Assembly (NCBI GenBank): GCA_031271755.1
Contig: JAISVB010000045.1
Location: forward strand, 1 to 64,000
DNA: 64,000 nt
Direction of reading: 5' to 3'
Origin: Culturomica sp.
Lineage (GTDB): Bacteria; Bacteroidota; Bacteroidia; Bacteroidales; Marinifilaceae
Below the pieces are notes generated by a model. That model saw only the letters and a list, made by a program, of their open reading frames with translations, did not search any database and was not told where the DNA came from. Positions 1-64,000 of the stretch are shown in pieces. The position numbers and the translations under genes are program-made. Within the stretch, counting starts at the first letter, position 1, and each line of letters opens with the position of its first letter.

Positions 1-2
1 TG

Positions 3-176
3 CTGTCGCTGCGGGCGGGATACCAATGGGGGGAAGAGGAAAAGACCGGGCCCGGGTTCGCCACTGTGGGAGGCGGTGTGGCGTGGAGAATGCTCAACAT
101 GGATGTGGCATATCTCATCGCGGAAAACGCTTTTAAGAACAGTTGGTTCCTTTCGCTGGGATGGAAAATAAAGTGA
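3..176 (+). CDS. PorV-like T9SS outer-membrane protein, C-terminal end (partial)
   Basis: The window opens inside a reading frame that runs to a TGA at 174-176. It gives about 57 residues of glycine-rich, alternating hydrophobic and polar beta-strand sequence, ending in a short strand with an aromatic-rich finish (SWFLSLGWKIK). A glycine run followed by a strand like MDVAYLI and a terminal strand resembles the end of PorV/LptO or related FadL-like outer-membrane barrels, which carry cargo in type IX secretion. The rest of the gene lies outside the window, so the family call rests on the tail only. The SprF-like and CHU_C proteins nearby make a T9SS assignment reasonable. Another outer-membrane barrel is possible. 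Confidence 0.45.
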   Translation: MSLRAGYQWGEEEKTGPGFATVGGGVAWRMLNMDVAYLIAENAFKNSWFLSLGWKIK

Positions 177-182
177 CCGGGA

Positions 183-404
183 TTAATTGAATAAGCTATT
201 TAATTCCTCATTATTTACTTTTTTTAGCGTCAGACTAAAATTCAGCAATTGCTCTTTGGTATTGGCATTTGCCAAGCCCGAAATTTCGAATGAAAATTGC
301 CCGGACAATGTTTCACGCACAAGGTAGGTTTTCCCAACTCTTCGTCTGCCATAACTCGCCACAAATACACAAAAAATAGTAGATATGGCTAAATATAGCA
401 TCAT
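183..404 (-). pseudogene. remnant of an archaeal-type (DUF234-like) AAA ATPase
   Basis: This 73-residue frame contains a Walker A loop (YGRRRVGKT, about residues 18-26) followed by LVRET and a segment (FSFEISGLANANTKEQL) typical of the archaeal ATPase family common in Bacteroidetes. Intact members are about 370-480 residues. Here the N-terminal residues before the P-loop are replaced by unrelated hydrophobic sequence, and everything after about 50 residues of the ATPase is missing, so it is a fragment. Its apparent start codon sits inside a long hairpin (379-420), which suggests the gene's upstream region has been joined to its interior by deletion. A functional product is unlikely. Confidence 0.6.
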
Positions 405-420
405 ATTTTGCCATATCTAC
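379..420. repeat. 42-bp hairpin-forming inverted repeat
   Basis: Perfect 11-bp arms lie at 379-389 and 410-420. After one mismatch the pairing continues inward for about six more base pairs, leaving only a few bases of loop. The element covers the apparent start codon of the ATPase remnant. It could be an operator-like dyad, a folded transcript element or a small mobile repeat. There is no T-run to make it a clear terminator. Confidence 0.6.
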
Positions 421-548
421 AGTAAAAACGACACTTATGGATGAATTTTTGTTGTAACTGCCAATCCCCGGAATGAGTCTGCCGATGGAAAGTTTGCAAG
501 TATTGAAATAATCCTTTCTGCTTTGGGATTTTTTTTAATAAGTTTGTA

Positions 549-556
549 TATTTTTG
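549..556 (+). promoter_or_regulatory. Bacteroidetes -7 box for the ROK gene
   Basis: TATTTTTG matches the Bacteroidetes -7 consensus TAnnTTTG, 28 bases before the ROK start codon. A TTG at 523-525 is a possible -33 element. The match is by eye only. Confidence 0.45.
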
Positions 557-584
557 TAGGAAATATGACTACAATCGGAACAGA

Positions 585-1823
585 ATGCAACAAACAGCAA
601 CAAAACATACCCTTCCGGGACTTAAAGAAAAAAGATACCAGCAAAAGAAAGACATCATCGGATACCTGTACCGGATGTGTGAACTGTCCAAACCCGAGAT
701 CTGCCGCCTCACCAACATGACCACACCGACCATCAGCCGGATCATCGACGAACTGATCGAAGAGGGCTGGGTAACGGACAAGGGACAGGGAATGTCCGTC
801 GGCGGCAAACGCCCCCACATTTTTACCCTGAATCCGGACGCTGCGTACATACTGGGAGTGGACGTCGGGCGGGAACACCTCAAAGTTGCCGTTTTTAACC
901 TGCAAAAAGAGGTGATCGGCGAGATCAAGGTATTCCGTTCCATTCTGGAAGAAGAAAAAAGCAACGAAGAGATCCTCCGGTACATCAAAGAGCGAATAGA
1001 CCAGACCCTCCGGGAACTGCATATCAATTACGCCAAGATCAGGGTAGCCGGATTTGCCATTCCCGGCCTCATCGACAGCAACGGAAACGCCTATACCTAT
1101 TTTGTGTACGAAGATACCAATATCAAACAGGTGCTGGAGAAGATGCTGGGCATCCCTGTCTTTATCGACAACGACTCCAAAACCATGGCGTTGGCCGAAC
1201 ACACGTTCGGAGCAGCCAAAGAGGTACAGAATGCGCTCTGCATCAGCATAAACGAATGTATCGGATTGGGGATGATCCTCAACTCCCAGCCCTATACCGG
1301 CTGCATGGGGATGGCCGGAGAGTTCGGACACATCCGCATATCGGGTTTGGACGACCCGTGTTACTGCGGAAAGACCGGTTGTTTGGAAACGGTCGCCTCC
1401 GGCAGAGCCATTGTTAAAAGCGCCCGGAAAGCCATTCAAAACGGAACGGAAACTGCCGTCAGCCACTTTGCCGAAAACGGAGAGATCACCCTTGCCTCTA
1501 TCATCCAGGCCGCCGGGCAGGACGACATTTTTGCCATCGACCTGTTGCAAAAAGCCGGGGAAAAGATCGGGGAAGGACTTTCCATCCTGATCCATCTGTT
1601 CAACCCGCACCTGCTCGTCATCGGGGGAGAGATGGCCGAATCCGGTGACCTGTTGGTGGCTCCCATCCGGCAAACCCTGAACAAATACACCCTGACCCGG
1701 CTGAAAAACCAGTGCGAAATCCGGTTGAGCAATCTGCACGCCCATTCGACCATCCTGGGGACCCTGATGATCGTGATGAAGAATCTCTATTACGATGCCA
1801 ACCACGAGTTCTCTTTATACTAA
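585..1823 (+). CDS. ROK-family transcriptional regulator (NagC-like)
   Basis: A 412-residue ROK protein. Residues about 15-70 form a winged helix-turn-helix (LSKPEICRLTNMTTPTISRII...), followed by the ROK sugar-kinase fold starting at ILGVDVGREHLKVAV. The zinc-binding signature CYCGKTGCLE is intact, as is the downstream LVIGGEMAESG segment. ROK regulators with an N-terminal HTH are usually sugar-responsive repressors, while ROK kinases lack the HTH. It lies 30 bp upstream of the NagB-LmbE gene on the same strand, so control of amino-sugar catabolism, probably of this operon, is the natural inference. A separate sugar-kinase activity cannot be excluded. Confidence 0.85.
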   Translation: MQQTATKHTLPGLKEKRYQQKKDIIGYLYRMCELSKPEICRLTNMTTPTISRIIDELIEEGWVTDKGQGMSVGGKRPHIFTLNPDAAYILGVDVGREHLKVAVFNLQKEVIGEIKVFRSILEEEKSNEEILRYIKERIDQTLRELHINYAKIRVAGFAIPGLIDSNGNAYTYFVYEDTNIKQVLEKMLGIPVFIDNDSKTMALAEHTFGAAKEVQNALCISINECIGLGMILNSQPYTGCMGMAGEFGHIRISGLDDPCYCGKTGCLETVASGRAIVKSARKAIQNGTETAVSHFAENGEITLASIIQAAGQDDIFAIDLLQKAGEKIGEGLSILIHLFNPHLLVIGGEMAESGDLLVAPIRQTLNKYTLTRLKNQCEIRLSNLHAHSTILGTLMIVMKNLYYDANHEFSLY

Positions 1824-1853
1824 ACGTACAACAACAACTAAAATACCATCACT

Positions 1854-3815
1854 ATGCTGACAGCGAACCACATTGCACGGGGCGAAGGCTCCGACAAATA
1901 CGAAAAGATCCCGGTGCAGATCTTTAATACGCCGGCCAGTGCCGTACAGGCTGTAGCCCGGGAAGTGGCGGATCTGATCCGGAGCAAAGCCTCCCGCCGC
2001 GAAATGTGCGTATTGGGATTGGCCACCGGTTCTTCGCCGATCCGGTTGTACAAAGAGTTGGTGCGGATGCACCGGGAAGAGGGATTGTCCTTTAAAAATG
2101 TCATCTCTTTCAACCTGGACGAATACCTGCCGATGCCCAAAGAGTCCGAGCAGAGCTACCACTACTTTATGCACCGCCACCTCTTCGACCACGTAGACAT
2201 CGATCCGGCCAACGTGCACATCCCGGACGGCACATTGGCCTCATCGGAAATTGAAGCCTTCTGCAAAGCGTACGACCGGCAGATCAAAGAGGCCGGAGGC
2301 GTCGACATACAAATTCTCGGCATCGGCCGTACCGGCCACATCGGATTCAACGAACCGGGATCGCTGATCACTTCCCGCACCCGCATGGTATACCTGAACG
2401 ACCTGACCATCAACGACGCCGCAGGCGATTTCGGAGGCCGCGACAAAGTGCCCACACGCGCCATCACCATGGGCGTCGGCACCATCATGGAAGCCAAGCG
2501 GATCGTGCTGCTGGCCTGGGGGGAGAAAAAGGCCTCCATCATCCGGGAAACCGTGGAGGGAAGCGTGACGGACTCCGTACCGGCCACCTTCCTGCAAACG
2601 CACCCCAATACCCGCTTCTATTTGGACGAAAAAGCGGCCAAAGAGCTGACCCGCTCCGACCGGCCGTGGCTGGTCGGGAATGTGGAGTGGAACGACAAAC
2701 TGATCCGGAAGGCTGTCATCTGGCTCTGCCAGAAAGTAAACAAGCCCATCCTGAAAATAGAGAACAGGGATTACATAGACAACGGCATGAGCGGGTTGCT
2801 CAAAAACTTTGAAACGGCCAATAAGGTGAACATTCAGGTATTCAACGACCTGCAGCACACCATTACCGGCTGGCCGGGAGGCAAGCCGAATGCGGACGAC
2901 TCCACCCGCCCGGAAAGGGCTGTTCCCTATCCCAAAAGAGTATTGATATTCAGCCCGCATCCGGACGACGATGTGATCTCCATGGGAGGAACTTTCGCCC
3001 GCTTGGTGGATCAGGGACACGAAGTGCATGTTGCTTACCAGACCTCCGGGAACATCGCCGTATTGGACGACTATGTGTCCCAGATGATGGACATCGCCAC
3101 CGCTTTTACCAAACACATCGAAGGGGATGCGGCGGGCATGAACGCCGCGTACGAACAGGTGAAACAGATCATTGCAAACCGGAAAGCGGGAGATGAAGAG
3201 CCTTCCGAACTGTTGGCCTACAAAGGCGCTATCCGGAAAGCCGAAGCCCGCGCCGCCTGCCGCTACGTCGGTGTTCCTCTGGAACGGATCCACTTCTTAG
3301 ACCTGCCGTTTTACGAAACCGGTTCCGTTAAAAAGAATCCGCTCGGCCAGCCCGATATCGATATCATCGTGGAGCTGCTCCGCAAAGTGAAACCACACCA
3401 GATATACGCTGCCGGCGACCTGGCCGACCCGCACGGCACACACGGCGTGTGCTTAGACGCCATCATCCGGGCGTACGATTACGTGTGCGACGAAGCGTGG
3501 TTCAAGGAGTGCTACACCTGGTGGTACCGGGGAGCCTGGATGGAGTGGGAGATCGAAAATGTGGACATGGCCGTACCCATCAGTCCGTCGGAACTCTCCA
3601 TCAAACGCAAATCCATCTACAGGCACGGTTCCCAGAACAACGGCCCGGTCTTTCCGGGCGACGATCCGCGCGAATTCTGGCAACGGGCGGAAGACCGGAA
3701 CCGGCACACCGCAGATACCTACAATAAATTGGGGATGGCGGAATACGAAGCGATGGAAGTATTTGCCCGGTATACCCACCACAAAGGGGATGCCAAAATC
3801 ATGTTCCAGGATTAA
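1854..3815 (+). CDS. nagB: glucosamine-6-phosphate deaminase-like (NagB) / LmbE-type deacetylase fusion
   Basis: A 653-residue two-domain protein. Residues about 20-290 are a NagB/SugP isomerase fold with the phosphate loop GLATGSSPIRLYKEL, the NLDEYLPM segment and GIGRTGHIGFNEPGS. Residues about 360-600 are an LmbE/PIG-L-type N-acetylglucosamine deacetylase domain with the metal motif SPHPDDD and a later DPHGTHG histidine site. NagB converts glucosamine-6-phosphate to fructose-6-phosphate and ammonia. The LmbE domain could supply the deacetylated sugar. The fusion is common in Bacteroidetes. In E. coli NagB the loop reads GNDGHIAFNEP with catalytic Asp141; here that Asp is Thr, so the exact reaction is less certain than the name suggests. 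Cytoplasmic, in a ROK-nagB-nucleotidyltransferase operon. Confidence 0.85.
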   Translation: MLTANHIARGEGSDKYEKIPVQIFNTPASAVQAVAREVADLIRSKASRREMCVLGLATGSSPIRLYKELVRMHREEGLSFKNVISFNLDEYLPMPKESEQSYHYFMHRHLFDHVDIDPANVHIPDGTLASSEIEAFCKAYDRQIKEAGGVDIQILGIGRTGHIGFNEPGSLITSRTRMVYLNDLTINDAAGDFGGRDKVPTRAITMGVGTIMEAKRIVLLAWGEKKASIIRETVEGSVTDSVPATFLQTHPNTRFYLDEKAAKELTRSDRPWLVGNVEWNDKLIRKAVIWLCQKVNKPILKIENRDYIDNGMSGLLKNFETANKVNIQVFNDLQHTITGWPGGKPNADDSTRPERAVPYPKRVLIFSPHPDDDVISMGGTFARLVDQGHEVHVAYQTSGNIAVLDDYVSQMMDIATAFTKHIEGDAAGMNAAYEQVKQIIANRKAGDEEPSELLAYKGAIRKAEARAACRYVGVPLERIHFLDLPFYETGSVKKNPLGQPDIDIIVELLRKVKPHQIYAAGDLADPHGTHGVCLDAIIRAYDYVCDEAWFKECYTWWYRGAWMEWEIENVDMAVPISPSELSIKRKSIYRHGSQNNGPVFPGDDPREFWQRAEDRNRHTADTYNKLGMAEYEAMEVFARYTHHKGDAKIMFQD

Positions 3816-3835
3816 CAGCGACACAACCGATACGT

Positions 3836-4729
3836 ATGCAAAACAAAACCACCCTTTTGATCATGGCCGCCGGGATGGGTTCCCGGTTCGGCAGCCTGAA
3901 ACAGATCACGCCCCTGGGGCCGCACAGGAAAGCGTTGCTGCACTATACCATTTACGACGCCGTACAGGCCGGCTTCGATAAAATTGTCTTTGTCATCCGG
4001 GAAAGTTTTGCCAAAGAGTTCAAAGAGTTTGTCGGCACCTACGCAGAGAGCCTGGCAGAAACGGCTTACTGTTACCAGGAGATGGATCGCCTGCCCGGCG
4101 GCATGCCGCCCATTGACCGGGAAAAACCGTGGGGAACCGCACACGCCATCTGGTGCGCCAAAGAGCAGGTGAAAGAGCCGTTCGCCGCCGTAAACGCAGA
4201 TGACTTTTACGGCCGGGAGGCTTTTATCAAAGCGCACGATTTTCTGGCCGGGAACGCCTGCGGGAATGACTATTGCCTGATCGGCTACCGGCTGGCCTCC
4301 ACCCTCTCCGAAAACGGCACTGTTTCCCGGGGCGTATGCGAAGTGGATGCGGACAACTACCTGACCGCCGTCACCGAGCGCACCAAAATCGGCATCCGCC
4401 CGGACGGGAGCATCGTAGACGAAGAGTCCGGCAAGCAATTGCATGCCGACGATGTGGTATCCATGAATTTCTGGGGATTCACCCCCACGATCTTTGCCGA
4501 GATCGAACGGCAATTCGTTGCCTTCTACCCGGCTAACAAAGAGAATCCGAAATCGGAGTTCTACATTCCGAAAGTGGTGGATCAGTTGATCCGGGAACAA
4601 GCGGCGCGGGTCAAAGTGATCCCCACTGCCGCCAACTGGTTCGGCGTTACCTACCGGGAAGACACACCCGGCGTGAACGCCGCGCTGGAAGCTTACGACA
4701 AGGAGGGGTTATATCCCGGCTTCCAATAA
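3836..4729 (+). CDS. sugar-nucleotide-type nucleotidyltransferase
   Basis: A 297-residue GT-A-fold nucleotidyltransferase. The N-terminal loop MAAGMGSRFGSLKQ (residues 10-23) is the nucleotide-binding signature of the GalU/RmlA/MurU superfamily. VNADDFYG (about residues 121-128) supplies the metal-binding aspartates. The fold ends near FGVTYREDTPGV. It starts 20 bp after NagB-LmbE and is almost certainly co-transcribed with it. The likely role is activation of a sugar-1-phosphate derived from amino-sugar salvage, but the substrate is not visible. A close paralogue type, MurU, works with the AmgK kinase; no such kinase gene is present here. Confidence 0.75.
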   Translation: MQNKTTLLIMAAGMGSRFGSLKQITPLGPHRKALLHYTIYDAVQAGFDKIVFVIRESFAKEFKEFVGTYAESLAETAYCYQEMDRLPGGMPPIDREKPWGTAHAIWCAKEQVKEPFAAVNADDFYGREAFIKAHDFLAGNACGNDYCLIGYRLASTLSENGTVSRGVCEVDADNYLTAVTERTKIGIRPDGSIVDEESGKQLHADDVVSMNFWGFTPTIFAEIERQFVAFYPANKENPKSEFYIPKVVDQLIREQAARVKVIPTAANWFGVTYREDTPGVNAALEAYDKEGLYPGFQ

Positions 4730-4743
4730 GATGTCCAAAAATA

Positions 4744-4790
4744 TGAACTGCACCCCAAAAATTGGACAAAAACTTTTGGGGTGCAGTTCA
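4744..4790. mobile_element. paired IS-end-like inverted repeat (possible IS3-type remnant or MITE)
   Basis: Perfect 17-bp arms (4744-4760 and 4774-4790) beginning TGAACTGCACCCC enclose 13 bases containing TTGGACA. Both the outward TGAACTG...CCCC and the inner TTGGACA look like the terminal repeats of IS3/IS150-type elements, here brought end to end with no transposase. No clear target-site duplication flanks it. It lies between two convergent genes, so it may also act as a bidirectional terminator. Confidence 0.45.
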
Positions 4791-4791
4791 A

Positions 4792-5106
4792 TTAGACAGC
4801 CTCTTCTTCTACGGTGCTGTAACTGCTTACGGCAAAGCCCAACTTTTCAATGGCCTTTTTGATCTTCTCCGCATTGTTCCTGTCGCGACGGAAGGTCACC
4901 GTCACCGTCTTCTTCTCCAAATCGACCGTCAGCTTTTTGACCCCTTTTTCGAACGGAATGTTCTTCTCCAGTTTCGCTTTGCAGTTTTCACAACTGATCG
5001 CCGCCTGATACGCCACCGTGGTCAGCTCTTTCTTGTCGGCAGCCGGAGAGGCCAGCACCCCGAACAACGCTGCCAGCAACAGCACTACTTTCTTGATTGT
5101 CTTCAT
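4792..5106 (-). CDS. periplasmic heavy-metal-associated (HMA) domain protein
   Basis: A 104-residue protein with a Sec signal peptide (residues 1-22, MKTIKKVVLLLAALFGVLAS...) and one HMA domain. The metal-binding pair is in ISCENCKAKLEKN (CxxC, about residues 37-40), followed by the beta-strand LTVDLEKKTVTVTF and a helix ending EKLGFAV. HMA domains bind Cu(I), Zn or Hg through the CxxC. It is the last gene of the minus-strand operon after a TonB-dependent receptor, which suggests the pair captures or delivers a soft metal ion in the envelope. The metal cannot be read from the sequence. Confidence 0.8.
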   Translation of the reverse strand: MKTIKKVVLLLAALFGVLASPAADKKELTTVAYQAAISCENCKAKLEKNIPFEKGVKKLTVDLEKKTVTVTFRRDRNNAEKIKKAIEKLGFAVSSYSTVEEEAV

Positions 5107-5130
5107 GATCGTCGCTCTTATTATTTGTAT

Positions 5131-7386
5131 CTATTCCCAGGAAAACCGCAATCCGGCGTAAAACTTCCGCCCGGTCACAGGTCCCCAGACCTGCGAAGCA
5201 TCGAAATGTTCCCCCCAGGGATCCTCCGCGGAAAGGATCGGATGCTTCTGGGTAAAATCCCCGATATTTTCACAACCCGCATAGACACTCCACCGGCGGA
5301 AAAACTTCGTTACCTGCGCATTGACAATTTCGTACGAACCGAAACTGCCCGTATCGCCCGGCAAACGTCCGCCTCCGTTGAACTGCGTGGTGAAATCGAA
5401 CTGCCACTTCTTCAGGTTGGTGTAAAACGACACATTGACCAACCCTTTGTATTTGCTCTGCAACGGCGTACGCAGGGTTCTCTCCTCGCCCGACGCCCCC
5501 GTATAGGTCATCCGGGCGTCGTTGTACCGGTAAGCCAGCGTCACATCCATCCGGGGAAGCGGTTCGTACCGGATCTCGGCCTGGTAACAGTTGGAGTAGG
5601 AAGCCCCCGTCAGGTTGTAAAAGTGCACCTGCCCGCTGCGGGTTTCGTTGTCCGCTACCACCTGCCGGCTAAAATCGGTGCGGTAATAATCCAAGTTTAT
5701 ATTCAACAGGCGATCGAACAGCACCCATTTCCGGTTCAACAACACGCCGAAATTCCAGGCCCGCTCCATGCGCAGTTGCTCCAGGGCCGCCGGATGCTCC
5801 GCCAAAAGCAGCCCGTTCACATAGACCGGGCGGGAGGAAGCCAGCAGGTAGGCGTTTTCCGCCAGGACGGCAGCCTGCCGGGAGCCGGCGCCCACAGCCA
5901 GCTTCAAGGTGGTCAGGCCGTCCGGAGCGTAAGCTATGTTGAGGCGGGGAGTAAAGAAACCGCCCGCCAGGTTGTGGTGATCGTACCGCAATCCGGCCAA
6001 CAGGGTCACCTTCTCCCCAAAATGCCCGGTGTACTGGAAAAAAGCCCCGCCGCTCCGCTCCTCGCGACGCCACTCCGCAGCGGCAGTACGGCGATCCTGC
6101 GGCATATAATCGGTAAACGCTTCGTCGTACCTGTCGTACGTAAAGGAGAGGCCGGCCGAATAGGCATGGTCGGCATCCGTACCGAAAACCGACTGGTAGA
6201 TGTAGTTGGCAAACAATGTATGCTGCCGGGCGTCGTAATTCCGCGCACCGTAATACGAATCCTGCCGGTGATCCGTGTAATTCAGTAACAGCGCCATGCT
6301 GGTATAGGTGTATTGCGGCATCAGGTAGCCGAGTTTTAAAAACCCTTCGTACCGGCGGGTATCCACATCGATGCCGTACAGATCACCCGGGGCGCCCTGA
6401 CCGCGCATCTCCCCGGTGTATCCTTTTTGTCCCCCCAGCCGTTCCTCGTCCAAAAACTTTCCACCGAACTGGAGGTACCACGCATCGGTTTTATAAGCCC
6501 ATCGGTTCATCACATTGTACTGATTCTTTTTCGGCATATCGAGAAAACCGTCCCCGTTGTAGTCGTGCGACCGGTTGAACCAATCCCCGTGCACCAGCAG
6601 GGCGGTGCTCCACGTGTTGCTGAGGCGGACGGCGCTGTTCAGGTTCAACTCCGCCATCCCCTCGTGGCTTCCGTACAGGTTCACAAACAACTTCTCGCTG
6701 AACTCCGGCTTCTTGTAATCCACGTTGATCTGCCCGGCGATGGCTTCGTACCCGTGCACCACCGACCCCGCTCCTTTGGACACCGATATGGCACTCATCC
6801 AGGGACCCGGAACATAATTCAATCCGTACAACGCCGCCAATCCCCGGAAATTGGGCATATTCTCGGTCATCATCTGCACGTACTTTCCGTGCAATCCCAA
6901 CAACTGGATCTGTTTGGCGCCGGTCACCGCATCGGAATAGGCCACATCCACCGAAGCGTTGGTGGTAAAACTCTCCCCCAGGTTGCAACAGGCCGCCTTG
7001 TACAACTCCTCGTCCGTGATCAGTTGCTCTATCAACGGAGCGGCGGTGCTCATCACCGTTGTCCGCCTCCTTTTTGCAACGACGGCCTCGTCCAACTGCC
7101 GCCCGTAAGTCAAAACGATCAACAGGTTATCGCTCGCCGCGCCCACCTCTACCGTATCCGGTTCGTACCCCACAAAGCTCGCCACCAACCGGACGCCTCT
7201 CCGGCCGATGGAAAAATAGCCCTCCGCATCGGTCGTCACGCCGGCCGTCCCTTCCACCCAGTAGACATTGGCGCCGGGGAGCCCACTCTGTTCACCGCCT
7301 CGATCCTCCACCACCCGGCCTCTCAACGATTGTCCCCCGGCAGCGCCGAAACAAAAGAGCAATACCCACAAAAACAAACATCGCAT
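5131..7386 (-). CDS. TonB-dependent outer-membrane receptor with carboxypeptidase-like N-terminal domain
   Basis: I place the start at the ATG at 7384-7386 because MRCLFLWVLLFCFGAAGGQ is a signal peptide; the longer frame would overlap the upstream gene. The mature protein (about 730 residues) begins with a CarboxypepD_reg-like domain (LRGRVVEDRGGEQSGLPGANVYW...). It continues with a plug domain (MPNFRGLAALYGLNYVPGPWMSAISVSKGAGSV...) and a 22-strand barrel ending in an aromatic-terminal strand (FYAGLRFSWE). Such receptors import substrates across the outer membrane using TonB. There is no SusD partner, so it is probably not a polysaccharide system. The HMA protein 24 bp downstream suggests metal or metallophore transport. 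Its location after two T9SS-related genes in the same operon is unusual. Confidence 0.85.
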   Translation of the reverse strand: MRCLFLWVLLFCFGAAGGQSLRGRVVEDRGGEQSGLPGANVYWVEGTAGVTTDAEGYFSIGRRGVRLVASFVGYEPDTVEVGAASDNLLIVLTYGRQLDEAVVAKRRRTTVMSTAAPLIEQLITDEELYKAACCNLGESFTTNASVDVAYSDAVTGAKQIQLLGLHGKYVQMMTENMPNFRGLAALYGLNYVPGPWMSAISVSKGAGSVVHGYEAIAGQINVDYKKPEFSEKLFVNLYGSHEGMAELNLNSAVRLSNTWSTALLVHGDWFNRSHDYNGDGFLDMPKKNQYNVMNRWAYKTDAWYLQFGGKFLDEERLGGQKGYTGEMRGQGAPGDLYGIDVDTRRYEGFLKLGYLMPQYTYTSMALLLNYTDHRQDSYYGARNYDARQHTLFANYIYQSVFGTDADHAYSAGLSFTYDRYDEAFTDYMPQDRRTAAAEWRREERSGGAFFQYTGHFGEKVTLLAGLRYDHHNLAGGFFTPRLNIAYAPDGLTTLKLAVGAGSRQAAVLAENAYLLASSRPVYVNGLLLAEHPAALEQLRMERAWNFGVLLNRKWVLFDRLLNINLDYYRTDFSRQVVADNETRSGQVHFYNLTGASYSNCYQAEIRYEPLPRMDVTLAYRYNDARMTYTGASGEERTLRTPLQSKYKGLVNVSFYTNLKKWQFDFTTQFNGGGRLPGDTGSFGSYEIVNAQVTKFFRRWSVYAGCENIGDFTQKHPILSAEDPWGEHFDASQVWGPVTGRKFYAGLRFSWE

Positions 7387-7397
7387 AACGTCCGATT

Positions 7398-8342
7398 TTA
7401 TTGCTTCCACAGATCCCATTCACTCCGGCAGGTGGTGCTTTTGTGCAACGGATACGACACCATCAGCTCAAAGGTACCGAGCGTGTTCCCCGACACCCCG
7501 TAAAAATTGTAGTCGCAGGCAAGCAGGAATTTCAGATCCGATACCAATTTCACTCCGACTAAGAAACCGATCTCTCCGGTACTGCGCCCCAGAAGCGAAA
7601 GTTGCAGCAACTCTTCCCGGCGATCCCGGTTCAGGTACCAGGTCAGCATCCCCTCCACCTGTGTATCGTCCTCGTACTGGTGCACGCAGAAACCGGCTTC
7701 CAGGTCAAAGCTGTGCTCTACCCACCGGGTGCGGTACCGTCCGTACAAATACCTGGTTCCTCCCCAGATGTGGGGATCCTTTTTCAAAAAAGATAAAAAA
7801 TTGCGTCCCGATATTCCCAGCGTCAATTTTTTGTCGTACACATACTCCATCCCGATACTGGCGTTCCACTCTTGCATGCCTTCAAAAAAAGTGTCTCCGA
7901 TAACCGGATCCAGCTCATCGTCCAGATCCACCTTGCTCCTGTCTATTGTTTGCGATTGAAATGCGCCGGATATGCCAAAATTCAGAAAACTGTTCCAACT
8001 GAGCTTGGCCGTATAAGCGTAAGCCAAACTCACATCCGTGGTATTCAGGTAGCCGATCCTGTCCCTGACCACCGTATAGCCGACCTGCGTACGGTACTCC
8101 TCGGCATAGAAAGCCCCGGTCGTATTGAGGGTGGAAGGAGAACCCGGAAATGCCGTCCATTGCTTCCGGGCCGCCAGCGTAAACCAGGCGGCATAATCCA
8201 GATTCACCGAAGCGGGATTGATGTAAAAGGGATTTTCCCAATAAAAAGCAGTCGCCGGATTGATCTGTCCCTGCACCTTCAGGGGAACGCCCCCGGTCAT
8301 CAACAGGCATATTCCAAGGATATAGATATGCCCCCTCCTCAT
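7398..8342 (-). CDS. PorP/SprF family type IX secretion outer-membrane protein
   Basis: A 314-residue protein with a signal peptide and the family's characteristic opening after cleavage (QINPATAFYWENPFYINPASV), followed by beta-barrel strands (e.g. QVGYTVVRDRIGYLNTTDVS) and a final strand LGTFELMVSYPL. SprF-type proteins are partners of specific giant T9SS cargo proteins and are needed for their surface display. Its ATG overlaps the stop codon of the giant repeat protein gene (ATGA at 8339-8342), so the two are translationally coupled. This supports a dedicated cargo-partner pair. About 12 bp separate it from the TonB receptor gene. Confidence 0.88.
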   Translation of the reverse strand: MRRGHIYILGICLLMTGGVPLKVQGQINPATAFYWENPFYINPASVNLDYAAWFTLAARKQWTAFPGSPSTLNTTGAFYAEEYRTQVGYTVVRDRIGYLNTTDVSLAYAYTAKLSWNSFLNFGISGAFQSQTIDRSKVDLDDELDPVIGDTFFEGMQEWNASIGMEYVYDKKLTLGISGRNFLSFLKKDPHIWGGTRYLYGRYRTRWVEHSFDLEAGFCVHQYEDDTQVEGMLTWYLNRDRREELLQLSLLGRSTGEIGFLVGVKLVSDLKFLLACDYNFYGVSGNTLGTFELMVSYPLHKSTTCRSEWDLWKQ

Positions 8343-11300
8343 AAAACAACCGTTATGTACCCTTTTTTGGTCTTCTCTTTGCCTTTTTGCCAGTACCAGA
8401 TCTCGTAAAAGTAGGTATCTTTCGATACTTTTTTCCCTCTGTAAGTCCCGTCCCAGCCATTCTCTCCTTCGTACAATATCACTCCGTTCCGGTTCACAAT
8501 CCTTACCCGCATGCCGGGCATGAAACGGTCGTTAAAACCATCGTCGTTGGGGGAAAATATATTGGGAGGAGCGATGTGCAGGAAAGCCGGAAGCACAAAC
8601 CGTTCTTCCGTCACACAGGAGTCGGCGTCCACAGCCCGCAGTTGTACCAAAAATTCCTGATCCCCGACAACATTGTAGACGTGTGTCACCTCCGCGCCTT
8701 CCGCGGTCGTCCCGTCCCCGAAGTCCCAGATAAAACGCACGCCGTCCGCCGGATCCGTCCGGAAGTGCACTTCCGGATCCGCGTCTGTGATCTCCGTTTT
8801 GTCCGGCCAGATCCGGAGAGATTCCACCAGGGAAGCCGCCTCGTGGTCGTAAAACAAGATCTTTTTACACCCGTTGGCCACCGTTACCTCCGCTTCCACC
8901 CGGTAGGTTCCGGAGGAATAGTAGCGGTGACGGGGATTCGGCAGGTCGGATCCGTCGCCATCCCCGAAATCCCAACGGTATGCCTGAATGGGTAAAATCA
9001 CGGACGAATCCCGGTTTTCTATGGAAAAGAGATAGCTGCGGTCTTCGCACGCTTCCACTGCAGACCGGATGTCCCCGTTAAAATTCGGTTTTTGCACCAA
9101 CTCCAAGCGAACGGTGCTGTCGCAATGCGCCGCCGAGGTCAGATATTGGTAATACGTGCCGGTCGCCGTTTCGTCAAACCCGTAGGCGGTATACCGGTCG
9201 CCCTCGCACACCTCTCCGTTTAGCACCGTATCAAAGAGCGGATGAACGGTCAGTTCCAAGCGGTAGATGCTGTCGCAGCCGTGCGCAACCGTATGCAACG
9301 TATCTGCATAGACGCCCCCGGCCGTCAGCAGATTGCCCCGGAAGTTGTAACTGCTCCCTTCGCAAATCACCCGCTGCTCCGGAAAGAGGTATACGGGAGC
9401 GGCATGCAGGAACAGTTCGACAACGGAGTCGCAACCGTTCACCCCCGCAGGCACCCTCACTTCGCGCTTATCTTCGGTCACAGCCGCCCAGAAAAACATT
9501 CCGTTGCGGTAAGGAGAGCCGGAGCACACCGTATCCGTGATCACGGTGTGATGCACCGGAAGGACGGTGAGGTGCAACCGGACAGTGCTGTCGCACCCCG
9601 TCACCGCGTGGGGGCGCAGAAAATAGAACTCCCCCGTTGTGGTGCCGATGTCAAACGTCGTATCGCGCCACCGGTAAGGCAGATCGTTCGTGCAGATCGT
9701 ATCGGAAACATACCGGAGCACCGTATCGTGCACCGTTAAGTTCAGGTAAACGATGCTGTCGCAACCCGTCCGGACGCCGGGTTGCTGAAAACGGACCGTC
9801 CCGCTTTCCGTACCGGCCGGAAGGGTGTTCCCCCGGAAATCAACCGGCAGATCGAACCGGCAAATAACCAGGGTGTCGTGTTCAACAATGCTGTCGTGCA
9901 CCGTTAAATGCAACCGGATCAGGCTGTCGCAACCTGTCGTCGCCCGGTGGCGCCACAAATGGTAAACATCGCTCCCGGCGCCAACCCCGAATACCGTATC
10001 GCACACGGTGAACGGCAATTCAGCCGAACAAATGGTTACAAACGTGTCCCGCACAATGCTGTCGTGCACCGTCAAGGTCAAATTGACAATACTGTCGCAC
10101 CCGGTTCGTGCACGGGTCCGCTGAAAACGGAAAACCTGCGTAGTCGTTCCGGCCTGAAAAATCGTGTCGCGCCAAACGAAAGGCAACTCCTCCTCGCAAA
10201 TAGTGACAGCGGTATCCTGAATGACAGGCTCGTTCACCACTAAGGACAACCAGACAATGCTGTCGCAATTCATCGCCTGGCTGATCCCCCGAAAACAGAA
10301 CGTTCCGGTTACCGTTCCAACCTCGAAAATCGTATCCCCCCAGGTATAAGGCAATTCATTCCGGCAAATGGTCAACGATTCGTTCCGGATAATGCTGTCG
10401 TTCACCGTCAGGTCCAAATAAACAATGCTGTCGCAACCCGTTAGCGCGCTGGTATACTGAAACCGGAAAACACCGCTCTCCGTACCCATGCCAAACGTCG
10501 TATCGTTCCACGTATAAGGCAATCCGCTCTCACAGAGCGCCTTCTCTTTGTACTGCACAATGCTGTCATTCACCGTTAAGTGCAACCGGATCAGGCTGTC
10601 GCAGCCCGTCGCCGTCCGGTGGCGCAACAAAGGGTAAACACCGCTCCCGGCGCCAACCCCGAACACCGTATCGCACACCGAAAACGGCAATTCAGCCGAG
10701 CAAATGGTAACAGAGGTATCCTGCACAACACTCTTGTGCACCGTTAACGTCAACCGGATAATGCTGTCGCAACCCGTTACTGCATTGGGCCGCTGAAAAC
10801 GGAAAACACCGCTCTCCGTACCAATGTCAAACGTCGTATCGTTCCAAATGTAAGGCAGATCGCCGGAGCAAATGGTTTGGGCGTGGTTTTGGACAACTCT
10901 TTCAACCGCCGTCAGGTAAAGGGTAACGGTCGAATCCCCTCCGATGCTGTTTTTAAGATCCAGCGTGCAGGTGGTATCGCTGCGTACCGGAGCAGTGTTG
11001 AACCCGTGGCCGGTATAACGGTCGCCCATGCACACCCGGTCGTGCAGCACGGTATCCCTCGGAATGACCCGCAAAGAGAGCGTAACCAGCGAGTCGCAAC
11101 CCGCCCGGTTTGTCAATGTCTGTGAGTACTCTCCCGGTTTCTGCAAATCATGGTGATACCAGTTGGTGTAATATTCTCCCTCCGTAATGGCAGCCGTTAA
11201 GTGGGTGTAGCTTGTGTCCCGGACGGTCAGATTCAACGTCAAGGTAATGTCGCACGCACCGGTCGAATTTTGAACGGTCGTTTGATACTCCCCCGACTCC

Positions 11301-13345
11301 GATTCATCAAAGCCGTTGGCGGTATAACTCTCTCCCTCACAAATCGAAGCGGAAATCTCCGGAACATCGGGAGAAACAAAAACTTGTTTTTCCGCACTGC
11401 TTTCACACCGAAGGTTATAGACAATCTTGTCATAGGTGAAGAAGTGTTGCTGAGAAACCGTCACACGGTAAGTTTCACTGCCCGCAGGAAAAAACTGCCG
11501 GGCAGAAGTACTCCATCCGGGCTCTTGATTCCAACGGTACCGGTAAGTAGAGGAATTGTCCGGATGGGCTTGCAACACAACGGGATCCCCGGCCGCACAC
11601 AGGATGGAATCGCTGGCCGTCAGGGAGGCTTTGGGGGCCTCAAAAACCTGCAGATGGAGCACAACAAGGCTGTCGCAACCGGCAGCGGTTTTACCGTAAT
11701 GGGGATAGGAGTAAAAACCGGCGCTGTCAACACCCGGGACATGAAAGCCGTGTTCATCGGAATGAAACTCCTCCCCCGTACACACAAAAGCCGACAGGGC
11801 ACTCCAATAGGATGTTTTGGGAGAGGGTTTGATCTGCAAGTTCTGGCTGCCGCAACCGTTCTCCCGGATAACATATATATAAGCAAAATCACTGTAATAA
11901 TGCCCGGAATAATCCGTATACTGGAACGTAGCATGCGGCGTCCCCTGCCCGTCCATCAGGTTGTAACAAAGTTCGCCGTAAGTGACGCCTCCACCGGCCG
12001 GGTATCCACCTCTTCCCCAGGTATACCGGATATCCTCCTCCGTTTCCGGCACCGAAAAATGGGCATGTTCGCCCGCACAGGACGACGTAGAAGCGGTAAT
12101 CCCCGGAACAGATGTGAAAGAGGAGGATACCGTCAACGTCAACCGGACAACGCTGTCGCAACCCGTTGCCGTCGGATAAGATTGTTCGTAGACGTGCACA
12201 CCGGCGGGCGGCGACGGAAGGTCAAAATCTTTGTCTTTGTATGGCTCCCCTGCACAGATCATCGCTTCCCGGTCGAAATAACGCCGGTGCGTGGTCAGGT
12301 GCAGGGTCAGGCTAACGCCTTCCGAACAGGAAGCCGGATCGAAAAAGGTCATCTCGTACGGAATGGTCCCCACTTCGTGCCGGGGAGGCAGGTTGAAATA
12401 GTCGCTGACGTACGGTTCGCCTGCGCAGATGGTGTCCCAGAGCACGGTGTCCACGGCGGGAACCCGTCCGGAAGCTGCAATGAACGCGCTCATGGTAAAG
12501 CTGCAACCCGTTGCAGAGGTGATCTCGCACGACAGCGACAGATCCTTGTCGCCCGCCACCGTATCCAGACTGCTGCCGGTGTGGCCGCTGTTCCACTGGT
12601 AAGAGGCGAATCCGCCGGGAGCATTCAGGGTAAAACCCTCCTCATCGCAATTCTCCATCGTCAACTTTCTGGAAACGCAACTCGCCGTAAAATAACCGTA
12701 TCCGAAGTGCCCCCTCTGAACGCAATCGTACGTGGCGATGCGCACCTGCACCTTCTGCCCGGCATACGCCGAAAGGTCCAACCCGACATTGGTCCAATCC
12801 CGCCACAGGATCGGCATACCCGCCCAGTAGTAGGTTTGAAATCCCTCGATCCCTTCGCGGGAATAGACGTCGTATTCGGTACAGGCGTCCAGCAGGTGTC
12901 CGGATTCGTCCAGCACTTGCATGATAAAGCGCGGCTGATTTTCAAGAATATGTGCGGGCAGCTCAAAGACAACGGCGAATTTCAACAACAAAACGGGTGT
13001 GTTCCCGTCCACCATGAACCGGTAGGTAATGGTTTCCGCCTCCGCTCCGACCAGGCTATTCCCCAACCGCACTACCCGCTGTTCCACATCCGGCAGAAAA
13101 CGGAGCTGGTCGCCTGTCAACGGATCCAACCCCTGCTCCGTCAGCACCGTGTGCCGGCCATCTACCACCCCTGCGACTTGCAAAGGATTCGCCGTTGTTC
13201 CGGTGGTAGCAACCACCCACGGTTGGTTCAGATCCGTAAAATCAGGAACCACAGGACAATACGCCGGCCCCTGTGCCGACAAAAGCCCTCCGGAAAACAG
13301 GGAGAGCCACCCTATACAGAAAAATAGCGCTATCCGTTTTACCAT
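8339..13345 (-). CDS. giant repeat surface protein with PKD domains and CHU_C-type T9SS sorting domain (SprB-like)
   Basis: I choose the ATG at 13343-13345 because MVKRIALFFCIGWLSLFSGG is a signal peptide ending at LLSAQ; the frame opens 111 bases earlier without one. The product is 1668 residues. An N-terminal lectin-like or jelly-roll-like segment comes first, then repeated modules with the signature TGCDS.V.L.LTV, eight of them tightly spaced (see the separate repeat entry). Two PKD domains follow (WDFGDGDGSD and WDFGDGTTAEG). The C-terminal domain starts at PPNIFSPNDDGFNDRF and ends KKGYITVVL, the gliding-motility-associated CHU_C type used for type B T9SS export. It is probably a surface adhesin. 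Whether this organism glides cannot be told. The paired SprF-like gene follows with a 4-bp overlap. Confidence 0.88.
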   Translation of the reverse strand: MVKRIALFFCIGWLSLFSGGLLSAQGPAYCPVVPDFTDLNQPWVVATTGTTANPLQVAGVVDGRHTVLTEQGLDPLTGDQLRFLPDVEQRVVRLGNSLVGAEAETITYRFMVDGNTPVLLLKFAVVFELPAHILENQPRFIMQVLDESGHLLDACTEYDVYSREGIEGFQTYYWAGMPILWRDWTNVGLDLSAYAGQKVQVRIATYDCVQRGHFGYGYFTASCVSRKLTMENCDEEGFTLNAPGGFASYQWNSGHTGSSLDTVAGDKDLSLSCEITSATGCSFTMSAFIAASGRVPAVDTVLWDTICAGEPYVSDYFNLPPRHEVGTIPYEMTFFDPASCSEGVSLTLHLTTHRRYFDREAMICAGEPYKDKDFDLPSPPAGVHVYEQSYPTATGCDSVVRLTLTVSSSFTSVPGITASTSSCAGEHAHFSVPETEEDIRYTWGRGGYPAGGGVTYGELCYNLMDGQGTPHATFQYTDYSGHYYSDFAYIYVIRENGCGSQNLQIKPSPKTSYWSALSAFVCTGEEFHSDEHGFHVPGVDSAGFYSYPHYGKTAAGCDSLVVLHLQVFEAPKASLTASDSILCAAGDPVVLQAHPDNSSTYRYRWNQEPGWSTSARQFFPAGSETYRVTVSQQHFFTYDKIVYNLRCESSAEKQVFVSPDVPEISASICEGESYTANGFDESESGEYQTTVQNSTGACDITLTLNLTVRDTSYTHLTAAITEGEYYTNWYHHDLQKPGEYSQTLTNRAGCDSLVTLSLRVIPRDTVLHDRVCMGDRYTGHGFNTAPVRSDTTCTLDLKNSIGGDSTVTLYLTAVERVVQNHAQTICSGDLPYIWNDTTFDIGTESGVFRFQRPNAVTGCDSIIRLTLTVHKSVVQDTSVTICSAELPFSVCDTVFGVGAGSGVYPLLRHRTATGCDSLIRLHLTVNDSIVQYKEKALCESGLPYTWNDTTFGMGTESGVFRFQYTSALTGCDSIVYLDLTVNDSIIRNESLTICRNELPYTWGDTIFEVGTVTGTFCFRGISQAMNCDSIVWLSLVVNEPVIQDTAVTICEEELPFVWRDTIFQAGTTTQVFRFQRTRARTGCDSIVNLTLTVHDSIVRDTFVTICSAELPFTVCDTVFGVGAGSDVYHLWRHRATTGCDSLIRLHLTVHDSIVEHDTLVICRFDLPVDFRGNTLPAGTESGTVRFQQPGVRTGCDSIVYLNLTVHDTVLRYVSDTICTNDLPYRWRDTTFDIGTTTGEFYFLRPHAVTGCDSTVRLHLTVLPVHHTVITDTVCSGSPYRNGMFFWAAVTEDKREVRVPAGVNGCDSVVELFLHAAPVYLFPEQRVICEGSSYNFRGNLLTAGGVYADTLHTVAHGCDSIYRLELTVHPLFDTVLNGEVCEGDRYTAYGFDETATGTYYQYLTSAAHCDSTVRLELVQKPNFNGDIRSAVEACEDRSYLFSIENRDSSVILPIQAYRWDFGDGDGSDLPNPRHRYYSSGTYRVEAEVTVANGCKKILFYDHEAASLVESLRIWPDKTEITDADPEVHFRTDPADGVRFIWDFGDGTTAEGAEVTHVYNVVGDQEFLVQLRAVDADSCVTEERFVLPAFLHIAPPNIFSPNDDGFNDRFMPGMRVRIVNRNGVILYEGENGWDGTYRGKKVSKDTYFYEIWYWQKGKEKTKKGYITVVL
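9560..10880 (-). repeat. eight tandem ~55-residue modules inside the giant surface protein
   Basis: Eight units of about 165 bp encode modules with the pattern TIC...LP(Y/F).W.DT.F..GT.SG.F.F.R....TGCDSI..L.LTV.DSIV. Units 2 and 6 are nearly the same (both contain SAELPF, VCDTVFGVGAGS). Units 3 and 7 share GTESG and CDSIVYL, and units 4 and 8 share GT.TG.F.F. This order suggests duplication of a four-unit block. Each unit carries two conserved cysteines, one in TIC and one in GCDS, that may form a disulfide outside the cell. Confidence 0.8.
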
Positions 13346-13492
13346 ATATTCACTCGTACCTGCGCGTACCATGTTCGTACCATGCTTTGGTTTCCTTGAT
13401 GTTTCCCACACACCGATTAGAGCAGTAAAGATATACATTTTTCGGATATTCAGCACCGCTTCGTTTTTCCGTCCATTTTTTTTAACTTTGCA

Positions 13493-13500
13493 CGCATACC
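13493..13500 (+). promoter_or_regulatory. Bacteroidetes -7 box upstream of the thioredoxin-fold lipoprotein
   Basis: TAACTTTG, a perfect TAnnTTTG followed by C, lies 63 bases before the chosen ATG at 13564. A T-rich stretch precedes it, with no clear TTG at -33. Confidence 0.5.
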
Positions 13501-13563
13501 GAAGCGATGGTTATTTTTCCCATTCGCCGGTGCTTATTCGGTTAATTTATGAACTGCAACATC

Positions 13564-14721
13564 ATGATAAAAAGGATCTTACTCCTGCTGCTGCCGGCCG
13601 TATCGCTACTGTCGTGCCGGCCGGGCAATGTGGAAATTTCAGGTCAAACAGGCGACGCCGCTAATACAAAAGCGTATCTGGAACGGCAGGATGTCGACCG
13701 GATCGTCCCGGTCGATTCGGTCAAGATCGGCCGTTCCGGGAAATTTTCCTTCCGGGTACAGGTTACAGATCCCGTCTATTACAATGTCCGGATCGGCAAA
13801 GAAGCGCCGGTGACGGTGATCGCCGAAGCGGGCAAGAAAATCTTGATAGAGGGAGAACAGACCGGATGGGGGACAAATTACCGGGTAAGCGGATCGGAGG
13901 CTTCGGAACTGATCCGTGAACTGGTTCTGCAACTGCATGCCACCACCACTGCTATGGATTCGCTCCAAAAAAAGTACCGGGCGCTGCCCGGGGAGCCGGC
14001 GCACGACGCTGAACGCAACCGGCTCGCAGCGGCGTGGGATTCCGTTGTATCCGGCCAGATCCGATTTTCCCGCAATTTTACCATCGAACATGCCGTTTCG
14101 CCGGCCGCCTATTACGCTCTCTACCAGAAGTTAACCCCGGACAGCTTTGTCCTGGATCCCGTAAGCGAACTGACTTCTTACAAAGCCGTCCTCTCCTCCC
14201 TGATGGCGTTTTACCCGCAATCGCCCTATACCAAAGCGTTGTCGGGACACTATGAACAGATCCGGAAAAACATACAGTCCGGCAGGATCCGGTCGCTGAT
14301 CGAACAGTCGGAAAACACGCTGCCTGCTATCCGGCTGGCGGATCAAAACGGCAAAGAACAGACGTTGGAGTCCCTGAAAGGAAACTACATCCTGCTGGAT
14401 TTTACGTTGTTGACCGCCCAGGCCGCCCAATCGCACACCAACGACCTGAAACAGGCGTACGCCAGGTATCACGCCAAGGGGTTGGAAATTTTTCAGGTAT
14501 GCTTAGATTCCAACAAACTGCTGTGGGAAGAGGCGCTGAAAAATTCCGGGATCAACTGGATCTGCCTTCTGGATCCGGAGGGAGCGGAAAGCCGGGCTGC
14601 CCGCAGTTGGAACATTCAGGGGATCCCGGCCAACTACCTCATCAACCGCCAATACGAAATTGTGGGCAAAAACCTGTACGGCCAACGCCTCCGCGACAGG
14701 CTGGCGGATGTCATCAAATAA
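13564..14721 (+). CDS. DUF4369/thioredoxin-fold lipoprotein lacking the redox CxxC
   Basis: The start at 13564 gives MIKRILLLLLPAVSLLSC, a lipoprotein signal with lipobox LLSC; an upstream ATG at 13549 adds five residues. The mature part has a DUF4369-like N-terminal beta domain (GNVEISGQTGDAANTKAYLE... to about residue 100), a helical region, and a C-terminal AhpC/TlpA thioredoxin fold (about residues 255-385: YILLDFTLL..., KGLEIFQVCLDSNKLLWEEAL, GIPANYLI). In redox-active relatives LLDF is followed by WASWCGPC; here it is TLLTAQAAQSH, so both cysteines are gone. The conserved cis-Pro loop (GIPANY) is kept. It is probably an envelope protein with a non-redox role, or one that uses another residue. 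Confidence 0.8.
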   Translation: MIKRILLLLLPAVSLLSCRPGNVEISGQTGDAANTKAYLERQDVDRIVPVDSVKIGRSGKFSFRVQVTDPVYYNVRIGKEAPVTVIAEAGKKILIEGEQTGWGTNYRVSGSEASELIRELVLQLHATTTAMDSLQKKYRALPGEPAHDAERNRLAAAWDSVVSGQIRFSRNFTIEHAVSPAAYYALYQKLTPDSFVLDPVSELTSYKAVLSSLMAFYPQSPYTKALSGHYEQIRKNIQSGRIRSLIEQSENTLPAIRLADQNGKEQTLESLKGNYILLDFTLLTAQAAQSHTNDLKQAYARYHAKGLEIFQVCLDSNKLLWEEALKNSGINWICLLDPEGAESRAARSWNIQGIPANYLINRQYEIVGKNLYGQRLRDRLADVIK

Positions 14722-14733
14722 AAACGTCCCGGC

Positions 14734-14769
14734 ATGAACGGCATGAACGGCATGAACGGCATGAACCCA
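14734..14769 (+). repeat. four 9-bp tandem repeats carrying consecutive start codons
   Basis: The unit ATGAACGGC occurs three times, followed by a fourth copy whose last codon differs. Because the unit is 9 bp, copy-number changes would keep the reading frame and only alter how many ATGs precede the conserved LpxH domain. Confidence 0.8.
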
Positions 14770-15531
14770 GAGCACATACGCCTGAACGGGAAAAAAGCGT
14801 ACTTCCTGTCGGATGTGCACCTCGGTGCCTCTGCCCTCTCCGAATCCGCCAACCGGGAACGGGAACGCAGGCTGGTCGGCTGGATGGAACAGATCCGGAA
14901 CGACTGCGCCGCCCTGTTCCTGCTGGGAGATATTTTCGATTTCTGGTTTGAATACAAAAGAGTCGTACCCAAAGGGTCTGTCCGCTTCTTGGCGAAGGTA
15001 GCGGAATTTACGGATCAGGGGATCCCGGTCTGTTTTTTCACGGGCAACCACGACGTCTGGCTTTTCGACTACCTGAACAAAGAGTGCGGAGTCCGGGTCT
15101 TTAAACAGAACACGGCTTTTGTCATCGGAACCAAAAAATTTTACCTCGGGCACGGAGACGGCTTGGATCCGCACGACAAAGGGTACCTGTTTATCCGCAG
15201 GATGTTCCACAACCGCTTTCTGCAACGTTGCTTTCGCCGGCTGCTGCATCCGGACCTGGGCGTTTCCTTCGCCCGCCGCTGGTCCTCCCATTCGCGCAAA
15301 AGCAAACAGAACGGAGCAGTTCCGCACCCCGACGGACAGAAAGAGATCGAAAACTACGCCCGCCGCATCCTGCAACAGGAGCATTTTGACTATTTCCTCT
15401 TCGGCCACCTTCACACCCCCTCCGACACCCCCCTCGGAGAGAACAGCCGCTACATCAACACCGGGGACTGGATCACCCATTTCAGCTATGCGGTATTTGA
15501 CGGCCACGATGTCCGGCTTGTCACGGAATAG
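14734..15531 (+). CDS. lpxH: UDP-2,3-diacylglucosamine pyrophosphatase (LpxH-type metallophosphoesterase)
   Basis: A 265-residue calcineurin-like phosphoesterase with all core motifs: SDVHLGA (metal site, about residues 27-33), LLGDIFDFWFEY, TGNHDVW, and C-terminal GHGDGLDP and FGHLHTPSD. The DFWFEY block and overall length fit LpxH, which cleaves UDP-diacylglucosamine to lipid X in lipid A synthesis at the inner face of the membrane. The N-terminus consists of four in-frame 9-bp repeats of ATGAACGGC/CCA (14734-14769), giving ATGs at 14734, 14743, 14752 and 14761. The functional start is therefore ambiguous. It follows the previous gene by 12 bp. Confidence 0.88.
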   Translation: MNGMNGMNGMNPEHIRLNGKKAYFLSDVHLGASALSESANRERERRLVGWMEQIRNDCAALFLLGDIFDFWFEYKRVVPKGSVRFLAKVAEFTDQGIPVCFFTGNHDVWLFDYLNKECGVRVFKQNTAFVIGTKKFYLGHGDGLDPHDKGYLFIRRMFHNRFLQRCFRRLLHPDLGVSFARRWSSHSRKSKQNGAVPHPDGQKEIENYARRILQQEHFDYFLFGHLHTPSDTPLGENSRYINTGDWITHFSYAVFDGHDVRLVTE

Positions 15532-15606
15532 ATTTTTCCGAGCCTCCCTCTTCTGTTACCGGTAAAAAAATCCTATTTTACGGATACGAACTTTTACCGG
15601 GCTGTC

Positions 15607-17145
15607 ATGCTGATCAAAACATTTGCCGGGGCTGTCAACGGAATTGAAGCCACTACCATTACGCTGGAAGTCAACATCCTTTCCGGCGCGAAATTTATCA
15701 TTGTCGGACTGCCGGACAATGCCGTCAAAGAGAGCCAGCAACGGGTCGATTCCGCTCTCCGGCAGGTGGGTTCCCGCATTCCCGGAAAGCGGATCATCAT
15801 CAACATGGCGCCCGCAGACATCAAAAAAGAGGGAGCCGCTTACGACCTGCCGATGGCCGTCGGCATCCTGGCCGCCAACGAGGAGTTGCCCGTCGAACAG
15901 CTCAAACAGACGGTCATCATGGGCGAACTCTCCTTAGACGGCACCCTGTTGCCGGTGAAAGGGGTGCTGCCCATCGCCATCAACGCAAAATCCGAAGGCT
16001 TCACCGACATGATCGTTCCGGCGGAAAACGCCAACGAAGCCGCCGTGATCGGAGGGATACGGGTTTACGGGTTCCGGCACCTGCAAGAGGTGATCGCCTA
16101 TTTCCGGGAACCACAACAAGGCACCCCTTGTCTATACACGCATCCCCTGCCCGGAACCGCCCGGAATGCCGTCGACCTGTTCGATTTCAAAGAGGTCAAA
16201 GGGCAGGAAAACATCAAACGGGCTATGGAGATCGCCGCTGCCGGCGGGCATAACCTCCTGATGATCGGGCCTCCCGGAAGCGGGAAAACCATGCTGGCGC
16301 GCCGGTTACCCGGCATCCTTCCGCCCATGACCACCGAAGAGTCGCTCGAAACCACCAAGATACACTCCGTCTCCGGACACCTGCAACGCAACAGCGGCCT
16401 GATCTCCCTCCGCCCTTTCCGTTCCCCGCACCACACCATATCGGACATCGCCCTCGTCGGGGGAGGCGCCTGGCCACGGCCCGGAGAGATCTCATTGGCC
16501 TGCAACGGCGTCCTCTTTTTAGACGAACTGCCCGAATTCAAACGCTCTGTACTGGAGGTGATGCGGCAACCGCTGGAAGACCGGAAGATCACCGTCAGCC
16601 GCTCCAAATTCACCGTCGAATATCCGGCCAATTTTATGCTGGTCGCTTCGATGAATCCTTGCCCCTGCGGCTATTACACCCATCCGGGAAAAGAGTGTAC
16701 CTGCAACGAACGTCAAATACACCGCTACCTTTCCAAAATCTCCGGCCCGCTGTTAGACCGGATCGATATCCACGTAGAGGTCGTTCCGGTAGAGATCGGC
16801 AAAATCGGAGGAAGCGAAGAGGGAGAGAGCAGCGAAACCATCCGGAACCGGGTGCTCCGGGCACGCAACATCCAAAACCGGCGTTTTGAAAACACAAACG
16901 GTATTCACTGCAACGCACAAATGAACACCGCTTTGCTGAAAAAATTCTGTCCGATCGACAAAAATTGCCGAAAGTTGCTGCAAGTGGCCATGGAAAAATT
17001 CGGACTGTCCGCCCGGGCGTACGACCGCATCGTCAAACTCGCCCGCACCATTGCAGACCTGTCGGGACAAGAGGAGATCCGCCCGGAACACATTGCGGAG
17101 GCCATTCAATACAGGACCTTGGACAAAGCCGGCTGGGGCAGGTAA
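15607..17145 (+). CDS. comM: YifB/ComM-family magnesium-chelatase-like AAA+ ATPase
   Basis: A 512-residue protein of standard ComM length. The N-terminal Lon-protease-like S5 fold domain (LIKTFAGAVNGIEATTITLEV..., VIMGELSLDGTLLPVKGVLP) is followed by the AAA+ core. That core has Walker A GPPGSGKTMLARRLPGILP (about residue 219 on), Walker B GVLFLDELPEF, sensor SMNPCPCGYY and the Mg-chelatase C-terminal helical domain. A cysteine cluster (CPCGYYTHPGKECTCNE) typical of the family is present. In other bacteria ComM is a hexameric helicase promoting branch migration during natural transformation. Its 3' end is 3 bp from the convergent pyrophosphatase gene. Confidence 0.92.
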   Translation: MLIKTFAGAVNGIEATTITLEVNILSGAKFIIVGLPDNAVKESQQRVDSALRQVGSRIPGKRIIINMAPADIKKEGAAYDLPMAVGILAANEELPVEQLKQTVIMGELSLDGTLLPVKGVLPIAINAKSEGFTDMIVPAENANEAAVIGGIRVYGFRHLQEVIAYFREPQQGTPCLYTHPLPGTARNAVDLFDFKEVKGQENIKRAMEIAAAGGHNLLMIGPPGSGKTMLARRLPGILPPMTTEESLETTKIHSVSGHLQRNSGLISLRPFRSPHHTISDIALVGGGAWPRPGEISLACNGVLFLDELPEFKRSVLEVMRQPLEDRKITVSRSKFTVEYPANFMLVASMNPCPCGYYTHPGKECTCNERQIHRYLSKISGPLLDRIDIHVEVVPVEIGKIGGSEEGESSETIRNRVLRARNIQNRRFENTNGIHCNAQMNTALLKKFCPIDKNCRKLLQVAMEKFGLSARAYDRIVKLARTIADLSGQEEIRPEHIAEAIQYRTLDKAGWGR

Positions 17146-17148
17146 AAA

Positions 17149-17835
17149 TTATACTTTTCGAAGGATATCCTCCAGGCCTTCGAAATGATTCTTGTAATCC
17201 TCCAAACTCCTGCGGATCACCTCATAAGCCTCCTCCACACCGTACACATCCGTTATCTCCGTCTTGTTCTGCACCTGCTCGCCGGGCATATCCTTGTAAG
17301 TCAGAAAATAGTGTTTCAACCGGTCAATGATCAGCGGGGGGAGTTCACTGATGTCGTGATACCCCTGATAGGTCGCGTCGTGCCGCAGAACCGCAATGAT
17401 CTTGTCATCGGCCTCGTTGCCGTCCAACATGCGGAAGCCGCCGATCGGGCTGACCCGCACAATAATATCCCCGTGTGCGATGGTGCGTTCCGTCAACACG
17501 CAAATATCGAGCGGATCCCGGTCCCCGACAATCCCGGTACGCCCGGAACGCTCCATGCAATACTCCGCCACCAGATCCCCGCAATAACTCTGCGGCACAA
17601 AGCCGTATAAAGCAGGCACTACGTTGGAGTATTTTTGAGGACGGTCGATTTTGATGTATCCGCTGATCTTGTCCAACTCGTACTTGACCGTATCCGTCGG
17701 CACCATCTCAATAAACGCCGTCAACACCTGGGGAGCCTCATCGCCCACTTCGATCCCGTGCCAGGGATGAGACTTATACCTGAATCCCATCAAACGGGCA
17801 ATGGGATCGTTTATTTTATTGCCCATGTTATTCAA
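17149..17835 (-). CDS. ppa: family I inorganic pyrophosphatase
   Basis: A 228-residue soluble pyrophosphatase, slightly long for bacterial family I (about 175) and similar to other Bacteroidetes forms. The signature [11 protein letters not shown] (DxDPxD metal-binding motif) is intact. Other conserved elements are [16 protein letters not shown] (with the active-site Lys and Arg), [11 protein letters not shown] and ADDKIIAVL. It hydrolyses pyrophosphate to phosphate, driving biosynthetic reactions. Starts at 17835 or 17826 (MGNK) are both possible; the first overlaps the end of dnaJ by 8 bp. It is the last gene of a grpE-dnaJ-ppa transcription unit. Confidence 0.92.
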
Positions 17836-18982
17836 AAAAATCCTTTACTTTTTGAAAAAAGCTCGATTTCCCCTCCATCTTCTCCGGTTTCAGGAACTCC
17901 TGCGCCTTCATCTCTTCCACCGTTTTCCGATCCTCCTTGGAGAGGTTCCTGGGCACCCAGATGTTCACCTTCACCAACAGATCGCCTTTTCCGTATCCGT
18001 TGATGTCCGGCAATCCTTTTCCCCTCAGCCGCAGTATTTTACCGGGTTGAGTACCGGGCTCTACCTTCACCTTTACCTTTCCCTCCAACGTCGGGATCTC
18101 GGTAGATTCCCCCAACACCGCATCCGGAAAGCTGACGAATATGTTGTACAACAGGTCGTTTCCATCCCGCACCAGAGCCGGGTGTTCCTGCTCCTCCACC
18201 AACACGATCAAATCCCCGTTCACCCCTCCCCTGCGGGCTGCATTTCCCTTGCCGCCGACAGACAATTGCATGCCTTCCGCCACACCGGCCGGGATGTTCA
18301 GCGTGATCACCTCCTCCGAAGGAAGGATCCCCTCGCCGCGGCAATAGGAACACTTTTCGTTGATGATCCGCCCCTCCCCTTCGCAGGCCGGACAGGTGGA
18401 GGTTGTCTGCATCTGCCCGAGGATGGTGTTCTGCACCCGGGTCACCTGCCCGCTTCCGCGACAGGTGGAACAGGTAGAATAAGAGTTGCCGTCCTTCGCT
18501 CCCGTACCGTTGCAGTGCGAACAGGCGATGTTTTTCCGGACTTTGATCTTCTTTTCCACACCGGTAGCCACCTCTTCCAGGGTCATCTTCACCTTGACCC
18601 GCAGATTCGAACCCCGGTTCACCCGTTTGGCTCTCCGCCCGCCTCCAAAACCGCCGCTGAATCCGCCGAAACCGCCGAATCCCTCGAAAATGTCGCTGAA
18701 CTGGGAGAAGATATCGTCCATACTCATGCCTCCCCCGCCATAACCGCCGTTCCCGCCCATTCCGGCATGCCCGAACTGATCGTACCGGCGCCGTTTCTCC
18801 TCGTTGCTCAGCACATCGTAAGCTTCCGCCGCTTCCTTAAACTTCTCCTCCGCCTCCTTGTTTCCCGGATTTTTATCCGGATGATACTGGATCGCTAACT
18901 TCCGGTACGCTTTTTTGATCTCTATGATTTCAGCCGTGCGCACCACGCCGAGCACTTCGTAATAATCTCTTTTTTGAGCCAT
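17828..18982 (-). CDS. dnaJ: molecular chaperone DnaJ
   Basis: A 384-residue type I J-protein with all domains. The J domain (residues 5-70) has the HPD motif in YHPDKNPG. A Gly/Phe-rich linker follows ([17 protein letters not shown]...). Four zinc-binding CxxCxGxG repeats are present ([32 protein letters not shown]), then the client-binding C-terminal domains with [17 protein letters not shown]. It stimulates DnaK ATPase and delivers unfolded clients. grpE lies 29 bp upstream. dnaK is not in the window. Confidence 0.96.
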
Positions 18983-19011
18983 CTTTTCTTCCTTAAAACC
19001 ACCACATCCTG

Positions 19012-19578
19012 CTATTCGCCCACCACCACTTTGGCAAATCGCATCACCTTGTCATTCAACAGGTATCCTTTCTGAATACAATCCACCACTTTTCCTTTCA
19101 GCTCTTTCGAAGGAGCCGGGATCTTCGTTACCGCTTCGTGAAAATCGGTATCGAACTCCTCGTGGTCGCACCGGATCTCCTTCACACCGTTCTGAGCCAG
19201 AAAATCCCGGAAAGAGGCATAGATCAATTCGATCCCTTCCCGGATGGCCTGTACGTTATCGGTTTTCTTCATGCTGTCCAACGCTCTTTCCAAGTTATCC
19301 ACCACCGGAAGGATCCCCGATAAGATCTGTTCGCCGGCCGTTTTGGTCAGCTCCATCCGCTCTTTCAGCGTCCGTTTCCGGTAGTTGTCAAATTCGGCCG
19401 AAAGCCGGAGGTATTTATCGTTTGATGCGGCCAATTTCTGTTCCAACTGCTCAAGTATCCCTTCTTCGTTGCCCGGTCGATCCGCCTCCTTCTGCGCCGT
19501 CCCCTCGTCCGGCATCTCCACATTTTCCATTTCTTCCGGTAAATCGTTCTCTTTTGCCATATCCTTTGCTGTTTTCAT
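19012..19578 (-). CDS. grpE: nucleotide exchange factor GrpE
   Basis: A 188-residue GrpE. An acidic disordered N-terminus is followed by the long dimerising coiled coil ([30 protein letters not shown]), a four-helix region, and the C-terminal beta-wing with the signature [19 protein letters not shown] ... [17 protein letters not shown]. It releases ADP from DnaK. It is first in the grpE-dnaJ-ppa unit. A CAAAATTA box (reverse complement TAATTTTG) at 19606-19613 fits a Bacteroidetes promoter 28 bp upstream. Confidence 0.95.
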
Positions 19579-19605
19579 ATTTCTTTTTAGCGTTGCTCAA
19601 TCCGG

Positions 19606-19636
19606 CAAAATTAAGCAAAATCTTTGCCAATCCCAA
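19606..19636 (-). promoter_or_regulatory. probable grpE-dnaJ promoter
   Basis: On the minus strand TAATTTTG (19606-19613) matches TAnnTTTG. A TTG at 19634-19636 lies 20 bases upstream, a plausible -33 spacing. I see no CIRCE-type inverted repeat. Confidence 0.45.
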
Positions 19637-19711
19637 AAAGAGACCGGGATGACATCCGCAAACTGACATTTTTTCAGTTGCGGAAATCATCCCGGCAAAT
19701 AAAACAGATTC

Positions 19712-20407
19712 TCAGAACAACAGGCCTTCGTCCAAGAAACTGAAATAGGAAACGCCGCTCACGATAATGTGATCATACAAAGCAATATCCAGCAATTTTC
19801 CTCCCTCCCGGATCCGGGTCGTGACCTGTTTGTCGTACTCGCTTGGGTGCAAAGTGCCGCTCGGGTGGTTGTGTATGACGATGATGGCGCTGCACTTCAT
19901 CTCCAACGCCCGCCTGAACAGGATGCGTACATCGACCACTGTTCCGGACATCCCGCCCATAAAAAGCTTTTCATACCCCAAAATCCGGTTCCCCCGGTTC
20001 AGAAAAACCACCCAGAACTCCTCGTATTCCAGGTCCTGCAACCAAGGAGACACGTATTCAAACAGTTGCGAACTGGAGTGGATGGTAACAACCTTGGCGA
20101 TCTCCACCGCCCGCCTTCTTCCCAACTCCATGGCAACCACTAAAGAAGCGGCTTTGGCAATCCCCACGCCGTGATACCTCTTCATCATTGCATCCACGTT
20201 CCAGCGGGCAAGTTCCGACAAGCGGTTCCCGCAATCATTCAGGATCTGCCGGGACAATGCCAGCGCCGATTCCCCGTGGATACCGGAGCGTAACAATATC
20301 GCCAGCAGTTCGCTCGTAGAAAGGGCTGCGATTCCTTTTTCCTGTAATTTTTCCCGGGGACGTTCGTCTTTCGCCAATTTACAGATCGGCACATTCGTAT
20401 TTTCCAT
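19712..20407 (-). CDS. radC: RadC-family JAB-domain protein
   Basis: A 231-residue protein of typical RadC length. Residues 1-100 form a helix-hairpin-helix UPF0758 domain (RPREKLQEKGIAALSTSELLAILL..., HGVGIAKAASLVVAMELGRRR). The C-terminal JAB1/MPN-like domain carries the zinc motif HNHPSGTLHPSEYD (HxHx10D). Despite its name, a role in DNA repair is not established, and the enzymatic activity is unknown. The gene stands alone between grpE and the divergently transcribed ferredoxin gene. Confidence 0.92.
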   Translation of the reverse strand: MENTNVPICKLAKDERPREKLQEKGIAALSTSELLAILLRSGIHGESALALSRQILNDCGNRLSELARWNVDAMMKRYHGVGIAKAASLVVAMELGRRRAVEIAKVVTIHSSSQLFEYVSPWLQDLEYEEFWVVFLNRGNRILGYEKLFMGGMSGTVVDVRILFRRALEMKCSAIIVIHNHPSGTLHPSEYDKQVTTRIREGGKLLDIALYDHIIVSGVSYFSFLDEGLLF

Positions 20408-20625
20408 AGTTGGTCATTTTCCCTGCAATCTAAGCAAATCCCCTCAAAAAAAGAAGATCTCCCCCGCACGCGCTCTTTTTTGGTAAAAACAGAGGCAGAT
20501 AATAAAATATTTTTCCATCTTTGTATGACAAGGGTGTGGTGTTTTACAAGTTATTCCTCTGTCACAGCACTTTACTTAAAATGCGACCTTGTACCGAACC
20601 AAAACGTAACACATACGCGACAAAC

Positions 20626-21339
20626 ATGCAAAACAAACGGATAACCATTTGTGCCTGCACCTCACGGGCATGGATGGACAAGGAAAAGGCAGCCGGAATA
20701 GCGGCAGCCCTGAAAAACGAAGGATATGAGGTGGCAATGGTACCCGATCTGTGCCGGAAGGCCATGGAAGCCTCCCCGGAACTGCCGGAAATCGCCGCCG
20801 GAGTGATCCTGGCCTGCCACCCGCGGGCGGTGCATTCCCTGCTGGAGTGGGCGGGACAGGACGCCAAACAGGTGGAGGATATCCGCAGCAACAGCCGGGA
20901 AGAGGCGCTTGCCCGCCTGGGGATCTCCTGTTCGGAAACACGGGACGCCGCGGAAAAAGAGCGCTTCCGGAATGAAATCGCCGCATTCCCAGCCGAAAAC
21001 GGGACGGACGCCTGGTACCCCGTACTGGACAAGACTAAGTGCATCGAGTGCGGCAAATGCCACGACTTCTGCCTGTTTGGGGTCTATACCGTAGCCAACA
21101 AACGGGTCAGGGTAACACAACCGCAGAACTGCAAAAACAACTGCCCGGCCTGCGCCCGCATGTGCCCGAACCGAGCCATCATCTTCCCCAAATACGAAAA
21201 ATCACCCATCAACGGAGGGACGGCACTCGAAGAGACCTTTACCCCCGGCGAGATGGACGCCATGTACCGGGAGCGCCTGCAACAGCGCCTGCAACAGCGA
21301 AAAGCCGGCATACCACTACTCAAAAAAGAGGGCGAATGA
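20626..21339 (+). CDS. two-cluster ferredoxin with an N-terminal HdrA/MvhD-like cysteine domain
   Basis: The start at 20626 (MQNKRITICACTSR) is preferred; the frame is open 105 bases further upstream but those residues look non-coding. The 237-residue product has an N-terminal domain of about 110 residues with scattered cysteines (ICACTSR, VPDLCRK, VILACHPRAV). C-terminally it carries two 4Fe-4S sites: C139, C142, C145, C149 and C169, C173, C176, C180. The first domain resembles pieces of heterodisulfide-reductase-type electron carriers, but I cannot name it firmly. The stop codon overlaps the ATG of the radical SAM gene, so it is likely the dedicated electron donor for that enzyme. Confidence 0.75.
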   Translation: MQNKRITICACTSRAWMDKEKAAGIAAALKNEGYEVAMVPDLCRKAMEASPELPEIAAGVILACHPRAVHSLLEWAGQDAKQVEDIRSNSREEALARLGISCSETRDAAEKERFRNEIAAFPAENGTDAWYPVLDKTKCIECGKCHDFCLFGVYTVANKRVRVTQPQNCKNNCPACARMCPNRAIIFPKYEKSPINGGTALEETFTPGEMDAMYRERLQQRLQQRKAGIPLLKKEGE

Positions 21340-22553
21340 CACGCAGGGAATACGCCGCCAACGCAAAAGCAGCCCTCCGGATATTCACGGAGTGCCCTCC
21401 CCGGATCGTCTGGAAATTCATGTACAACTTCGGGTGGAAAAGCATGCGCAACATCCGCCGCTTTGAAAAAAGGCAGGCCGGAGGAAAATCCTTCTTCCCC
21501 GCCTTCGTCATGATCTCTGTAACGGAAAACTGCAACTTGGCGTGCAGCGGTTGCTGGGTCTCCGGCGGCGGGAAAAAATCCCTCTCCCCGCAGCAGTTGG
21601 ACGGCATCATCCGCAGCAGCAAAGCGAAAGGCTCCTGCTTCTTCGGCATCCTCGGCGGCGAACCGTTGATGTACAAAGGGTTGTTGGATGTATTGGAGAA
21701 ACACCCCGATTGCTACTTTCAGTTGTTTACCAACGGCATCCTGCTGACGGAAGAGGTTGCGATGCGCCTCAGAAAAATGGGAAACGTCACCCCCCTGATC
21801 AGCATCGAAGGGCTACAGGAAGAGAGCGACGCCCGCCGCGGCAAAAACAACGTCTTCGAGCGGACACTGGCCGGCGTGCGCGCCTGCCGGAAAGCCGGCC
21901 TCATCTTCGGCGCTGCGGCCAGCATCTGCAAAAGCAATTACCACGACTTGGTCAACAGGGAATACATCGAACGGATCGCCAAAGAGGGGGCGCACTACCT
22001 GTGGTACTACCTCTACCGGCCGGTGGGAGCCCTCCCCAACGCCGCAAATGCTTTGGACAAGGAAGAGGTACTCGCCTTCCGCCGCTTCGTATCCGAACAG
22101 CGGAAAGACGCCCCCCTCTTTATCATCGAAACCTATTGGGACGACAAAGGAAACGCGCTTTGCCCGGGAGCCACCGGCATGAGCCACCACATCTCCCCGT
22201 CGGGAGCGCTCGAATTCTGCCCCCCCATCCAGATGGCCAAGGAGTTTCTCAACGAAGAGGGATCCAACCTGGCGGAGCTGTTTGAAAACTCGCATTTTCT
22301 GGCCGACTTCCGGAAAATGACGGCCGAAAGTTCCCGCGGCTGTATCCTGCTGGAAAATCCGCAGAAACTCAGGGCATTTCTGGAACAACACGGGGCTATC
22401 GACACCACCTCCCGCCGGACGGTATGGGAAGAGTACCAAAAAATGACCCCGCTGGCCGGCCACAACCTGCCGGGAAACGAGATCCCCGAAGCCAACCCCC
22501 TCTACCGGTTCGTCAAAAAAAGGTACTTCTTCGGTTTCGGAGCTTACGGGTAA
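21336..22553 (+). CDS. radical SAM protein of unknown substrate
   Basis: The true start is the ATG overlapping the ferredoxin stop (ATGA, 21336-21339), giving 405 residues. The [4Fe-4S]/SAM motif is C66-x3-C70-x2-C73 in TENCNLACSGCW. LGGEPL is the SAM-binding GGE motif, and LISIEG and AASICKSNY follow in the barrel. Cysteines late in the protein (ALCPGA, LEFCPP, SRGCILL) could hold an auxiliary cluster. It is broadly like radical SAM proteins that act on peptides or lipids, including the hopanoid enzyme HpnH, but no diagnostic HpnH feature is visible. Its operon with DUF116-prenyl synthase and a cyclase-like gene suggests a lipid or isoprenoid substrate. That is inference. Confidence 0.8.
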   Translation: MTRREYAANAKAALRIFTECPPRIVWKFMYNFGWKSMRNIRRFEKRQAGGKSFFPAFVMISVTENCNLACSGCWVSGGGKKSLSPQQLDGIIRSSKAKGSCFFGILGGEPLMYKGLLDVLEKHPDCYFQLFTNGILLTEEVAMRLRKMGNVTPLISIEGLQEESDARRGKNNVFERTLAGVRACRKAGLIFGAAASICKSNYHDLVNREYIERIAKEGAHYLWYYLYRPVGALPNAANALDKEEVLAFRRFVSEQRKDAPLFIIETYWDDKGNALCPGATGMSHHISPSGALEFCPPIQMAKEFLNEEGSNLAELFENSHFLADFRKMTAESSRGCILLENPQKLRAFLEQHGAIDTTSRRTVWEEYQKMTPLAGHNLPGNEIPEANPLYRFVKKRYFFGFGAYG

Positions 22554-22594
22554 CCGGATCACCGCACCACCACACCGACAAGCAGAGAAAAACC

Positions 22595-23449
22595 ATGAGA
22601 AACAAAAAAGAAAAAATAACGGTACAGGTGAGTAACAGCATGCAGGAAAAAAAGAGAAAAGGAGCCAGAAGCATAAAAGAGATCCCGGAAGATATTTTGG
22701 AGCAGTTGAACCGCGGAGAGATCGAAACCGCGAATCTGGTTGAATTTCTGGGCATCGACGCAAGGGTACTGCTTGAAACCGTATTGACGCAGCAGAACAG
22801 AAAAGAGTACCTGCAACCGATCCTGGAGCAAATCGACCGGCTGGACAAACATACGTTCGTTACCATCAATGCAACCATCGGGGAAGGACTTTACGAGCAG
22901 ACTGCCGGGCACCGGGACTGCGGTTTCCTGCCGGCGATCTCCACCCATCCGTCGGATTTAGTCCGCTCCTGGGCGACCGTCCTGATCGGCAGGAACTCCG
23001 CGCTGAACATGGAGCAGACGCTTCAAAACATACGCCCCTTTGCCGCCGACAAACACTTCAACGTCCGGGAGTGTGCGTGGAGCGCCGTCAGGCACAACAT
23101 CATCCAAAACTTAGACGAAAGCATACGGATCCTGTCGGGCTGGGCAAAAGACAAGGACGAAAACATCCGGCGTTTTGCCAGCGAGGCGACCAGACCGCGC
23201 GGCGTTTGGTGCGAACAGATTGCTGTATTAAAAGAAAATCCCGAAGCAGGCCTGCCCATACTGGAACCGTTAAAATCGGATCCCTCCGGATACGTTCAGA
23301 ACAGCGTCGGGAACTGGCTGAACGACGCCGGCAAAACACAGCCCGGATTTGTGCGAAACCTTTGCAGGCGCTGGGAAAAAGAGAGCGGAACCAAAGAGAC
23401 GGCATACATCATCAAAAGGGCGCTCAGAACCATCGACAAAGTTCAATAG
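22595..23449 (+). CDS. DNA alkylation-repeat protein (AlkC/AlkD-like)
   Basis: The ATG at 22595 gives 284 residues. After a basic N-terminus the protein is built of HEAT-like helical pairs: LVRSWATVLIGRNS, FNVRECAWSAVRHNI, ENIRRFASEATRPRGVWC, and DPSGYVQNSVGNWLNDAGK. These match the DNA_alkylation (AlkC/AlkD) superfamily, which removes N3- or N7-alkylated bases by stacking against the lesion. Family members of this branch have not all been shown to be glycosylases. It lies 41 bp after the radical SAM gene and 9 bp before the DUF116-prenyl synthase gene, an unexpected neighbour for a repair protein. One possibility is that it protects against a reactive product; equally it may simply be a passenger. 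Confidence 0.8.
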   Translation: MRNKKEKITVQVSNSMQEKKRKGARSIKEIPEDILEQLNRGEIETANLVEFLGIDARVLLETVLTQQNRKEYLQPILEQIDRLDKHTFVTINATIGEGLYEQTAGHRDCGFLPAISTHPSDLVRSWATVLIGRNSALNMEQTLQNIRPFAADKHFNVRECAWSAVRHNIIQNLDESIRILSGWAKDKDENIRRFASEATRPRGVWCEQIAVLKENPEAGLPILEPLKSDPSGYVQNSVGNWLNDAGKTQPGFVRNLCRRWEKESGTKETAYIIKRALRTIDKVQ

Positions 23450-23458
23450 TCTTTACCT

Positions 23459-25066
23459 ATGGAAACAACGCAAAAATACACCGTCCCGCAACCTTACGAA
23501 GAGCGCCGCCGCCTGCGAAGCCTGATCCACCGCTTCGTGAGCGCCCTCCCGTGGGCGCCCCCGCTCTCCGTGGACGACCTCTCCGGCCTCTCCGACAGGC
23601 TCATCCGGGAGCACGGATTGGACGCATCCATCAAAGGGTGGCTCATGGTAGAGATCCACAACAGTGCATGGCACGAAACGGTAGCTTCCATTCCCCGCGA
23701 CAAACGCCTCCTCCTGCTGCCCAAATGCCTCAGCCACTCCGGACAATGTGAGGCGGAAATCGACGACCTGGGACTCCTGTGTCACCGTTGCCGCCGCTGT
23801 ACCATCCCGGACCTGCAGGAGTATGCCGACAGCTTGGGCACTATGAGCATGGTGGCGGAAGGCTTCACCTCCGTCATCGGACTGATCGAAAACCGGGTGG
23901 TAGACGCCGTCATCGGCGTCGGCTGCTTAGATTCGCTCGAAAAAGCCTTCCCCCTGTTGATCGACCATGCCGTCCCCGGCTTAGCCATACCGCTGAACAG
24001 GGCCGGCTGTAAAGATACGGAAGCAGACGAGGAATACGTCCGCCAACTGACCGGCATGCAATCGGACACAAAAGCGAACCTGCTGGATTACGACTACGTG
24101 AAATCCACCGTACAGGGCTGGTTCACCCCGGAGAACCTGGCCGCCCTGCTCCCTCCCGCCGGCGACCAAACCTCCGTCGTTGCGCAGGAGTGGCTGAGCG
24201 GCGACGGCAAAAGATGGCGCCCCTACCTGCTGGCCTCCGTCTATATGGCCATCACCGGTGAAAAAGAGATACCCCCGGAGATCCAACGGGCAGCGGTAGC
24301 CGTAGAGTGCTTCCACAAAGCCTCCCTTGTCCACGACGACCTACAAGACCGCGATGCCACCCGCTACGGCAAACAGACCGTCCATGCCGCACACGGCGAC
24401 GCCGTCGCCATCAACGTCGGCGACCTGCTGCTGGGGGAAGGCTACCGCCTGCTGGCGACATGCGGGAACATGGAACTGCTGCAAGTGGCGGCGGAGGCGC
24501 ACATCGCCCTCTGCAAAGGCCAGGGAATGGAGCTGGAATGGAGCGCCCGCCCGCAACCATTCACCCTCAATTTCGTCCTGGAGATCTTCCGCAACAAAAC
24601 CGTCCCCGCCTTCGACGTCGCCCTCACCCTGGGCGCTATCTGCGCCGGTGCAGACGCCGAACTGCAAACCACCCTCCACCGCTACTCCCAAGCCATCGGC
24701 ATCGCCTACCAATTGCAGGACGACCTCGAAGACTTCGACACAGACCAACCGCAAGACGATCCGAAAAACCCCGACACAGAGCCGCCGCAAACCATACGCC
24801 CCTCCGCCGTCCTTGCCGCCCTCTGCGAACAACACCCGGCCGAAGCCATCGCACAAACGCTCCTCCGCTACCGCGTGAATCCTGCGCGTGACCAAGAGTT
24901 GAACGACGCCATCGAACAAGTCCGCCAACTGACCGGCCAATACCACCAAGAGGCACTGGCAACCCTGCACCACATCAAGCACGTTGAACTAAAACGCCTG
25001 CTCTTCCGCGTCACCCGACGGATCTTAAAAAAACAGGCAGTTGAAACAATCAAATCGCTGGTTTAA
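23459..25066 (+). CDS. DUF116 / polyprenyl diphosphate synthase fusion
   Basis: A 535-residue two-domain protein. Residues about 30-200 are DUF116, with conserved cysteines C90, C97, C108, C111 and C114 (PKCLSHSGQC, LLCHRCRRC) that look like a metal or Fe-S site. Residues about 225-535 are a trans-isoprenyl diphosphate synthase: GKRWRP for diphosphate binding, first aspartate motif DDLQD (293-297), and second DDLED (421-425). Stand-alone synthases of about 300-325 residues elongate allylic diphosphates with IPP. Both catalytic aspartate motifs are complete, so activity is likely; chain length cannot be read. DUF116 proteins are otherwise found in anaerobes near radical SAM genes, and here the two halves are joined in one chain. 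Confidence 0.88.
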   Translation: METTQKYTVPQPYEERRRLRSLIHRFVSALPWAPPLSVDDLSGLSDRLIREHGLDASIKGWLMVEIHNSAWHETVASIPRDKRLLLLPKCLSHSGQCEAEIDDLGLLCHRCRRCTIPDLQEYADSLGTMSMVAEGFTSVIGLIENRVVDAVIGVGCLDSLEKAFPLLIDHAVPGLAIPLNRAGCKDTEADEEYVRQLTGMQSDTKANLLDYDYVKSTVQGWFTPENLAALLPPAGDQTSVVAQEWLSGDGKRWRPYLLASVYMAITGEKEIPPEIQRAAVAVECFHKASLVHDDLQDRDATRYGKQTVHAAHGDAVAINVGDLLLGEGYRLLATCGNMELLQVAAEAHIALCKGQGMELEWSARPQPFTLNFVLEIFRNKTVPAFDVALTLGAICAGADAELQTTLHRYSQAIGIAYQLQDDLEDFDTDQPQDDPKNPDTEPPQTIRPSAVLAALCEQHPAEAIAQTLLRYRVNPARDQELNDAIEQVRQLTGQYHQEALATLHHIKHVELKRLLFRVTRRILKKQAVETIKSLV

Positions 25067-25083
25067 TTTTACGCTTTTATCAA

Positions 25084-25109
25084 AAAGTGCGGATTTAATT
25101 CCGCACTTT
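25084..25109 (+). terminator. hairpin after the DUF116-prenyl synthase gene
   Basis: Perfect 10-bp arms (25084-25093 and 25100-25109) around a 6-base loop, 18 bases after the stop codon. The right arm ends in TTT, though no long T-run follows. This probably ends the upstream transcription unit, so the ATPase gene that follows needs its own promoter. Confidence 0.6.
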
Positions 25110-25179
25110 CGCTATTCTGCGAGAAATAAAACCTGCTATTACGGAATTAGATACGAATATTTTAAAAATTCCCTCTCAA

Positions 25180-25236
25180 TTTGATCCGAATTTTTCAAAT
25201 AAATGTTGTATATTTGATCCGAGATTTTCAAATAAA
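25180..25236 (+). promoter_or_regulatory. two direct copies of a 24-bp dyad over the ATPase promoter
   Basis: TTTGATCCGA followed by a variable pair and TTTTCAAATAAA occurs at 25180-25203 and 25213-25236, a 33-bp period. Within each copy TTTGA and TCAAA form an inverted repeat. A TATATTTG -7 box (25209-25216) runs into the second copy, and the ATPase ATG is at 25242. This arrangement looks like an operator pair. Confidence 0.65.
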
Positions 25237-25241
25237 CAAAC

Positions 25242-26564
25242 ATGGCTTATAGCAAACGCAGCATAGACACGGTACTGTTGGTATGGAAGACAAATCCCGA
25301 CAGAAAACCGTTACTGATAAGGGGGGCGCGTCAGGTCGGCAAATCTTCTTCCGTAGAACAATTCGGCGCCTGTTTCGAGCATTTTGTCCCGGTAAACTTT
25401 GAGAAAACTAAAAACTTACAATCCCTGTTTGACGGTGATTTGGATGTAAAAGAGATCTGCCTGAAACTTTCAGTACAATTCAACACCCCGATCATACCCG
25501 GAAAAACACTGCTTTTCTTCGACGAAATCCAGATCTGCCCCAATGCCATCGTCGCCTTGCGCTATTTCTACGAAGATTACCCTGAACTGCATGTCATTGC
25601 GGCAGGTTCACTGTTGGAATTTGCACTCGAAGAACTACCCACTTTCGGTGTCGGCCGCATTGACTCCTTATTTATGTACCCTTTTTCGTTCCAGGAATTT
25701 ATGTTTGCCTGCGGCGAAGAACGCTTGTGGAACCAAGTATGTCAATCCTCGCCCGAAAAACCGCTTGCTCCTGTTTTTCACGAAAAATGTTCGGAGCTTT
25801 TGAAAAAATATTTACTGATTGGCGGAATGCCTGCCGCCATCTCCAATTTCCTGAAAAACAACGACATACTGCAAGTACAAAAAGTACTCGACAGCTTGAT
25901 CGTGTCGTTTCAGGACGACTTTGCAAAATACAAAAAAAGAGTGCCCACCTTACTCTTACGCGAAGTCTTTGAAGCGATTGTCAAGCAAGCGGGCGGAAAA
26001 TTTATCTACTCAAAAGCGGCAGCAACAAGCCAATACAACATAAAACAGGCGGTTAATATGCTGATCATGGCAGGGTTGGTCATTCCTGTGGTCAGCAGTT
26101 CGGCAAACGGCATACCGCTCGGAGCGGAGGCGAACCATAAAAAAACCAAAATGTTATTGCTCGACACAGGAATTTTTCAACGCCTGTTGGGCTTGGAACT
26201 TTCGGATTTTCTATTCTCAAACGATTTTGAAACCATCAACAAAGGCTTCATCGCCGAACAATTTGCCGGATTGGAACTGATCAAAAATTCATCGCCTTAC
26301 ACAGCTGAAAATCTGTATTTTTGGACAAGAGAAAAAGAAAAAAGCCAGGCAGAAATAGACTATCTGATCCAAAAAAACGGAACAATCATACCCATTGAAG
26401 TAAAATCAGGCAAAAGCGGCAAAATGCAAAGCATGCACCTGTTTCTCGCCGAAAAACAGGCAGAATATGGTATTCGGACTTCGCTCGAAAACTTTACGCA
26501 ATATGGCAACATCCGGGTCTATCCATTATATGCGATCGGGAACATAAAAACCAACCTATGGTAG
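25242..26564 (+). CDS. AAA ATPase with C-terminal DUF4143 domain
   Basis: A 440-residue member of the Bacteroidetes AAA_14/DUF4143 family. Walker A is IRGARQVGKSS (about residues 27-37) and Walker B is LLFFDEIQICP. The middle carries PFSFQEFMFACGEE. DUF4143 follows, ending with a nuclease-like strand pattern EIDYLIQKN...IPIEVKSGK, where the E-x-D and ExK residues resemble a PD-(D/E)xK core. The biological role of this abundant family is not established. It has its own promoter with paired dyads, lies between a terminator hairpin and an ABC permease gene that it overlaps by 7 bp, and is more AT-rich than the preceding operon. It looks like a later insertion. Confidence 0.85.
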   Translation: MAYSKRSIDTVLLVWKTNPDRKPLLIRGARQVGKSSSVEQFGACFEHFVPVNFEKTKNLQSLFDGDLDVKEICLKLSVQFNTPIIPGKTLLFFDEIQICPNAIVALRYFYEDYPELHVIAAGSLLEFALEELPTFGVGRIDSLFMYPFSFQEFMFACGEERLWNQVCQSSPEKPLAPVFHEKCSELLKKYLLIGGMPAAISNFLKNNDILQVQKVLDSLIVSFQDDFAKYKKRVPTLLLREVFEAIVKQAGGKFIYSKAAATSQYNIKQAVNMLIMAGLVIPVVSSSANGIPLGAEANHKKTKMLLLDTGIFQRLLGLELSDFLFSNDFETINKGFIAEQFAGLELIKNSSPYTAENLYFWTREKEKSQAEIDYLIQKNGTIIPIEVKSGKSGKMQSMHLFLAEKQAEYGIRTSLENFTQYGNIRVYPLYAIGNIKTNLW

Positions 26565-27475
26565 CCTACATTAAATTACAATACCTCCTCACCAACCGGA
26601 AACTATCCGCCTTCGGGGTACATCCGGCCATCGGTTACCCGCTCCTGCTGCTCCTTTTCATCGGACTCTCAACTTACCTGTTTAACAAAACCACCTTTGC
26701 TCCCTACGCATACACACTCATAGCACTCTATTTTACCGCAAAACTAAGCGAGATCCGGCGGAATGATTTCCTCAAAATCTGCTTTGGCCGCATACAGTAC
26801 AGAAAAATACGCCTGTTGGAAAACCTGATCGTCGTTCTGCCTTTTGCTATTTTCCTGCTATACAAAGAGCACTACATTCCTCCCTTCCTGCTTGTGGCCA
26901 CGACGATTTTACTGGCGCTGCTGAATGTCAACATAACGTACAATATACCCCTTCCGACCCCCTTCTACAAAAAACCGTTTGAATTCACGGTCGGTTTCAG
27001 GAACACATTTTTCCTGTTCATCATCGCATACGCGCTCACCGCCATTGCCGTCACCGTAAACAACTTCAATCTCGGCATCTTTTCGTTGCTGTTGATATTC
27101 CTCACCGTACTCTGCTACTATTTAAAACCCGAAAACGAATACTTCGTCTGGGCGTACAGCGCAACACCTGCCCAATTCCTGATCGAAAAGATCAAAACGG
27201 CGTTTCGGTTCTCTTTTTACCTGTGCCTTCCGATATTGCTTACGTTAAGCCTGTTCTATACTGAAAATACAGGCGTACTGCTTCTCTTTACCGCGTTAGG
27301 ATATTTGTATCTGGTCGCGGTTATCCTGGCAAAATACGCTGCATTTCCCGGAGAAATCGACTTGATGCAAGCGATCATGCTGAGCATTACATTCATTTTT
27401 CCGCCGATGCTCATAGCCGTCATCCCGCTATTCGCCCGGCAATCGGTACACGAACTTAAACGACTTTTGCCATGA
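26558..27475 (+). CDS. ABC-2-like transporter membrane subunit
   Basis: A 305-residue hydrophobic protein with about eight predicted membrane segments (e.g. YPLLLLLFIGLSTYLF, LLENLIVVLPFAIFLL, FFLFIIAYALTAIAV, IMLSITFIFPPMLIAVI). No catalytic motif is visible. Its last codons overlap the start of an ABC ATPase gene (27472-27475), which identifies it as the permease of that transporter. The conserved IRRNDFLKICF segment between membrane helices could be the coupling region. The substrate is unknown; the downstream cyclase-like gene suggests export of an isoprenoid product or a precursor. Confidence 0.75.
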   Translation: MVAYIKLQYLLTNRKLSAFGVHPAIGYPLLLLLFIGLSTYLFNKTTFAPYAYTLIALYFTAKLSEIRRNDFLKICFGRIQYRKIRLLENLIVVLPFAIFLLYKEHYIPPFLLVATTILLALLNVNITYNIPLPTPFYKKPFEFTVGFRNTFFLFIIAYALTAIAVTVNNFNLGIFSLLLIFLTVLCYYLKPENEYFVWAYSATPAQFLIEKIKTAFRFSFYLCLPILLTLSLFYTENTGVLLLFTALGYLYLVAVILAKYAAFPGEIDLMQAIMLSITFIFPPMLIAVIPLFARQSVHELKRLLP

Positions 27476-28152
27476 TCGACATCCGCAACCTTTCCAAAAA
27501 CTTTGGGACTTTACAGGTCCTGAAAAACATCGACATTCGGTTCGAACCGGGAAAAGTCTACGGGATCATCGGAGAGAACGGAGCCGGAAAAACCACCTTA
27601 TTCCGCTGCATCGCAGGGTTGGAAAACTACGACGGAGAGATCCGCTCAGGGCTTCATCCCCTGAAAAACTACCTGGGATTCCTGCCGACCGACCCGTTTT
27701 TCTTTAGCAAAATAACCGGGAAAGAATACATCCGCCTGCTCTGCAACGCCCGGAAAAAAGAGATGCCGAACCTGGAAAGCAAAAACATATTCGACCTGCC
27801 CCTGAACCAATACGCCTCCACCTACTCAACAGGCATGAAAAAGAAGCTGGCTTTAACGGCCATCCTGTTGCAGGAAAACCACTATTTCATACTGGACGAA
27901 CCATTCAACGGCATCGACATCCACAGCAACATCATCGTCGTCGACCTGATCAAAAAACTGAAAGCATTGGGAAAGACCGTACTCATATCCTCCCACATAT
28001 TTTCCACCTTAAAAGAGACTTGCGATGAAATCTACCCGTTGAAGGACGGAAAGATCAGCCCAACGGTCACCCGGGAAAATTTCGACACACTGGAGCTCGA
28101 AATCAAAGCATTTACCATTGGGAACAAAATAGAGCAATTAGAACTGAAATAA
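27472..28152 (+). CDS. ABC transporter ATP-binding protein
   Basis: A 226-residue ABC ATPase with every motif: Walker A GENGAGKTTL (about residues 34-43), signature-like STGMKKKLALTA, Walker B YFILDEPFNGID, and a switch histidine in ISSHIF. The Q-loop lies near YLGFLPTDP. The signature YSTGMKKK is the variant common in ABC-2 exporters. It overlaps the permease gene by 4 bp and is followed after 12 bp by the cyclase-like gene. Confidence 0.9.
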   Translation: MIDIRNLSKNFGTLQVLKNIDIRFEPGKVYGIIGENGAGKTTLFRCIAGLENYDGEIRSGLHPLKNYLGFLPTDPFFFSKITGKEYIRLLCNARKKEMPNLESKNIFDLPLNQYASTYSTGMKKKLALTAILLQENHYFILDEPFNGIDIHSNIIVVDLIKKLKALGKTVLISSHIFSTLKETCDEIYPLKDGKISPTVTRENFDTLELEIKAFTIGNKIEQLELK

Positions 28153-28164
28153 TCCGCCACACAC

Positions 28165-29061
28165 ATGCCCGTCACCCTCTCGACAAAACTGCTCCACACC
28201 CTGCAAAAAGGGAAAGCCCGATTAGGGGCGGAAGCGCTTCGCCGCATCGCCCGCTTCGTGGAGTCGCAACGGACGGCAGAACACGCCTTCCGAAACAAGA
28301 GCGGAAAAGCAGACCTGTACTACACCGCGTTCGGATGGACATTGTCCCGCCTGCTGGGCATCGGGATCGATCCGCAAAAAATGCACCGCTACCTCTCGCA
28401 ACAGCAACCGGAACAGTTAGACCTCGTCCACTACGCCGCCTACATACGCTGCCGGATGCTCCGCCAATGGATAAAAAACGGGAAAGCAGGCCTGTTTGTG
28501 CAATCGCTCCTTCCGTTCAAGATCAGGGCATTGGACACATTCACCGCCGTCCCCCACGCCGACCTGCACGCCCCCTACACCCAATTCCTCTGGCACTCCC
28601 TGCGGGAAGACGCCGGCCGGCGCACCCCCAACACCCCGGATACCCTAGCCGACTACCACGTGCCCGGCGGCGGCTACCGGAACACCCGGGACGGCCTCAC
28701 CGCCACCACCAATGCCACCGTAGCCGCGCTCGCCCTCCGGGGACCATCCGCCGGCTACCGGGCAAACGAAGACCTGCACTACCTGCGCAACCTCCAGGAC
28801 ACCTCCGGCGGCTTCCGCGCCGCCCCCGCCGCCCCCTTCCCCGACCTGCTCTCCACCGCAACCGCCCTCTTCGTGCTCGACTGCTACCACACCCCTTCCA
28901 ACTACCCGGCACAACACTTCATCGAAAGCCACTGGCTGGACTCAGGAGGCTTCTCCGCCACCCTCCCGGAAGACCACAGCGACGTCGAATACACCTTCTA
29001 CGGACTGCTGGCGTTGGGAGCAAGCGCACAAGAGTTTAGAAAGAAGCAACTCGGGAGATAA
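28165..29061 (+). CDS. prenyltransferase/squalene-oxidase-repeat (terpene-cyclase-like) protein
   Basis: A 298-residue all-helical protein with a C-terminal alpha-toroid segment of the prenyltransferase/squalene-cyclase superfamily. Repeats include GGGYRNTRDGLTATTNATVAALAL, LRNLQDTSGGFRA and HWLDSGGFSATLPE with DVEYTFYGLLALG. It is too short for a full squalene-hopene cyclase (about 630) and I see no DxDD acid motif. It may be a partial toroid, a lipid-binding relative, or a prenyltransferase beta-like subunit. It closes the operon-like run that began with the ferredoxin. DNA here is very GC-rich compared with the ATPase gene upstream. Confidence 0.7.
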   Translation: MPVTLSTKLLHTLQKGKARLGAEALRRIARFVESQRTAEHAFRNKSGKADLYYTAFGWTLSRLLGIGIDPQKMHRYLSQQQPEQLDLVHYAAYIRCRMLRQWIKNGKAGLFVQSLLPFKIRALDTFTAVPHADLHAPYTQFLWHSLREDAGRRTPNTPDTLADYHVPGGGYRNTRDGLTATTNATVAALALRGPSAGYRANEDLHYLRNLQDTSGGFRAAPAAPFPDLLSTATALFVLDCYHTPSNYPAQHFIESHWLDSGGFSATLPEDHSDVEYTFYGLLALGASAQEFRKKQLGR

Positions 29062-29120
29062 TTCCGAAAACTTCTCTGGGAATTGTAGAAAAAAGTCAAC
29101 GATCTGGATAGTATCTTTTT

Positions 29121-29151
29121 GTAATTTGGCGGTCAGTGACCGCCAAATTAC
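29121..29151. repeat. 31-bp near-perfect palindrome at an ATPase breakpoint
   Basis: Arms of 15 bp (29121-29135 and 29137-29151) flank a single central G. The palindrome contains the stop codon of the truncated ATPase fragment. It lacks a T-run in the direction of that gene, so it is not an obvious terminator. Confidence 0.7.
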
Positions 29152-29351
29152 TCACGCCTGATCCAAGTCGTATCGGCCGCATACAGATCATCCGCCGTAA
29201 CAAAATAATGCGGTACATCCGTTTTTGACAGGAGTTGCTTGATCAGAGTGGTTTTACCCACCTGTCGCGGCCCGACCAACACCTGAATGAATTTTCGGGA
29301 TTCTTCGGATCGCTTCATGATCTCCTGTAACATAGTTCTTTCAAACGCCAT
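29148..29351 (-). pseudogene. truncated N-terminal fragment of a DUF4143-type ATPase
   Basis: Only 67 residues remain. They include a start typical of the family (MAFERTMLQEIMKRSEESRKFIQVLVG) and a complete Walker A (GPRQVGKTT), then a stop shortly after YAADTTWIRRE. Full proteins have about 330 further residues. The break coincides with a 31-bp palindrome. Between this gene and the divergent YjbR gene is an AT-rich segment with the dyad ATTAG...CTAAT, comparable in position to the dyads before the intact ATPases. Confidence 0.75.
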
Positions 29352-29393
29352 TATTCAAATTATTAGGAATATCTAATTTTTCTCGAAAAAAGC

Positions 29394-29401
29394 TATATTT
29401 G
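29394..29401 (+). promoter_or_regulatory. -7 box of the YjbR gene
   Basis: TATATTTG matches TAnnTTTG and lies 22 bases before the YjbR start codon. Confidence 0.45.
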
Positions 29402-29422
29402 TAATGACCAACATACGCAAGT

Positions 29423-29782
29423 ATGAACATTGAAGAATTTCGCGAATATTGCCTGTCGATAAAGGGTTCTACGGAATCGCTACCCTTTCTGAACCACCAT
29501 GTTCTGGTGTTTAAGGTGATGGATAAAATGTTCGCCTATATCCCTTTAGCACCCAAAGACGGCATATTCCGGGCTGACCTCAAATGCAATCCCGAACGGT
29601 CGATGGAGTTGCGCGAAAAGTACAACGGGATCACCGAAACCGATTTTAAGACCCCCTTATGGAACCTGGTCACATTGGAAAGTGATGTTCCCGACCGGCT
29701 GATAGAAGAATTGATCCGACATTCGGTAGACGAAGTCATTAAAAAACTACCCAAACGCAAACAGGAAGCGTACCGGAAATGA
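29423..29782 (+). CDS. MmcQ/YjbR family DNA-binding-like protein
   Basis: A 119-residue single-domain protein of the MmcQ/YjbR family: MNIEEFREYCLSIKGSTESLPF at the N-terminus, KMFAYIPL in the middle beta sheet, then KCNPERSMELREKY and the WNLVTL strand. Structures in this family have a double-stranded-DNA-binding CyaY-like fold, but the biological role is unknown. Its stop overlaps the start of the nucleotidyltransferase gene, so the two are co-translated. Confidence 0.85.
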   Translation: MNIEEFREYCLSIKGSTESLPFLNHHVLVFKVMDKMFAYIPLAPKDGIFRADLKCNPERSMELREKYNGITETDFKTPLWNLVTLESDVPDRLIEELIRHSVDEVIKKLPKRKQEAYRK

Positions 29783-30279
29783 TGATGAGCGAAAACGATG
29801 CCACTGATCTGCTGAGAAAGACCGAACACATCGGCGTTGAGATCTGGATCGACGGCGGTTGGGGCGTGGATGCGCTTTTGGGGCGACAAACACGGCTGCA
29901 CAATGACATAGATATTTTTGTCCAAAAGAAAGACAGCGCTGCATTTACAGCCATGTTGCTTTCAAATGGTTACCGCGAAACGGAAGTCGAATTTACTACC
30001 AACGACCATACGGCCTGGATCGATCCGGACAATCGCATCATAGACCTGCACCTGTTCGAATTTACCGAAACCGGATCACTCTGTTTTGAGGGAGGAATCT
30101 ATCCGGCGGATATACTGAACGGAAAAGGAACAATCGGAGGAATAGCCGTACGTTGCCTGACCGTCGAAGCACAAATATTGTACCACCAGGGTTATAAGCT
30201 CAAAGAGAAGGACATACAAGACATACTGCTGCTTTGCAGTACTTTCGGGCTGCCTGTTCCGGAAGGAATTCAAAGGTGA
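29779..30279 (+). CDS. aminoglycoside/lincosamide-type nucleotidyltransferase
   Basis: A 166-residue protein opening with three consecutive Met codons. The core WIDGGWGVDALLGRQTRLHNDIDIFV holds the GG...D.D nucleotidyltransferase motif, and VRCLTVEAQILYHQGYKLKEKDIQDI matches the C-terminal helix of the LnuA/ANT(2'')-like family. Members adenylylate lincosamides or aminoglycosides; many chromosomal relatives have no proven drug substrate. Resistance is possible but not demonstrated here. It overlaps the YjbR stop (ATGA) and converges on the NapH-like gene. Confidence 0.75.
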   Translation: MMMSENDATDLLRKTEHIGVEIWIDGGWGVDALLGRQTRLHNDIDIFVQKKDSAAFTAMLLSNGYRETEVEFTTNDHTAWIDPDNRIIDLHLFEFTETGSLCFEGGIYPADILNGKGTIGGIAVRCLTVEAQILYHQGYKLKEKDIQDILLLCSTFGLPVPEGIQR

Positions 30280-30311
30280 TACTCATAATAAACCAACTTC
30301 CCTGTTATTCT

Positions 30312-31598
30312 TTACTGTGGTGTCCGGGCGGTCGTTTCCTCCCGGTTTTGCATGTTCTGCGGACAGTAATTGAAACACCTCCCGCAGGCGACGCAGGCAG
30401 CCCGGTCGATTTCGTAGTGTTTGCGGGTACGTTTGACGGAGAGACCGATGAGGGTGAAGCCGATGACAAGGCCGAGGAGAGCGCCGGCGCCGGTGGCGTA
30501 GCGTTTGAAGTCGCCCTGGATCTCTTCGTAAGCGGCGGTGAGGGCTTCGACAGTACCGCCCTGTCCGTAGAAGGCCTCTAACTCTAAGGAGGGCGCACCC
30601 TGCGGATTGGCTTCGTGCTGCATGACGAGGTCGTAGAGACGCACCTCTTTGTGGGCGCGGCTCAGGTCGCTGCTGACGGAGCGCATGAGGAAAGCGCCGG
30701 CAAGAACAAGGAGCGGAAGGATGATGAGGTAGCCTACGATCCGCCGGACGCCTTGCGGGCGGCTCTCTTTGACTTTGTTCTCGTAGGGCGGTCGGATGGC
30801 GTCCACCGGGCAGGCGTTGCGGCAGAGGTCGCAGTTGATGCACGATTGGGGGGTGATGCTGATCTTCCGGACGGATACCCGCGAAAACAGGCTCAGCAAG
30901 GCGCCGTAGGGACAGAGGAAGCGGCAGAAGGGCCTGCCTGTAAAGACGGCCGCTACCAGTAAGAGTGCGCCGAAAAGGAGTAATCCGAGATCTCCGCCCA
31001 GCCGGAAGATCCCGATAAAGGGGTCGAAGCGGCAGATGATAAAGCTGCTTCGGGTGACGGCGTAAAGGAGCGCAAAAATCAGGTATATCCAGGGGATCAT
31101 GCCCAGTACCGTGGTGAGCGACTTGGAGAGCCTGTAGTTTTTCAGGTTCACCAACTCCTGCAAAGCGCCGAACGGGCAAACGCCGGCGCAGAATACCCTG
31201 CCGAAAAGAAGGGCGAACCCGATCGGGAGGATAAAAAAGAGCAGGACAGAGAGGGGCAGGATGTAAGTGCTGTCCACGCCTGCAAGCGCTACGTTCTGAA
31301 TAGCACCGATACTGCATACACACCCACTGCGGAAAAATCCGAACCAGGCGACCGAGATCACGGATACCCACAGGATGGGTTTGCGCGTCCGCTTCCGGAG
31401 CACCGCCCACGCCACAATACCCATCAGCAGCACCAACAGGAGGATATCCACGCTTGTCCACACCGCTTCGTTGGGCACTGCGTAAGTGATATCGGGGTAT
31501 TGGTAACCGGATTCAAAGTCCGGCCGGGGGAAGCGGTTTTGGGCGTTGGCTGCTCCGGATAAGATCAGCAACAGCCCAATATAAAGGATTCTTTTCAT
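30312..31598 (-). CDS. NapH/NosR-like membrane 4Fe-4S protein
   Basis: Translation from 31598 gives a signal-like N-terminus (MKRILYIGLLLILSGAANAQ) and about 428 residues; a longer frame upstream has no such feature. Several membrane segments are interleaved with the paired motifs CAGVCPFGAL and CRFLCPYGAL that define the NapH/NosR/RdxA electron-transfer family. Soluble 4Fe-4S sites follow (CINCDLCRNACP and, near the C-terminus, CVACGRCFNYCPQ). Such proteins pass electrons between the quinone pool or cytoplasm and periplasmic carriers. It shares one base with the upstream exported ferredoxin gene, so the two should form a transmembrane relay. Confidence 0.85.
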   Translation of the reverse strand: MKRILYIGLLLILSGAANAQNRFPRPDFESGYQYPDITYAVPNEAVWTSVDILLLVLLMGIVAWAVLRKRTRKPILWVSVISVAWFGFFRSGCVCSIGAIQNVALAGVDSTYILPLSVLLFFILPIGFALLFGRVFCAGVCPFGALQELVNLKNYRLSKSLTTVLGMIPWIYLIFALLYAVTRSSFIICRFDPFIGIFRLGGDLGLLLFGALLLVAAVFTGRPFCRFLCPYGALLSLFSRVSVRKISITPQSCINCDLCRNACPVDAIRPPYENKVKESRPQGVRRIVGYLIILPLLVLAGAFLMRSVSSDLSRAHKEVRLYDLVMQHEANPQGAPSLELEAFYGQGGTVEALTAAYEEIQGDFKRYATGAGALLGLVIGFTLIGLSVKRTRKHYEIDRAACVACGRCFNYCPQNMQNREETTARTPQ

Positions 31599-32176
31599 TA
31601 CTCTTTCAGTTTGTAGGCGGTATCGAGGGGTACGCGGGTGATGGCGCCCGAAGGGCAGACAGTGGCTATCCGGCACTCGTTGCAATCCTTGCACAGGTCG
31701 CGTTTGATCTGGAGGTAGAGCGAACCGTTGCCGAAGGAGCTGCACCCTTTGACGCATTTACCGCAGCCGTTGCAGAGCCGCTCGTTGATGGTGTATTCAA
31801 AATAGGGCTCCTCCACGAATTGGCGTTCGATGGCGCCGGTGGGGCACATCAGGTTCTCGGCGGCGGTGTTGAGTTCTTTGACATTGGAGCGGTAGTAGCC
31901 GCCGCAGAGGTCGCAGTATCCGCATACTTTGTTGGCATGGATGCATTTAACGGCCGAAACCGGGAGCACGCAGTGGGTTTCGCAGCGGCCGCACTGGGTG
32001 CATTTTTGCGGGTCGATTTGCCAGTAGTAGCTGGCTTTTGCTCCTTTTACGTTCCCGATCAATCCGCCGGCAACGGCGAGGATGGCGCCGCCCGCCACCG
32101 TCGAACCCAGCACCCGCAGGAATTCCCGGCGCGATACGGGGCTTTGGCCCATCGGATGTTTCTCTTTTTTTTCCAT
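31598..32176 (-). CDS. Tat-exported polyferredoxin
   Basis: A 192-residue protein. The N-terminus has a twin-arginine signal (SRREFLRVLGS followed by a hydrophobic stretch to GLIGNVKG), so it is exported folded with its clusters. Cysteine motifs for three to four 4Fe-4S clusters follow: CTQCGRCETHC, CGYCDLCGG, CNGCGKCVKGC and CKDCNECRIATVCP. It resembles the periplasmic NapG or DmsB-like electron carriers. It is sandwiched between the NHL propeller (7 bp gap) and the NapH-like gene (1 bp overlap), which makes a single exported electron-transfer module likely. Confidence 0.85.
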   Translation of the reverse strand: MEKKEKHPMGQSPVSRREFLRVLGSTVAGGAILAVAGGLIGNVKGAKASYYWQIDPQKCTQCGRCETHCVLPVSAVKCIHANKVCGYCDLCGGYYRSNVKELNTAAENLMCPTGAIERQFVEEPYFEYTINERLCNGCGKCVKGCSSFGNGSLYLQIKRDLCKDCNECRIATVCPSGAITRVPLDTAYKLKE

Positions 32177-32183
32177 AGTCTTG

Positions 32184-33215
32184 TCAGATGGTTACTCCTT
32201 TCCGCAAAGGACAATCCGCTTTGCAGGTCGAACAGGCGGTCGCAGCGGCCTGTGTACTGTCGTAACGGTAAACGGAGATCCGGCTGTTGCCCGCTACAAA
32301 AAGCCGGCCTTTCAGAATCTTGACGTCGTAGGCCGTATGGCCGCCTCCCAGCGTTGGGCTGTCGAGCAGCAGACTGCGGAACGTCCCGTCCGTGCCGTAG
32401 CAACTGATGCGCGGCTTCCCCTTTTCGGAGGTGATGATCTCGCCCGCGGCGGTGTGTGTCAGGTGTACCGGGTTGCAGCATCCGCCGAACCTGCCGGCGG
32501 TTTCTCCCGCTTCGCCGAAGAAGCCGGTGTAGGCGCCGTCCGGCGTGTATTTCTCCACCCGGTGCCTGCCCGGATTGGAGCAATAGATCACCCCGTCCGC
32601 ATAGGTGATGCCGAACGAGTAACTGGGAACGATAAAGCCGTCGGGGCTTTGGATAAAGCGGACGAACTGCCCTTCCGCCGTGTATTGGCAGATGTTTTTG
32701 TTGGCCGCATCCGTCACAAAAAGGGCGGATGGGGTCAATGCCATGGAGCAGTAGTCAGCCGTGTCGTCACACGCTTCCCAGTCGCGCAGCCATTCGCCGG
32801 CCGGGCTGTACACCTCGATCCGGGCGGGGAAGAGCAGGTAGATGTGGCGCTCGTCGGCCGCAATGTCCCGGAGGTCACTGCCGACGGCAAAACTGTGCGC
32901 CAATGCCCCTGTCGTATCGTACATATAGATCTGATTGGAAGCGGCGACGATGAGCCGGTCGCCCGCCAGTTCAAAAGCCTCTATCGCACCGGGCGCCTGA
33001 AAGGAGGATTCCAATCTGTACGGGGAGGCAAAGCCCGGTTGGCCGCTGTTTGCCCCTTCCGGGCGAACGGATGCGTATGGCAGCGGAGCGGTCAGTTTCC
33101 TGTGCAGGAAAACACCCGCCACTCCCGCAATACCCACTCCCGCCACGGCAGTCCCGCACAGTTGCAGGAATTTCCGCCGCGATATGTTCTGCTCTTTATC
33201 TGCCTTTTGTTCCAT
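32184..33215 (-). CDS. Tat-exported NHL-type beta-propeller with C-terminal cysteine motif
   Basis: A 343-residue protein with a twin-arginine signal (SRRKFLQLCGTAVAGVG). The body is a six-bladed NHL-like propeller; blades read as repeats such as GDRLIVAASNQIYMYDTTGAL, DERHIYLLFPARIEVYSPAGEW and DGVIYCSNPGRHRVEKYTPDG. Near the C-terminus is CSTCKADCPL (C-x2-C-x3-C), which could bind a metal or cluster. Tat export and the two Fe-S genes downstream suggest it docks to the exported ferredoxin. I do not know a characterised homologue with this combination. An upstream 21-bp element recurs before the propeller gene ending at 40546. Confidence 0.7.
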   Translation of the reverse strand: MEQKADKEQNISRRKFLQLCGTAVAGVGIAGVAGVFLHRKLTAPLPYASVRPEGANSGQPGFASPYRLESSFQAPGAIEAFELAGDRLIVAASNQIYMYDTTGALAHSFAVGSDLRDIAADERHIYLLFPARIEVYSPAGEWLRDWEACDDTADYCSMALTPSALFVTDAANKNICQYTAEGQFVRFIQSPDGFIVPSYSFGITYADGVIYCSNPGRHRVEKYTPDGAYTGFFGEAGETAGRFGGCCNPVHLTHTAAGEIITSEKGKPRISCYGTDGTFRSLLLDSPTLGGGHTAYDVKILKGRLFVAGNSRISVYRYDSTQAAATACSTCKADCPLRKGVTI

Positions 33216-33240
33216 GATTCAAGCGTGTAAGATAGTAGAT

Positions 33241-33261
33241 CGTAAGATAGTAAGAATTTTT
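33241..33261 (-). promoter_or_regulatory. upstream element shared with the 40.5-kb propeller gene
   Basis: The 21 bases match 40572-40592 at 18 positions, and both lie exactly 26 bases beyond the respective start codons (33215 and 40546). An 11-bp direct repeat (GTAAGATAGTA at 33227-33237 and 33242-33252) adds to the structure. A shared regulator is possible. Confidence 0.4.
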
Positions 33262-33349
33262 TATATTCCGCTACTGCACAATTGTATCGTTTTGTTTTAT
33301 TGCCCGCAAAGATTCATATGGAAAATCAGGCATTGTTTGGGTGCAAAAC

Positions 33350-34198
33350 TCATGTTATATTCTTCAAAAGTTCAGCCGGCATTATTTCCATTTTTGAGAA
33401 GGCGAACAATTTCTTTCCCAAATCTTTCAGTGAAGCGCCAAGGTGGTATACAGCAGTGTCGATCAAGAGAAAACGGTCGTGAAAGACAGTAGATTCGTTG
33501 ATTGTTATCGGCGTGTACTGCGCGTTGTGTTTTGTCAAATCCAACTGCAATTGTGCGGAAATTTGCTTTGTATAAATGGTTGCGCCGACTTTCGCCTGCC
33601 GTTTCGACAACAGGAGTAAAACCGTTTCATCAATATAATTATCAAGCAGGAGAATCGTTTTCTTTGCCGATTTGATGAGGTCGGATACAAATAGGTAAGC
33701 ATCGAAAATCTGACCTTCAAAAAATATGCCTTCTTTAGGAGGCAGGGCGGTGCGGACAACGAAATCGATCTGTTTTTGGTGTTCCGACAGTTGCTGTTCG
33801 TGGCGGGAAAGTGTGTTGTCAATTTGCTCAAAACGTCGGTTGATGGCGTATCCCCGTAATAAATACTCTTTCAAAACCCGGTTTGCCCATTGACGAAACA
33901 GGGTACCTTGAACGGATTTTACACGATAGCCGACAGAAATGATCACATCCAGACTGTAAAAAGAAACAGGACGGTCAATATTTGTAATATGCAAATTTTG
34001 CATATTGCTTTCGGCATCGAGTTCTTTTTCCTTAAAAACATTGCCGATATGTTTTGAAATGACCGACTGGTCTCTGCCGAAAAGCAGAACCATTTGCGCC
34101 TGTGTAAGCCAAACGGTTTCGTGGTCAATGCGAACCTCCAATTGTACGACATCATTTGGTCTGTACAGTATCATTTCATTTTGAGTATTCATCTTCAT
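33350..34198 (-). CDS. RhuM-family (virulence RhuM) protein with phospholipase-D-like C-terminus
   Basis: A 282-residue protein. The N-terminal half has the family signature VWLTQAQMVLLFGRDQSVISKHI and FYSLDVIISVGYRVKS...FRQWANRVLKEYLLRGY, a DNA-binding-like domain. A short coiled coil leads to a C-terminal domain containing GATIYTKQ and FHDRFLLID, which resembles half of a PLD-type HxK active site (His-Asp-Arg here). Function is unknown; genes of this family occur singly in variable genome regions. It is AT-richer than its neighbours and interrupts the minus-strand envelope-redox block. A second copy starts at 63535. Confidence 0.78.
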   Translation of the reverse strand: MKMNTQNEMILYRPNDVVQLEVRIDHETVWLTQAQMVLLFGRDQSVISKHIGNVFKEKELDAESNMQNLHITNIDRPVSFYSLDVIISVGYRVKSVQGTLFRQWANRVLKEYLLRGYAINRRFEQIDNTLSRHEQQLSEHQKQIDFVVRTALPPKEGIFFEGQIFDAYLFVSDLIKSAKKTILLLDNYIDETVLLLLSKRQAKVGATIYTKQISAQLQLDLTKHNAQYTPITINESTVFHDRFLLIDTAVYHLGASLKDLGKKLFAFSKMEIMPAELLKNIT

Positions 34199-34234
34199 CG
34201 CTTCTATTTTCCCGACACAAAAGTCTTCTATGGC

Positions 34235-35677
34235 CTATATCACTTTGATGCATTTCACGGTATGGGCGTCCCGCACGATCAGCATCCCGTCGGCATAAGC
34301 CATGGGGCCCCAGGCATCGATCCCCTCCATGATCCGCTGTTTTTTTAGCAGCTTCATGCTGCGTTGCCCGACTTCGTACAGGTAGAGCTCCCCGTCATCC
34401 TTGAAAACGAAGAGGAGGTTGTTGATCAGGAGGTAGGGGCCGAGCCCGAAGCGTTCGTCGGCAGTGGAGGTCCATACCGGCGAGCGGAGGTCGGAAGGGG
34501 AATAGGCGACCAGCTTCCCCCGGTTGCCGCCCCCGTCCTTGGGCATGACGCTGATGATCATGTCGTTGTAGAAAAGGGGGGTCTGTTGTTCGCTGGATAA
34601 TCCCTCGTTGGGTTTGTGTTGTTCGGTGACGGTGGCTGTCCACTTAGTGCCGGAACGCTCTACCCGAAGCATCGCTCCCCCGGTTCCGTATCCCGCTACC
34701 ATAAAGATCCGGTTGGACGACAATTGGAGTGGTGAAGGGGCGACTACGGAGGGTTGCCATTTGCCGGTCTCCCACAGTAAAGTCCCCCGGTCGCCGGCTT
34801 CTGCCGAAATACCGCAAACACCGCCCACGCCGATGTAGACATACATTTTTTTTCCGCCCAGTGTCATCGGCATCACCGACGAGTGCGACATTTTGTATTT
34901 CAGTGTATTGGGAGTAGTCCAGAGGATCTCGCCGCTCTGCACATCCAATCCGGCCAAGAGCGTTTCTTCTCCGGCAGGCGCCAGGATGAGGGTGTTCTGA
35001 TCGACACGCGGGCACTGGCCGGTGTACCAGAAAGGGACTTCGGTCTTGAATGTTTTCTGCATATCGAGCGACCACTTCATCTCTCCGCTTACCGGGTCGC
35101 AGCACATCACATGTCCCGACGGCCCGATGGTGATGATGTAATCTTCGCCGACAGCCGGGACCGTTCGCGAGAAACCGTGGTTCCGCTTCATCGGCACGCG
35201 GTACCACCGGCGCCACAGTTCTTTGCCGCTCTCCAACGAGAAGCAGCGCAGGGCGTCGGAGCTCAACTGTTCGTTGTAATCCAGGAAATAGACTTTCCCG
35301 TTGTAGATGGCCGGCGCTGCATGCCCTTCCCCGGTTTCCACGCTCCACAGAACCGGATACTCCTCCCCGGAGGTGCGGATCCGGTCGGAGGTGGTGATGC
35401 GGTTGGTGGCCGACGCTCCCCGGAAACCGCTCCATTTACCGGTCAACCCGGAAGAGGCGTCGTCGTATTTCATAAAAAACTCGCCGATCAGTACGTCGTC
35501 CGCCGCCCGCGTCCGCCCCTCCGGCCGATTGTCAGCCCCCGGCGCCTGAATCGCCAGCTCCTCCCGGAGCGGATAGAGGTGCCACCCGATCACAAGACCG
35601 GCATAGATCAAAATAACCGAAACGGTAACACCCGCTACGATGCGTTTGCTTTTCACAACAGAACCCTTGAATTTCAC
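34235..35677 (-). CDS. membrane-anchored PQQ-like beta-propeller protein
   Basis: A 480-residue protein with one N-terminal membrane anchor (about residues 12-32, RIVAGVTVSVILIYAGLVIG) and no cleavage site, so it should face the periplasm. The rest is an eight-bladed propeller in which blades share the pattern G.VYFLD...LRCFSLESGKELW, seen in PQQ dehydrogenases and in the assembly factor BamB. It lacks the full length and catalytic calcium site of quinoprotein dehydrogenases, so PQQ binding is unproven. It belongs to a set of five such proteins in the window and likely scaffolds protein contacts or electron transfer in the envelope. Confidence 0.8.
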   Translation of the reverse strand: MKFKGSVVKSKRIVAGVTVSVILIYAGLVIGWHLYPLREELAIQAPGADNRPEGRTRAADDVLIGEFFMKYDDASSGLTGKWSGFRGASATNRITTSDRIRTSGEEYPVLWSVETGEGHAAPAIYNGKVYFLDYNEQLSSDALRCFSLESGKELWRRWYRVPMKRNHGFSRTVPAVGEDYIITIGPSGHVMCCDPVSGEMKWSLDMQKTFKTEVPFWYTGQCPRVDQNTLILAPAGEETLLAGLDVQSGEILWTTPNTLKYKMSHSSVMPMTLGGKKMYVYIGVGGVCGISAEAGDRGTLLWETGKWQPSVVAPSPLQLSSNRIFMVAGYGTGGAMLRVERSGTKWTATVTEQHKPNEGLSSEQQTPLFYNDMIISVMPKDGGGNRGKLVAYSPSDLRSPVWTSTADERFGLGPYLLINNLLFVFKDDGELYLYEVGQRSMKLLKKQRIMEGIDAWGPMAYADGMLIVRDAHTVKCIKVI

Positions 35678-35866
35678 GCTTTAAATATAGCGCTATAATC
35701 TGTCAAAATCAAGTGTTTGTAATTGTATGATTTTAGCGGGGGGCAGTGGGGGCAATCGCTTGTTTTCTCTTTGTACTTGAAACCGATCATCGGCCGTTCC
35801 CGATTTACTTCCCTGTTTTTGACTTGCAGTTCTGCGAGCGCTTCGTGGTGTTAATAAAATATGCCG

Positions 35867-37012
35867 CTATTCCGGCAAAAGTTCCTTTGCTCCGGAGTAG
35901 GTGACTGCGTAGAATCGGTGCGCCTCGATCAATAATCCGGCCGTTCTGTCTTTGGGGTAGTTGTCGTAATGCCGGACATTTACCGTGACCACCCGGTCGT
36001 TGTAACGCCGGCCGGTTTCGTCCACTTCCGTATGGCCTGCGACCACCCGCTTGACGTTGTAGTACCGGAGCACCTGCTCCAACTCCTCCGGCAGTATAGG
36101 GGAATTGTCTTGCAAATCGGAGACCATTCCCCGGTACCAGAGCGGGCCGCCGGAACCGAATAAAAACTCATTTCTCGGATGTAGCTCGTTTCTTTGCCGG
36201 TTCGGATAGCCTGTAAAGCGCCAGGCCAGTTCGTTGATCTCACCGATTTTATAACCTCTCCGGATCAGCTCCGGGCTCAGGCCGGCATGGACGAACAGGT
36301 TGTCGCCGACTACCAAAATCAGGTAACTGTCCCGTATCCACCGCCCCAGTTCCGTGTCGGGCCCGTACAGTCCGGCGTAGGGGATCCCCGCTTTCGCGGC
36401 AAAGGCCAGGTGGGCTTCGTTCACGTAGCGTATGTCGTCCTTCAGCACCATGTCTTCGTGGTTGCCCGGCAGGAAATCGACCCCTCCGCCGGCCTGTTCG
36501 GCCTCTTTTTCCAATTTATATACCAGCCAGGCGATCCCATTGTCATCCCGTCCCCGGTCGAGCATATCTCCGAGAAAGATGAGGCGGTTTTTCCCGTAAC
36601 TCCAATTCAGCTCTTTGTCCACCACCCCGTTCCCTTGTAACAGGGCGACAAAGGCATCCAGCCGCCCGTGCAGATCGGAAACGACCACTGTTTTTTCCGC
36701 CGGCTCCTGACGCCAATTGTGCTTGATGCGGCCGTGGAGTGAGAATTCAAAGTGGAGATCTGTTGATTCGTCCGCAGCAAAATAGCGCAGTTTCAGGTTT
36801 TCGGGTAACCGGAGAAAGGTGGTGTCCAACAGTTTTCCGTCGGCTTTGGCCGCTATGATCCGGACACTTTTATCCGGGTTGTGCAGGACATAGAGATCAC
36901 CGTGCCCTTCGATAACGGTAGCCTGCTCTTTCCGCTGTGCGGCCGCTGCGGGGTGGGGCAGGGTCATGCCGGCCAGCAGCAATATCCACAGTAGCCAGGT
37001 GTATTTTTTCAT
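35867..37012 (-). CDS. periplasmic metallophosphatase (calcineurin-like)
   Basis: The start at 37010-37012 gives a clear signal peptide (MKKYTWLLWILLLAGMTLP...AAAAQ); the longer frame would overlap the DUF362 gene. The 381-residue product contains a PPP-type metallophosphatase core: VVVSDLHGRLDAF, LGDMLDRGRDD, GNHEDMVL, and histidines in AGLSPEL and VVAGHTEVD. An N-terminal beta domain of about 100 residues precedes it. The substrate is unknown; related enzymes cleave phosphoproteins or small phosphoesters. It lies between PQQ-like and DUF362 genes on the same strand. Confidence 0.85.
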   Translation of the reverse strand: MKKYTWLLWILLLAGMTLPHPAAAAQRKEQATVIEGHGDLYVLHNPDKSVRIIAAKADGKLLDTTFLRLPENLKLRYFAADESTDLHFEFSLHGRIKHNWRQEPAEKTVVVSDLHGRLDAFVALLQGNGVVDKELNWSYGKNRLIFLGDMLDRGRDDNGIAWLVYKLEKEAEQAGGGVDFLPGNHEDMVLKDDIRYVNEAHLAFAAKAGIPYAGLYGPDTELGRWIRDSYLILVVGDNLFVHAGLSPELIRRGYKIGEINELAWRFTGYPNRQRNELHPRNEFLFGSGGPLWYRGMVSDLQDNSPILPEELEQVLRYYNVKRVVAGHTEVDETGRRYNDRVVTVNVRHYDNYPKDRTAGLLIEAHRFYAVTYSGAKELLPE

Positions 37013-37052
37013 GGTATGGTTTCTTTTGTCCCGTTCCAAATAGTTGTCGTTT

Positions 37053-38171
37053 TTACGAAACATCTTCCAGGTCATAATTGACGGTTCCTATCCCGATTTT
37101 TTCGGCATGCTGTAATCCCGCCAGCCAATTGGCATTGGGATGGACCAGCTTGAACTTTTCGGAGCCGGTCAGGTCGTGGTGCTCGTGTTTTTGCCAGAGG
37201 TGGCTGCCGGCATTTACCGGCGCCTTTTTTACCAGATCCACACAAGCCATGTCGAGCGCGACGGGATCGAAGGAGGCGGCTATGCCGATGTCCGGAACGA
37301 TGGCCGCGTCGTTGTGGTTCCAGCAGTCGCATTCGGGCGAAACATTCATGATGAAGTTTATGTGAAAATGCGGTTTGTCCAGCAGTACCGCCTTGGCATA
37401 TTCGGCAATTTTACAGTTCAGGTTTTCAGAGGTGTCCCATTCGGCCAGAACAGCCGCATTGTATTGGCAAAGCGCCACGCACTGCCCGCAGCCGACGCAT
37501 TTCCCGTAATCGATCCCGGCGTGCCGGTTTTCAATCTTGATGGCCGAGTGGGCGCAATATTTGACACAGATGCCGCATGCGACGCAGTTCTTCTCGATGA
37601 TTTTCGGTTGGGAAGTGGAGTGCATCTCCAATTTTCCGCCTATGCTGGCGCTTCCCATGCCGATGTTTTTCAGCGCACCGCCAAAGCCTGCCTGTTCGTG
37701 TCCCTTGAAGTGGTTCAGGCTGATAAAGATATCGGCGTCGGCAATAGCGGCGCCGATCTTGGGCGCTTTGCAATAGTCACCGTCAATTTTTATTTCGCGG
37801 TATTCCGTTCCTTTTACACCGTCGGCAATGATGACGTTGCAGTGTGTGGCAATGGGGTTAAAACCGTTTTCCATGGCCGATTCCAGGTGGTCAATCGCAT
37901 TCGAACGACCTCCGGAATACAAGGTATTGGCGTCGGTCAGAAACGGTTTGGCGCCCAATTTTTTCACGATCTGCACCATTCGCGCAGCATAGTTCGGACG
38001 GATGTAGGCCAGATTTCCCGGTTCTCCGAAGTGGATTTTGAGGGCGGTGAACCGATTTTCAAAGTTGATCTTCTCCATACCGGCTCTTTTTACCAGCTTC
38101 TCCAGTTTATCCAGCAAATTACTGCTGGGTGTGGTATGTAAATTGGTAAAATATACTTTCGATTTTTGCAT
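37053..38171 (-). CDS. DUF362 protein with 4Fe-4S clusters
   Basis: A 372-residue cytoplasmic protein of the DUF362 family. The DUF362 core spans residues about 1-180 (e.g. ALKIHFGEPGNLAYIRPN, FLTDANTLYSGGRSNAIDHL, ISLNHFKGHEQAGFGGALKNIGMG) and resumes after two 4Fe-4S motifs, CVACGICVKYC and CVGCGQCVALC. The C-terminus has SPECDCWNHNDAAIVPDIGI. The biochemical role of DUF362 is unknown; it is common in strict anaerobes. It sits in the same minus-strand block as the other envelope redox genes. Confidence 0.88.
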   Translation of the reverse strand: MQKSKVYFTNLHTTPSSNLLDKLEKLVKRAGMEKINFENRFTALKIHFGEPGNLAYIRPNYAARMVQIVKKLGAKPFLTDANTLYSGGRSNAIDHLESAMENGFNPIATHCNVIIADGVKGTEYREIKIDGDYCKAPKIGAAIADADIFISLNHFKGHEQAGFGGALKNIGMGSASIGGKLEMHSTSQPKIIEKNCVACGICVKYCAHSAIKIENRHAGIDYGKCVGCGQCVALCQYNAAVLAEWDTSENLNCKIAEYAKAVLLDKPHFHINFIMNVSPECDCWNHNDAAIVPDIGIAASFDPVALDMACVDLVKKAPVNAGSHLWQKHEHHDLTGSEKFKLVHPNANWLAGLQHAEKIGIGTVNYDLEDVS

Positions 38172-38271
38172 AGTTAAGGTATTTGAGGGTTGTAAGTATT
38201 AGATATACTCATTCTGTTTTACGTTCGAGTTATCTTCTTGATATTCAATATATTATTAATAATAAAATTTT

Positions 38272-39282
38272 TTATGCATCAAATAATTCATGCCATTTCT
38301 GCTGAAGCAGCTTTTTGTCGGGCAGTTGCGTTTGGTATCGCGACACCATGGTCGGTGAGAGATATCGGCTCAGGGCATATTCAACCACCTCGCTGTCTTT
38401 GTCTTTGCACAACAAAACCCCAATGCTCAGATTTTCGTTCGGCTTCTTTACATCCCGATCTAACGCTTCCAGATAGAAGTTTAACTGCCCCAAGTGTTCC
38501 GGTTTAAACTTATCTGTTTTTAATTCGAAAGCGACCAGACATTGTAATCCCCGGTGATAAAACAACAGGTCGATGTAAAAGTCGCTGTTGCCGACCTGCA
38601 CCCGATATTCCTCTCCGATGAATAGAAAGTCCTTTCCCAGTTCAAGTATAAAATGCTTCATTTTGCCTATCAGTCCCCGTTGCAACTCTCCTTCGTTGAG
38701 TGGGTCTGGTAAACCAAGAAATTCAAATACATAATCATCTTTGAATGTGCTCAATATGTTGGGGTGGGCTTCTTTTAGTGCCGGTGAGAGTTTGGCATTA
38801 CCGAGCATCGTTCGTTCATAAATACCGCTGTTAATTTGTCGATCTAATTCCCTGCTCGAATACCGTTCCTGAATTGTCATACGGATATAAAACTCCTTTT
38901 CTTCCAATGTTTTAGCCCGACTGAGAATAGTCAGGTTGTTTGTCCAACTGATTTCTCTCAGCAGTGCCGAGAGTTTTGGACTCTCCTTATAGGCTTCGTA
39001 AAATTGCTTCATTCGCCACAAATTCTTATCCGAGAAACCTTTTAACTCCGGCTCCGTGCGGGTCAGGTAGTCGGCCAGTTCTTTCACCACGCTATCTCCC
39101 CATGTTGCTGTTTCAATCTGTCGGCTGATATATTGCCCAATATTCCAATACAGATTGATCAATTCCGTATTTACAGCCCTTATTGCATTGGTTTTCGCTT
39201 GTTTGATGAGGTCGATAATCTCGAAAAATTGCTTTTGACGGTCTAATTGCATAGGAATCGTACGTAATTGTTGCAAAGGCAC
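38272..39282 (-). CDS. DUF1016/YhcG-type PD-(D/E)XK nuclease
   Basis: A 336-residue protein. Residues about 15-160 are the helical DUF1016 N-terminal domain (LINLYWNIGQYISRQI, LREISWTNNLTILSRAKTLEEKEFYIRM). The C-terminal nuclease domain has the motif FYIDLLFYHRGLQCLVAFELKTDKFKPEHLGQL, where D, E and K form the catalytic core. YhcG-like proteins are suspected to act on DNA or RNA in defence or stress, but the role is not settled. It occurs as a single gene inside the redox block. A diverged paralogue lies at 52121-53161. The start could also be 39252. Confidence 0.88.
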   Translation of the reverse strand: MPLQQLRTIPMQLDRQKQFFEIIDLIKQAKTNAIRAVNTELINLYWNIGQYISRQIETATWGDSVVKELADYLTRTEPELKGFSDKNLWRMKQFYEAYKESPKLSALLREISWTNNLTILSRAKTLEEKEFYIRMTIQERYSSRELDRQINSGIYERTMLGNAKLSPALKEAHPNILSTFKDDYVFEFLGLPDPLNEGELQRGLIGKMKHFILELGKDFLFIGEEYRVQVGNSDFYIDLLFYHRGLQCLVAFELKTDKFKPEHLGQLNFYLEALDRDVKKPNENLSIGVLLCKDKDSEVVEYALSRYLSPTMVSRYQTQLPDKKLLQQKWHELFDA

Positions 39283-39340
39283 GGATATTTTTATGAATTA
39301 CTATTTTGAATGTATGTATCGGTCAAAGTCCCGTAAAGTA

Positions 39341-40546
39341 TTATTTTATTTTATACGCCATCAACGCGTCGCCGTGCCGGATGTACAGGATGCCTTTGTA
39401 AATAACAGGATGCGCCCAGTGCTGTTCGGTGCCGGAGGTGACGGGGAATTTGGCGATGATGTCGAACTTCTCCGGGGTAGCCCTGACCAGTGCCATGTCG
39501 CCTTTTTCCGTGTAACAGTAGAGCATACCGTCCGCCGCAATGACAGCTCCGGCCGGCAGGGTTTTGTCCTTGTAGAGCACTTTGCCCGTTTTCCACTCTA
39601 TGCAACACCAGCTCCCTTTTCCGTAATCTCCTGCGCCGTAGACATAGTCGCCTAATTTTACGGCGTGCCCGGTTCTGGAGTCGAAGTCAGGGGTGCGCCA
39701 CGCTTCTTCCACCTTTTTTCCGCCTTCCGTCAGGCGCAGCATCACGGAACCGACGCCGTAACTGCTGGAACAGAGCAGCATTCCCTCCCCGTAGACCGGG
39801 GTGTTGGGATGTTCGAAGAAGCGGTTGGTAAAGGGTACAGACCAGAGCAACCGGCCGTTTGAAATGTCGATGCCGACGATGTGGTGTCCCGTCATGGTGA
39901 CGACCTGGGGAATGGCCTGGTCTCCGATGTAAACCGGACTGCAGTAACTGGGGATGTCGCCCATCGCCTTGGAACTCCAGATCGGTTCGCCTGTCTTTTT
40001 GTGCAGAGCGACCACGTTGTGTTCTTTTCCTCCCGGAGTGAAGATCAGTTTGTCCCCGACGATGAGGGGCGATTCGTTCATGCCGTATTTGGGGAGTTCG
40101 CCGCCGAAGTCATCGATCGCGTTTTTTTGCCACACAACACACAGATCGGATGCGTCGAAACAGATCAGGGTACCGGTCCCGCTGACCAGGTAGAGATACC
40201 CGTCGTCGGGAATGACAGTGCCCCGAGTGCCCTGGTAGCTGATGTGCCACTCTTTGCCGTACGCCTTTTTATTCAACAGGCGTCCCTGCATGTCTAAGAC
40301 GTAGAGGTATCCCGTCCCGTCCGTCATACCGGTTATGTAAAGTTTTCCGGAGCCGGTGGAAACCGAAGAGTATCCCTGTCCCAAGCCGTCGAAGTGCCAC
40401 AACAGTTCGGGGCCGCCTTCCGGCCACGATTTCAGTAATCCGGTTTCCCGGTAAATGCCGGTGCGGTCGTTCCGCCACTCGATATTTTGCGCCGGTACGA
40501 TCTGTGCGGCGAAAAGCAGCAGGTAAAGTATTCCTGTTCGTTTCAT
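39341..40546 (-). CDS. periplasmic PQQ-like beta-propeller protein (family A, copy 1)
   Basis: A 401-residue protein with a Sec signal peptide (MKRTGILYLLLFAAQIVPAQ). The mature start NIEWRNDRTGIYRETGLLKSWPEGGPELLW is a family hallmark, and blades follow the pattern G.LYLV.GTG.LICFDA. The same organisation, length and end (DALMAYKIK) are found in the product of 42887-44092, so these are paralogues. It has no visible catalytic residues. A -7 box (reverse complement of CAAATATA) at 40560-40567 lies 14 bases upstream. Confidence 0.82.
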   Translation of the reverse strand: MKRTGILYLLLFAAQIVPAQNIEWRNDRTGIYRETGLLKSWPEGGPELLWHFDGLGQGYSSVSTGSGKLYITGMTDGTGYLYVLDMQGRLLNKKAYGKEWHISYQGTRGTVIPDDGYLYLVSGTGTLICFDASDLCVVWQKNAIDDFGGELPKYGMNESPLIVGDKLIFTPGGKEHNVVALHKKTGEPIWSSKAMGDIPSYCSPVYIGDQAIPQVVTMTGHHIVGIDISNGRLLWSVPFTNRFFEHPNTPVYGEGMLLCSSSYGVGSVMLRLTEGGKKVEEAWRTPDFDSRTGHAVKLGDYVYGAGDYGKGSWCCIEWKTGKVLYKDKTLPAGAVIAADGMLYCYTEKGDMALVRATPEKFDIIAKFPVTSGTEQHWAHPVIYKGILYIRHGDALMAYKIK

Positions 40547-40559
40547 GCGGTTATGTTAC

Positions 40560-40592
40560 CAAATATAAAACCGTAAGGTAAGAAGAATTTTT
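40560..40592 (-). promoter_or_regulatory. promoter region of the propeller gene, with shared element
   Basis: TATATTTG on the minus strand (40560-40567) matches the -7 consensus. Immediately upstream, 40572-40592 resembles the element before the NHL propeller gene (33241-33261). Confidence 0.4.
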
Positions 40593-41437
40593 CATTTCTC
40601 CTCCGTTGTTTCTCCACTTTGTAATTTCAATGTCTCTTTGGCGTTTTGAGGGGATATGACCGTTTTCCCGGTCTTTTTTTCCAATTCCATTCTTGCATTG
40701 AGGGCTATCGTTCCTCCCTGTTGGGCTACATGGATGTGTTCGTCAAAAGATCCCGGATTTTGTGCTTCCGATATCTCCTTAGTCGAGAGTTCGGCAAGCA
40801 TATTCAATACTAACTCTTTATTGGTCATGTTGTCCCGGAGGCTCTCTTTCTTTAACCCCTTAAATGCTTTGTACTCTTTGGCCGTTTTTCCCGCCCATGT
40901 CTTATAGATGATGTCTGTCAGCGTGGCAAAATGGACGCCCTCTTCCAATCCGTGCCGCCTCCACTCGTCGGTCAATTCTTTACGGACTTCGATGCTTTTG
41001 AGCCGTTGATTGATCCAATTGTCGGAATATCCCAGCCGCTTGTAATCCAACATGGCCTGTTCAATAGACAATTCCGGATCCTGCAATTGATCTAAACGCT
41101 CTTTGGCTACTTGCGCCATCCATTGTTTAAATGGCTCTGCCTTTGGCGAAGGAATAGATTGAATCAGGCGGAATAATTGCTCTGTATCAGCAACATCGGT
41201 TTTATAATATTTACCATCGGACGAGGGCATTTTCAGTTGACTACAAATTGTAGTCAACTGACTTCCTTCCTTTTTCAGGCGAGTTTTTAATACACTCCAA
41301 TACTTTCTCGGGTTAGGGCTATCTGTCAATACGGCCACCACATCCACTATGGAGAAATACCACTCCTCCCGGTCGCTGTCCCATACGGTGCGTACTTTTT
41401 TCTCCTCAAAGACTTTTATTGCATTCTGTTTTGTCAT
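40592..41437 (-). CDS. BRO-family (phage antirepressor-like) protein
   Basis: A 281-residue protein. The N-terminus matches the Bro-N DNA-binding domain (VRTVWDSDREEWYFSIVDVVAVLTDSPNPRKYWSVLKTRL). It is followed by DTEQLFRLIQSIPSPKAEPFKQWMAQVAKERLDQLQDPELSIEQAMLDYKRLGYSDNWI in the middle, which is typical of the antirepressor-like proteins scattered in Bacteroidetes genomes. These are related to phage KilA-N/BRO proteins, but no prophage genes surround it here. It separates two members of the propeller set. A possible promoter lies at 41460-41467. Confidence 0.8.
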   Translation of the reverse strand: MTKQNAIKVFEEKKVRTVWDSDREEWYFSIVDVVAVLTDSPNPRKYWSVLKTRLKKEGSQLTTICSQLKMPSSDGKYYKTDVADTEQLFRLIQSIPSPKAEPFKQWMAQVAKERLDQLQDPELSIEQAMLDYKRLGYSDNWINQRLKSIEVRKELTDEWRRHGLEEGVHFATLTDIIYKTWAGKTAKEYKAFKGLKKESLRDNMTNKELVLNMLAELSTKEISEAQNPGSFDEHIHVAQQGGTIALNARMELEKKTGKTVISPQNAKETLKLQSGETTEEK

Positions 41438-41459
41438 ACCGTTCTATTTGTCCGTATTA

Positions 41460-41467
41460 CAAATATA
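41460..41467 (-). promoter_or_regulatory. -7 box of the BRO gene
   Basis: CAAATATA reads TATATTTG on the minus strand, 23 bases upstream of the ATG, with a TTG about 21 bases further away (41489-41491). Confidence 0.45.
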
Positions 41468-41597
41468 GGAAAATCAAAGTACAAACAGCAATCAAAATTT
41501 TGCATGACAGCCTGCACTCATCGTTATTGTACAGGTGGTACCACACGAAACAGTTGTGTGTAAGCGGGGCTTATCATTCAATTCTCAGGTGCTGATC

Positions 41598-42872
41598 CTA
41601 TTTCGCCAGATCAACGCAATGCAACAGATCATGATCCCGCAGATAGAGTTTGCCGCCGGCGATGACCGGATGCGCCCAGACCATGTTATCCGTTGTCTGC
41701 ATTTGGGTGCGTTCTGGAAAATCTATCCGGCTCACCTCTTTCCATCCCTCCGGCGAAGCGGCTGCGACGGCAAGCGTACCGGTACGCTCATCCAAAAGGA
41801 TCAGGTGATCCTCAACTCCCACCACGCTGCCCCGCATGGCGCCCTCTCTATTCCGCTGCCCCCAGATCTTTTCGCCCGTTTCCAGATGTTGGCAGGTCCA
41901 TCCCGAAGCGTCCGAATGGCCGTAAATGTGGCCGCCCGTCAGCACCACGCCGCCGTGGTGATTGATCATATTTTTATTGTTATAGACCGTTTCGGCCTTC
42001 ATACCGGCCTCTGTTTTGGCCAGCCGGATACAGGCGCAACCGGCTCCGTAGCCCGCAGTAACATACACCAGGTGATCCCGATAGACCGGAGTAGGGATCA
42101 CCGCCGTTTTGTATCCCGGCACATCGACCTTCCACAACACCTTGCCGTCCTTTGCCGCTACACCCGCCACGCCTTTGGCCGCCTGCTGGATGTATTGCCG
42201 CACTCCGTCCACCTCGGCAACGATCGGGGAAGAGTAGCCTGCCTCGTCCGTCCACTCTTTGGTTCTCCAAACGACAGCGCCGCTGTTCTTGTCGAGCGCC
42301 ACCATCGTTCCGTCGCTGCCGCCGGGGGTGCAGATCACAAGATCACCGTCCACTAAGGGCGATTCGCTGTATCCCCAGCGCGACATGTATTTGCCGTTGA
42401 AGTCCGCAGTGAAATCCTTTTGCCAAAGCACCTTGCCGTCGGTGGCCGAGAGGCAGTGCAACTGGCCGATGCCGCGGATGAGGTAGAGTTTGTCGCCGTC
42501 TACCGTGATCGATCCGCGGGGACAGTTTTCACGGTCGGGAACCGATTCCTTGCCCAATTCCTGTTTCCATTTCAGGTTGCCGGTTTCGGTGTCGAGTGCA
42601 AAGGCGAATCCCTGCTGGTCCACGGCCCCCTGACAATAGAGGGTGGTCCCGGCAATGACGGGCGAAGAGTATCCGGCGCCCGCCTGCCGGAATGTCCAGT
42701 TGAGCGGCGGTTTTGATTCCGACCAATTCAGGTTAAGGCCTTTTTCCTGCGAAATGCCGTCGCGGTTTGCCCCCCGCCATTGCGGCCAATCCTGCGCTTG
42801 CAGTGTCTGGCCGGTGAGCAACAGGGTGAAGAGGACGAAGAGAAGTGGGTGGAGAGTGATTTTGGTGTTCAT
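41598..42872 (-). CDS. periplasmic PQQ-like beta-propeller protein (family B)
   Basis: A 424-residue protein with a signal peptide (LLFVLFTLLLTGQTLQAQ). The mature protein starts DWPQWRGANRDGISQEKGLNLNW, the opening of outer-membrane assembly lipoprotein YfgL/BamB-like and planctomycete-type propellers. Blades include GQLHCLSATDGKVLWQKDF and GTMVALDKNSGAVVWRTK. Unlike family A the mature start is DWPQW rather than NIEWR or NIQWR. No cofactor site can be assigned. It lies 14 bp downstream of the family A copy 2 gene and is probably co-transcribed with it. Confidence 0.82.
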   Translation of the reverse strand: MNTKITLHPLLFVLFTLLLTGQTLQAQDWPQWRGANRDGISQEKGLNLNWSESKPPLNWTFRQAGAGYSSPVIAGTTLYCQGAVDQQGFAFALDTETGNLKWKQELGKESVPDRENCPRGSITVDGDKLYLIRGIGQLHCLSATDGKVLWQKDFTADFNGKYMSRWGYSESPLVDGDLVICTPGGSDGTMVALDKNSGAVVWRTKEWTDEAGYSSPIVAEVDGVRQYIQQAAKGVAGVAAKDGKVLWKVDVPGYKTAVIPTPVYRDHLVYVTAGYGAGCACIRLAKTEAGMKAETVYNNKNMINHHGGVVLTGGHIYGHSDASGWTCQHLETGEKIWGQRNREGAMRGSVVGVEDHLILLDERTGTLAVAAASPEGWKEVSRIDFPERTQMQTTDNMVWAHPVIAGGKLYLRDHDLLHCVDLAK

Positions 42873-42886
42873 GGTTTGCAGTGTTA

Positions 42887-44092
42887 TTATTTTACCTTAT
42901 ACGCCATCAGGGTATTCCCGTGGCGCAAATACATAACGCCCCGGTAAAGTACCGGATGCGCCCAGTGTTGTGCGGTGCCGAGGGTGATCATGAATTTGCT
43001 GACGATGTCGAACTTCTCCGGCGTTGCCTTGGCCAGCGCCATCTCTCCGCGGTCGGTGTAGCAGTAAAGCATGCCGTCGTTGGCGATGATGTTGCCCATT
43101 GCCAGGCCTGCTGTCTTCCATTTTATGGCTCCGGTATTCCACTCTGCGCAAAACCAGTACCGGTTAGCGTCGCCGGAACCGTAGATGTAGTCGCCGACTT
43201 TTACCATAGCGCCGATGCGGTTGTCCAGTTCACCGGAGAACCACACCTCCTCCGCCTTCCGTCCGCCGTCGGTGAGGCGCAGCATGGTGGTGCCCCGGCC
43301 GTATCCGCTGGTGCATAACACCATGTTGTTGCTGTATACGGGCGTATTGGCGTGTACCGAATGGCGGTTTTTATTTTCGTGCGACCAAAGTTTTTCTCCA
43401 TTGGCGGCGTTGATACCGATGATGTGGTTGGCCGTCAGGGTCACGATCTGGGGAATTTCCTGATCGGCAATGTAGAGCGGTGAGCAGTAGGCCGACTTGT
43501 CGCCCTCTCCCGGGGAGCTCCAAATCAGGTCGCCGGTGTTTTTGTTCAGTGCGACGATGTTGTGTTCTGCTCCGCCGGGCGTGGCGATGAGTTTTTCACC
43601 GACGATCAGCGGTGTTTCGCAAATACCCCATTGTATGTTGGAGCCGTTAAAATCCTGTACAAAACTTTTTTTCCAGACGACGTTCAGGCTTTGCTGGTCG
43701 ATGCAGTAGATTTCGGCCGTTCCCGTGACGAGGTACAGTTTGCCTTCGCTGATGGTAATGGTGCCGCGCGTCCCGTTATAGCTTTCCGCCCATTCGGGGC
43801 CGTACTCCTTTTTGTTGAGCAGTTTGCCGTTCGTGTCGAATACGTAGATGTATCCCGTTTTCTCCGTCATTCCGCTTATGTAGAGTTTGCCGGCGTCGAT
43901 CGCCACGGAAGAGTGTCCCTCTCCCAAACCGTCGTAGTGCCACAGCAGTTCGGGGCCGCCTTCCGGCCACACTTTCAGGAGTCCGGCTTCGTGGTAGATG
44001 CCCGTGCGGTCGGTTCCGCGCCATTGGATGTTTTCCTGTGCCGGTAACGACAGCGTGAGTAGCGCAAAACAGAAGATAAGTGTTCTTTTCAT
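42887..44092 (-). CDS. periplasmic PQQ-like beta-propeller protein (family A, copy 2)
   Basis: A 401-residue paralogue of 39341-40546: same length, signal peptide MKRTLIFCFALLTLSLPAQ, mature start NIQWRGTDRTGIYHEAGLLKVWPEGGPELLW and end TLMAYKVK. Blade sequences align along the whole protein (e.g. KATPEKFDIVSKF against RATPEKFDIIAKF). The two copies therefore arose by duplication and are now separated by the family B gene and a BRO gene. Role as for the other copy is unknown; an interaction scaffold in the periplasm is likely. Confidence 0.82.
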   Translation of the reverse strand: MKRTLIFCFALLTLSLPAQENIQWRGTDRTGIYHEAGLLKVWPEGGPELLWHYDGLGEGHSSVAIDAGKLYISGMTEKTGYIYVFDTNGKLLNKKEYGPEWAESYNGTRGTITISEGKLYLVTGTAEIYCIDQQSLNVVWKKSFVQDFNGSNIQWGICETPLIVGEKLIATPGGAEHNIVALNKNTGDLIWSSPGEGDKSAYCSPLYIADQEIPQIVTLTANHIIGINAANGEKLWSHENKNRHSVHANTPVYSNNMVLCTSGYGRGTTMLRLTDGGRKAEEVWFSGELDNRIGAMVKVGDYIYGSGDANRYWFCAEWNTGAIKWKTAGLAMGNIIANDGMLYCYTDRGEMALAKATPEKFDIVSKFMITLGTAQHWAHPVLYRGVMYLRHGNTLMAYKVK

Positions 44093-44117
44093 GGTAGATA
44101 GGATTTATGGTTAAAAT

Positions 44118-44432
44118 TTATGCTTCATTTTCCTGAGAATCGTGTTCGGAAAGCTTGTTCGATTCGTTGCGTTTACCGAGTTGTTTAGCATTTGTAAGCC
44201 GCATTTTCCCGTCAGGAGCAAGCATTTTCAACTGGTAACAATTTGTAACCACTTCATTTCCTTCCGTGACCAATCGACCCTTTAAAACTTTCCAATATTT
44301 TCTTGCTGTTTGATAATCGCTTTCTGTCAATACAGCACATATATCTACCACCGACAACCACCACTTCCCTTGCTCCCCGTCCCAAACAGAACGCACTTGA
44401 TGTGGATGAAACAGTTGTATTTTATTTTCCAT
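44118..44432 (-). pseudogene. short BRO-N fragment
   Basis: A 104-residue product with the Bro-N domain (VRSVWDGEQGKWWLSVVDICAVLTESDYQTARKYWKVLKGRL) but without the roughly 170 residues that follow in the intact relative at 40592-41437. After RLTNAKQLGKRNESNK the sequence ends in a short charged tail. It may be a truncated gene or a naturally short family member. It lies 25 bp upstream of the family A propeller copy 2 start and 84 bp from the cyclase gene. Confidence 0.55.
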
Positions 44433-44516
44433 TGTGTTGTATTTATGGGACTCAAGTACTTAAACAAAATCTGATTTTAAAACCATACAAGTCCATACAT
44501 CAGACACTTTTAACAG

Positions 44517-46250
44517 CTAACAGTTTAGTGCTGCTGTATTAGCATATCGTGCAGCCAGCTTCTTCAACGCATTTAGCACAAACGTCAGGTTATACAGCTC
44601 TTCCGAAGACCACAGCCGGGAAAAATACAACCCGATCGGTTCGCGCCGGTACAACGCTCCGGCCCCGTATTTCCGGTAAAGATAGTCAAAAGCCTGTTCT
44701 AAAACTACAGTTCCCGTTTCCGGGAAGGAGGACAATGCACTCAACGCCCGCGCCGTCAGCGTCACCTTGGACGGCACCCCTTGAGCGCCTCCCCAGCCGC
44801 CGTCGGCGTTCTGCGTGGAGAGGATATATTTCAGGCCTTTCTGCGCCATCTCCCGGGCAACCGGTTCCGGGGAGCCGGCTAAATACTCCACCGTCATCGC
44901 TGTGCCGTAGAGCGGCGAGCGTTCGTCTCCGGCATCCTGATCCCCGAACCAGAGGGGCGTCCAGGAGCCGTCGGCGGCTTGTGCGCGCAGCATCCATTTC
45001 AGCAGGCGCGCCGTGCTGTTCCGGCACTTTTTTTGCAGGTTGCCGGGGAGGGCGTTTTGCCAGAGCCCAAAGGCTAACAGGGCGTGGGCGGATATGTCCG
45101 GGCTGCTCCGGTCGAAAGGAAGTTTTCCCCATCCTTTGCAAAAGGTGGGCATGCCGCCGTCGCTGTTTTGGAGCGCCAGCAGCCATTCGATCCCTTTCCC
45201 GACCTCCGGGCAGTAGCCGCCGTCAAGGATGTGCAGGGCAACCAAAGCGCCGGCGGTGTCGTCGGCATCGGGCACGGCGCCCGGCAGGTCCGTCCATCCC
45301 CATCCCCCCTCTTTCGCTCCGGTGAAAGGGTGTTTACAGGCAAAAGCGTTTTGTTTGATCCGTTCGGCAAGGGCGGATTTGTCCGGGATGTCATCGCCTA
45401 ATGCCCTTACACTGAGCGCCGTCACCCAACAGGCCAGATCGGTGTCGATGGGCCAGGAGCCGTCCGGGCGGACATGGCCGGCCAGGAAAGCGGCGCCCCG
45501 TTGCGTAGCCACATGATCCCGGTAACCGGCCCCGCTCATGCACATCGCCACGAATGCGGTCAGGGGAGCGGCTTCGAGGAATCCGCCGTGGGCGGGCTGG
45601 AGCCTCTCCAATACCCGGAGCGACTGACCGATAAAAGTTTTGCGCAAAGGCGACAACAACCCCTTTTTTCCCCGCTTAAACCGTAAGATCCCCACCGCGA
45701 TCAGGGCGGGAATAGCGTAGCTCACCACCGGAAGCCGGAAGAAGCGGAACAGTTTCTGCGGCAACACCGACACTTCAAAAGGCAATTGCGGTATCTTTTC
45801 CCAGCCGGAGATGATACCGGCCAAGGCGCACATCACCAGGATGGGAGCAGAGAAGGTGAGGTCTTTCCCGTAGTAGTCCAGCACCCCCTTCACCATCTGC
45901 CGGTCTGTCAATCCCCCGAACTTTTCGGTCAAATACTCCTGTGTTTGCTGTGGCGCTTCCCCCACTGCCGAAAGAGCGGCATACGCCAGCAGCGTAGCCG
46001 TCATGTTGGAGGGGCTTTCGATGCTGTCCCCCCAGGAGCCGTTAGGGTGCATGGTGCCGGTCAGCCAGGCCGCCCCGTTCCGGATATAAGAGGCGTACTT
46101 CTCCTGATCCGTCAAATACAATGCAAAAACAGCCACGGAAGTAGAGATCGCGCTGGACGACAAGTCGCCCCTCCAGATGGAACCATCCGCAGGCCGCTTG
46201 GCCAGGAGCTGCTCCCGGAGGGATCGGATCATTTCGTCGATTGGCCTCAT
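44517..46250 (-). CDS. squalene-hopene-cyclase-like class II terpene cyclase
   Basis: A 577-residue protein with repeated QW-type toroid motifs, e.g. LQNSDGGMPTF, AQAADGSWTPLW and STQNADGGWGG. It carries the class II acid motif DADD at residues 328-331 (VPDADDTAGALVAL), equivalent to DxDD in squalene-hopene cyclase. It is shorter than SHC (about 630), has a hydrophobic insert around residues 160-195 that could contact the membrane, and no squalene synthase or hpn genes lie nearby. The motif indicates protonation-initiated cyclisation of an isoprenoid; whether the substrate is squalene is unknown. It is first in the minus-strand block that ends with the NapH-like gene. Confidence 0.85.
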   Translation of the reverse strand: MRPIDEMIRSLREQLLAKRPADGSIWRGDLSSSAISTSVAVFALYLTDQEKYASYIRNGAAWLTGTMHPNGSWGDSIESPSNMTATLLAYAALSAVGEAPQQTQEYLTEKFGGLTDRQMVKGVLDYYGKDLTFSAPILVMCALAGIISGWEKIPQLPFEVSVLPQKLFRFFRLPVVSYAIPALIAVGILRFKRGKKGLLSPLRKTFIGQSLRVLERLQPAHGGFLEAAPLTAFVAMCMSGAGYRDHVATQRGAAFLAGHVRPDGSWPIDTDLACWVTALSVRALGDDIPDKSALAERIKQNAFACKHPFTGAKEGGWGWTDLPGAVPDADDTAGALVALHILDGGYCPEVGKGIEWLLALQNSDGGMPTFCKGWGKLPFDRSSPDISAHALLAFGLWQNALPGNLQKKCRNSTARLLKWMLRAQAADGSWTPLWFGDQDAGDERSPLYGTAMTVEYLAGSPEPVAREMAQKGLKYILSTQNADGGWGGAQGVPSKVTLTARALSALSSFPETGTVVLEQAFDYLYRKYGAGALYRREPIGLYFSRLWSSEELYNLTFVLNALKKLAARYANTAALNC

Positions 46251-46544
46251 TTTCCCTGTTTAGATGGATGGTTCCGTCCGCTTCCGCACACTTTCAGGAA
46301 GTGATCGTACGGTGCAAAAGGGAATGCAATATACAATCAATCAGGCGTTTTACAAAGGAAATGGAAGTTTTTTTATAAATGGGCGTATTGCTGTATTTTT
46401 CGGGATTTCCGGGACGGGAACAGCCTTTTTTAACTCGATCATTTAAGCAAAATCATCCCTGTCTGAGGGACAAAACCAGGAAAATTATCCCTGTGAGAGT
46501 GCGTTTTTACGATTTTTCTCCCTCTGTGAGTGCTCATTCGGCTT

Positions 46545-47338
46545 TCACGGAAGTATGCCAAAATACCTCAAAGCGTTCATAACACCGTCTTCGTCCACCG
46601 GATCTGTCACATAATTCGCCGCCGCCTTCACATCGTCCCCGGCATTTCCCATTGCCACGCCGATCGCGGCGTGCGTCAACATGGGAATATCGTTTCCGCC
46701 GTCGCCGAATGCAACAGTACCCCCGTTGTCCATCCCAAAATAGTCCGTAAACACCTCCATCCCGGTAGCCTTATTCATCCCCCTTACATTGAAATCCGCA
46801 AAATCGGGATGCCAGCGGCTGCTTTCGCAATCCATCAGCACACGCTTCAACAGCTCCCTTTCCCGCTCCGGATCCACAAATGCGCTCAACTGCAACACCT
46901 CCTCTTCCACCATCTCCGAAACATCCTTCACCGGCGGAACAGGAAGATTGACAAGCTGATGAACATGCAACACCGTATCACCCGCACAATTCGTGAAACT
47001 CCCCCTGCTTGTCGTAAACTCACACGGAAACGGCCGCTCCTTCAACTCAACCGCCAATCGCCTCAGGCTCTCCTTAGACAAAAGATGCCGGGCGATCACG
47101 TTCCCCCTCGAATCCATACAGCACGAACCGTTCGACGTAATATACCCGTCAAACTCCAAACCGCCCAAATCACCGATATCCCCGAAAGCCCGGCCGGTTG
47201 AAATGATGACCTTCACCCCCTTCTCCCGGAGCCGGCCAATCGCCTCCCGCGCAGACGCCGGAACAGCGTGTGTCTTGAAACTGACCAGTGTTCCGTCAAT
47301 ATCAAAAAAAACGCCTGAGGTTGTACCGTCTGCTCCAT
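46545..47338 (-). CDS. Cof/HAD-superfamily phosphatase, frameshifted near the N-terminus
   Basis: The conserved frame reads FFDIDGTLVSFKTHAVPASAREAIGRLREKGVKVIISTGRAF, then a C2-type cap, and ends with GGTVAFGDGGNDIPMLTHAAIGVAMGNAG, the usual HAD motif IV with both aspartates. This frame has no start codon: it opens after a TGA and contains no ATG, GTG or TTG before the DIDG motif. An ATG at 47336-47338 in another frame encodes MEQTVQPQAFF and would join perfectly if the run of eight T (47304-47311, A on the plus strand) had nine. Translation from the internal GTG at 47216 would lose the nucleophile. Either slippage, phase variation or a sequence error is involved. Confidence 0.8.
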
Positions 47339-47560
47339 ACCGCCTATACCCTCTTTTTCGGTTTCACTTTACAACCGACCAGCCGGACAACATCCCTTTT
47401 CACCGGGTATTTTAAGCACCTGTACATAGTGGTAAAGGTAACAAATAAGCCAACAACTACTATACTTGCGTACCGGAAAATATTTCACTTTTATGTTACT
47501 TCGTATAAATTTGATATGGAAACAGCCGTCATTTATTACGTGTGCGTTGGAATATATTTT

Positions 47561-47568
47561 TAACTTTG
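47561..47568 (+). promoter_or_regulatory. -7 box of the glycosylase-like gene
   Basis: TAACTTTG followed by C is a perfect TAnnTTTG, 41 bases before the ATG at 47610. Confidence 0.5.
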
Positions 47569-47609
47569 CAAAAAGAGTGATGTTTCTGCCGGTTGCGGGC
47601 GGGGGATAA

Positions 47610-48213
47610 ATGCAGAAAGATATGGATACAGGATGTGATTTCAATTGTACGGATGTGATCATCCGGAAGTATTTTCAGGCGAGTCCGGAGAAGAAGGATG
47701 CCGTGAAGCTGATCCTTGTTTCGGAAGCGTTGCCGGAAAACATGGAGGATTATTTTGACGGAAAGGGAGAGCCCCGGTTCCTGAAAAATACGAATACGGT
47801 ATTCCGGGCATTGGGGTATAATTACCGGACGTATGACGATTATCTGGATAACGGGATATACCTGACGACGGCGATCAAGTGCGTTAAAAAAGGGTATCTG
47901 GTGGGGGCGGAAACGATCCGGAACTGTTCGTTGCATTTGGAGAGGGAGTTGGAGGAGTTCAGGAACAGGCGGGTAGTGATGCTAATGGGGGATGTGGCGA
48001 TCAAGGCGATGAATTATATCGGGAAAAGGAAGTTGAATGAGCGGATCATTCCGGCGGGGTCGACTTATAAGATCAGGAGTGGGGTCTATGAATCGCACGG
48101 GGTACGGTTTTTTCCGTCGTATACGCAAACGGGCGAAAGCTTCGGACTGGAAAAACAAAGTACGAATGATCGAAGAGGATGTCAGAGAAGCACTAAAAAT
48201 TGTACATATATGA
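47610..48213 (+). CDS. uracil-DNA-glycosylase-superfamily protein, frameshifted at its 3' end
   Basis: Residues up to about 180 match a UDG-fold family: LILVSEALPENMEDYF, YLTTAIKCVKK, IRNCSLHLERELEEF, RRVVMLMGDVAIKAMN, and IPAGSTYKI...FPSYTQTGESFGLEK. After that the open frame continues into QSTNDRRGCQRST, which looks unnatural. A second frame encodes KVRMIEEDVREALKIVHI and a TGA at 48211-48213, a typical end for the family. Removing one A from the AAAAA run at 48151-48155 joins the two. As written, the frame instead fuses to the downstream DUF3795 gene, giving one 318-residue open frame to 48566. Activity on uracil in DNA is unproven. Confidence 0.7.
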
Positions 48214-48566
48214 AAGAGTTAATTGCATGTTGCGGATTGGATTGCGAGAATTGTGACGCCCGCATAGCTACGGTCAGGAATGATGATGCATTGAGAGAAG
48301 AAACCGCCCGGAAATGGAGCGCCATGAATAATGTGCCGGAGATCACGGCAGAGACGATCAATTGTATGGGGTGCCGGACAGGAGGCGTGAAGTTTGCGTT
48401 TTGCAGCGATCTTTGCGAGATCCGCAAATGTGTGCAGGGAAAAGGGTTTGATACCTGCGGGGATTGCGAGGAGTTAGAGGAGTGCCGGGTGGTGGGCGCT
48501 GTTTTGGAGCATGCTCCGGGCGCGAAGGAGAATCTCATGGCAGAAAGAGGTGAAAAAAGAGTTTAA
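48210..48566 (+). CDS. DUF3795 cysteine-rich protein
   Basis: The ATG at 48210 overlaps the TGA of the glycosylase-like frame (ATGA). The 118-residue product starts MKELIACCGLDCENC, the DUF3795 signature, and has further cysteines in INCMGCRTG, FCSDLCEIRKCV, DTCGDCEEL and EECR. The many cysteines suggest zinc or Fe-S binding; the function is unknown. It is a normal stand-alone gene in other genomes, as far as I know, so the open frame joining it to the upstream gene is most likely due to the frameshift. Confidence 0.78.
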   Translation: MKELIACCGLDCENCDARIATVRNDDALREETARKWSAMNNVPEITAETINCMGCRTGGVKFAFCSDLCEIRKCVQGKGFDTCGDCEELEECRVVGAVLEHAPGAKENLMAERGEKRV

Positions 48567-48586
48567 ACCCTACAAAGAGAGCATGT

Positions 48587-49006
48587 ATGAAAAATGCAAT
48601 TGAAACCATCGGGAATTTAATCGATCACCAAAGTGTCAGTTTTATCAGTTCTGTAGATGAGGAGGGTTACCCAAATACAAAGGCCATGTTGGCGTCTGTG
48701 AAGCGGGAAGGGATCAGGACTTTTTACTGGCACACGAACAGTCCGTCCATGCGGGTAAAGCAGTACCGGAAGAATCCGAAAGCGTGTATCTATTTTTGCG
48801 ACAAGCGTTTCTTTCGCGGAGTGATGTTGAAGGGATGCATGGAGGTGGTGGATGATGATGCTGTAAAGAGGGAGATCTGGCGGGATGAGTTTTCGGTGTA
48901 TTACCGGGGCGGTGTGGACGGCGGGGATTTTATCCTGTTGAAGTTTACGGCGGAAACAGGAAGATTTTACAGTCATTTTCATTCGGAAGATTTTGAGGTA
49001 GAGTGA
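48587..49006 (+). CDS. pyridoxamine-5'-phosphate-oxidase-like flavin protein
   Basis: A 139-residue split-barrel protein: LIDHQSVSFISSVDEEGYPNTKAML at the N-terminus, TFYWHTNSPSMRVKQYRKNPKACIYF in the middle, and a C-terminal LLKFTAETGRFYSHFHSEDF. This is the general-stress-protein branch of the PNPOx-like superfamily, which binds FMN or related cofactors, rather than biosynthetic PdxH. It lies 20 bp after DUF3795. Confidence 0.82.
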   Translation: MKNAIETIGNLIDHQSVSFISSVDEEGYPNTKAMLASVKREGIRTFYWHTNSPSMRVKQYRKNPKACIYFCDKRFFRGVMLKGCMEVVDDDAVKREIWRDEFSVYYRGGVDGGDFILLKFTAETGRFYSHFHSEDFEVE

Positions 49007-49108
49007 GAGGATCGGCACTTTGAAAGACTTTCGGATTGCCTGCTCCCGAAGCATATATAAAAACCTTCCGACAGGCGCAAAGAGCCTGCCGGATATGAAC
49101 CGTAAGAA

Positions 49109-49960
49109 ATGGAAATAAAATCACTCGGGCAAACAGATGTTGAAACAATATTCAAAGCGTTCAGCCAGGCGTTTGCCGATTACGATGTGCAGGTGAACCG
49201 GGAACAACTCCGGGCAATGTGGAAAAGGCGCGGGTTTTCTCCCGACCTGTCGTTTGCTGCGTTTGAAGGGAAAGAGATGGTGTCATTTACACTGAACGGA
49301 GTCGGGTATTTCGACGGGATCTCGACCGCTTACGATACGGGAACAGGGACACTGAAGGAGCACCGGGGGAAAGGGCTGGCCACCGGGATCTTTGAATACG
49401 CAGTGCCGCATTTACAAGCGGCGAACATAGAACAGTACCTGCTGGAAGTATTGCAACACAACACAAAAGCGGTGGCGGTCTACCGGAAGCTGGGCTTCGA
49501 AGCGACCCGCGAGTTCAACTATTTTGTCTGGAAAAATGAAGAGCTGCACAATGAGGTAAAGGAGATGGACGAACGTTTTTCCGTAGATAGAATAGAGGTC
49601 GAAAAGTACCCTTTTATTACTGATTTCTGGGATTTTTATCCTTCGTGGCAAAACAGTTTTGAGTCCATTAAACGGGCGAAAGGGGATTTTATGGGCTGGG
49701 GAGTCTTTTTTGAAAAGAGGCTGGTGGGCTATGTGGTATTCGAGCCGGATTCGGGGGATGTGACACAGATAGCTGTCGACAAGGCGCATCGCAGAAAAGG
49801 AATTGCTTCATTGTTGCTGCGCGAGGCGGGTAAGTTCAACCGGATCGCCACGACCAAATTGTTGAATACGGATGTTTCCTGTACCTCGATCGTTGATTTT
49901 CTGAAAGCGAAAAACGTGGGGATCAGCGGGAAACAGTTTGAGATGATAAAGAAGATATGA
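49109..49960 (+). CDS. GNAT acetyltransferase (two-domain)
   Basis: A 283-residue protein with two GNAT halves. The first includes TLKEHRGKGLATGIFEYAVPHL with the acetyl-CoA-binding RGKGLA loop and LEVLQHNTKAVAVYRKLGF. The second contains IAVDKAHRRKGIASLLLREAGKF and VDFLKAKNVGISGKQFEM. Both P-loops look intact. The substrate is unknown. It stands alone, about 100 bp after the PNPOx-like gene. Confidence 0.83.
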   Translation: MEIKSLGQTDVETIFKAFSQAFADYDVQVNREQLRAMWKRRGFSPDLSFAAFEGKEMVSFTLNGVGYFDGISTAYDTGTGTLKEHRGKGLATGIFEYAVPHLQAANIEQYLLEVLQHNTKAVAVYRKLGFEATREFNYFVWKNEELHNEVKEMDERFSVDRIEVEKYPFITDFWDFYPSWQNSFESIKRAKGDFMGWGVFFEKRLVGYVVFEPDSGDVTQIAVDKAHRRKGIASLLLREAGKFNRIATTKLLNTDVSCTSIVDFLKAKNVGISGKQFEMIKKI

Positions 49961-50029
49961 AGAATATCCCCTGTCTGATACAAAATTCAGGGGATTTTAC
50001 CTCCGATTAGCGATAAAAACGATCAATTT

Positions 50030-50560
50030 ATGGAGACCGAACGACTGATTTTAAGAGCCTGGCAGGAGAGCGACGCCGAATCGCTTTACAGGTATGCCCG
50101 GGATCCCCGCATCGGGCCTATTGCCGGCTGGCCGCCGCATACAAGCGTGGGCAACAGCCGCGAGATCATCAAGAGCGTGCTTTCGGTAGCGGAAACATAT
50201 GCCCTCGTGCTAAAGGAAACAGGCGAAGCGGTCGGGAGTATCGGACTGATGACGGCGGACACCATTCACAGCGCCGAAATCGCGGCGGGTGAAGCCGAGA
50301 TCGGCTACTGGATCGGCCAACCCTTCTGGGGGCGGGGATTGATCCCGGAAGCTGTACGCGAACTGCTCCGGCACGCATTCGAGGATTTGCAGTATAGTGC
50401 CGTCTGGTGCGGTTATTACGACGGGAACGAAAAATCCAAACGGGTATCGGAGAAATGCAGGTTTGTTTACCACCACACGGAATACAACAAGCCTGTCCCC
50501 TTACTCAACGAATATCGCACGGAGCATTTCACCCGGATTTTACGGGAGGATTGGGGGTAA
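50030..50560 (+). CDS. RimJ/RimL-type GNAT acetyltransferase
   Basis: A 176-residue protein: METERLILRAWQESDAESLYRYARDPR at the N-terminus, AEIGYWIGQPFWGRGLIPEAVRELLRHAFEDL with the acetyl-CoA loop GRGLIPEA, and EKSKRVSEKCRFVYHHT. This family acetylates N-termini of ribosomal proteins or small molecules. The exact substrate cannot be told. Confidence 0.87.
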   Translation: METERLILRAWQESDAESLYRYARDPRIGPIAGWPPHTSVGNSREIIKSVLSVAETYALVLKETGEAVGSIGLMTADTIHSAEIAAGEAEIGYWIGQPFWGRGLIPEAVRELLRHAFEDLQYSAVWCGYYDGNEKSKRVSEKCRFVYHHTEYNKPVPLLNEYRTEHFTRILREDWG

Positions 50561-50785
50561 ATTTCTCAGTTTTGCCAATTCAAGTTTCTAATTCCCCGGA
50601 TCAAAGGTACCCACATTCTTTTTATCCATTCCGATAAAGATTTTATTCCGATAAAAAGCGTACTGGATATTTATAACAACCTGGACGGCAAGAAAACATG
50701 CTGGAAATACGAAGGGAAACATGCAGAAGCTCCGCTGAAATATCCCGAAACCCTTGTTCAGTATGTCAATGATATGATCAAATAA
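50561..50785 (+). pseudogene. C-terminal remnant of an alpha/beta hydrolase
   Basis: Directly after the GNAT stop an open frame without a start codon encodes a typical hydrolase end: IKGTHILFIHSDKDFIPI (the acidic residue of the triad in SDKDF), then WKYEGKHAEAPLKYPETLVQYVNDMIK with the catalytic His in GKHAEA. The nucleophile-bearing N-terminal two thirds are missing, so this is a decayed gene. Confidence 0.7.
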
Positions 50786-50824
50786 AATTGGGCGCAACCA
50801 TCATAAATTAACAAGAAGCCGAAC

Positions 50825-51559
50825 CTAATCTTCCAGGAATTTCGAAGCGTGCCGGGTCAAGGTTTTTGCCTCCCCCAACAACATGATTGTCACATCGGAA
50901 CCGTTATTTTCTTTGGTCATATAATGGTATGCCACCACCCTTATTTTTATTACCGCACCCTCAGAGAGGGCAGAGGTGTCGATCGCCGAACTGATCTTGT
51001 AGCCATTGTCCACAGGCTCAGTGGTAGAAGTTGTTGAACTATATTCGTCCATTCCGGGAGCATAGCACACCAATGCATAGCTATCGGCATGCTCAACTGG
51101 CTCCACAATGGCAGTCACATTAGTACCATCAAAGTTTAATTCTCTCACCGCAATCTCTCCCATTATGTTTTCTTTCTTTATCTCTATAAGGCAACTTTTA
51201 CTTTTTTCGTACACGTCTCTTTTTATGTAACCGTAATCGTCTTCATACTCATCATAAGATTCTACCGTAATGACATAATTTTGCCGCCTTTCTCGCATTG
51301 AAAACATGGTTTCGGCAATATCATCACTTACGATTTTCATATCATGAGTAAAAACTCCATCATAAATGTAAGCATCGTAAATATCTTTGTTGGCCGATAC
51401 CCTAAAATAAAGATTAAAGTTAACATGATCTCCCCTATTTTCCTGGATGACGTAACAGGAATACTTAAAGTCAGCCGGGGTTAAACTATCTATCAGCTCA
51501 AACAACTCGCATCCCCCAAAACCGATCATCATCAATATCAATACAACTAATTTCTTCAT
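50825..51559 (-). CDS. hypothetical lipoprotein
   Basis: The ATG at 51559 gives MKKLVVLILMMIGFGGCELFE, a lipoprotein signal with lipobox GFGGC; the frame is open for 18 more bases. The mature part of about 228 residues is mainly beta strands with acidic stretches (YDEYEDDYGYIKRDVYEK) and a C-terminal half that could be a fibronectin- or Ig-like fold (NVTAIVEPVEHADSYALVCYAPG...). I do not recognise the family. It lies alone between the hydrolase remnant and a long gene-free segment. Confidence 0.65.
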   Translation of the reverse strand: MKKLVVLILMMIGFGGCELFELIDSLTPADFKYSCYVIQENRGDHVNFNLYFRVSANKDIYDAYIYDGVFTHDMKIVSDDIAETMFSMRERRQNYVITVESYDEYEDDYGYIKRDVYEKSKSCLIEIKKENIMGEIAVRELNFDGTNVTAIVEPVEHADSYALVCYAPGMDEYSSTTSTTEPVDNGYKISSAIDTSALSEGAVIKIRVVAYHYMTKENNGSDVTIMLLGEAKTLTRHASKFLED

Positions 51560-51771
51560 ATATCCCGCTATTTTCACACTTCAAAGATAGTTTTTTTTAA
51601 TCATTTCAAATCACCACCGACACACAGATAAAGGTATATCGACCACCCTATATAAAGAGGGAGACGATCAATATCCTTCCGTCTTTGAGTTACAGCGACT
51701 GTGGGCCTGATCGTGCGACATTTGTTTCAACAACAGATTATTACGCATTTTTTGCATAAGAAATCAGCCCG

Positions 51772-51824
51772 TTTACACATTTTCGACATGAATAACGACT
51801 ATATTTTACACATTTTCGACACGA
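51772..51824. repeat. 33-bp-period tandem dyads without an adjacent ATPase
   Basis: The two copies share TTTACACATTTTCGACA and contain an inverted TTCG...CGAA core (perfect in the second). The period and layout match the dyads upstream of the ATPase at 25242, but no ATPase follows here. Confidence 0.55.
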
Positions 51825-52029
51825 ACAAAGGCATTATTCTACACGTTTATTGAAAGAATAACCCAATAAAGAATCAAAAACAGGGGTGTAATATAGTGAA
51901 ATGTTCAGCAAATTGTCATCTAATTTTGTATCTTTTAGCGAAATCCGAACACTGATTTCAGGTGAATATTTTTCGCAGAATTGTTTTAAACTTTTAATCT
52001 TAGGAAAAATCCAACGTTAAATATAAAAC

Positions 52030-52061
52030 AAAAAAGAATGCGAAGCCAAAAGCCCCGCATT
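52030..52061 (-). terminator. terminator for the DUF1016 gene
   Basis: On the minus strand AATGCG...CGCATT (arms 52056-52061 and 52037-52042) is followed by a T-rich run, about 60 bases downstream of the DUF1016 stop codon. Confidence 0.6.
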
Positions 52062-52120
52062 ATAGTTTACACAAAATTTTGGACACTCCCTTAAAAAAGA
52101 ATCCTCGGCGGATTCTCCCT

Positions 52121-53161
52121 TTATCCATCCCCTTTTCCCTCCAATCTCTGCTTTGCAATATCGATAGCAGCCCTTAATTTTTGTTCGAGCAAATGCTTGT
52201 CCGGAAGTTGCGTTAGATAGTCGGCTACCTTGATACGGCTGTTTTCCAACTGTAAAAGTTCTATATGCTCGTCGCTTTTTCCGGCACACAAAATCAATCC
52301 GATAGGCGTATGCTCACCTTCAAATTTCATATTTTTATCCAGCCAGCGCAAATAAAGCTCCATTTGTCCTTTGTATGCCGCCTGAAACTTTCCGAGCTTC
52401 AATTCAATAGCAACCAAACATTTTAACCGGCGGTGGAAAAAAAGCAAATCCAGATAATAATCTTCATTATCCACCGAAATCCTTTTTTGTCTCTCCATAA
52501 ACGCAAAATCGCAACCCATTTCCGTAACGAAATTTTGCAATTCAACAATAATCGTCGTCTCCAAATCCTTTTCGGAATATTTATCCCGAAGTCCGAGAAA
52601 ATCAAGAAAATAGGGATCGCGAAACACCAGATCAGGGGTTAGTTTCTGTTCGTTTTTCAACAACTCCAAATTGTGTTTGATCATTTCTTCCGGCTTTTTA
52701 CTGATTGCCGTTCTTTCGTAAAGCATTGAATTGATACGTTCTTGAAATACTCTAAAACTCCAACGCTCTAATTTTGCCATTTCGGTATAAAACTCGCGTT
52801 TCAATTCATCATCGATGTACATCAACAATCTTATATGTGACCAACTTAATTGTCTACACAGTGTGTAGATTGTTTCAATATCGGGAAAAATCTCTGCCGA
52901 GCGAAGACAGTGCCGCAAATGTTTTTCGCTCCAACCCTTGCCGTACTGTTCTGTTAATTTAGCAGATAATTGCTTCATTACTTCCTGTCCGTATTCCGCT
53001 CGTTTATTTTGCAGAATATCGGTTTTTATTCTGTTCCCGACTTGCCAATAAAGCATCGTCATCGCAGAATTTACTGCTAACGCAACCTGTTGCCTGCTTT
53101 GTTCGATCAGCGTCTTAATATCAACAAACAAATGGGTATCTTTCGGTATTTTATTCATCAC
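52121..53161 (-). CDS. DUF1016/YhcG-type PD-(D/E)XK nuclease, second copy
   Basis: A 346-residue paralogue of the gene at 38272. The DUF1016 domain includes MLYWQVGNRIKTDIL, EYGQEVMKQLSAKLTEQYGKGWSEKHLRHC and LCRQLSWSHIRLLMYIDDELKREFY. The nuclease domain has YYLDLLFFHRRLKCLVAIELKLGKFQAAYKGQMELYL with D, E and K in the catalytic positions. Overall divergence from the first copy is high, so they were probably acquired separately. It stands alone and has a terminator at its 3' side. Confidence 0.9.
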   Translation of the reverse strand: MMNKIPKDTHLFVDIKTLIEQSRQQVALAVNSAMTMLYWQVGNRIKTDILQNKRAEYGQEVMKQLSAKLTEQYGKGWSEKHLRHCLRSAEIFPDIETIYTLCRQLSWSHIRLLMYIDDELKREFYTEMAKLERWSFRVFQERINSMLYERTAISKKPEEMIKHNLELLKNEQKLTPDLVFRDPYFLDFLGLRDKYSEKDLETTIIVELQNFVTEMGCDFAFMERQKRISVDNEDYYLDLLFFHRRLKCLVAIELKLGKFQAAYKGQMELYLRWLDKNMKFEGEHTPIGLILCAGKSDEHIELLQLENSRIKVADYLTQLPDKHLLEQKLRAAIDIAKQRLEGKGDG

Positions 53162-53521
53162 TTTAACTATTTTATTTTCAAATATTTACTTAGTTTTCGA
53201 ATGCATCGCTACTATTGTTCAATTTACGAAAATCGTTGCATTTTCAGAAGATGCAGCACCTGTTTTTTGCATTGAAAAATAAAAAACAAGGCGCTTATAT
53301 GCTCTCTTACACTCAATATCCCAAAGAAGCGAAGGAAAAATGTAGAAGACAAATTGCTTAATTCCATATTAAGTTGTCTTTAGTACCTGTCAACCTATTT
53401 TGGAATAAGACACCCCCGCCGGGATCATCCATAAAAATGTATTTGAGCAGTTATAGGAGAAATAACGATAAGTTTTGTATATTCGTCCTTTCACTGCGAA
53501 GATAATCCTAACCACAAACGC
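53162..53521. other. intergenic region upstream of the membrane propeller gene
   Basis: About 360 bases without a recognisable gene. A TATATTCG, one mismatch from the -7 consensus, lies at about 53478 ahead of the propeller gene. I see no other clear structure. Confidence 0.5.
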
Positions 53522-55390
53522 ATGAAACAAGCCATCCTCAGAAACATAGCCATTGTATCGGCGCTCTTTGCCGTTGCGTTTTCGGTAATGCTGATCACGA
53601 CCTACTTTCAGGTGCGGGGCGCCACGCCGCTGCAAACGGAAGTAGTGGAGACATTAAAGGGGATCAATGACCAAAACGCCAATAATCCGGCACTGCAGGA
53701 GCAGATCCGGCGGTTGGACCTGATGGCGCGAAAGGCCTATTTTGTACGGATGGATCACCTGATGATCGGCGTCTATATATTGTTGGGGATGTTGGCGGTA
53801 TTCGTGGTTTCCACCCGCCTCTATTTTACCGGCAGCAGGAACATTCCGGAGAAAGAGCTCTCCCCGGTGGACGAGTGGATGGTGAAGAGCCGGGCGCGCA
53901 GCTATGTGGTATGGGGTACATCCGGTTTGGCGGCGGCGGGATTACTCTTTGCCCTGTTGGGTTCGCCTTACCTGAAACCGGCGGCGCCGGCAGGGGAAGC
54001 CCAACCAAACGCCATCTTAGCGGAAGCCGGCGAAACAGAAAACAAAGTGCCGCAGGAAACAGCGCAGCAGGAGACGGCGGCCGAATCGACGGAAAACGGG
54101 AACGGGGAATCGACGGCAACCCAAGAGGAACCCTCCGGTGATCCGGCACAAGCAGAAAAAGAGGCGGAAGAGAAGAAACCGGAAGAAAAGAAGCCGGAAA
54201 CGGCAGCCGAAAAAGCCCTTCTTCACCCCCCTGTTGCCTCCGTCCCCCACAGCGCATTCCGGGGCAACCACTCCGACGGCCACTCCCCGGCCAAGAGGAT
54301 TCCCGTCAAATGGGATCTGGCGAGCGGAACCAACATCGCCTGGAAGCAGGAGGTGCCGAAACAGGGGTACAACTCTCCGGTCATCTGCAACGGCAAAGTA
54401 TTCTTCTCGGGCGCCGACGAACAGGCGCGGGAGTTGTATTGCTACGACCTGGCTACGGGAAAACACCTGTGGTCGCTGGCGGCGGCGAACATTCCGGGCT
54501 CTCCGGCACAGATGCCCGAAACCACCGAAGATACGGGCTTGGCGGCCTCCGGCGTTGCCGCCAACGGGAAGCAGGTATGCGCCGTATTTGCCACCGGCGA
54601 TATCCTGTGCGCCGATATGAACGGGAAGCAACTCTGGGCCAGGAACCTCGGCGTACCGGACAACCATTACGGGTATGCCTCTTCGCTACTGATCTTCGAC
54701 AATACGGTGATCGTACAGTACGACAACGCAAACACGCCGCGCGTGCTGGCGCTGGATCTGGCGACGGGCGCCGAGCGCTGGAGCAAAAGCCGGGCGGAAA
54801 AGGTCACCTGGAGCTCTCCCGTCATCGCTGCGGTCGACAACACTCCCCGGTTGATCCTGATGGGTAATCCGGCCATTACGGCATACAACCCGGCCAACGG
54901 CGAACAGCTCTGGCGGGTGGAATGCATGACGGGAGAAGTAGGGGCGAGCGCCTGCAGCGCCGACGGCGTCATCTTCGGCGCCAGTGAATATGCCAAATTG
55001 GTCGCCATCGACGGCGCCGACGGCAAAATCTTGTGGGAAGCGAACGACTTCCTGCCCGAAGTCTCCAGTCCGGTGGCTACGAAGGACAACCTCTACCTTG
55101 CCACCAGTTACGGCGTAGTGGCCGCTTACGACGCCAAAACCGGGACACTGCGTAAAGAACACGAATTAAACACGGAATTTTACTCCTCCCCGATGATCGC
55201 GGAGGGGCGGATCTACCTGTTCAGTAACGACGGAAAGATGCACCTCTTTTCGGCCGATAGCGAATTCCGGCTGTTGGACTCATTCGAGACCGGAGAGCGG
55301 ACATTCGCCACCCCCGCCTTTACAGACGGAAAAATCGTAGTGCGGACGGAAAAAAGTATTTACTGTGTAGCGGCTGCCGATGTAAAATAA
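53522..55390 (+). CDS. membrane protein with C-terminal PQQ-like beta-propeller
   Basis: A 622-residue protein with three probable membrane segments (about residues 8-28, 80-100 and 127-148), then a low-complexity Glu/Ala/Pro/Lys linker (about 150-230), and a propeller from about residue 240 (HSDGHSPAKRIPVKW...). Blades read as GKVFFSGADEQARELYCYDLATGKHLW, TPRVLALDLATGAERWSKS and KLVAIDGADGKILWEAND. The linker would let the propeller reach into the periplasm. Membrane anchoring resembles 34235-35677. It precedes the NuoE-NuoF fusion by about 80 bp on the same strand. Confidence 0.82.
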   Translation: MKQAILRNIAIVSALFAVAFSVMLITTYFQVRGATPLQTEVVETLKGINDQNANNPALQEQIRRLDLMARKAYFVRMDHLMIGVYILLGMLAVFVVSTRLYFTGSRNIPEKELSPVDEWMVKSRARSYVVWGTSGLAAAGLLFALLGSPYLKPAAPAGEAQPNAILAEAGETENKVPQETAQQETAAESTENGNGESTATQEEPSGDPAQAEKEAEEKKPEEKKPETAAEKALLHPPVASVPHSAFRGNHSDGHSPAKRIPVKWDLASGTNIAWKQEVPKQGYNSPVICNGKVFFSGADEQARELYCYDLATGKHLWSLAAANIPGSPAQMPETTEDTGLAASGVAANGKQVCAVFATGDILCADMNGKQLWARNLGVPDNHYGYASSLLIFDNTVIVQYDNANTPRVLALDLATGAERWSKSRAEKVTWSSPVIAAVDNTPRLILMGNPAITAYNPANGEQLWRVECMTGEVGASACSADGVIFGASEYAKLVAIDGADGKILWEANDFLPEVSSPVATKDNLYLATSYGVVAAYDAKTGTLRKEHELNTEFYSSPMIAEGRIYLFSNDGKMHLFSADSEFRLLDSFETGERTFATPAFTDGKIVVRTEKSIYCVAAADVK

Positions 55391-55469
55391 AAAAAGACAT
55401 CGCCGGATATGGCAAAGTTGAATGAGTTGGTAGTCGAATCATCCATTTTGTATGATAAACTGATAAAAA

Positions 55470-57866
55470 ATGACCTGTACCTGCAACCACGATACACCGA
55501 ACGGCCACGCCGACCCGATCGCCAGGACCGATGCGATCATCGACCGGACAGGAACCTCCCGGGAGGTAATCATTCCGTTGTTACAGGCATTGCAGGAGGA
55601 GTTCAATTACCTTCCGGCGGCGGCCATTGAGCGCGTATACCAACGGACGGAGATCGACCGGGCGCAGTTGATCAGCGTTTCGACCTTCTACTCCCAATTC
55701 CGGCACGTCCCTTACGGGAAACACTTGATCAAGGTCTGCACCGGTACAGCCTGCCACGTAAAAGGAGCCGGTAATGTATACGACTCTTTCCGGCGGGAAC
55801 TGCAAATGGACCAAGAGCGCATCACCACCGCCGACGGGCTCTTTTCCATCGAAAAGATCGCCTGTCTGGGGTGCTGCACCCTGGCACCTGTCGTCCAGAT
55901 CGACGAAAAAATATACGGCCGCGTACTTCCCGGAAAAGTCAACGAGGTGATCGAAGATTTCCTCGCCCAGCAGGAGGAACGGGAAAAAGAGGAGGGGAAA
56001 AAAGCGCAACGCCCCGTCGCGGGAGAGATCCGCCTCGGCATGGGATCCTGTTGCCAGGCGAGCGGCTCCTCCGACATCTACCGGGAGCTGAAAACGGCGG
56101 CCGGCGCATTGGGGATCGAAGTGACCGTCAAGCCGGTAGGATGCGTGGGCGTGTGCAACAAAGTACCGCTGATCGACGTAGTGGTGCCGGACGGGACCAT
56201 CACCCGCTACCCCAACGTCAAGGCTGCGGAGATCAAGGAGATCCTGCACCACCACTTCAAACCGGCCGGTTACCTGAAACGCTTCAAAAACAACCTGCTC
56301 AACCACATCGACACCTTCCATACAGATGTGACCTGGGACAATGTGGTGTGGAAAAGCGAAAGCGAGCGGACAGGCGTAATAGACAGCTTTCTGGCGGGAC
56401 AAAAACACATCTCCACCGAAGGATACGGCTTTCTGGCCCCTTTGAACATCGAGGAGTACACAGCGCACGGCGGCTTCACAGCGCTCCGGCAGGCGCTCAC
56501 CTCCTGCACGCGCCGGGAGGTGATCCGGACGATAACGGCCAGCGGTATCCGGGGGCGCGGCGGCGGCGGATTCCCGACGGGAAAAAAATGGGAGATCGTG
56601 GCGGCGGCCGGTAACCGGGAAAAATACGTGATCTGCAACGGCGACGAAGGCGACCCCGGCGCCTTTATGGACAGGATGATGCTCGAATCCTACCCGTTCC
56701 GGGTCATCGAGGGCATGCTGATCGCCGGATACGCCGCAGGGGCCGACCGGGGGATCTTTTACGTCCGCGCCGAATACCCCTTGGCCGTCACCCGCATCCG
56801 TACCGCTATCGACCTGTGCCGGGAACGCAACCTGATCGGAGAAAACATTGCGGGAAGCAGCTTTTCATTCGACATCTCCATCTTCGAAGGCGCCGGCGCT
56901 TTTGTTTGCGGGGAAGAGACCGCCCTGATCGCCTCCATCGAAGGAGAGCGGGGATTTCCGAAACAGCGGCCGCCATACCCCGCCGTGGAGGGGTTACACG
57001 GCCGCCCTACACTGGTGAACAACGTAGAGACACTGAGCCAGATCCCCTACATTGTCCGGAACGGCGCCGACTCCTACAGACAGGTCGGCACGGAGGGGAG
57101 CAAGGGGACAAAAGTCTTTGCCCTGGCGGGCAAGATACGCCGTGGCGGACTGATCGAAGTGCCGATGGGCATCACCCTCAACCGGATCATCGAAGAGATC
57201 GGCGGCGGGGTGGAGGGCGGCGAACAATTGAAAGCCGTACAGATCGGCGGCCCGTCGGGCGGCTGCATCCCGGCGCATTTGTGCGATATACAGGTGGATT
57301 TCGACGCTTTCAACCAGATGGGCGCCATGATGGGGTCCGGCGGATTGGTAGTGCTGAGCGAAAAAAATTGCATGGTAGACGTCGCCCGTTATTTCCTGAG
57401 CTTTACCTGCGAACAGTCGTGCGGCAAATGCACCTTCTGCCGCGTGGGCATCCGCCGCATGTTGGATATACTCGACAAACTGTGCAGCGGAAAAGCGGAA
57501 CTGGGCGACATCGACAAGCTGGAAGAGCTGGCGGCAACCGTCAAAAAATCCTCCCTGTGCGGTTTGGGCAAGACGGCGCCCAACCCGGTACTGACGACAC
57601 TGAAATACTTCCGGCACGAATATGAGGAACACGTAAACGGGATCTGCCGGACAGGCACCTGCAAAGAGATGGTGAAATACACCGTCACCGACGCCTGCGT
57701 AGGCTGCACCAAGTGCGCCAAAGCCTGCCCGGTAGACGCCATCCCCTACACACCGTATGCTATCCACACCATCGACACCGCCGCCTGCGTCCAATGCGGC
57801 CTCTGCATAGACGAATGTAGCTTCGATGCGATAGAAAAGGTCGCAGTAAACAGTCATCAATCATAG
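55470..57866 (+). CDS. NuoE-NuoF-ferredoxin fusion (HydB-like NADH oxidoreductase)
   Basis: A 798-residue fused flavoprotein. Residues about 15-170 are a NuoE-type [2Fe-2S] domain (C90, C95, C132, C136). A second thioredoxin-like [2Fe-2S] domain follows (about 185-260; C194/C195, C225, C229). NuoF comes next, with the FMN site GRGGGGFPTGKKW (362-374) and NADH site CNGDEGDPGAF (389-399), and the N3-type cluster C651, C654, C657, C697. Two C-terminal 4Fe-4S motifs end the protein (CVGCTKCAKACP, CVQCGLCIDEC). This layout is that of HydB subunits of electron-bifurcating [FeFe]-hydrogenases and related NADH dehydrogenases. No HydA or HydC gene is adjacent, so its partner is unknown. Confidence 0.9.
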   Translation: MTCTCNHDTPNGHADPIARTDAIIDRTGTSREVIIPLLQALQEEFNYLPAAAIERVYQRTEIDRAQLISVSTFYSQFRHVPYGKHLIKVCTGTACHVKGAGNVYDSFRRELQMDQERITTADGLFSIEKIACLGCCTLAPVVQIDEKIYGRVLPGKVNEVIEDFLAQQEEREKEEGKKAQRPVAGEIRLGMGSCCQASGSSDIYRELKTAAGALGIEVTVKPVGCVGVCNKVPLIDVVVPDGTITRYPNVKAAEIKEILHHHFKPAGYLKRFKNNLLNHIDTFHTDVTWDNVVWKSESERTGVIDSFLAGQKHISTEGYGFLAPLNIEEYTAHGGFTALRQALTSCTRREVIRTITASGIRGRGGGGFPTGKKWEIVAAAGNREKYVICNGDEGDPGAFMDRMMLESYPFRVIEGMLIAGYAAGADRGIFYVRAEYPLAVTRIRTAIDLCRERNLIGENIAGSSFSFDISIFEGAGAFVCGEETALIASIEGERGFPKQRPPYPAVEGLHGRPTLVNNVETLSQIPYIVRNGADSYRQVGTEGSKGTKVFALAGKIRRGGLIEVPMGITLNRIIEEIGGGVEGGEQLKAVQIGGPSGGCIPAHLCDIQVDFDAFNQMGAMMGSGGLVVLSEKNCMVDVARYFLSFTCEQSCGKCTFCRVGIRRMLDILDKLCSGKAELGDIDKLEELAATVKKSSLCGLGKTAPNPVLTTLKYFRHEYEEHVNGICRTGTCKEMVKYTVTDACVGCTKCAKACPVDAIPYTPYAIHTIDTAACVQCGLCIDECSFDAIEKVAVNSHQS

Positions 57867-57880
57867 ATGTAAATACAAAT

Positions 57881-58597
57881 ATGGATATTCAAGTATTTAT
57901 CGACAACTACAGGGAAGCATTCGGCGAAGCGGCGGAATTGCCGCTTGCATTCTGGTATGCCGGCGCGCCGCTTGCGGAAACCGGGAAAACCAACGGCTGC
58001 TTTTTCAGGGAGATGGGGCGTGTCCGGGAAGGCAATCCGGTAAGCCTGAACGCCGGTAACATCGGTTGCGGCGGAGGGAAATTCTATACCGGCTTCTCTG
58101 AGATGCCCGCCCACGTACCCACCTTCGTATCGGTCAAAGAGAGATACAAGGAGACACCGGAGCTGGTGCTTGACTTTATCCAGCAAAGCACCGTACCCCC
58201 GGCGAGCGACAAATACCTGAACATAGCCCGCATCGACCGAATAGAGCATTTCGACCGCCTTGAAGGCATTGTATTCTTTGCCACGCCCGACATCCTCTCC
58301 GGCCTGGCGGCGTGGGCTTATTTTGACAACAATGCGGACGACGCCGTCACAGCCCGGTTTGGCTCCGGTTGCTCGACCGTCATCACCGATACCGTCGTTG
58401 AAAACAGAAAAGGCGGCAGGCGGACCTTTATCGGTTGCTTTGACATTTCCGTCCGCCCCTGGCTGGAGGCCGATATACTCAGTTTTGCCGTACCGGCGTC
58501 GAGGCTCAGGGAGATGTATCACACCCTGAGGAACAGCAGCCTGTTCGGCACACCCGCCTGGGAGAAAATACGCAACAGGATCAACCTTGTCAATTAA
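57881..58597 (+). CDS. DUF169 protein
   Basis: A 238-residue protein of the DUF169 family, recognisable by LPLAFWYAGAPL, GCFFREMGRVREGNPVSLNAGNIGCGGGKFYTGF and a C-terminal FDISVRPWLEADILSFAVPASRLREMY. Conserved cysteines in GCFF, GCGGG, SGCST and IGCFD could bind a metal or cluster. The function is unknown, and the family is typical of anaerobes. It starts 14 bp after the NuoE-NuoF fusion and is very likely co-transcribed with it. Confidence 0.87.
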   Translation: MDIQVFIDNYREAFGEAAELPLAFWYAGAPLAETGKTNGCFFREMGRVREGNPVSLNAGNIGCGGGKFYTGFSEMPAHVPTFVSVKERYKETPELVLDFIQQSTVPPASDKYLNIARIDRIEHFDRLEGIVFFATPDILSGLAAWAYFDNNADDAVTARFGSGCSTVITDTVVENRKGGRRTFIGCFDISVRPWLEADILSFAVPASRLREMYHTLRNSSLFGTPAWEKIRNRINLVN

Positions 58598-58604
58598 TAA
58601 AGAG

Positions 58605-59408
58605 ATGAATGTAACGGAATGGATCCGGAAACGACGGTCGGTACGCACTTACACAGGTGAACCGTTGAGACAGGAGCATATAGCGGTGATCGAGCAGTAT
58701 ATCAGTCAATTACCCAAACCTTTCGGGGTAAAGGCGAGAGTAGAATTGATCCGTGCAGACGCCGAAGGAGAGCCTGTAAAATTAGGGACTTACGGATGGA
58801 TCAAGGGGGCGCGCGAATATTTGGCGTTGATCTACGAGGAGGCGCCTTTTGCCGAACCCGCGGCAGCCTATCTGTTTGAGCAGGTTATTTTGTTTTGTAC
58901 GGGTTTGGGGTTAGGAACCTGTTGGCTCGGCGGCTCTTTCAGCCGGAGCGATTTTGAGAAACAGATACAACTTCAACCCAACGAGCAATTAAGGATCGTG
59001 TCGCCTGTCGGCTATGTAAGCGACAGGAAGCGGTTTTTGGAGAAATATATCTTCAGGGCGGAGAGTAAGCATACTTCGCGTAAACCGTTCGGAGAACTTT
59101 TCTTTGGTAAAGATTTCGATCATCCGCTAAACAGAAACGCGGCAGGAGTTTTCCTGCAACCGCTTGAAATGGTTCGCCTGGCACCGTCGGCCAACAATAA
59201 ACAGGAGTGGCGGGCATTACTCGAAGACAAAGCGCTGCATTTTTATAAAAAAACCTACTCTGTATTTGATGCCTTTGATATCGGCATTGCGCTTTGCCAT
59301 TTTGAATTGACCTGTAAAGAGTTAGGTATTGGAAATACGTGGAAAGTTTTAAAAGATTTTCCGGATAACGACAACGTGAAATATGTGATTTCGTGGGTAT
59401 GGAATTAA
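58605..59408 (+). CDS. nitroreductase-like flavoprotein (TM1586 type)
   Basis: The ATG at 58605 (MNVTEWIRKRRSVRTYTGEPL) is preferred over 58587, which overlaps DUF169. The 267-residue product is a fused double nitroreductase fold: IRKRRSVRTYTG at the N-terminus, GLGLGTCWLGGSFSRSDF, then a second half with MVRLAPSANNKQEWRAL and FDIGIALCHFELTCKELGIG. FMN binding is likely. The substrate is unknown. Its last codons overlap the YdeI gene. Confidence 0.85.
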   Translation: MNVTEWIRKRRSVRTYTGEPLRQEHIAVIEQYISQLPKPFGVKARVELIRADAEGEPVKLGTYGWIKGAREYLALIYEEAPFAEPAAAYLFEQVILFCTGLGLGTCWLGGSFSRSDFEKQIQLQPNEQLRIVSPVGYVSDRKRFLEKYIFRAESKHTSRKPFGELFFGKDFDHPLNRNAAGVFLQPLEMVRLAPSANNKQEWRALLEDKALHFYKKTYSVFDAFDIGIALCHFELTCKELGIGNTWKVLKDFPDNDNVKYVISWVWN

Positions 59409-59965
59409 CAGCTTATTTTACAGACCGAAAAGAGTGGAGGGAGTGGCTGGCGGGTCATTTTAAGAGCGCCGACGAGATTTGGTTTGTATTTCCCCATAAA
59501 TCTTCGGGCAAAAAAAGCATGGTATACAACGACGCCGTTGAAGAAGCCCTCTGTTTCGGTTGGATCGACAGTACGGTAAAGTCACTTGACAACGAACATA
59601 AAATTCAGCGTTTTACACCCAGAAATCCCAAAAGCACCTATTCGCAAGCCAACAAAGAGAGGCTGAAATGGCTGTTGGAAAACAGCATGATACATCCCGA
59701 TCTTGTAGCGAAAGTACAACAAGTTCTGGCAGAGCCGTTCATTTTTCCCCCTGACATCACGGACAGGTTGAAAAAAGACAAAGCGGTATGGGATCATTAC
59801 CGATCTTTTTCCGACGCCTATAAACGTATCCGGATCGCCTATATCGAAGCAGCGCGAAAACAACCGGAAGAGTTTGAAAAGCGATTGTCTCATTTTATAC
59901 GCAAAACGAAAGAAAACAAGGTGATCACCGGTTTTGGCGGAATTGAAAAGTATTATGGAGAGTAA
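59399..59965 (+). CDS. YdeI/OmpD-associated family protein
   Basis: The ATG at 59399 (MELTAYF) is preferred over the GTG at 59393. The 188-residue product has the family features WREWLAGHFKSADEIWFVFPHKSSGKKSMVYNDAVEEALCFGWIDS and RFTPRNPKSTYSQANKERLKWL, plus RIAYIEAARKQPEEFEKRL near the C-terminus. YdeI-like proteins are annotated from links to peptide-resistance phenotypes in enteric bacteria, but their activity is unclear. It overlaps the nitroreductase gene by 10 bp. Confidence 0.85.
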   Translation: MELTAYFTDRKEWREWLAGHFKSADEIWFVFPHKSSGKKSMVYNDAVEEALCFGWIDSTVKSLDNEHKIQRFTPRNPKSTYSQANKERLKWLLENSMIHPDLVAKVQQVLAEPFIFPPDITDRLKKDKAVWDHYRSFSDAYKRIRIAYIEAARKQPEEFEKRLSHFIRKTKENKVITGFGGIEKYYGE

Positions 59966-59986
59966 GTCATCAAAAAAGAAACAGCT

Positions 59987-60877
59987 ATGAAGAAATTCCT
60001 GAAATGGACAGCAATCGGTATCGGAGGTATCGTCGTATTGTTGTTCGCACTGGTCTTGATCCGGGTAATTCTGATCAAATTCCAAAAGGAGGCCAAAACA
60101 AAGTATGTACTGGAGGCGCTTAAAACTTCTCCGGCCTATTCGACAGTACCCGTGACACCATTTCCTGTATTTCAATATCAGGATTCATCGGCTGTAGACC
60201 TGGTTGATCTGAGGAGAACATATCACTTGGACAGTATCGCGGGTTCCGGCGATGAGATTTCACGGATAAAAAATCTGATGTTTTGGGTACATAACAACGT
60301 AAGCTGGGACGGATCGCATTTTCCTCCTTGCGCCAAAAACGCCAAAGCTTTGATAGCGTATTATCAAAACGAACAGAGAGGAGTGAATTGCAGAATGATG
60401 TCGATGATCCTTTCGGAAATATACCTTGCGTGCGGTTTTAAATCGCGTTTTATTACCTGTATGCCCAAAGATTCGACAGACAATGATTGTCATGTCATCA
60501 GTATCGTGTGGTCGGAAACGTTGGAAAAATGGATATGGATGGACGCTTCCTTTGGGGCTTTTGTATCCGATGAGAACGGTACACTTTTAAGTATCGAGGA
60601 GGTAAGGGAACGGATCATAGAAGAGAAAAAAGTGGCGCTGAATCCGGAAGCATCTGTGCGTGAAGAATACTACTTGGGCTACTACATGCCCAAAAATCTC
60701 TATTGGTTTTCGTGCAGTGATGTAAGTGCGTTCGGGGTGGAAGACCGGGACGCTTCGGGCAACAGGATGGCACATGAAAATGTGGCGCTATGCCCGGAAG
60801 GGTTTCCGGCATGGAATCCATACGGCATGAAATTTACAACCACCCATCAGGCGGAACAATTTTGGATTCGTCCGTGA
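59987..60877 (+). CDS. transglutaminase-like membrane-anchored protein
   Basis: A 296-residue protein with an N-terminal membrane anchor (about residues 8-30, TAIGIGGIVVLLFALVLIRVI). The extracytoplasmic part carries a transglutaminase-like catalytic triad: Cys in GVNCRMMSMIL, His in NDCHVISIVW, and Asp in WMDASFGAF. Such domains act as proteases or transglutaminases. The substrate is unknown. It follows YdeI by 21 bp. Confidence 0.82.
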   Translation: MKKFLKWTAIGIGGIVVLLFALVLIRVILIKFQKEAKTKYVLEALKTSPAYSTVPVTPFPVFQYQDSSAVDLVDLRRTYHLDSIAGSGDEISRIKNLMFWVHNNVSWDGSHFPPCAKNAKALIAYYQNEQRGVNCRMMSMILSEIYLACGFKSRFITCMPKDSTDNDCHVISIVWSETLEKWIWMDASFGAFVSDENGTLLSIEEVRERIIEEKKVALNPEASVREEYYLGYYMPKNLYWFSCSDVSAFGVEDRDASGNRMAHENVALCPEGFPAWNPYGMKFTTTHQAEQFWIRP

Positions 60878-61050
60878 CCGATATGCTGCAAAAGCCAACT
60901 ATTTTTCGCTAAAATCGCATAAAAAACTCCATTTTCAGCAGATCATAATAAAATAGATTACGATCAGGGGAAAACGGTACTATACAACAAAACTGTCACG
61001 CGATACCATCGCGCAATATCATATAAACGAACCACTTAAAACCATACGTT

Positions 61051-61950
61051 ATGAACTATCACTCCGCTATTTCGCAATTGGCCGTAAGATGCCTCTCTCT
61101 GTTGATGGTGTTTGTGTCCGGCTGCCAGGCAAAAGCACAGAAAGACGTGATCACATTCGATGTCGGCTCTTATACCGTCACGACGCTCTCCGAGGGACAG
61201 CAGCAAGGGAATAAAAGTATCCTGATCGGCGCTACGGAGGAGATGCTGAACGAGGCGATCCCCAACGGAACCTTCCCCAATGCCGTCAATGCCTTTTTGA
61301 TGGTGACAGGGGATAAAACCCTTCTGTTCGATGCCGGACTCGGTAAAAAACTGTTCGACAACCTCAAAAAATATGGAAAAACCGTAGCGAACATCGACGC
61401 CATTGTGCTGACACACATGCACGGCGACCACATCGGCGGGCTTTTGCGCGACGGAGAGAGGGCGTTTCCTGCGGCAGCGCTGTATATTCCCCAGACAGAG
61501 CACGACTACTGGATGAACGGTCAGAGCGGAGGAGGCGCTGCCCGGGTGCGCAACGTCATCAATGCCTACAGGGAGCAACTGCACCTGTTTACGCCGGGCG
61601 AGATAGCGGGTACGGAGGAGTTGTTCCCCGGCATCCGCAGTGTTGCGGCGTACGGGCACACCCCCGGCCATACGGGCTATCTGGTGGAATCCAACGGTTC
61701 GAAACTGTTTATCTGGGGCGACCTGACCCATGCAATGGCCATACAGATACCCTATCCGGAGGTAGCCGTCACCTACGATACAGACCCGGTTCAGGCTGTC
61801 GAATCCCGTCAACAGTTGCTGAAGTACCTGTCGGATAACAAGATCCGGATCGCCGGTATGCACATTGCCTTCCCGGGTATCGGGGAGATCAAAAAGAGTG
61901 CTGCCCACGGATACGATTTCACGCCTGTCTGTGAATGCGAAGGCAGATGA
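61051..61950 (+). CDS. exported MBL-fold metallo-hydrolase
   Basis: A 299-residue protein with an N-terminal signal (LAVRCLSLLMVFVSGCQAKAQ; the Cys could be a lipobox). Metal-binding residues are in LTHMHGDHIGG, YGHTPGHTGY, WGDLTHA and HIAFPG. This is the metallo-beta-lactamase superfamily; beta-lactamase activity cannot be claimed. Relatives include lactonases and arylsulfatase-like enzymes. An intergenic segment of 173 bases precedes it. Confidence 0.85.
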   Translation: MNYHSAISQLAVRCLSLLMVFVSGCQAKAQKDVITFDVGSYTVTTLSEGQQQGNKSILIGATEEMLNEAIPNGTFPNAVNAFLMVTGDKTLLFDAGLGKKLFDNLKKYGKTVANIDAIVLTHMHGDHIGGLLRDGERAFPAAALYIPQTEHDYWMNGQSGGGAARVRNVINAYREQLHLFTPGEIAGTEELFPGIRSVAAYGHTPGHTGYLVESNGSKLFIWGDLTHAMAIQIPYPEVAVTYDTDPVQAVESRQQLLKYLSDNKIRIAGMHIAFPGIGEIKKSAAHGYDFTPVCECEGR

Positions 61951-61956
61951 GCATGC

Positions 61957-62064
61957 TTTTTGTGGTTATAACCCGAAAAACAGATAAATAATCCAATATT
62001 TTTATGGTTATACTCGTAAAAACTCAAATAATTTAGCTATTTTTGTGGTTGTAACCACAAAAAC
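61957..62064 (+). promoter_or_regulatory. three tandem 25-bp dyads over the second ATPase promoter
   Basis: Copies of TTTTT(G/A)TGGTT...AAAAAC lie at 61957-61981, 61999-62023 and 62040-62064, spaced 42 and 41 bases, close to four helical turns. The third is a perfect inverted repeat around TGGTTGTAACCA. A TATTTTTG -7 box (62038-62045) overlaps it, and the ATPase ATG follows at 62071. Confidence 0.7.
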
Positions 62065-62070
62065 TATTTC

Positions 62071-63285
62071 ATGATAGAAAGAAGATTGTACATCCGACAG
62101 TTGGAAGCCTTTGTAGATAAGCCGTTTATAAAGGTGATCACCGGTATTCGCCGAAGCGGGAAATCATCGGTACTGTTGCTGTTACGTGAAGATCTTTTAT
62201 CAAAAGGCGTTGAGAGCGAACAGATTATTTATATCAACTTTGAAAGTTTTACTTTTTCCGAGCTGCAGAAGACCGCAAAATTGTATGAATATGTAAAAGC
62301 AAATATCGCCCGGGGCAAAAAAACATACCTGCTGCTGGACGAAATTCAAGAAGTGGAAGCGTGGGAAAAATGCGTCAACTCGTTGCTGGTCGATTTGGAT
62401 GTGGACATTTACCTCACGGGCTCCAATTCACACCTTTTGTCGTCGGAACTGGCCACTTTTTTAGCCGGCAGGTATGTGGAAATTTCTGTTTTTACGCTCT
62501 CTTTTGCCGAATACCTGCAATTTCAGGCGCACTATTTCCCCGAAAAAAAGCAACATACAAAAGATGCCTTTGTTCCCTACCTGCGTGCAGGCGGATTTCC
62601 GGTCATCCATACCGGCGACTATAACGAGGAGACGGCATACAAAATTGTGCAGGATATTTACGCTTCCGTTATTTTGCGCGACACTGTCCAGCGTTACAAC
62701 ATCCGCGATGTGGAGCTGCTGGAGCGGATTGTGCGGTACGCTTTCGACAACATCGGCCATACGTTTTCGGGTAAAAATGTAGCGGATTATTTCAAAAGCC
62801 AGCAACGGAAAATCGACATCAACACCGTTTACAACTACCTCTATGCGCTCGAAGGGGCGTTCGTGCTTTATCGTGTCCCCCGTTACGACCTGAAAGGCAG
62901 GGAGATGCTGAAGACGCAGGAGAAATTTTACCTCGGTGATGTCTCCCTGCTGTATGCCACAATGGGCTACAAAGACAGGCTGATCTCGGGCATACTGGAA
63001 AATATTGTTTTTCTGGAACTGAAACGGCGCGGTTACACGGTTTTTGTCGGGAAATGGGATGTGCGGGAAATAGATTTTATTGCCGAAAAGCAGGGAAAGA
63101 AAATCTATGTTCAGGTAGCGTACAGAATTGAAAATGAAGAGACTGTCGAACGTGAATTCAAACCGCTCTTAGAAATCAAAGACCAATTTCCCAAATTTGT
63201 AGTGACCATGGACGATTTTTGGAAAGAATCCGTAGAGGGCGTGCAACATGTACACATCTCCGATTTTTTGCTGCAGGATTTTTAA
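62071..63285 (+). CDS. AAA ATPase with C-terminal DUF4143 domain, second copy
   Basis: A 404-residue member of the same family as 25242-26564. Walker A is GIRRSGKSS (residues 26-34) and Walker B is YLLLDEIQEV; TGSNSHLLSSELATFLAGR, SFAEYLQF and RDTVQRYNIRDVELLERIVRYAFDNIGHTFS follow. The DUF4143 end has EIDFIAEKQGKKIYVQVAYR, with a D...E-less variant of the nuclease-like ending (QVAYR rather than EVKSG). It is preceded by three tandem dyads. The two intact copies differ strongly and have unrelated dyads, which suggests separate acquisition. Confidence 0.88.
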   Translation: MIERRLYIRQLEAFVDKPFIKVITGIRRSGKSSVLLLLREDLLSKGVESEQIIYINFESFTFSELQKTAKLYEYVKANIARGKKTYLLLDEIQEVEAWEKCVNSLLVDLDVDIYLTGSNSHLLSSELATFLAGRYVEISVFTLSFAEYLQFQAHYFPEKKQHTKDAFVPYLRAGGFPVIHTGDYNEETAYKIVQDIYASVILRDTVQRYNIRDVELLERIVRYAFDNIGHTFSGKNVADYFKSQQRKIDINTVYNYLYALEGAFVLYRVPRYDLKGREMLKTQEKFYLGDVSLLYATMGYKDRLISGILENIVFLELKRRGYTVFVGKWDVREIDFIAEKQGKKIYVQVAYRIENEETVEREFKPLLEIKDQFPKFVVTMDDFWKESVEGVQHVHISDFLLQDF

Positions 63286-63534
63286 AGTTTTCAAAAGTTG
63301 TAGTATCATGAAAGAATGAAGGACATGAAACAAAGATTGAAGAAATAGCTTTCGTTTATGCAAATTTCCATAGAATGTTACATAGAAAAAGAACTTGGTT
63401 AAGAATTGATCAATTAAAAGAAATTCTTTCAAAATAGAACTTTCCGGGTGCTGTGTTAGATTTACTTTAGCCATTGTTGCCGGTTGGGTTTGCCTGTTTT
63501 TTTCACTATATTGTAAGTAAGAAAAACAAGGATC

Positions 63535-64000
63535 ATGGAGAATCGAGGAGAGATGATACTCTATCAGCCGGAAGAAGCGATCAGGCTGGAGGTGCACCTG
63601 GAGAATGAAACCGTTTGGTTAACGCAGGCGCAGATAGCAGAGTTATTTGGAGTACGGCAACCGGCTATTTCAAAACACTTAAAAAATATATTCGATAGCG
63701 GAGAATTAGAAGAAGATTCAGTTTATTCCATTTTGGAATATACTGCGGCTGATGGCAAGAATTACAGAACTAAGTTCTATAATTTAGATGCCATACTTTC
63801 TATTGGTTATCGGGTTAATAGTAAACATGCGACCTTATTCCGGCAATTTGCGAACAAGGTTTTAAAAGAATACCTGCTCAAAGGCCATGCCATTCGGCAA
63901 CGGGTAGAGCAATTGGAACGGACAGTATCCATACACAGCGAAAAGATCGACTTTTTTGTCCGCACATCATTGCCGCCGGTAGAGGGCATTTTCTTTGAAG
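63535..64000 (+). CDS. RhuM-family protein (partial, runs off the window)
   Basis: From the ATG at 63535 the frame is open to the window end (155 residues). It matches the N-terminal two thirds of the RhuM protein at 33350-34198: MILYQPEEAIRLEVHLENETVWLTQAQIAELFGVRQPAISKHLKNIF, then YNLDAILSIGYRVNSKHATLFRQFANKVLKEYLLKGH and IDFFVRTSLPPVEGIFFE. The C-terminal part lies beyond the window. The region 63286-63534 before it holds no other gene. Confidence 0.82.
   Translation, partial: MENRGEMILYQPEEAIRLEVHLENETVWLTQAQIAELFGVRQPAISKHLKNIFDSGELEEDSVYSILEYTAADGKNYRTKFYNLDAILSIGYRVNSKHATLFRQFANKVLKEYLLKGHAIRQRVEQLERTVSIHSEKIDFFVRTSLPPVEGIFFE

Follow-up and report, generated by a model that had tools for sequence, protein, structure and literature searches.

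The window, i.e. the whole stretch of 64,000 nucleotides of the Culturomica sp. contig JAISVB010000045.1 analysed here, encodes a ferredoxin, a radical SAM protein, a DUF116-prenyl synthase fusion, a toroid protein and, at some distance, a squalene-hopene cyclase (SHC)-like enzyme. These five genes, all of them intact in the window, constitute a real conserved unit, termed cassette in the following. Core gene 1 (20626..21339, + strand), assigned by Pfam and conserved gene order, codes for a two-part protein with an N-terminal Cys-containing domain lacking a Pfam match and a C-terminal 4Fe-4S ferredoxin. The ferredoxin cysteines are invariant in 69 of 69 sequences, and the N-terminal domain is a separate gene in many PVC and Acidobacteria loci. 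As noticed in the original prediction, this gene overlaps core gene 2 (21336..22553, + strand) by 4 bp, the two sharing an ATGA. Profile, motif and gene order identify the product of the latter as a radical SAM protein of 405 aa (PF04055, 70 bits), which forms a family of its own. Its CxxxCxxC motif, CNLACSGC, is intact in the window and invariant among relatives, as are five further cysteines (C277, C296, C337 and two more), which were considered as possible ligands of a C-terminal auxiliary Fe-S cluster of SPASM/twitch type.

Core gene 3 (23459..25066, + strand) encodes a fusion of DUF116 and a trans-prenyl diphosphate synthase, as indicated by Pfam, motifs, tree and predicted fold. Both domains were recovered by Pfam (DUF116, PF01976, E 4.7e-29, 101 bits vs a gathering score of 25; polyprenyl synthase, PF00348, E 2.9e-44). 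In the DUF116 domain Cys 97, 108, 111, 114, 156 and 184 are invariant and Cys 90 is nearly so; a sequence comparison of this domain with solved structures gave matches at chance level only. The domain fusion was already noted in 2015 for Psta_0175 of Pirellula staleyi (Makarova et al., PMC5898192), with the prediction that DUF116 is a flavodoxin-like, Cys-rich redox domain acting in electron transfer. The passages of that paper dealing with the fusion thus offer a general electron-transfer role, but name no radical SAM protein, ferredoxin, toroid, cyclase or pathway. A search of open-licence PMC papers turned up nothing on the cassette or on what it makes; the fusion is mentioned in PMC5898192 only.

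The aspartate motifs DDLQD and DDLED of the fusion are intact, as originally reported, and none of their aspartates varies among about 80 relatives. The predicted structure is an all-helical synthase fold (Z about 30 to FPP, GGPP and decaprenyl synthases). In the tree, the synthase domains of the fusions group together in a single clade, separate from the sampled ordinary prenyl synthases (SH-aLRT 99), which rules out an ordinary octaprenyl synthase; the fusion scores 90 bits against the 412-bit cut-off of the latter. The first Asp motif is preceded by a small Ala at -5 and an invariant bulky Phe at -8, and on these grounds the product is probably C20-C25, a weaker inference than prenyl-synthase activity itself.

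Core gene 4 (28165..29061, + strand; predicted fold, profile, gene order) codes for a Prenyltrans-like protein of 298 aa consisting of a single alpha-alpha toroid. Its AF2 model (pLDDT 95) is closest to the beta subunit of RabGGTase (Z 20.3, rmsd 2.9 over 243 aa), and the profile comparison likewise points to protein prenyltransferase beta subunits (E 7e-11). Like RabGGTase, GGTase-I and FTase beta (Z 20 over about 240 aa), the protein is thus a single toroid, but with 14% identity, no alpha subunit and a bacterial operon context. Since no Cys or His is conserved among 65 sequences, the Asp/Cys/His zinc ligands and hence the Zn site are missing, on which ground a true protein prenyltransferase was rejected. 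The DxDD motif is absent from the conserved columns as well, so that the terpene cyclase originally proposed at this position is ruled out. The monodomain class II cyclase MstE (PDB 6SBB-6SBE), also a compact toroid, is among the Foldseek matches listed, but matches more weakly, and the toroid family lacks DxDD. No known catalytic motif was recognised in the toroid, and many Prevotella-like genomes encode a shorter version of about 220 aa.

The real cyclase, missed in the original prediction, is core gene 5 (44517..46250, - strand), an SHC-like class II terpene cyclase identified by motif, profile and gene order in relatives. It carries the class II signature as VPDADDT and shares DxDDT and repeat motifs with SHC; DxDDT is found in 62 of 63 SHC-like cyclases. 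Its best solved relative by profile is SHC (E 6e-34); drimenyl-PP synthase ranked higher in a phmmer search, an order which the profile search reversed. SsDMS (drimenyl-PP synthase) and PtmT2, class II cyclases that act on prenyl diphosphates, the substrate type proposed here, show detectable homology, but their profile match is weaker than that of SHC and the enzyme of the window is longer. The SHC-like proteins miss the curated SHC cut-offs by a wide margin (66 vs 431 bits for TIGR01507; 99 vs 323), so the chemistry may differ. The gene seemed to be absent from Verrucomicrobiales and others, but there it sits elsewhere in the genome: whole-genome searches of eleven genomes in which no SHC-like gene adjoins the cassette gave a match in all eleven (nine long ones with E 1e-130 or lower, one in two fragments and one fragment at a contig end). 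Squalene synthase (PF00494) is absent from the window's genome, its sister species and seven of seven same-family genomes, all of which encode the cassette; it is present in several cassette genomes of other lineages. Given its absence here, the cyclase probably acts on a product of the fusion, without a squalene step.

In the window the cassette is broken up by extra genes, and the cyclase gene lies 15 kb off, beyond 20626-29061. Insertions together with an inversion or translocation would have divided one ancestral operon into two blocks; scans for promoters and terminators gave chance-level results only. The candidate operon first proposed for 20626-29061 holds for ferredoxin, radical SAM, fusion and toroid genes, but not for the four others. 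These encode a HEAT/DNA-alkylation-repeat protein (22595..23449, + strand; PF08713 E 7.5e-6, PF13646 2.2e-6), which Pfam confirmed along with the fusion, an AAA_14-DUF4143 ATPase (25242..26564, + strand; Pfam), a hydrophobic membrane protein and putative ABC permease (26558..27475, + strand; no Pfam match) and an ABC transporter ATPase (27472..28152, + strand; Pfam). The predicted order of ATPase, permease and ABC ATPase was thus correct. Their occurrence in 0, 0, 1 and 0 of 95 related loci, respectively, excludes all four as pathway members. The single permease hit comes from the sister species and is a remnant of 105 aa; the HEAT protein and the AAA_14-DUF4143 ATPase are missing from that species. 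For the same reason, the suggested export by the window's ABC transporter is not supported. An unrelated FtsX-type ABC transporter lies upstream of the cassette in same-family genomes and one other lineage, so export as such is conceivable.

The cassette is kept in at least seven phyla (Bacteroidota, Verrucomicrobiota, Planctomycetota, Acidobacteriota, Lentisphaerota, Kiritimatiellota and KSB1). In testable loci the fusion gene is adjoined by the ferredoxin (78/81), radical SAM (80/88) and toroid genes (83/87), and the SHC-like cyclase gene directly follows the toroid gene in 73 of 81; as the 95 loci were gathered via the fusion, these figures are conditional on its presence. The same order was seen in 15 of 15 extra Bacteroidales loci. 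Its recurrence in seven phyla places the clustering far above chance. The conservation without the ATPase that had been anticipated was therefore borne out, and the finding named beforehand as speaking against the prediction, a synthase grouping with octaprenyl synthases among non-conserved neighbours, was not made. For the fusion synthase tree, vertical inheritance inside the host family is rejected (AU test, p = 0.00013); relative to its host's own family, the cassette was acquired horizontally.

We consider it fairly probable that the cassette is a dedicated, horizontally mobile biosynthetic unit for a cyclised isoprenoid, the product being putative; the general idea of an isoprenoid-related Fe-S operon of undescribed type is thereby upheld. 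In the order we propose, the fusion would first condense IPP to a linear prenyl diphosphate, as its intact FARM and SARM suggest at the family level. The toroid, like the isoprenoid-binding beta subunits of protein prenyltransferases, may then bind or convert the chain. Thirdly, the SHC-like class II enzyme would protonate the chain at VPDADDT and close the rings, its substrate most likely being the fusion product. In a fourth step, the radical SAM protein would modify the scaffold, receiving electrons from the ferredoxin and possibly also from the Cys-rich DUF116 domain. In the C35 sesquarterpene pathway of Bacillus, which consists of heptaprenyl synthase, YtpB and an SHC-type cyclase, the cyclase is reached without squalene, as would be the case here. 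The cassette differs from this pathway by its radical SAM protein, ferredoxin and DUF116, and within the related loci no YtpB was seen. If correct, an entire isoprenoid pathway has apparently gone unnamed despite a gene order that seven phyla and numerous gut- and rumen-type Bacteroidales have kept. A radical SAM enzyme and the Cys-rich DUF116 domain are linked here with a toroid resembling protein prenyltransferases and with a class II cyclase; the unit provides a handle on DUF116 function and predicts a new lipid directly searchable by mass spectrometry.

In Bacteroidota, the cassette is accompanied by NapG/NapH-like Fe-S proteins and beta-propellers. On the - strand of the window these comprise three PQQ-like beta-propellers, assigned from relatives' loci (42887..44092, 41598..42872 and 39341..40546), and, by profile, a BamB/PQQ-like beta-propeller (34235..35677), a Cys-rich NHL-type propeller with Tat signal and CxxCxxxCP tail (32184..33215), a Tat-like NapG-type polyferredoxin (31598..32176) and a NapH-type membrane ferredoxin (30312..31634, start approximate). 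Beta-propellers occur in 59 of 95 loci, the Tat-signal NHL-type propeller in about 40 Bacteroidota loci. This association hints, albeit weakly, that in Bacteroidota the product or the pathway is linked to redox reactions of the cell envelope.

The same genes raise the question if the product is a redox-carrying lipid that replaces or accompanies quinones, namely a cyclised isoprenoid on which the radical SAM protein sets a redox-active group and which serves the NapG/NapH-like and propeller proteins. We regard this as rather unlikely, despite the electron-transfer role predicted for DUF116 (PMC5898192) and the fact that both genomes of the window's genus keep the cassette while lacking MenD (only sub-threshold matches in the sister), MqnA-type enzymes, cytochrome bd and a third, long-chain-type prenyl synthase. 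Many cassette genomes do have MenD or futalosine enzymes and cytochrome bd, and no NapGH-like genes lie beside the cassette in the own-family, Planctomycetota and Acidobacteriota loci examined. Moreover, the window's genome, with neither MenD nor MqnA-type enzyme, retains MenA above its cut-off, so quinone scavenging is possible. Few kinds of membrane electron carrier are on record, and the lipid, were it redox-active, would be a further one. The bolder version strikes us as unlikely: here a cyclised isoprenoid, made without squalene or quinone chemistry by a radical-SAM/class II cyclase pathway, would represent a new class of redox carrier in the membrane (or a new terpenoid cofactor) for NapGH-like envelope electron transfer, allowing bacteria that make no quinones to retain redox reactions at the membrane.

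That the cassette converts squalene into a membrane terpenoid of the hopanoid type (sterol surrogate), tailored by an HpnH-like radical SAM protein, is quite improbable. Such a product would fit SHC as best solved relative, the squalene synthases of some cassette genomes and the presence of HpnH (adenosyl-hopene transferase, TIGR03470) among the weak matches of the radical SAM protein. The last match, however, reaches 48 bits vs a cut-off of 225, the cyclase falls far short of the SHC equivalog cut-offs, squalene synthase is missing from the window's genome, its sister and the seven same-family genomes, and the cassette always brings a prenyl synthase of its own. Very doubtful is a supply of side chains to MenA, by which the fusion would serve the prenylation of scavenged DHNA in the window's genome and the other genes would be unrelated: apart from the fusion, this genome has a single prenyl synthase, of the short-chain type and with Tyr at -5, but in nine other genomes two ordinary prenyl synthases occur beside the fusion, which is therefore extra there. 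Moreover, conservation with the fusion extends to cyclase and toroid, and MenA is encoded outside the cluster. Protein or peptide prenylation is highly improbable, although the toroid resembles RabGGTase/FTase beta subunits in fold and profile and the solved structure nearest to the radical SAM protein is that of the peptide maturase SkfB. In this reading the toroid would be a bacterial enzyme akin to protein prenyltransferases and the radical SAM protein a peptide maturase, but the toroid has no Zn site, no alpha-subunit gene was seen and, among the ORFs looked at, no conserved short peptide gene, and the conservation of a class II cyclase finds no explanation.

The interval 20626-29061 had been read as a candidate Fe-S/isoprenoid operon with an inserted ATPase, and its coordinates and motifs proved correct on re-check. 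At 21336-21339, the stop codon of the ferredoxin gene overlaps the radical SAM start codon within ATGA. Pfam matches in the interval comprise a 4Fe-4S ferredoxin, Radical_SAM (70 bits), HEAT/DNA_alkylation, DUF116 plus polyprenyl_synt in a single fusion protein (23459-25066, plus strand), AAA_14 plus DUF4143, ABC_tran and a weak Prenyltrans match; the putative permease had no match in the Pfam search.

With the fusion as query, we gathered 80 loci from named genome contigs and 15 from other Bacteroidales genomes, so that all frequencies of the six-frame census of its flanks are conditional on the fusion; denominators include only loci with sufficient flanking sequence. Beside the fusion we found the radical SAM gene in 80/88 loci, ferredoxin in 78/81, the toroid gene (window: 28165-29061, plus strand) in 83/87 and a gene for a squalene-hopene-cyclase-like (SHC-like) class II cyclase in 73/81. 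HEAT, AAA ATPase and ABC ATPase genes were each seen in 0/95 related loci of this census, and the permease in one of 95, the locus of the sister species, which retains a 105-aa remnant. The original reading holds in that the core neighbours are kept in most loci without the ATPase. Whole-genome searches of 11 genomes lacking the cyclase gene at the fusion locus revealed a long copy elsewhere in nine, two fragments in one and a contig-end fragment in one. The loci span Bacteroidota, Verrucomicrobiota, Planctomycetota, Acidobacteriota, Lentisphaerota, Kiritimatiellota and KSB1, and one gene order recurring in seven phyla is not chance. In three Phycisphaerales loci (L064, L074 and L076) the search directly before the fusion gave no homologue of the radical SAM protein, whose place may be taken by a different or very divergent one.

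The DUF116-prenyl synthase fusion was noted, with a guess at electron transfer, in a passage of Makarova and colleagues 2015 (PMC5898192). A search of open-licence papers turned up neither the five-gene cassette nor a product of it; the initial view was likewise aware of no described pathway with this gene set. The cassette is best regarded as a probable cluster for terpenoid biosynthesis whose composition those papers had not described.

In the AF2 model of the fusion (pLDDT 88), the synthase half matches FPP, GGPP and decaprenyl synthases with Z ~30. All aspartates of the Asp motifs are invariant, as are DUF116 cysteines 97, 108, 111, 114, 156 and 184, with Cys 90 present in 80/81. In a 33-row quick tree containing long branches, the synthase domains of the fusions fall into a single clade (SH-aLRT 99), separate from IspA and IspB of E. 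coli and from the ordinary synthases of Bacteroidales. They thus do not cluster with ordinary octaprenyl synthases, which, together with unconserved neighbours, would have spoken against the operon. Relative to the first Asp motif, position -5 is Ala and position -8 is Phe in every fusion inspected, whereas short-chain-type synthases of the host family carry Tyr/Phe at -5. Given the known role of these positions, the Ala/Phe pair suggests, with modest confidence, a C20-C25 product.

The radical SAM protein represents a family of its own, scoring well short of all the curated equivalog cut-offs listed, with SkfB as nearest solved relative (E 2e-18) and five further cysteines invariant in all lineages aligned. 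The toroid, originally termed terpene-cyclase-like, has to be reassigned: DxDD is absent from its alignment, and RabGGTase beta is nearest both to its AF2 model (pLDDT 95; Z 20.3, rmsd 2.9, 243 aa) and in profile searches (E 7e-11). Taking any conserved Cys or His as the test for a zinc site, we found none in the alignment; a residue-level match to this site is uncertain because such toroids consist of repeats. SHC-like proteins carry VPDADDT in 62/63 cases, and SHC is their best solved relative (E 6e-34), yet they score 66 bits where the hopene-cyclase cut-off is 431 bits.

The squalene/phytoene synthase family has no member in the window's genome (97.7% complete) and is likewise absent from the sister and seven same-family cassette genomes, which makes it unlikely that the cyclase needs squalene. 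Several cassette genomes elsewhere possess the family. The neighbouring prenyl synthase would be the obvious substrate source, a suggestion short of proof. Gene content, conservation, motifs, folds, phylogeny and squalene synthase absence are observations; every enzymatic step and the product we infer.

Beta-propellers accompany 59/95 loci, and NapG/NapH-like and NHL proteins are linked to the cassette in the Bacteroidota clade including the window, which invites the reading of the product as a redox lipid. Likewise, MenD, MqnA-type enzymes, cytochrome bd and a third, long-chain-type prenyl synthase were not found in the two genomes of the window's genus (G000, its own, and G831), which keep the cassette; MenA is kept in G000, and the genus is possibly quinone-free or DHNA-scavenging. 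However, other cassette carriers have the full quinone pathway, so that a redox-lipid product is invited but not shown. Numerous cysteines are invariant in the Tat-signal NHL-type protein (32184-33215, minus strand), whose tail reads CxxCxxxCP; it is possibly an unrecognised Fe-S or metal-binding propeller. In PVC, Acidobacteria and KSB1 loci, genes for a CobW GTPase and for a GcvH-like protein whose lipoyl-lysine is conserved lie upstream, joined in some by those for cysteine desulfurase and lipoate ligase (such clusters lie upstream of the fusion in L079, L058, L066 and L075); same-family genomes have an FtsX-type ABC transporter and propellers there.

In other Bacteroidales, SHC-like, propeller, NHL and NapG/NapH-like genes lie directly 3' of the toroid gene on the same strand. 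In the window, the SHC-like gene (44517-46250) is on the minus strand, followed by four PQQ/BamB-like propellers, the NHL-type protein, a NapG-like polyferredoxin and finally a NapH-like membrane ferredoxin (at 30312). The window therefore contains a single ancestral operon, now two blocks facing each other, both with insertions. The second block is broken up by RhuM-like (33350-34198), YhcG/DUF1016 nuclease (38272-39282) and BRO-N (40592-41437) genes, all on the minus strand, which points to repeated insertion in the region. In the sister genome this block is arranged differently again, and HEAT and AAA genes are absent. A YjbR-family gene follows the toroid in the window (29423-29782, plus strand), and in the sister species a homologue separates the radical SAM gene from the fusion gene (L003:7612-8001), so similar cargo inserted at different points. 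An aminoglycoside-2''-adenylyltransferase-like nucleotidyltransferase gene (29779-30279, plus strand; PF10706, 102 bits) has only a putative resistance role. Directly past the toroid gene, near the cassette's inserted AAA_14-DUF4143 gene, which is intact, lies a truncated AAA_14-type ATPase (29148-29351, minus strand; 67 codons, P-loop RQVGKTT present).

In the tree, the fusion of the window's genus groups with Parabacteroides- and Prevotellaceae-type sequences; other genera of its family have a divergent copy (~40% identity) apart from it, and two genomes of another family (f125) also carry different types. Horizontal transfer is the simplest reading of this history. Own genus and family as one group was rejected (p-AU 0.00013). 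A contig labelled Eubacteriales (L006) carries a Bacteroidales-type cassette grouping with that of genome G411 (SH-aLRT 99), and is probably a mislabelled or mis-binned MAG.
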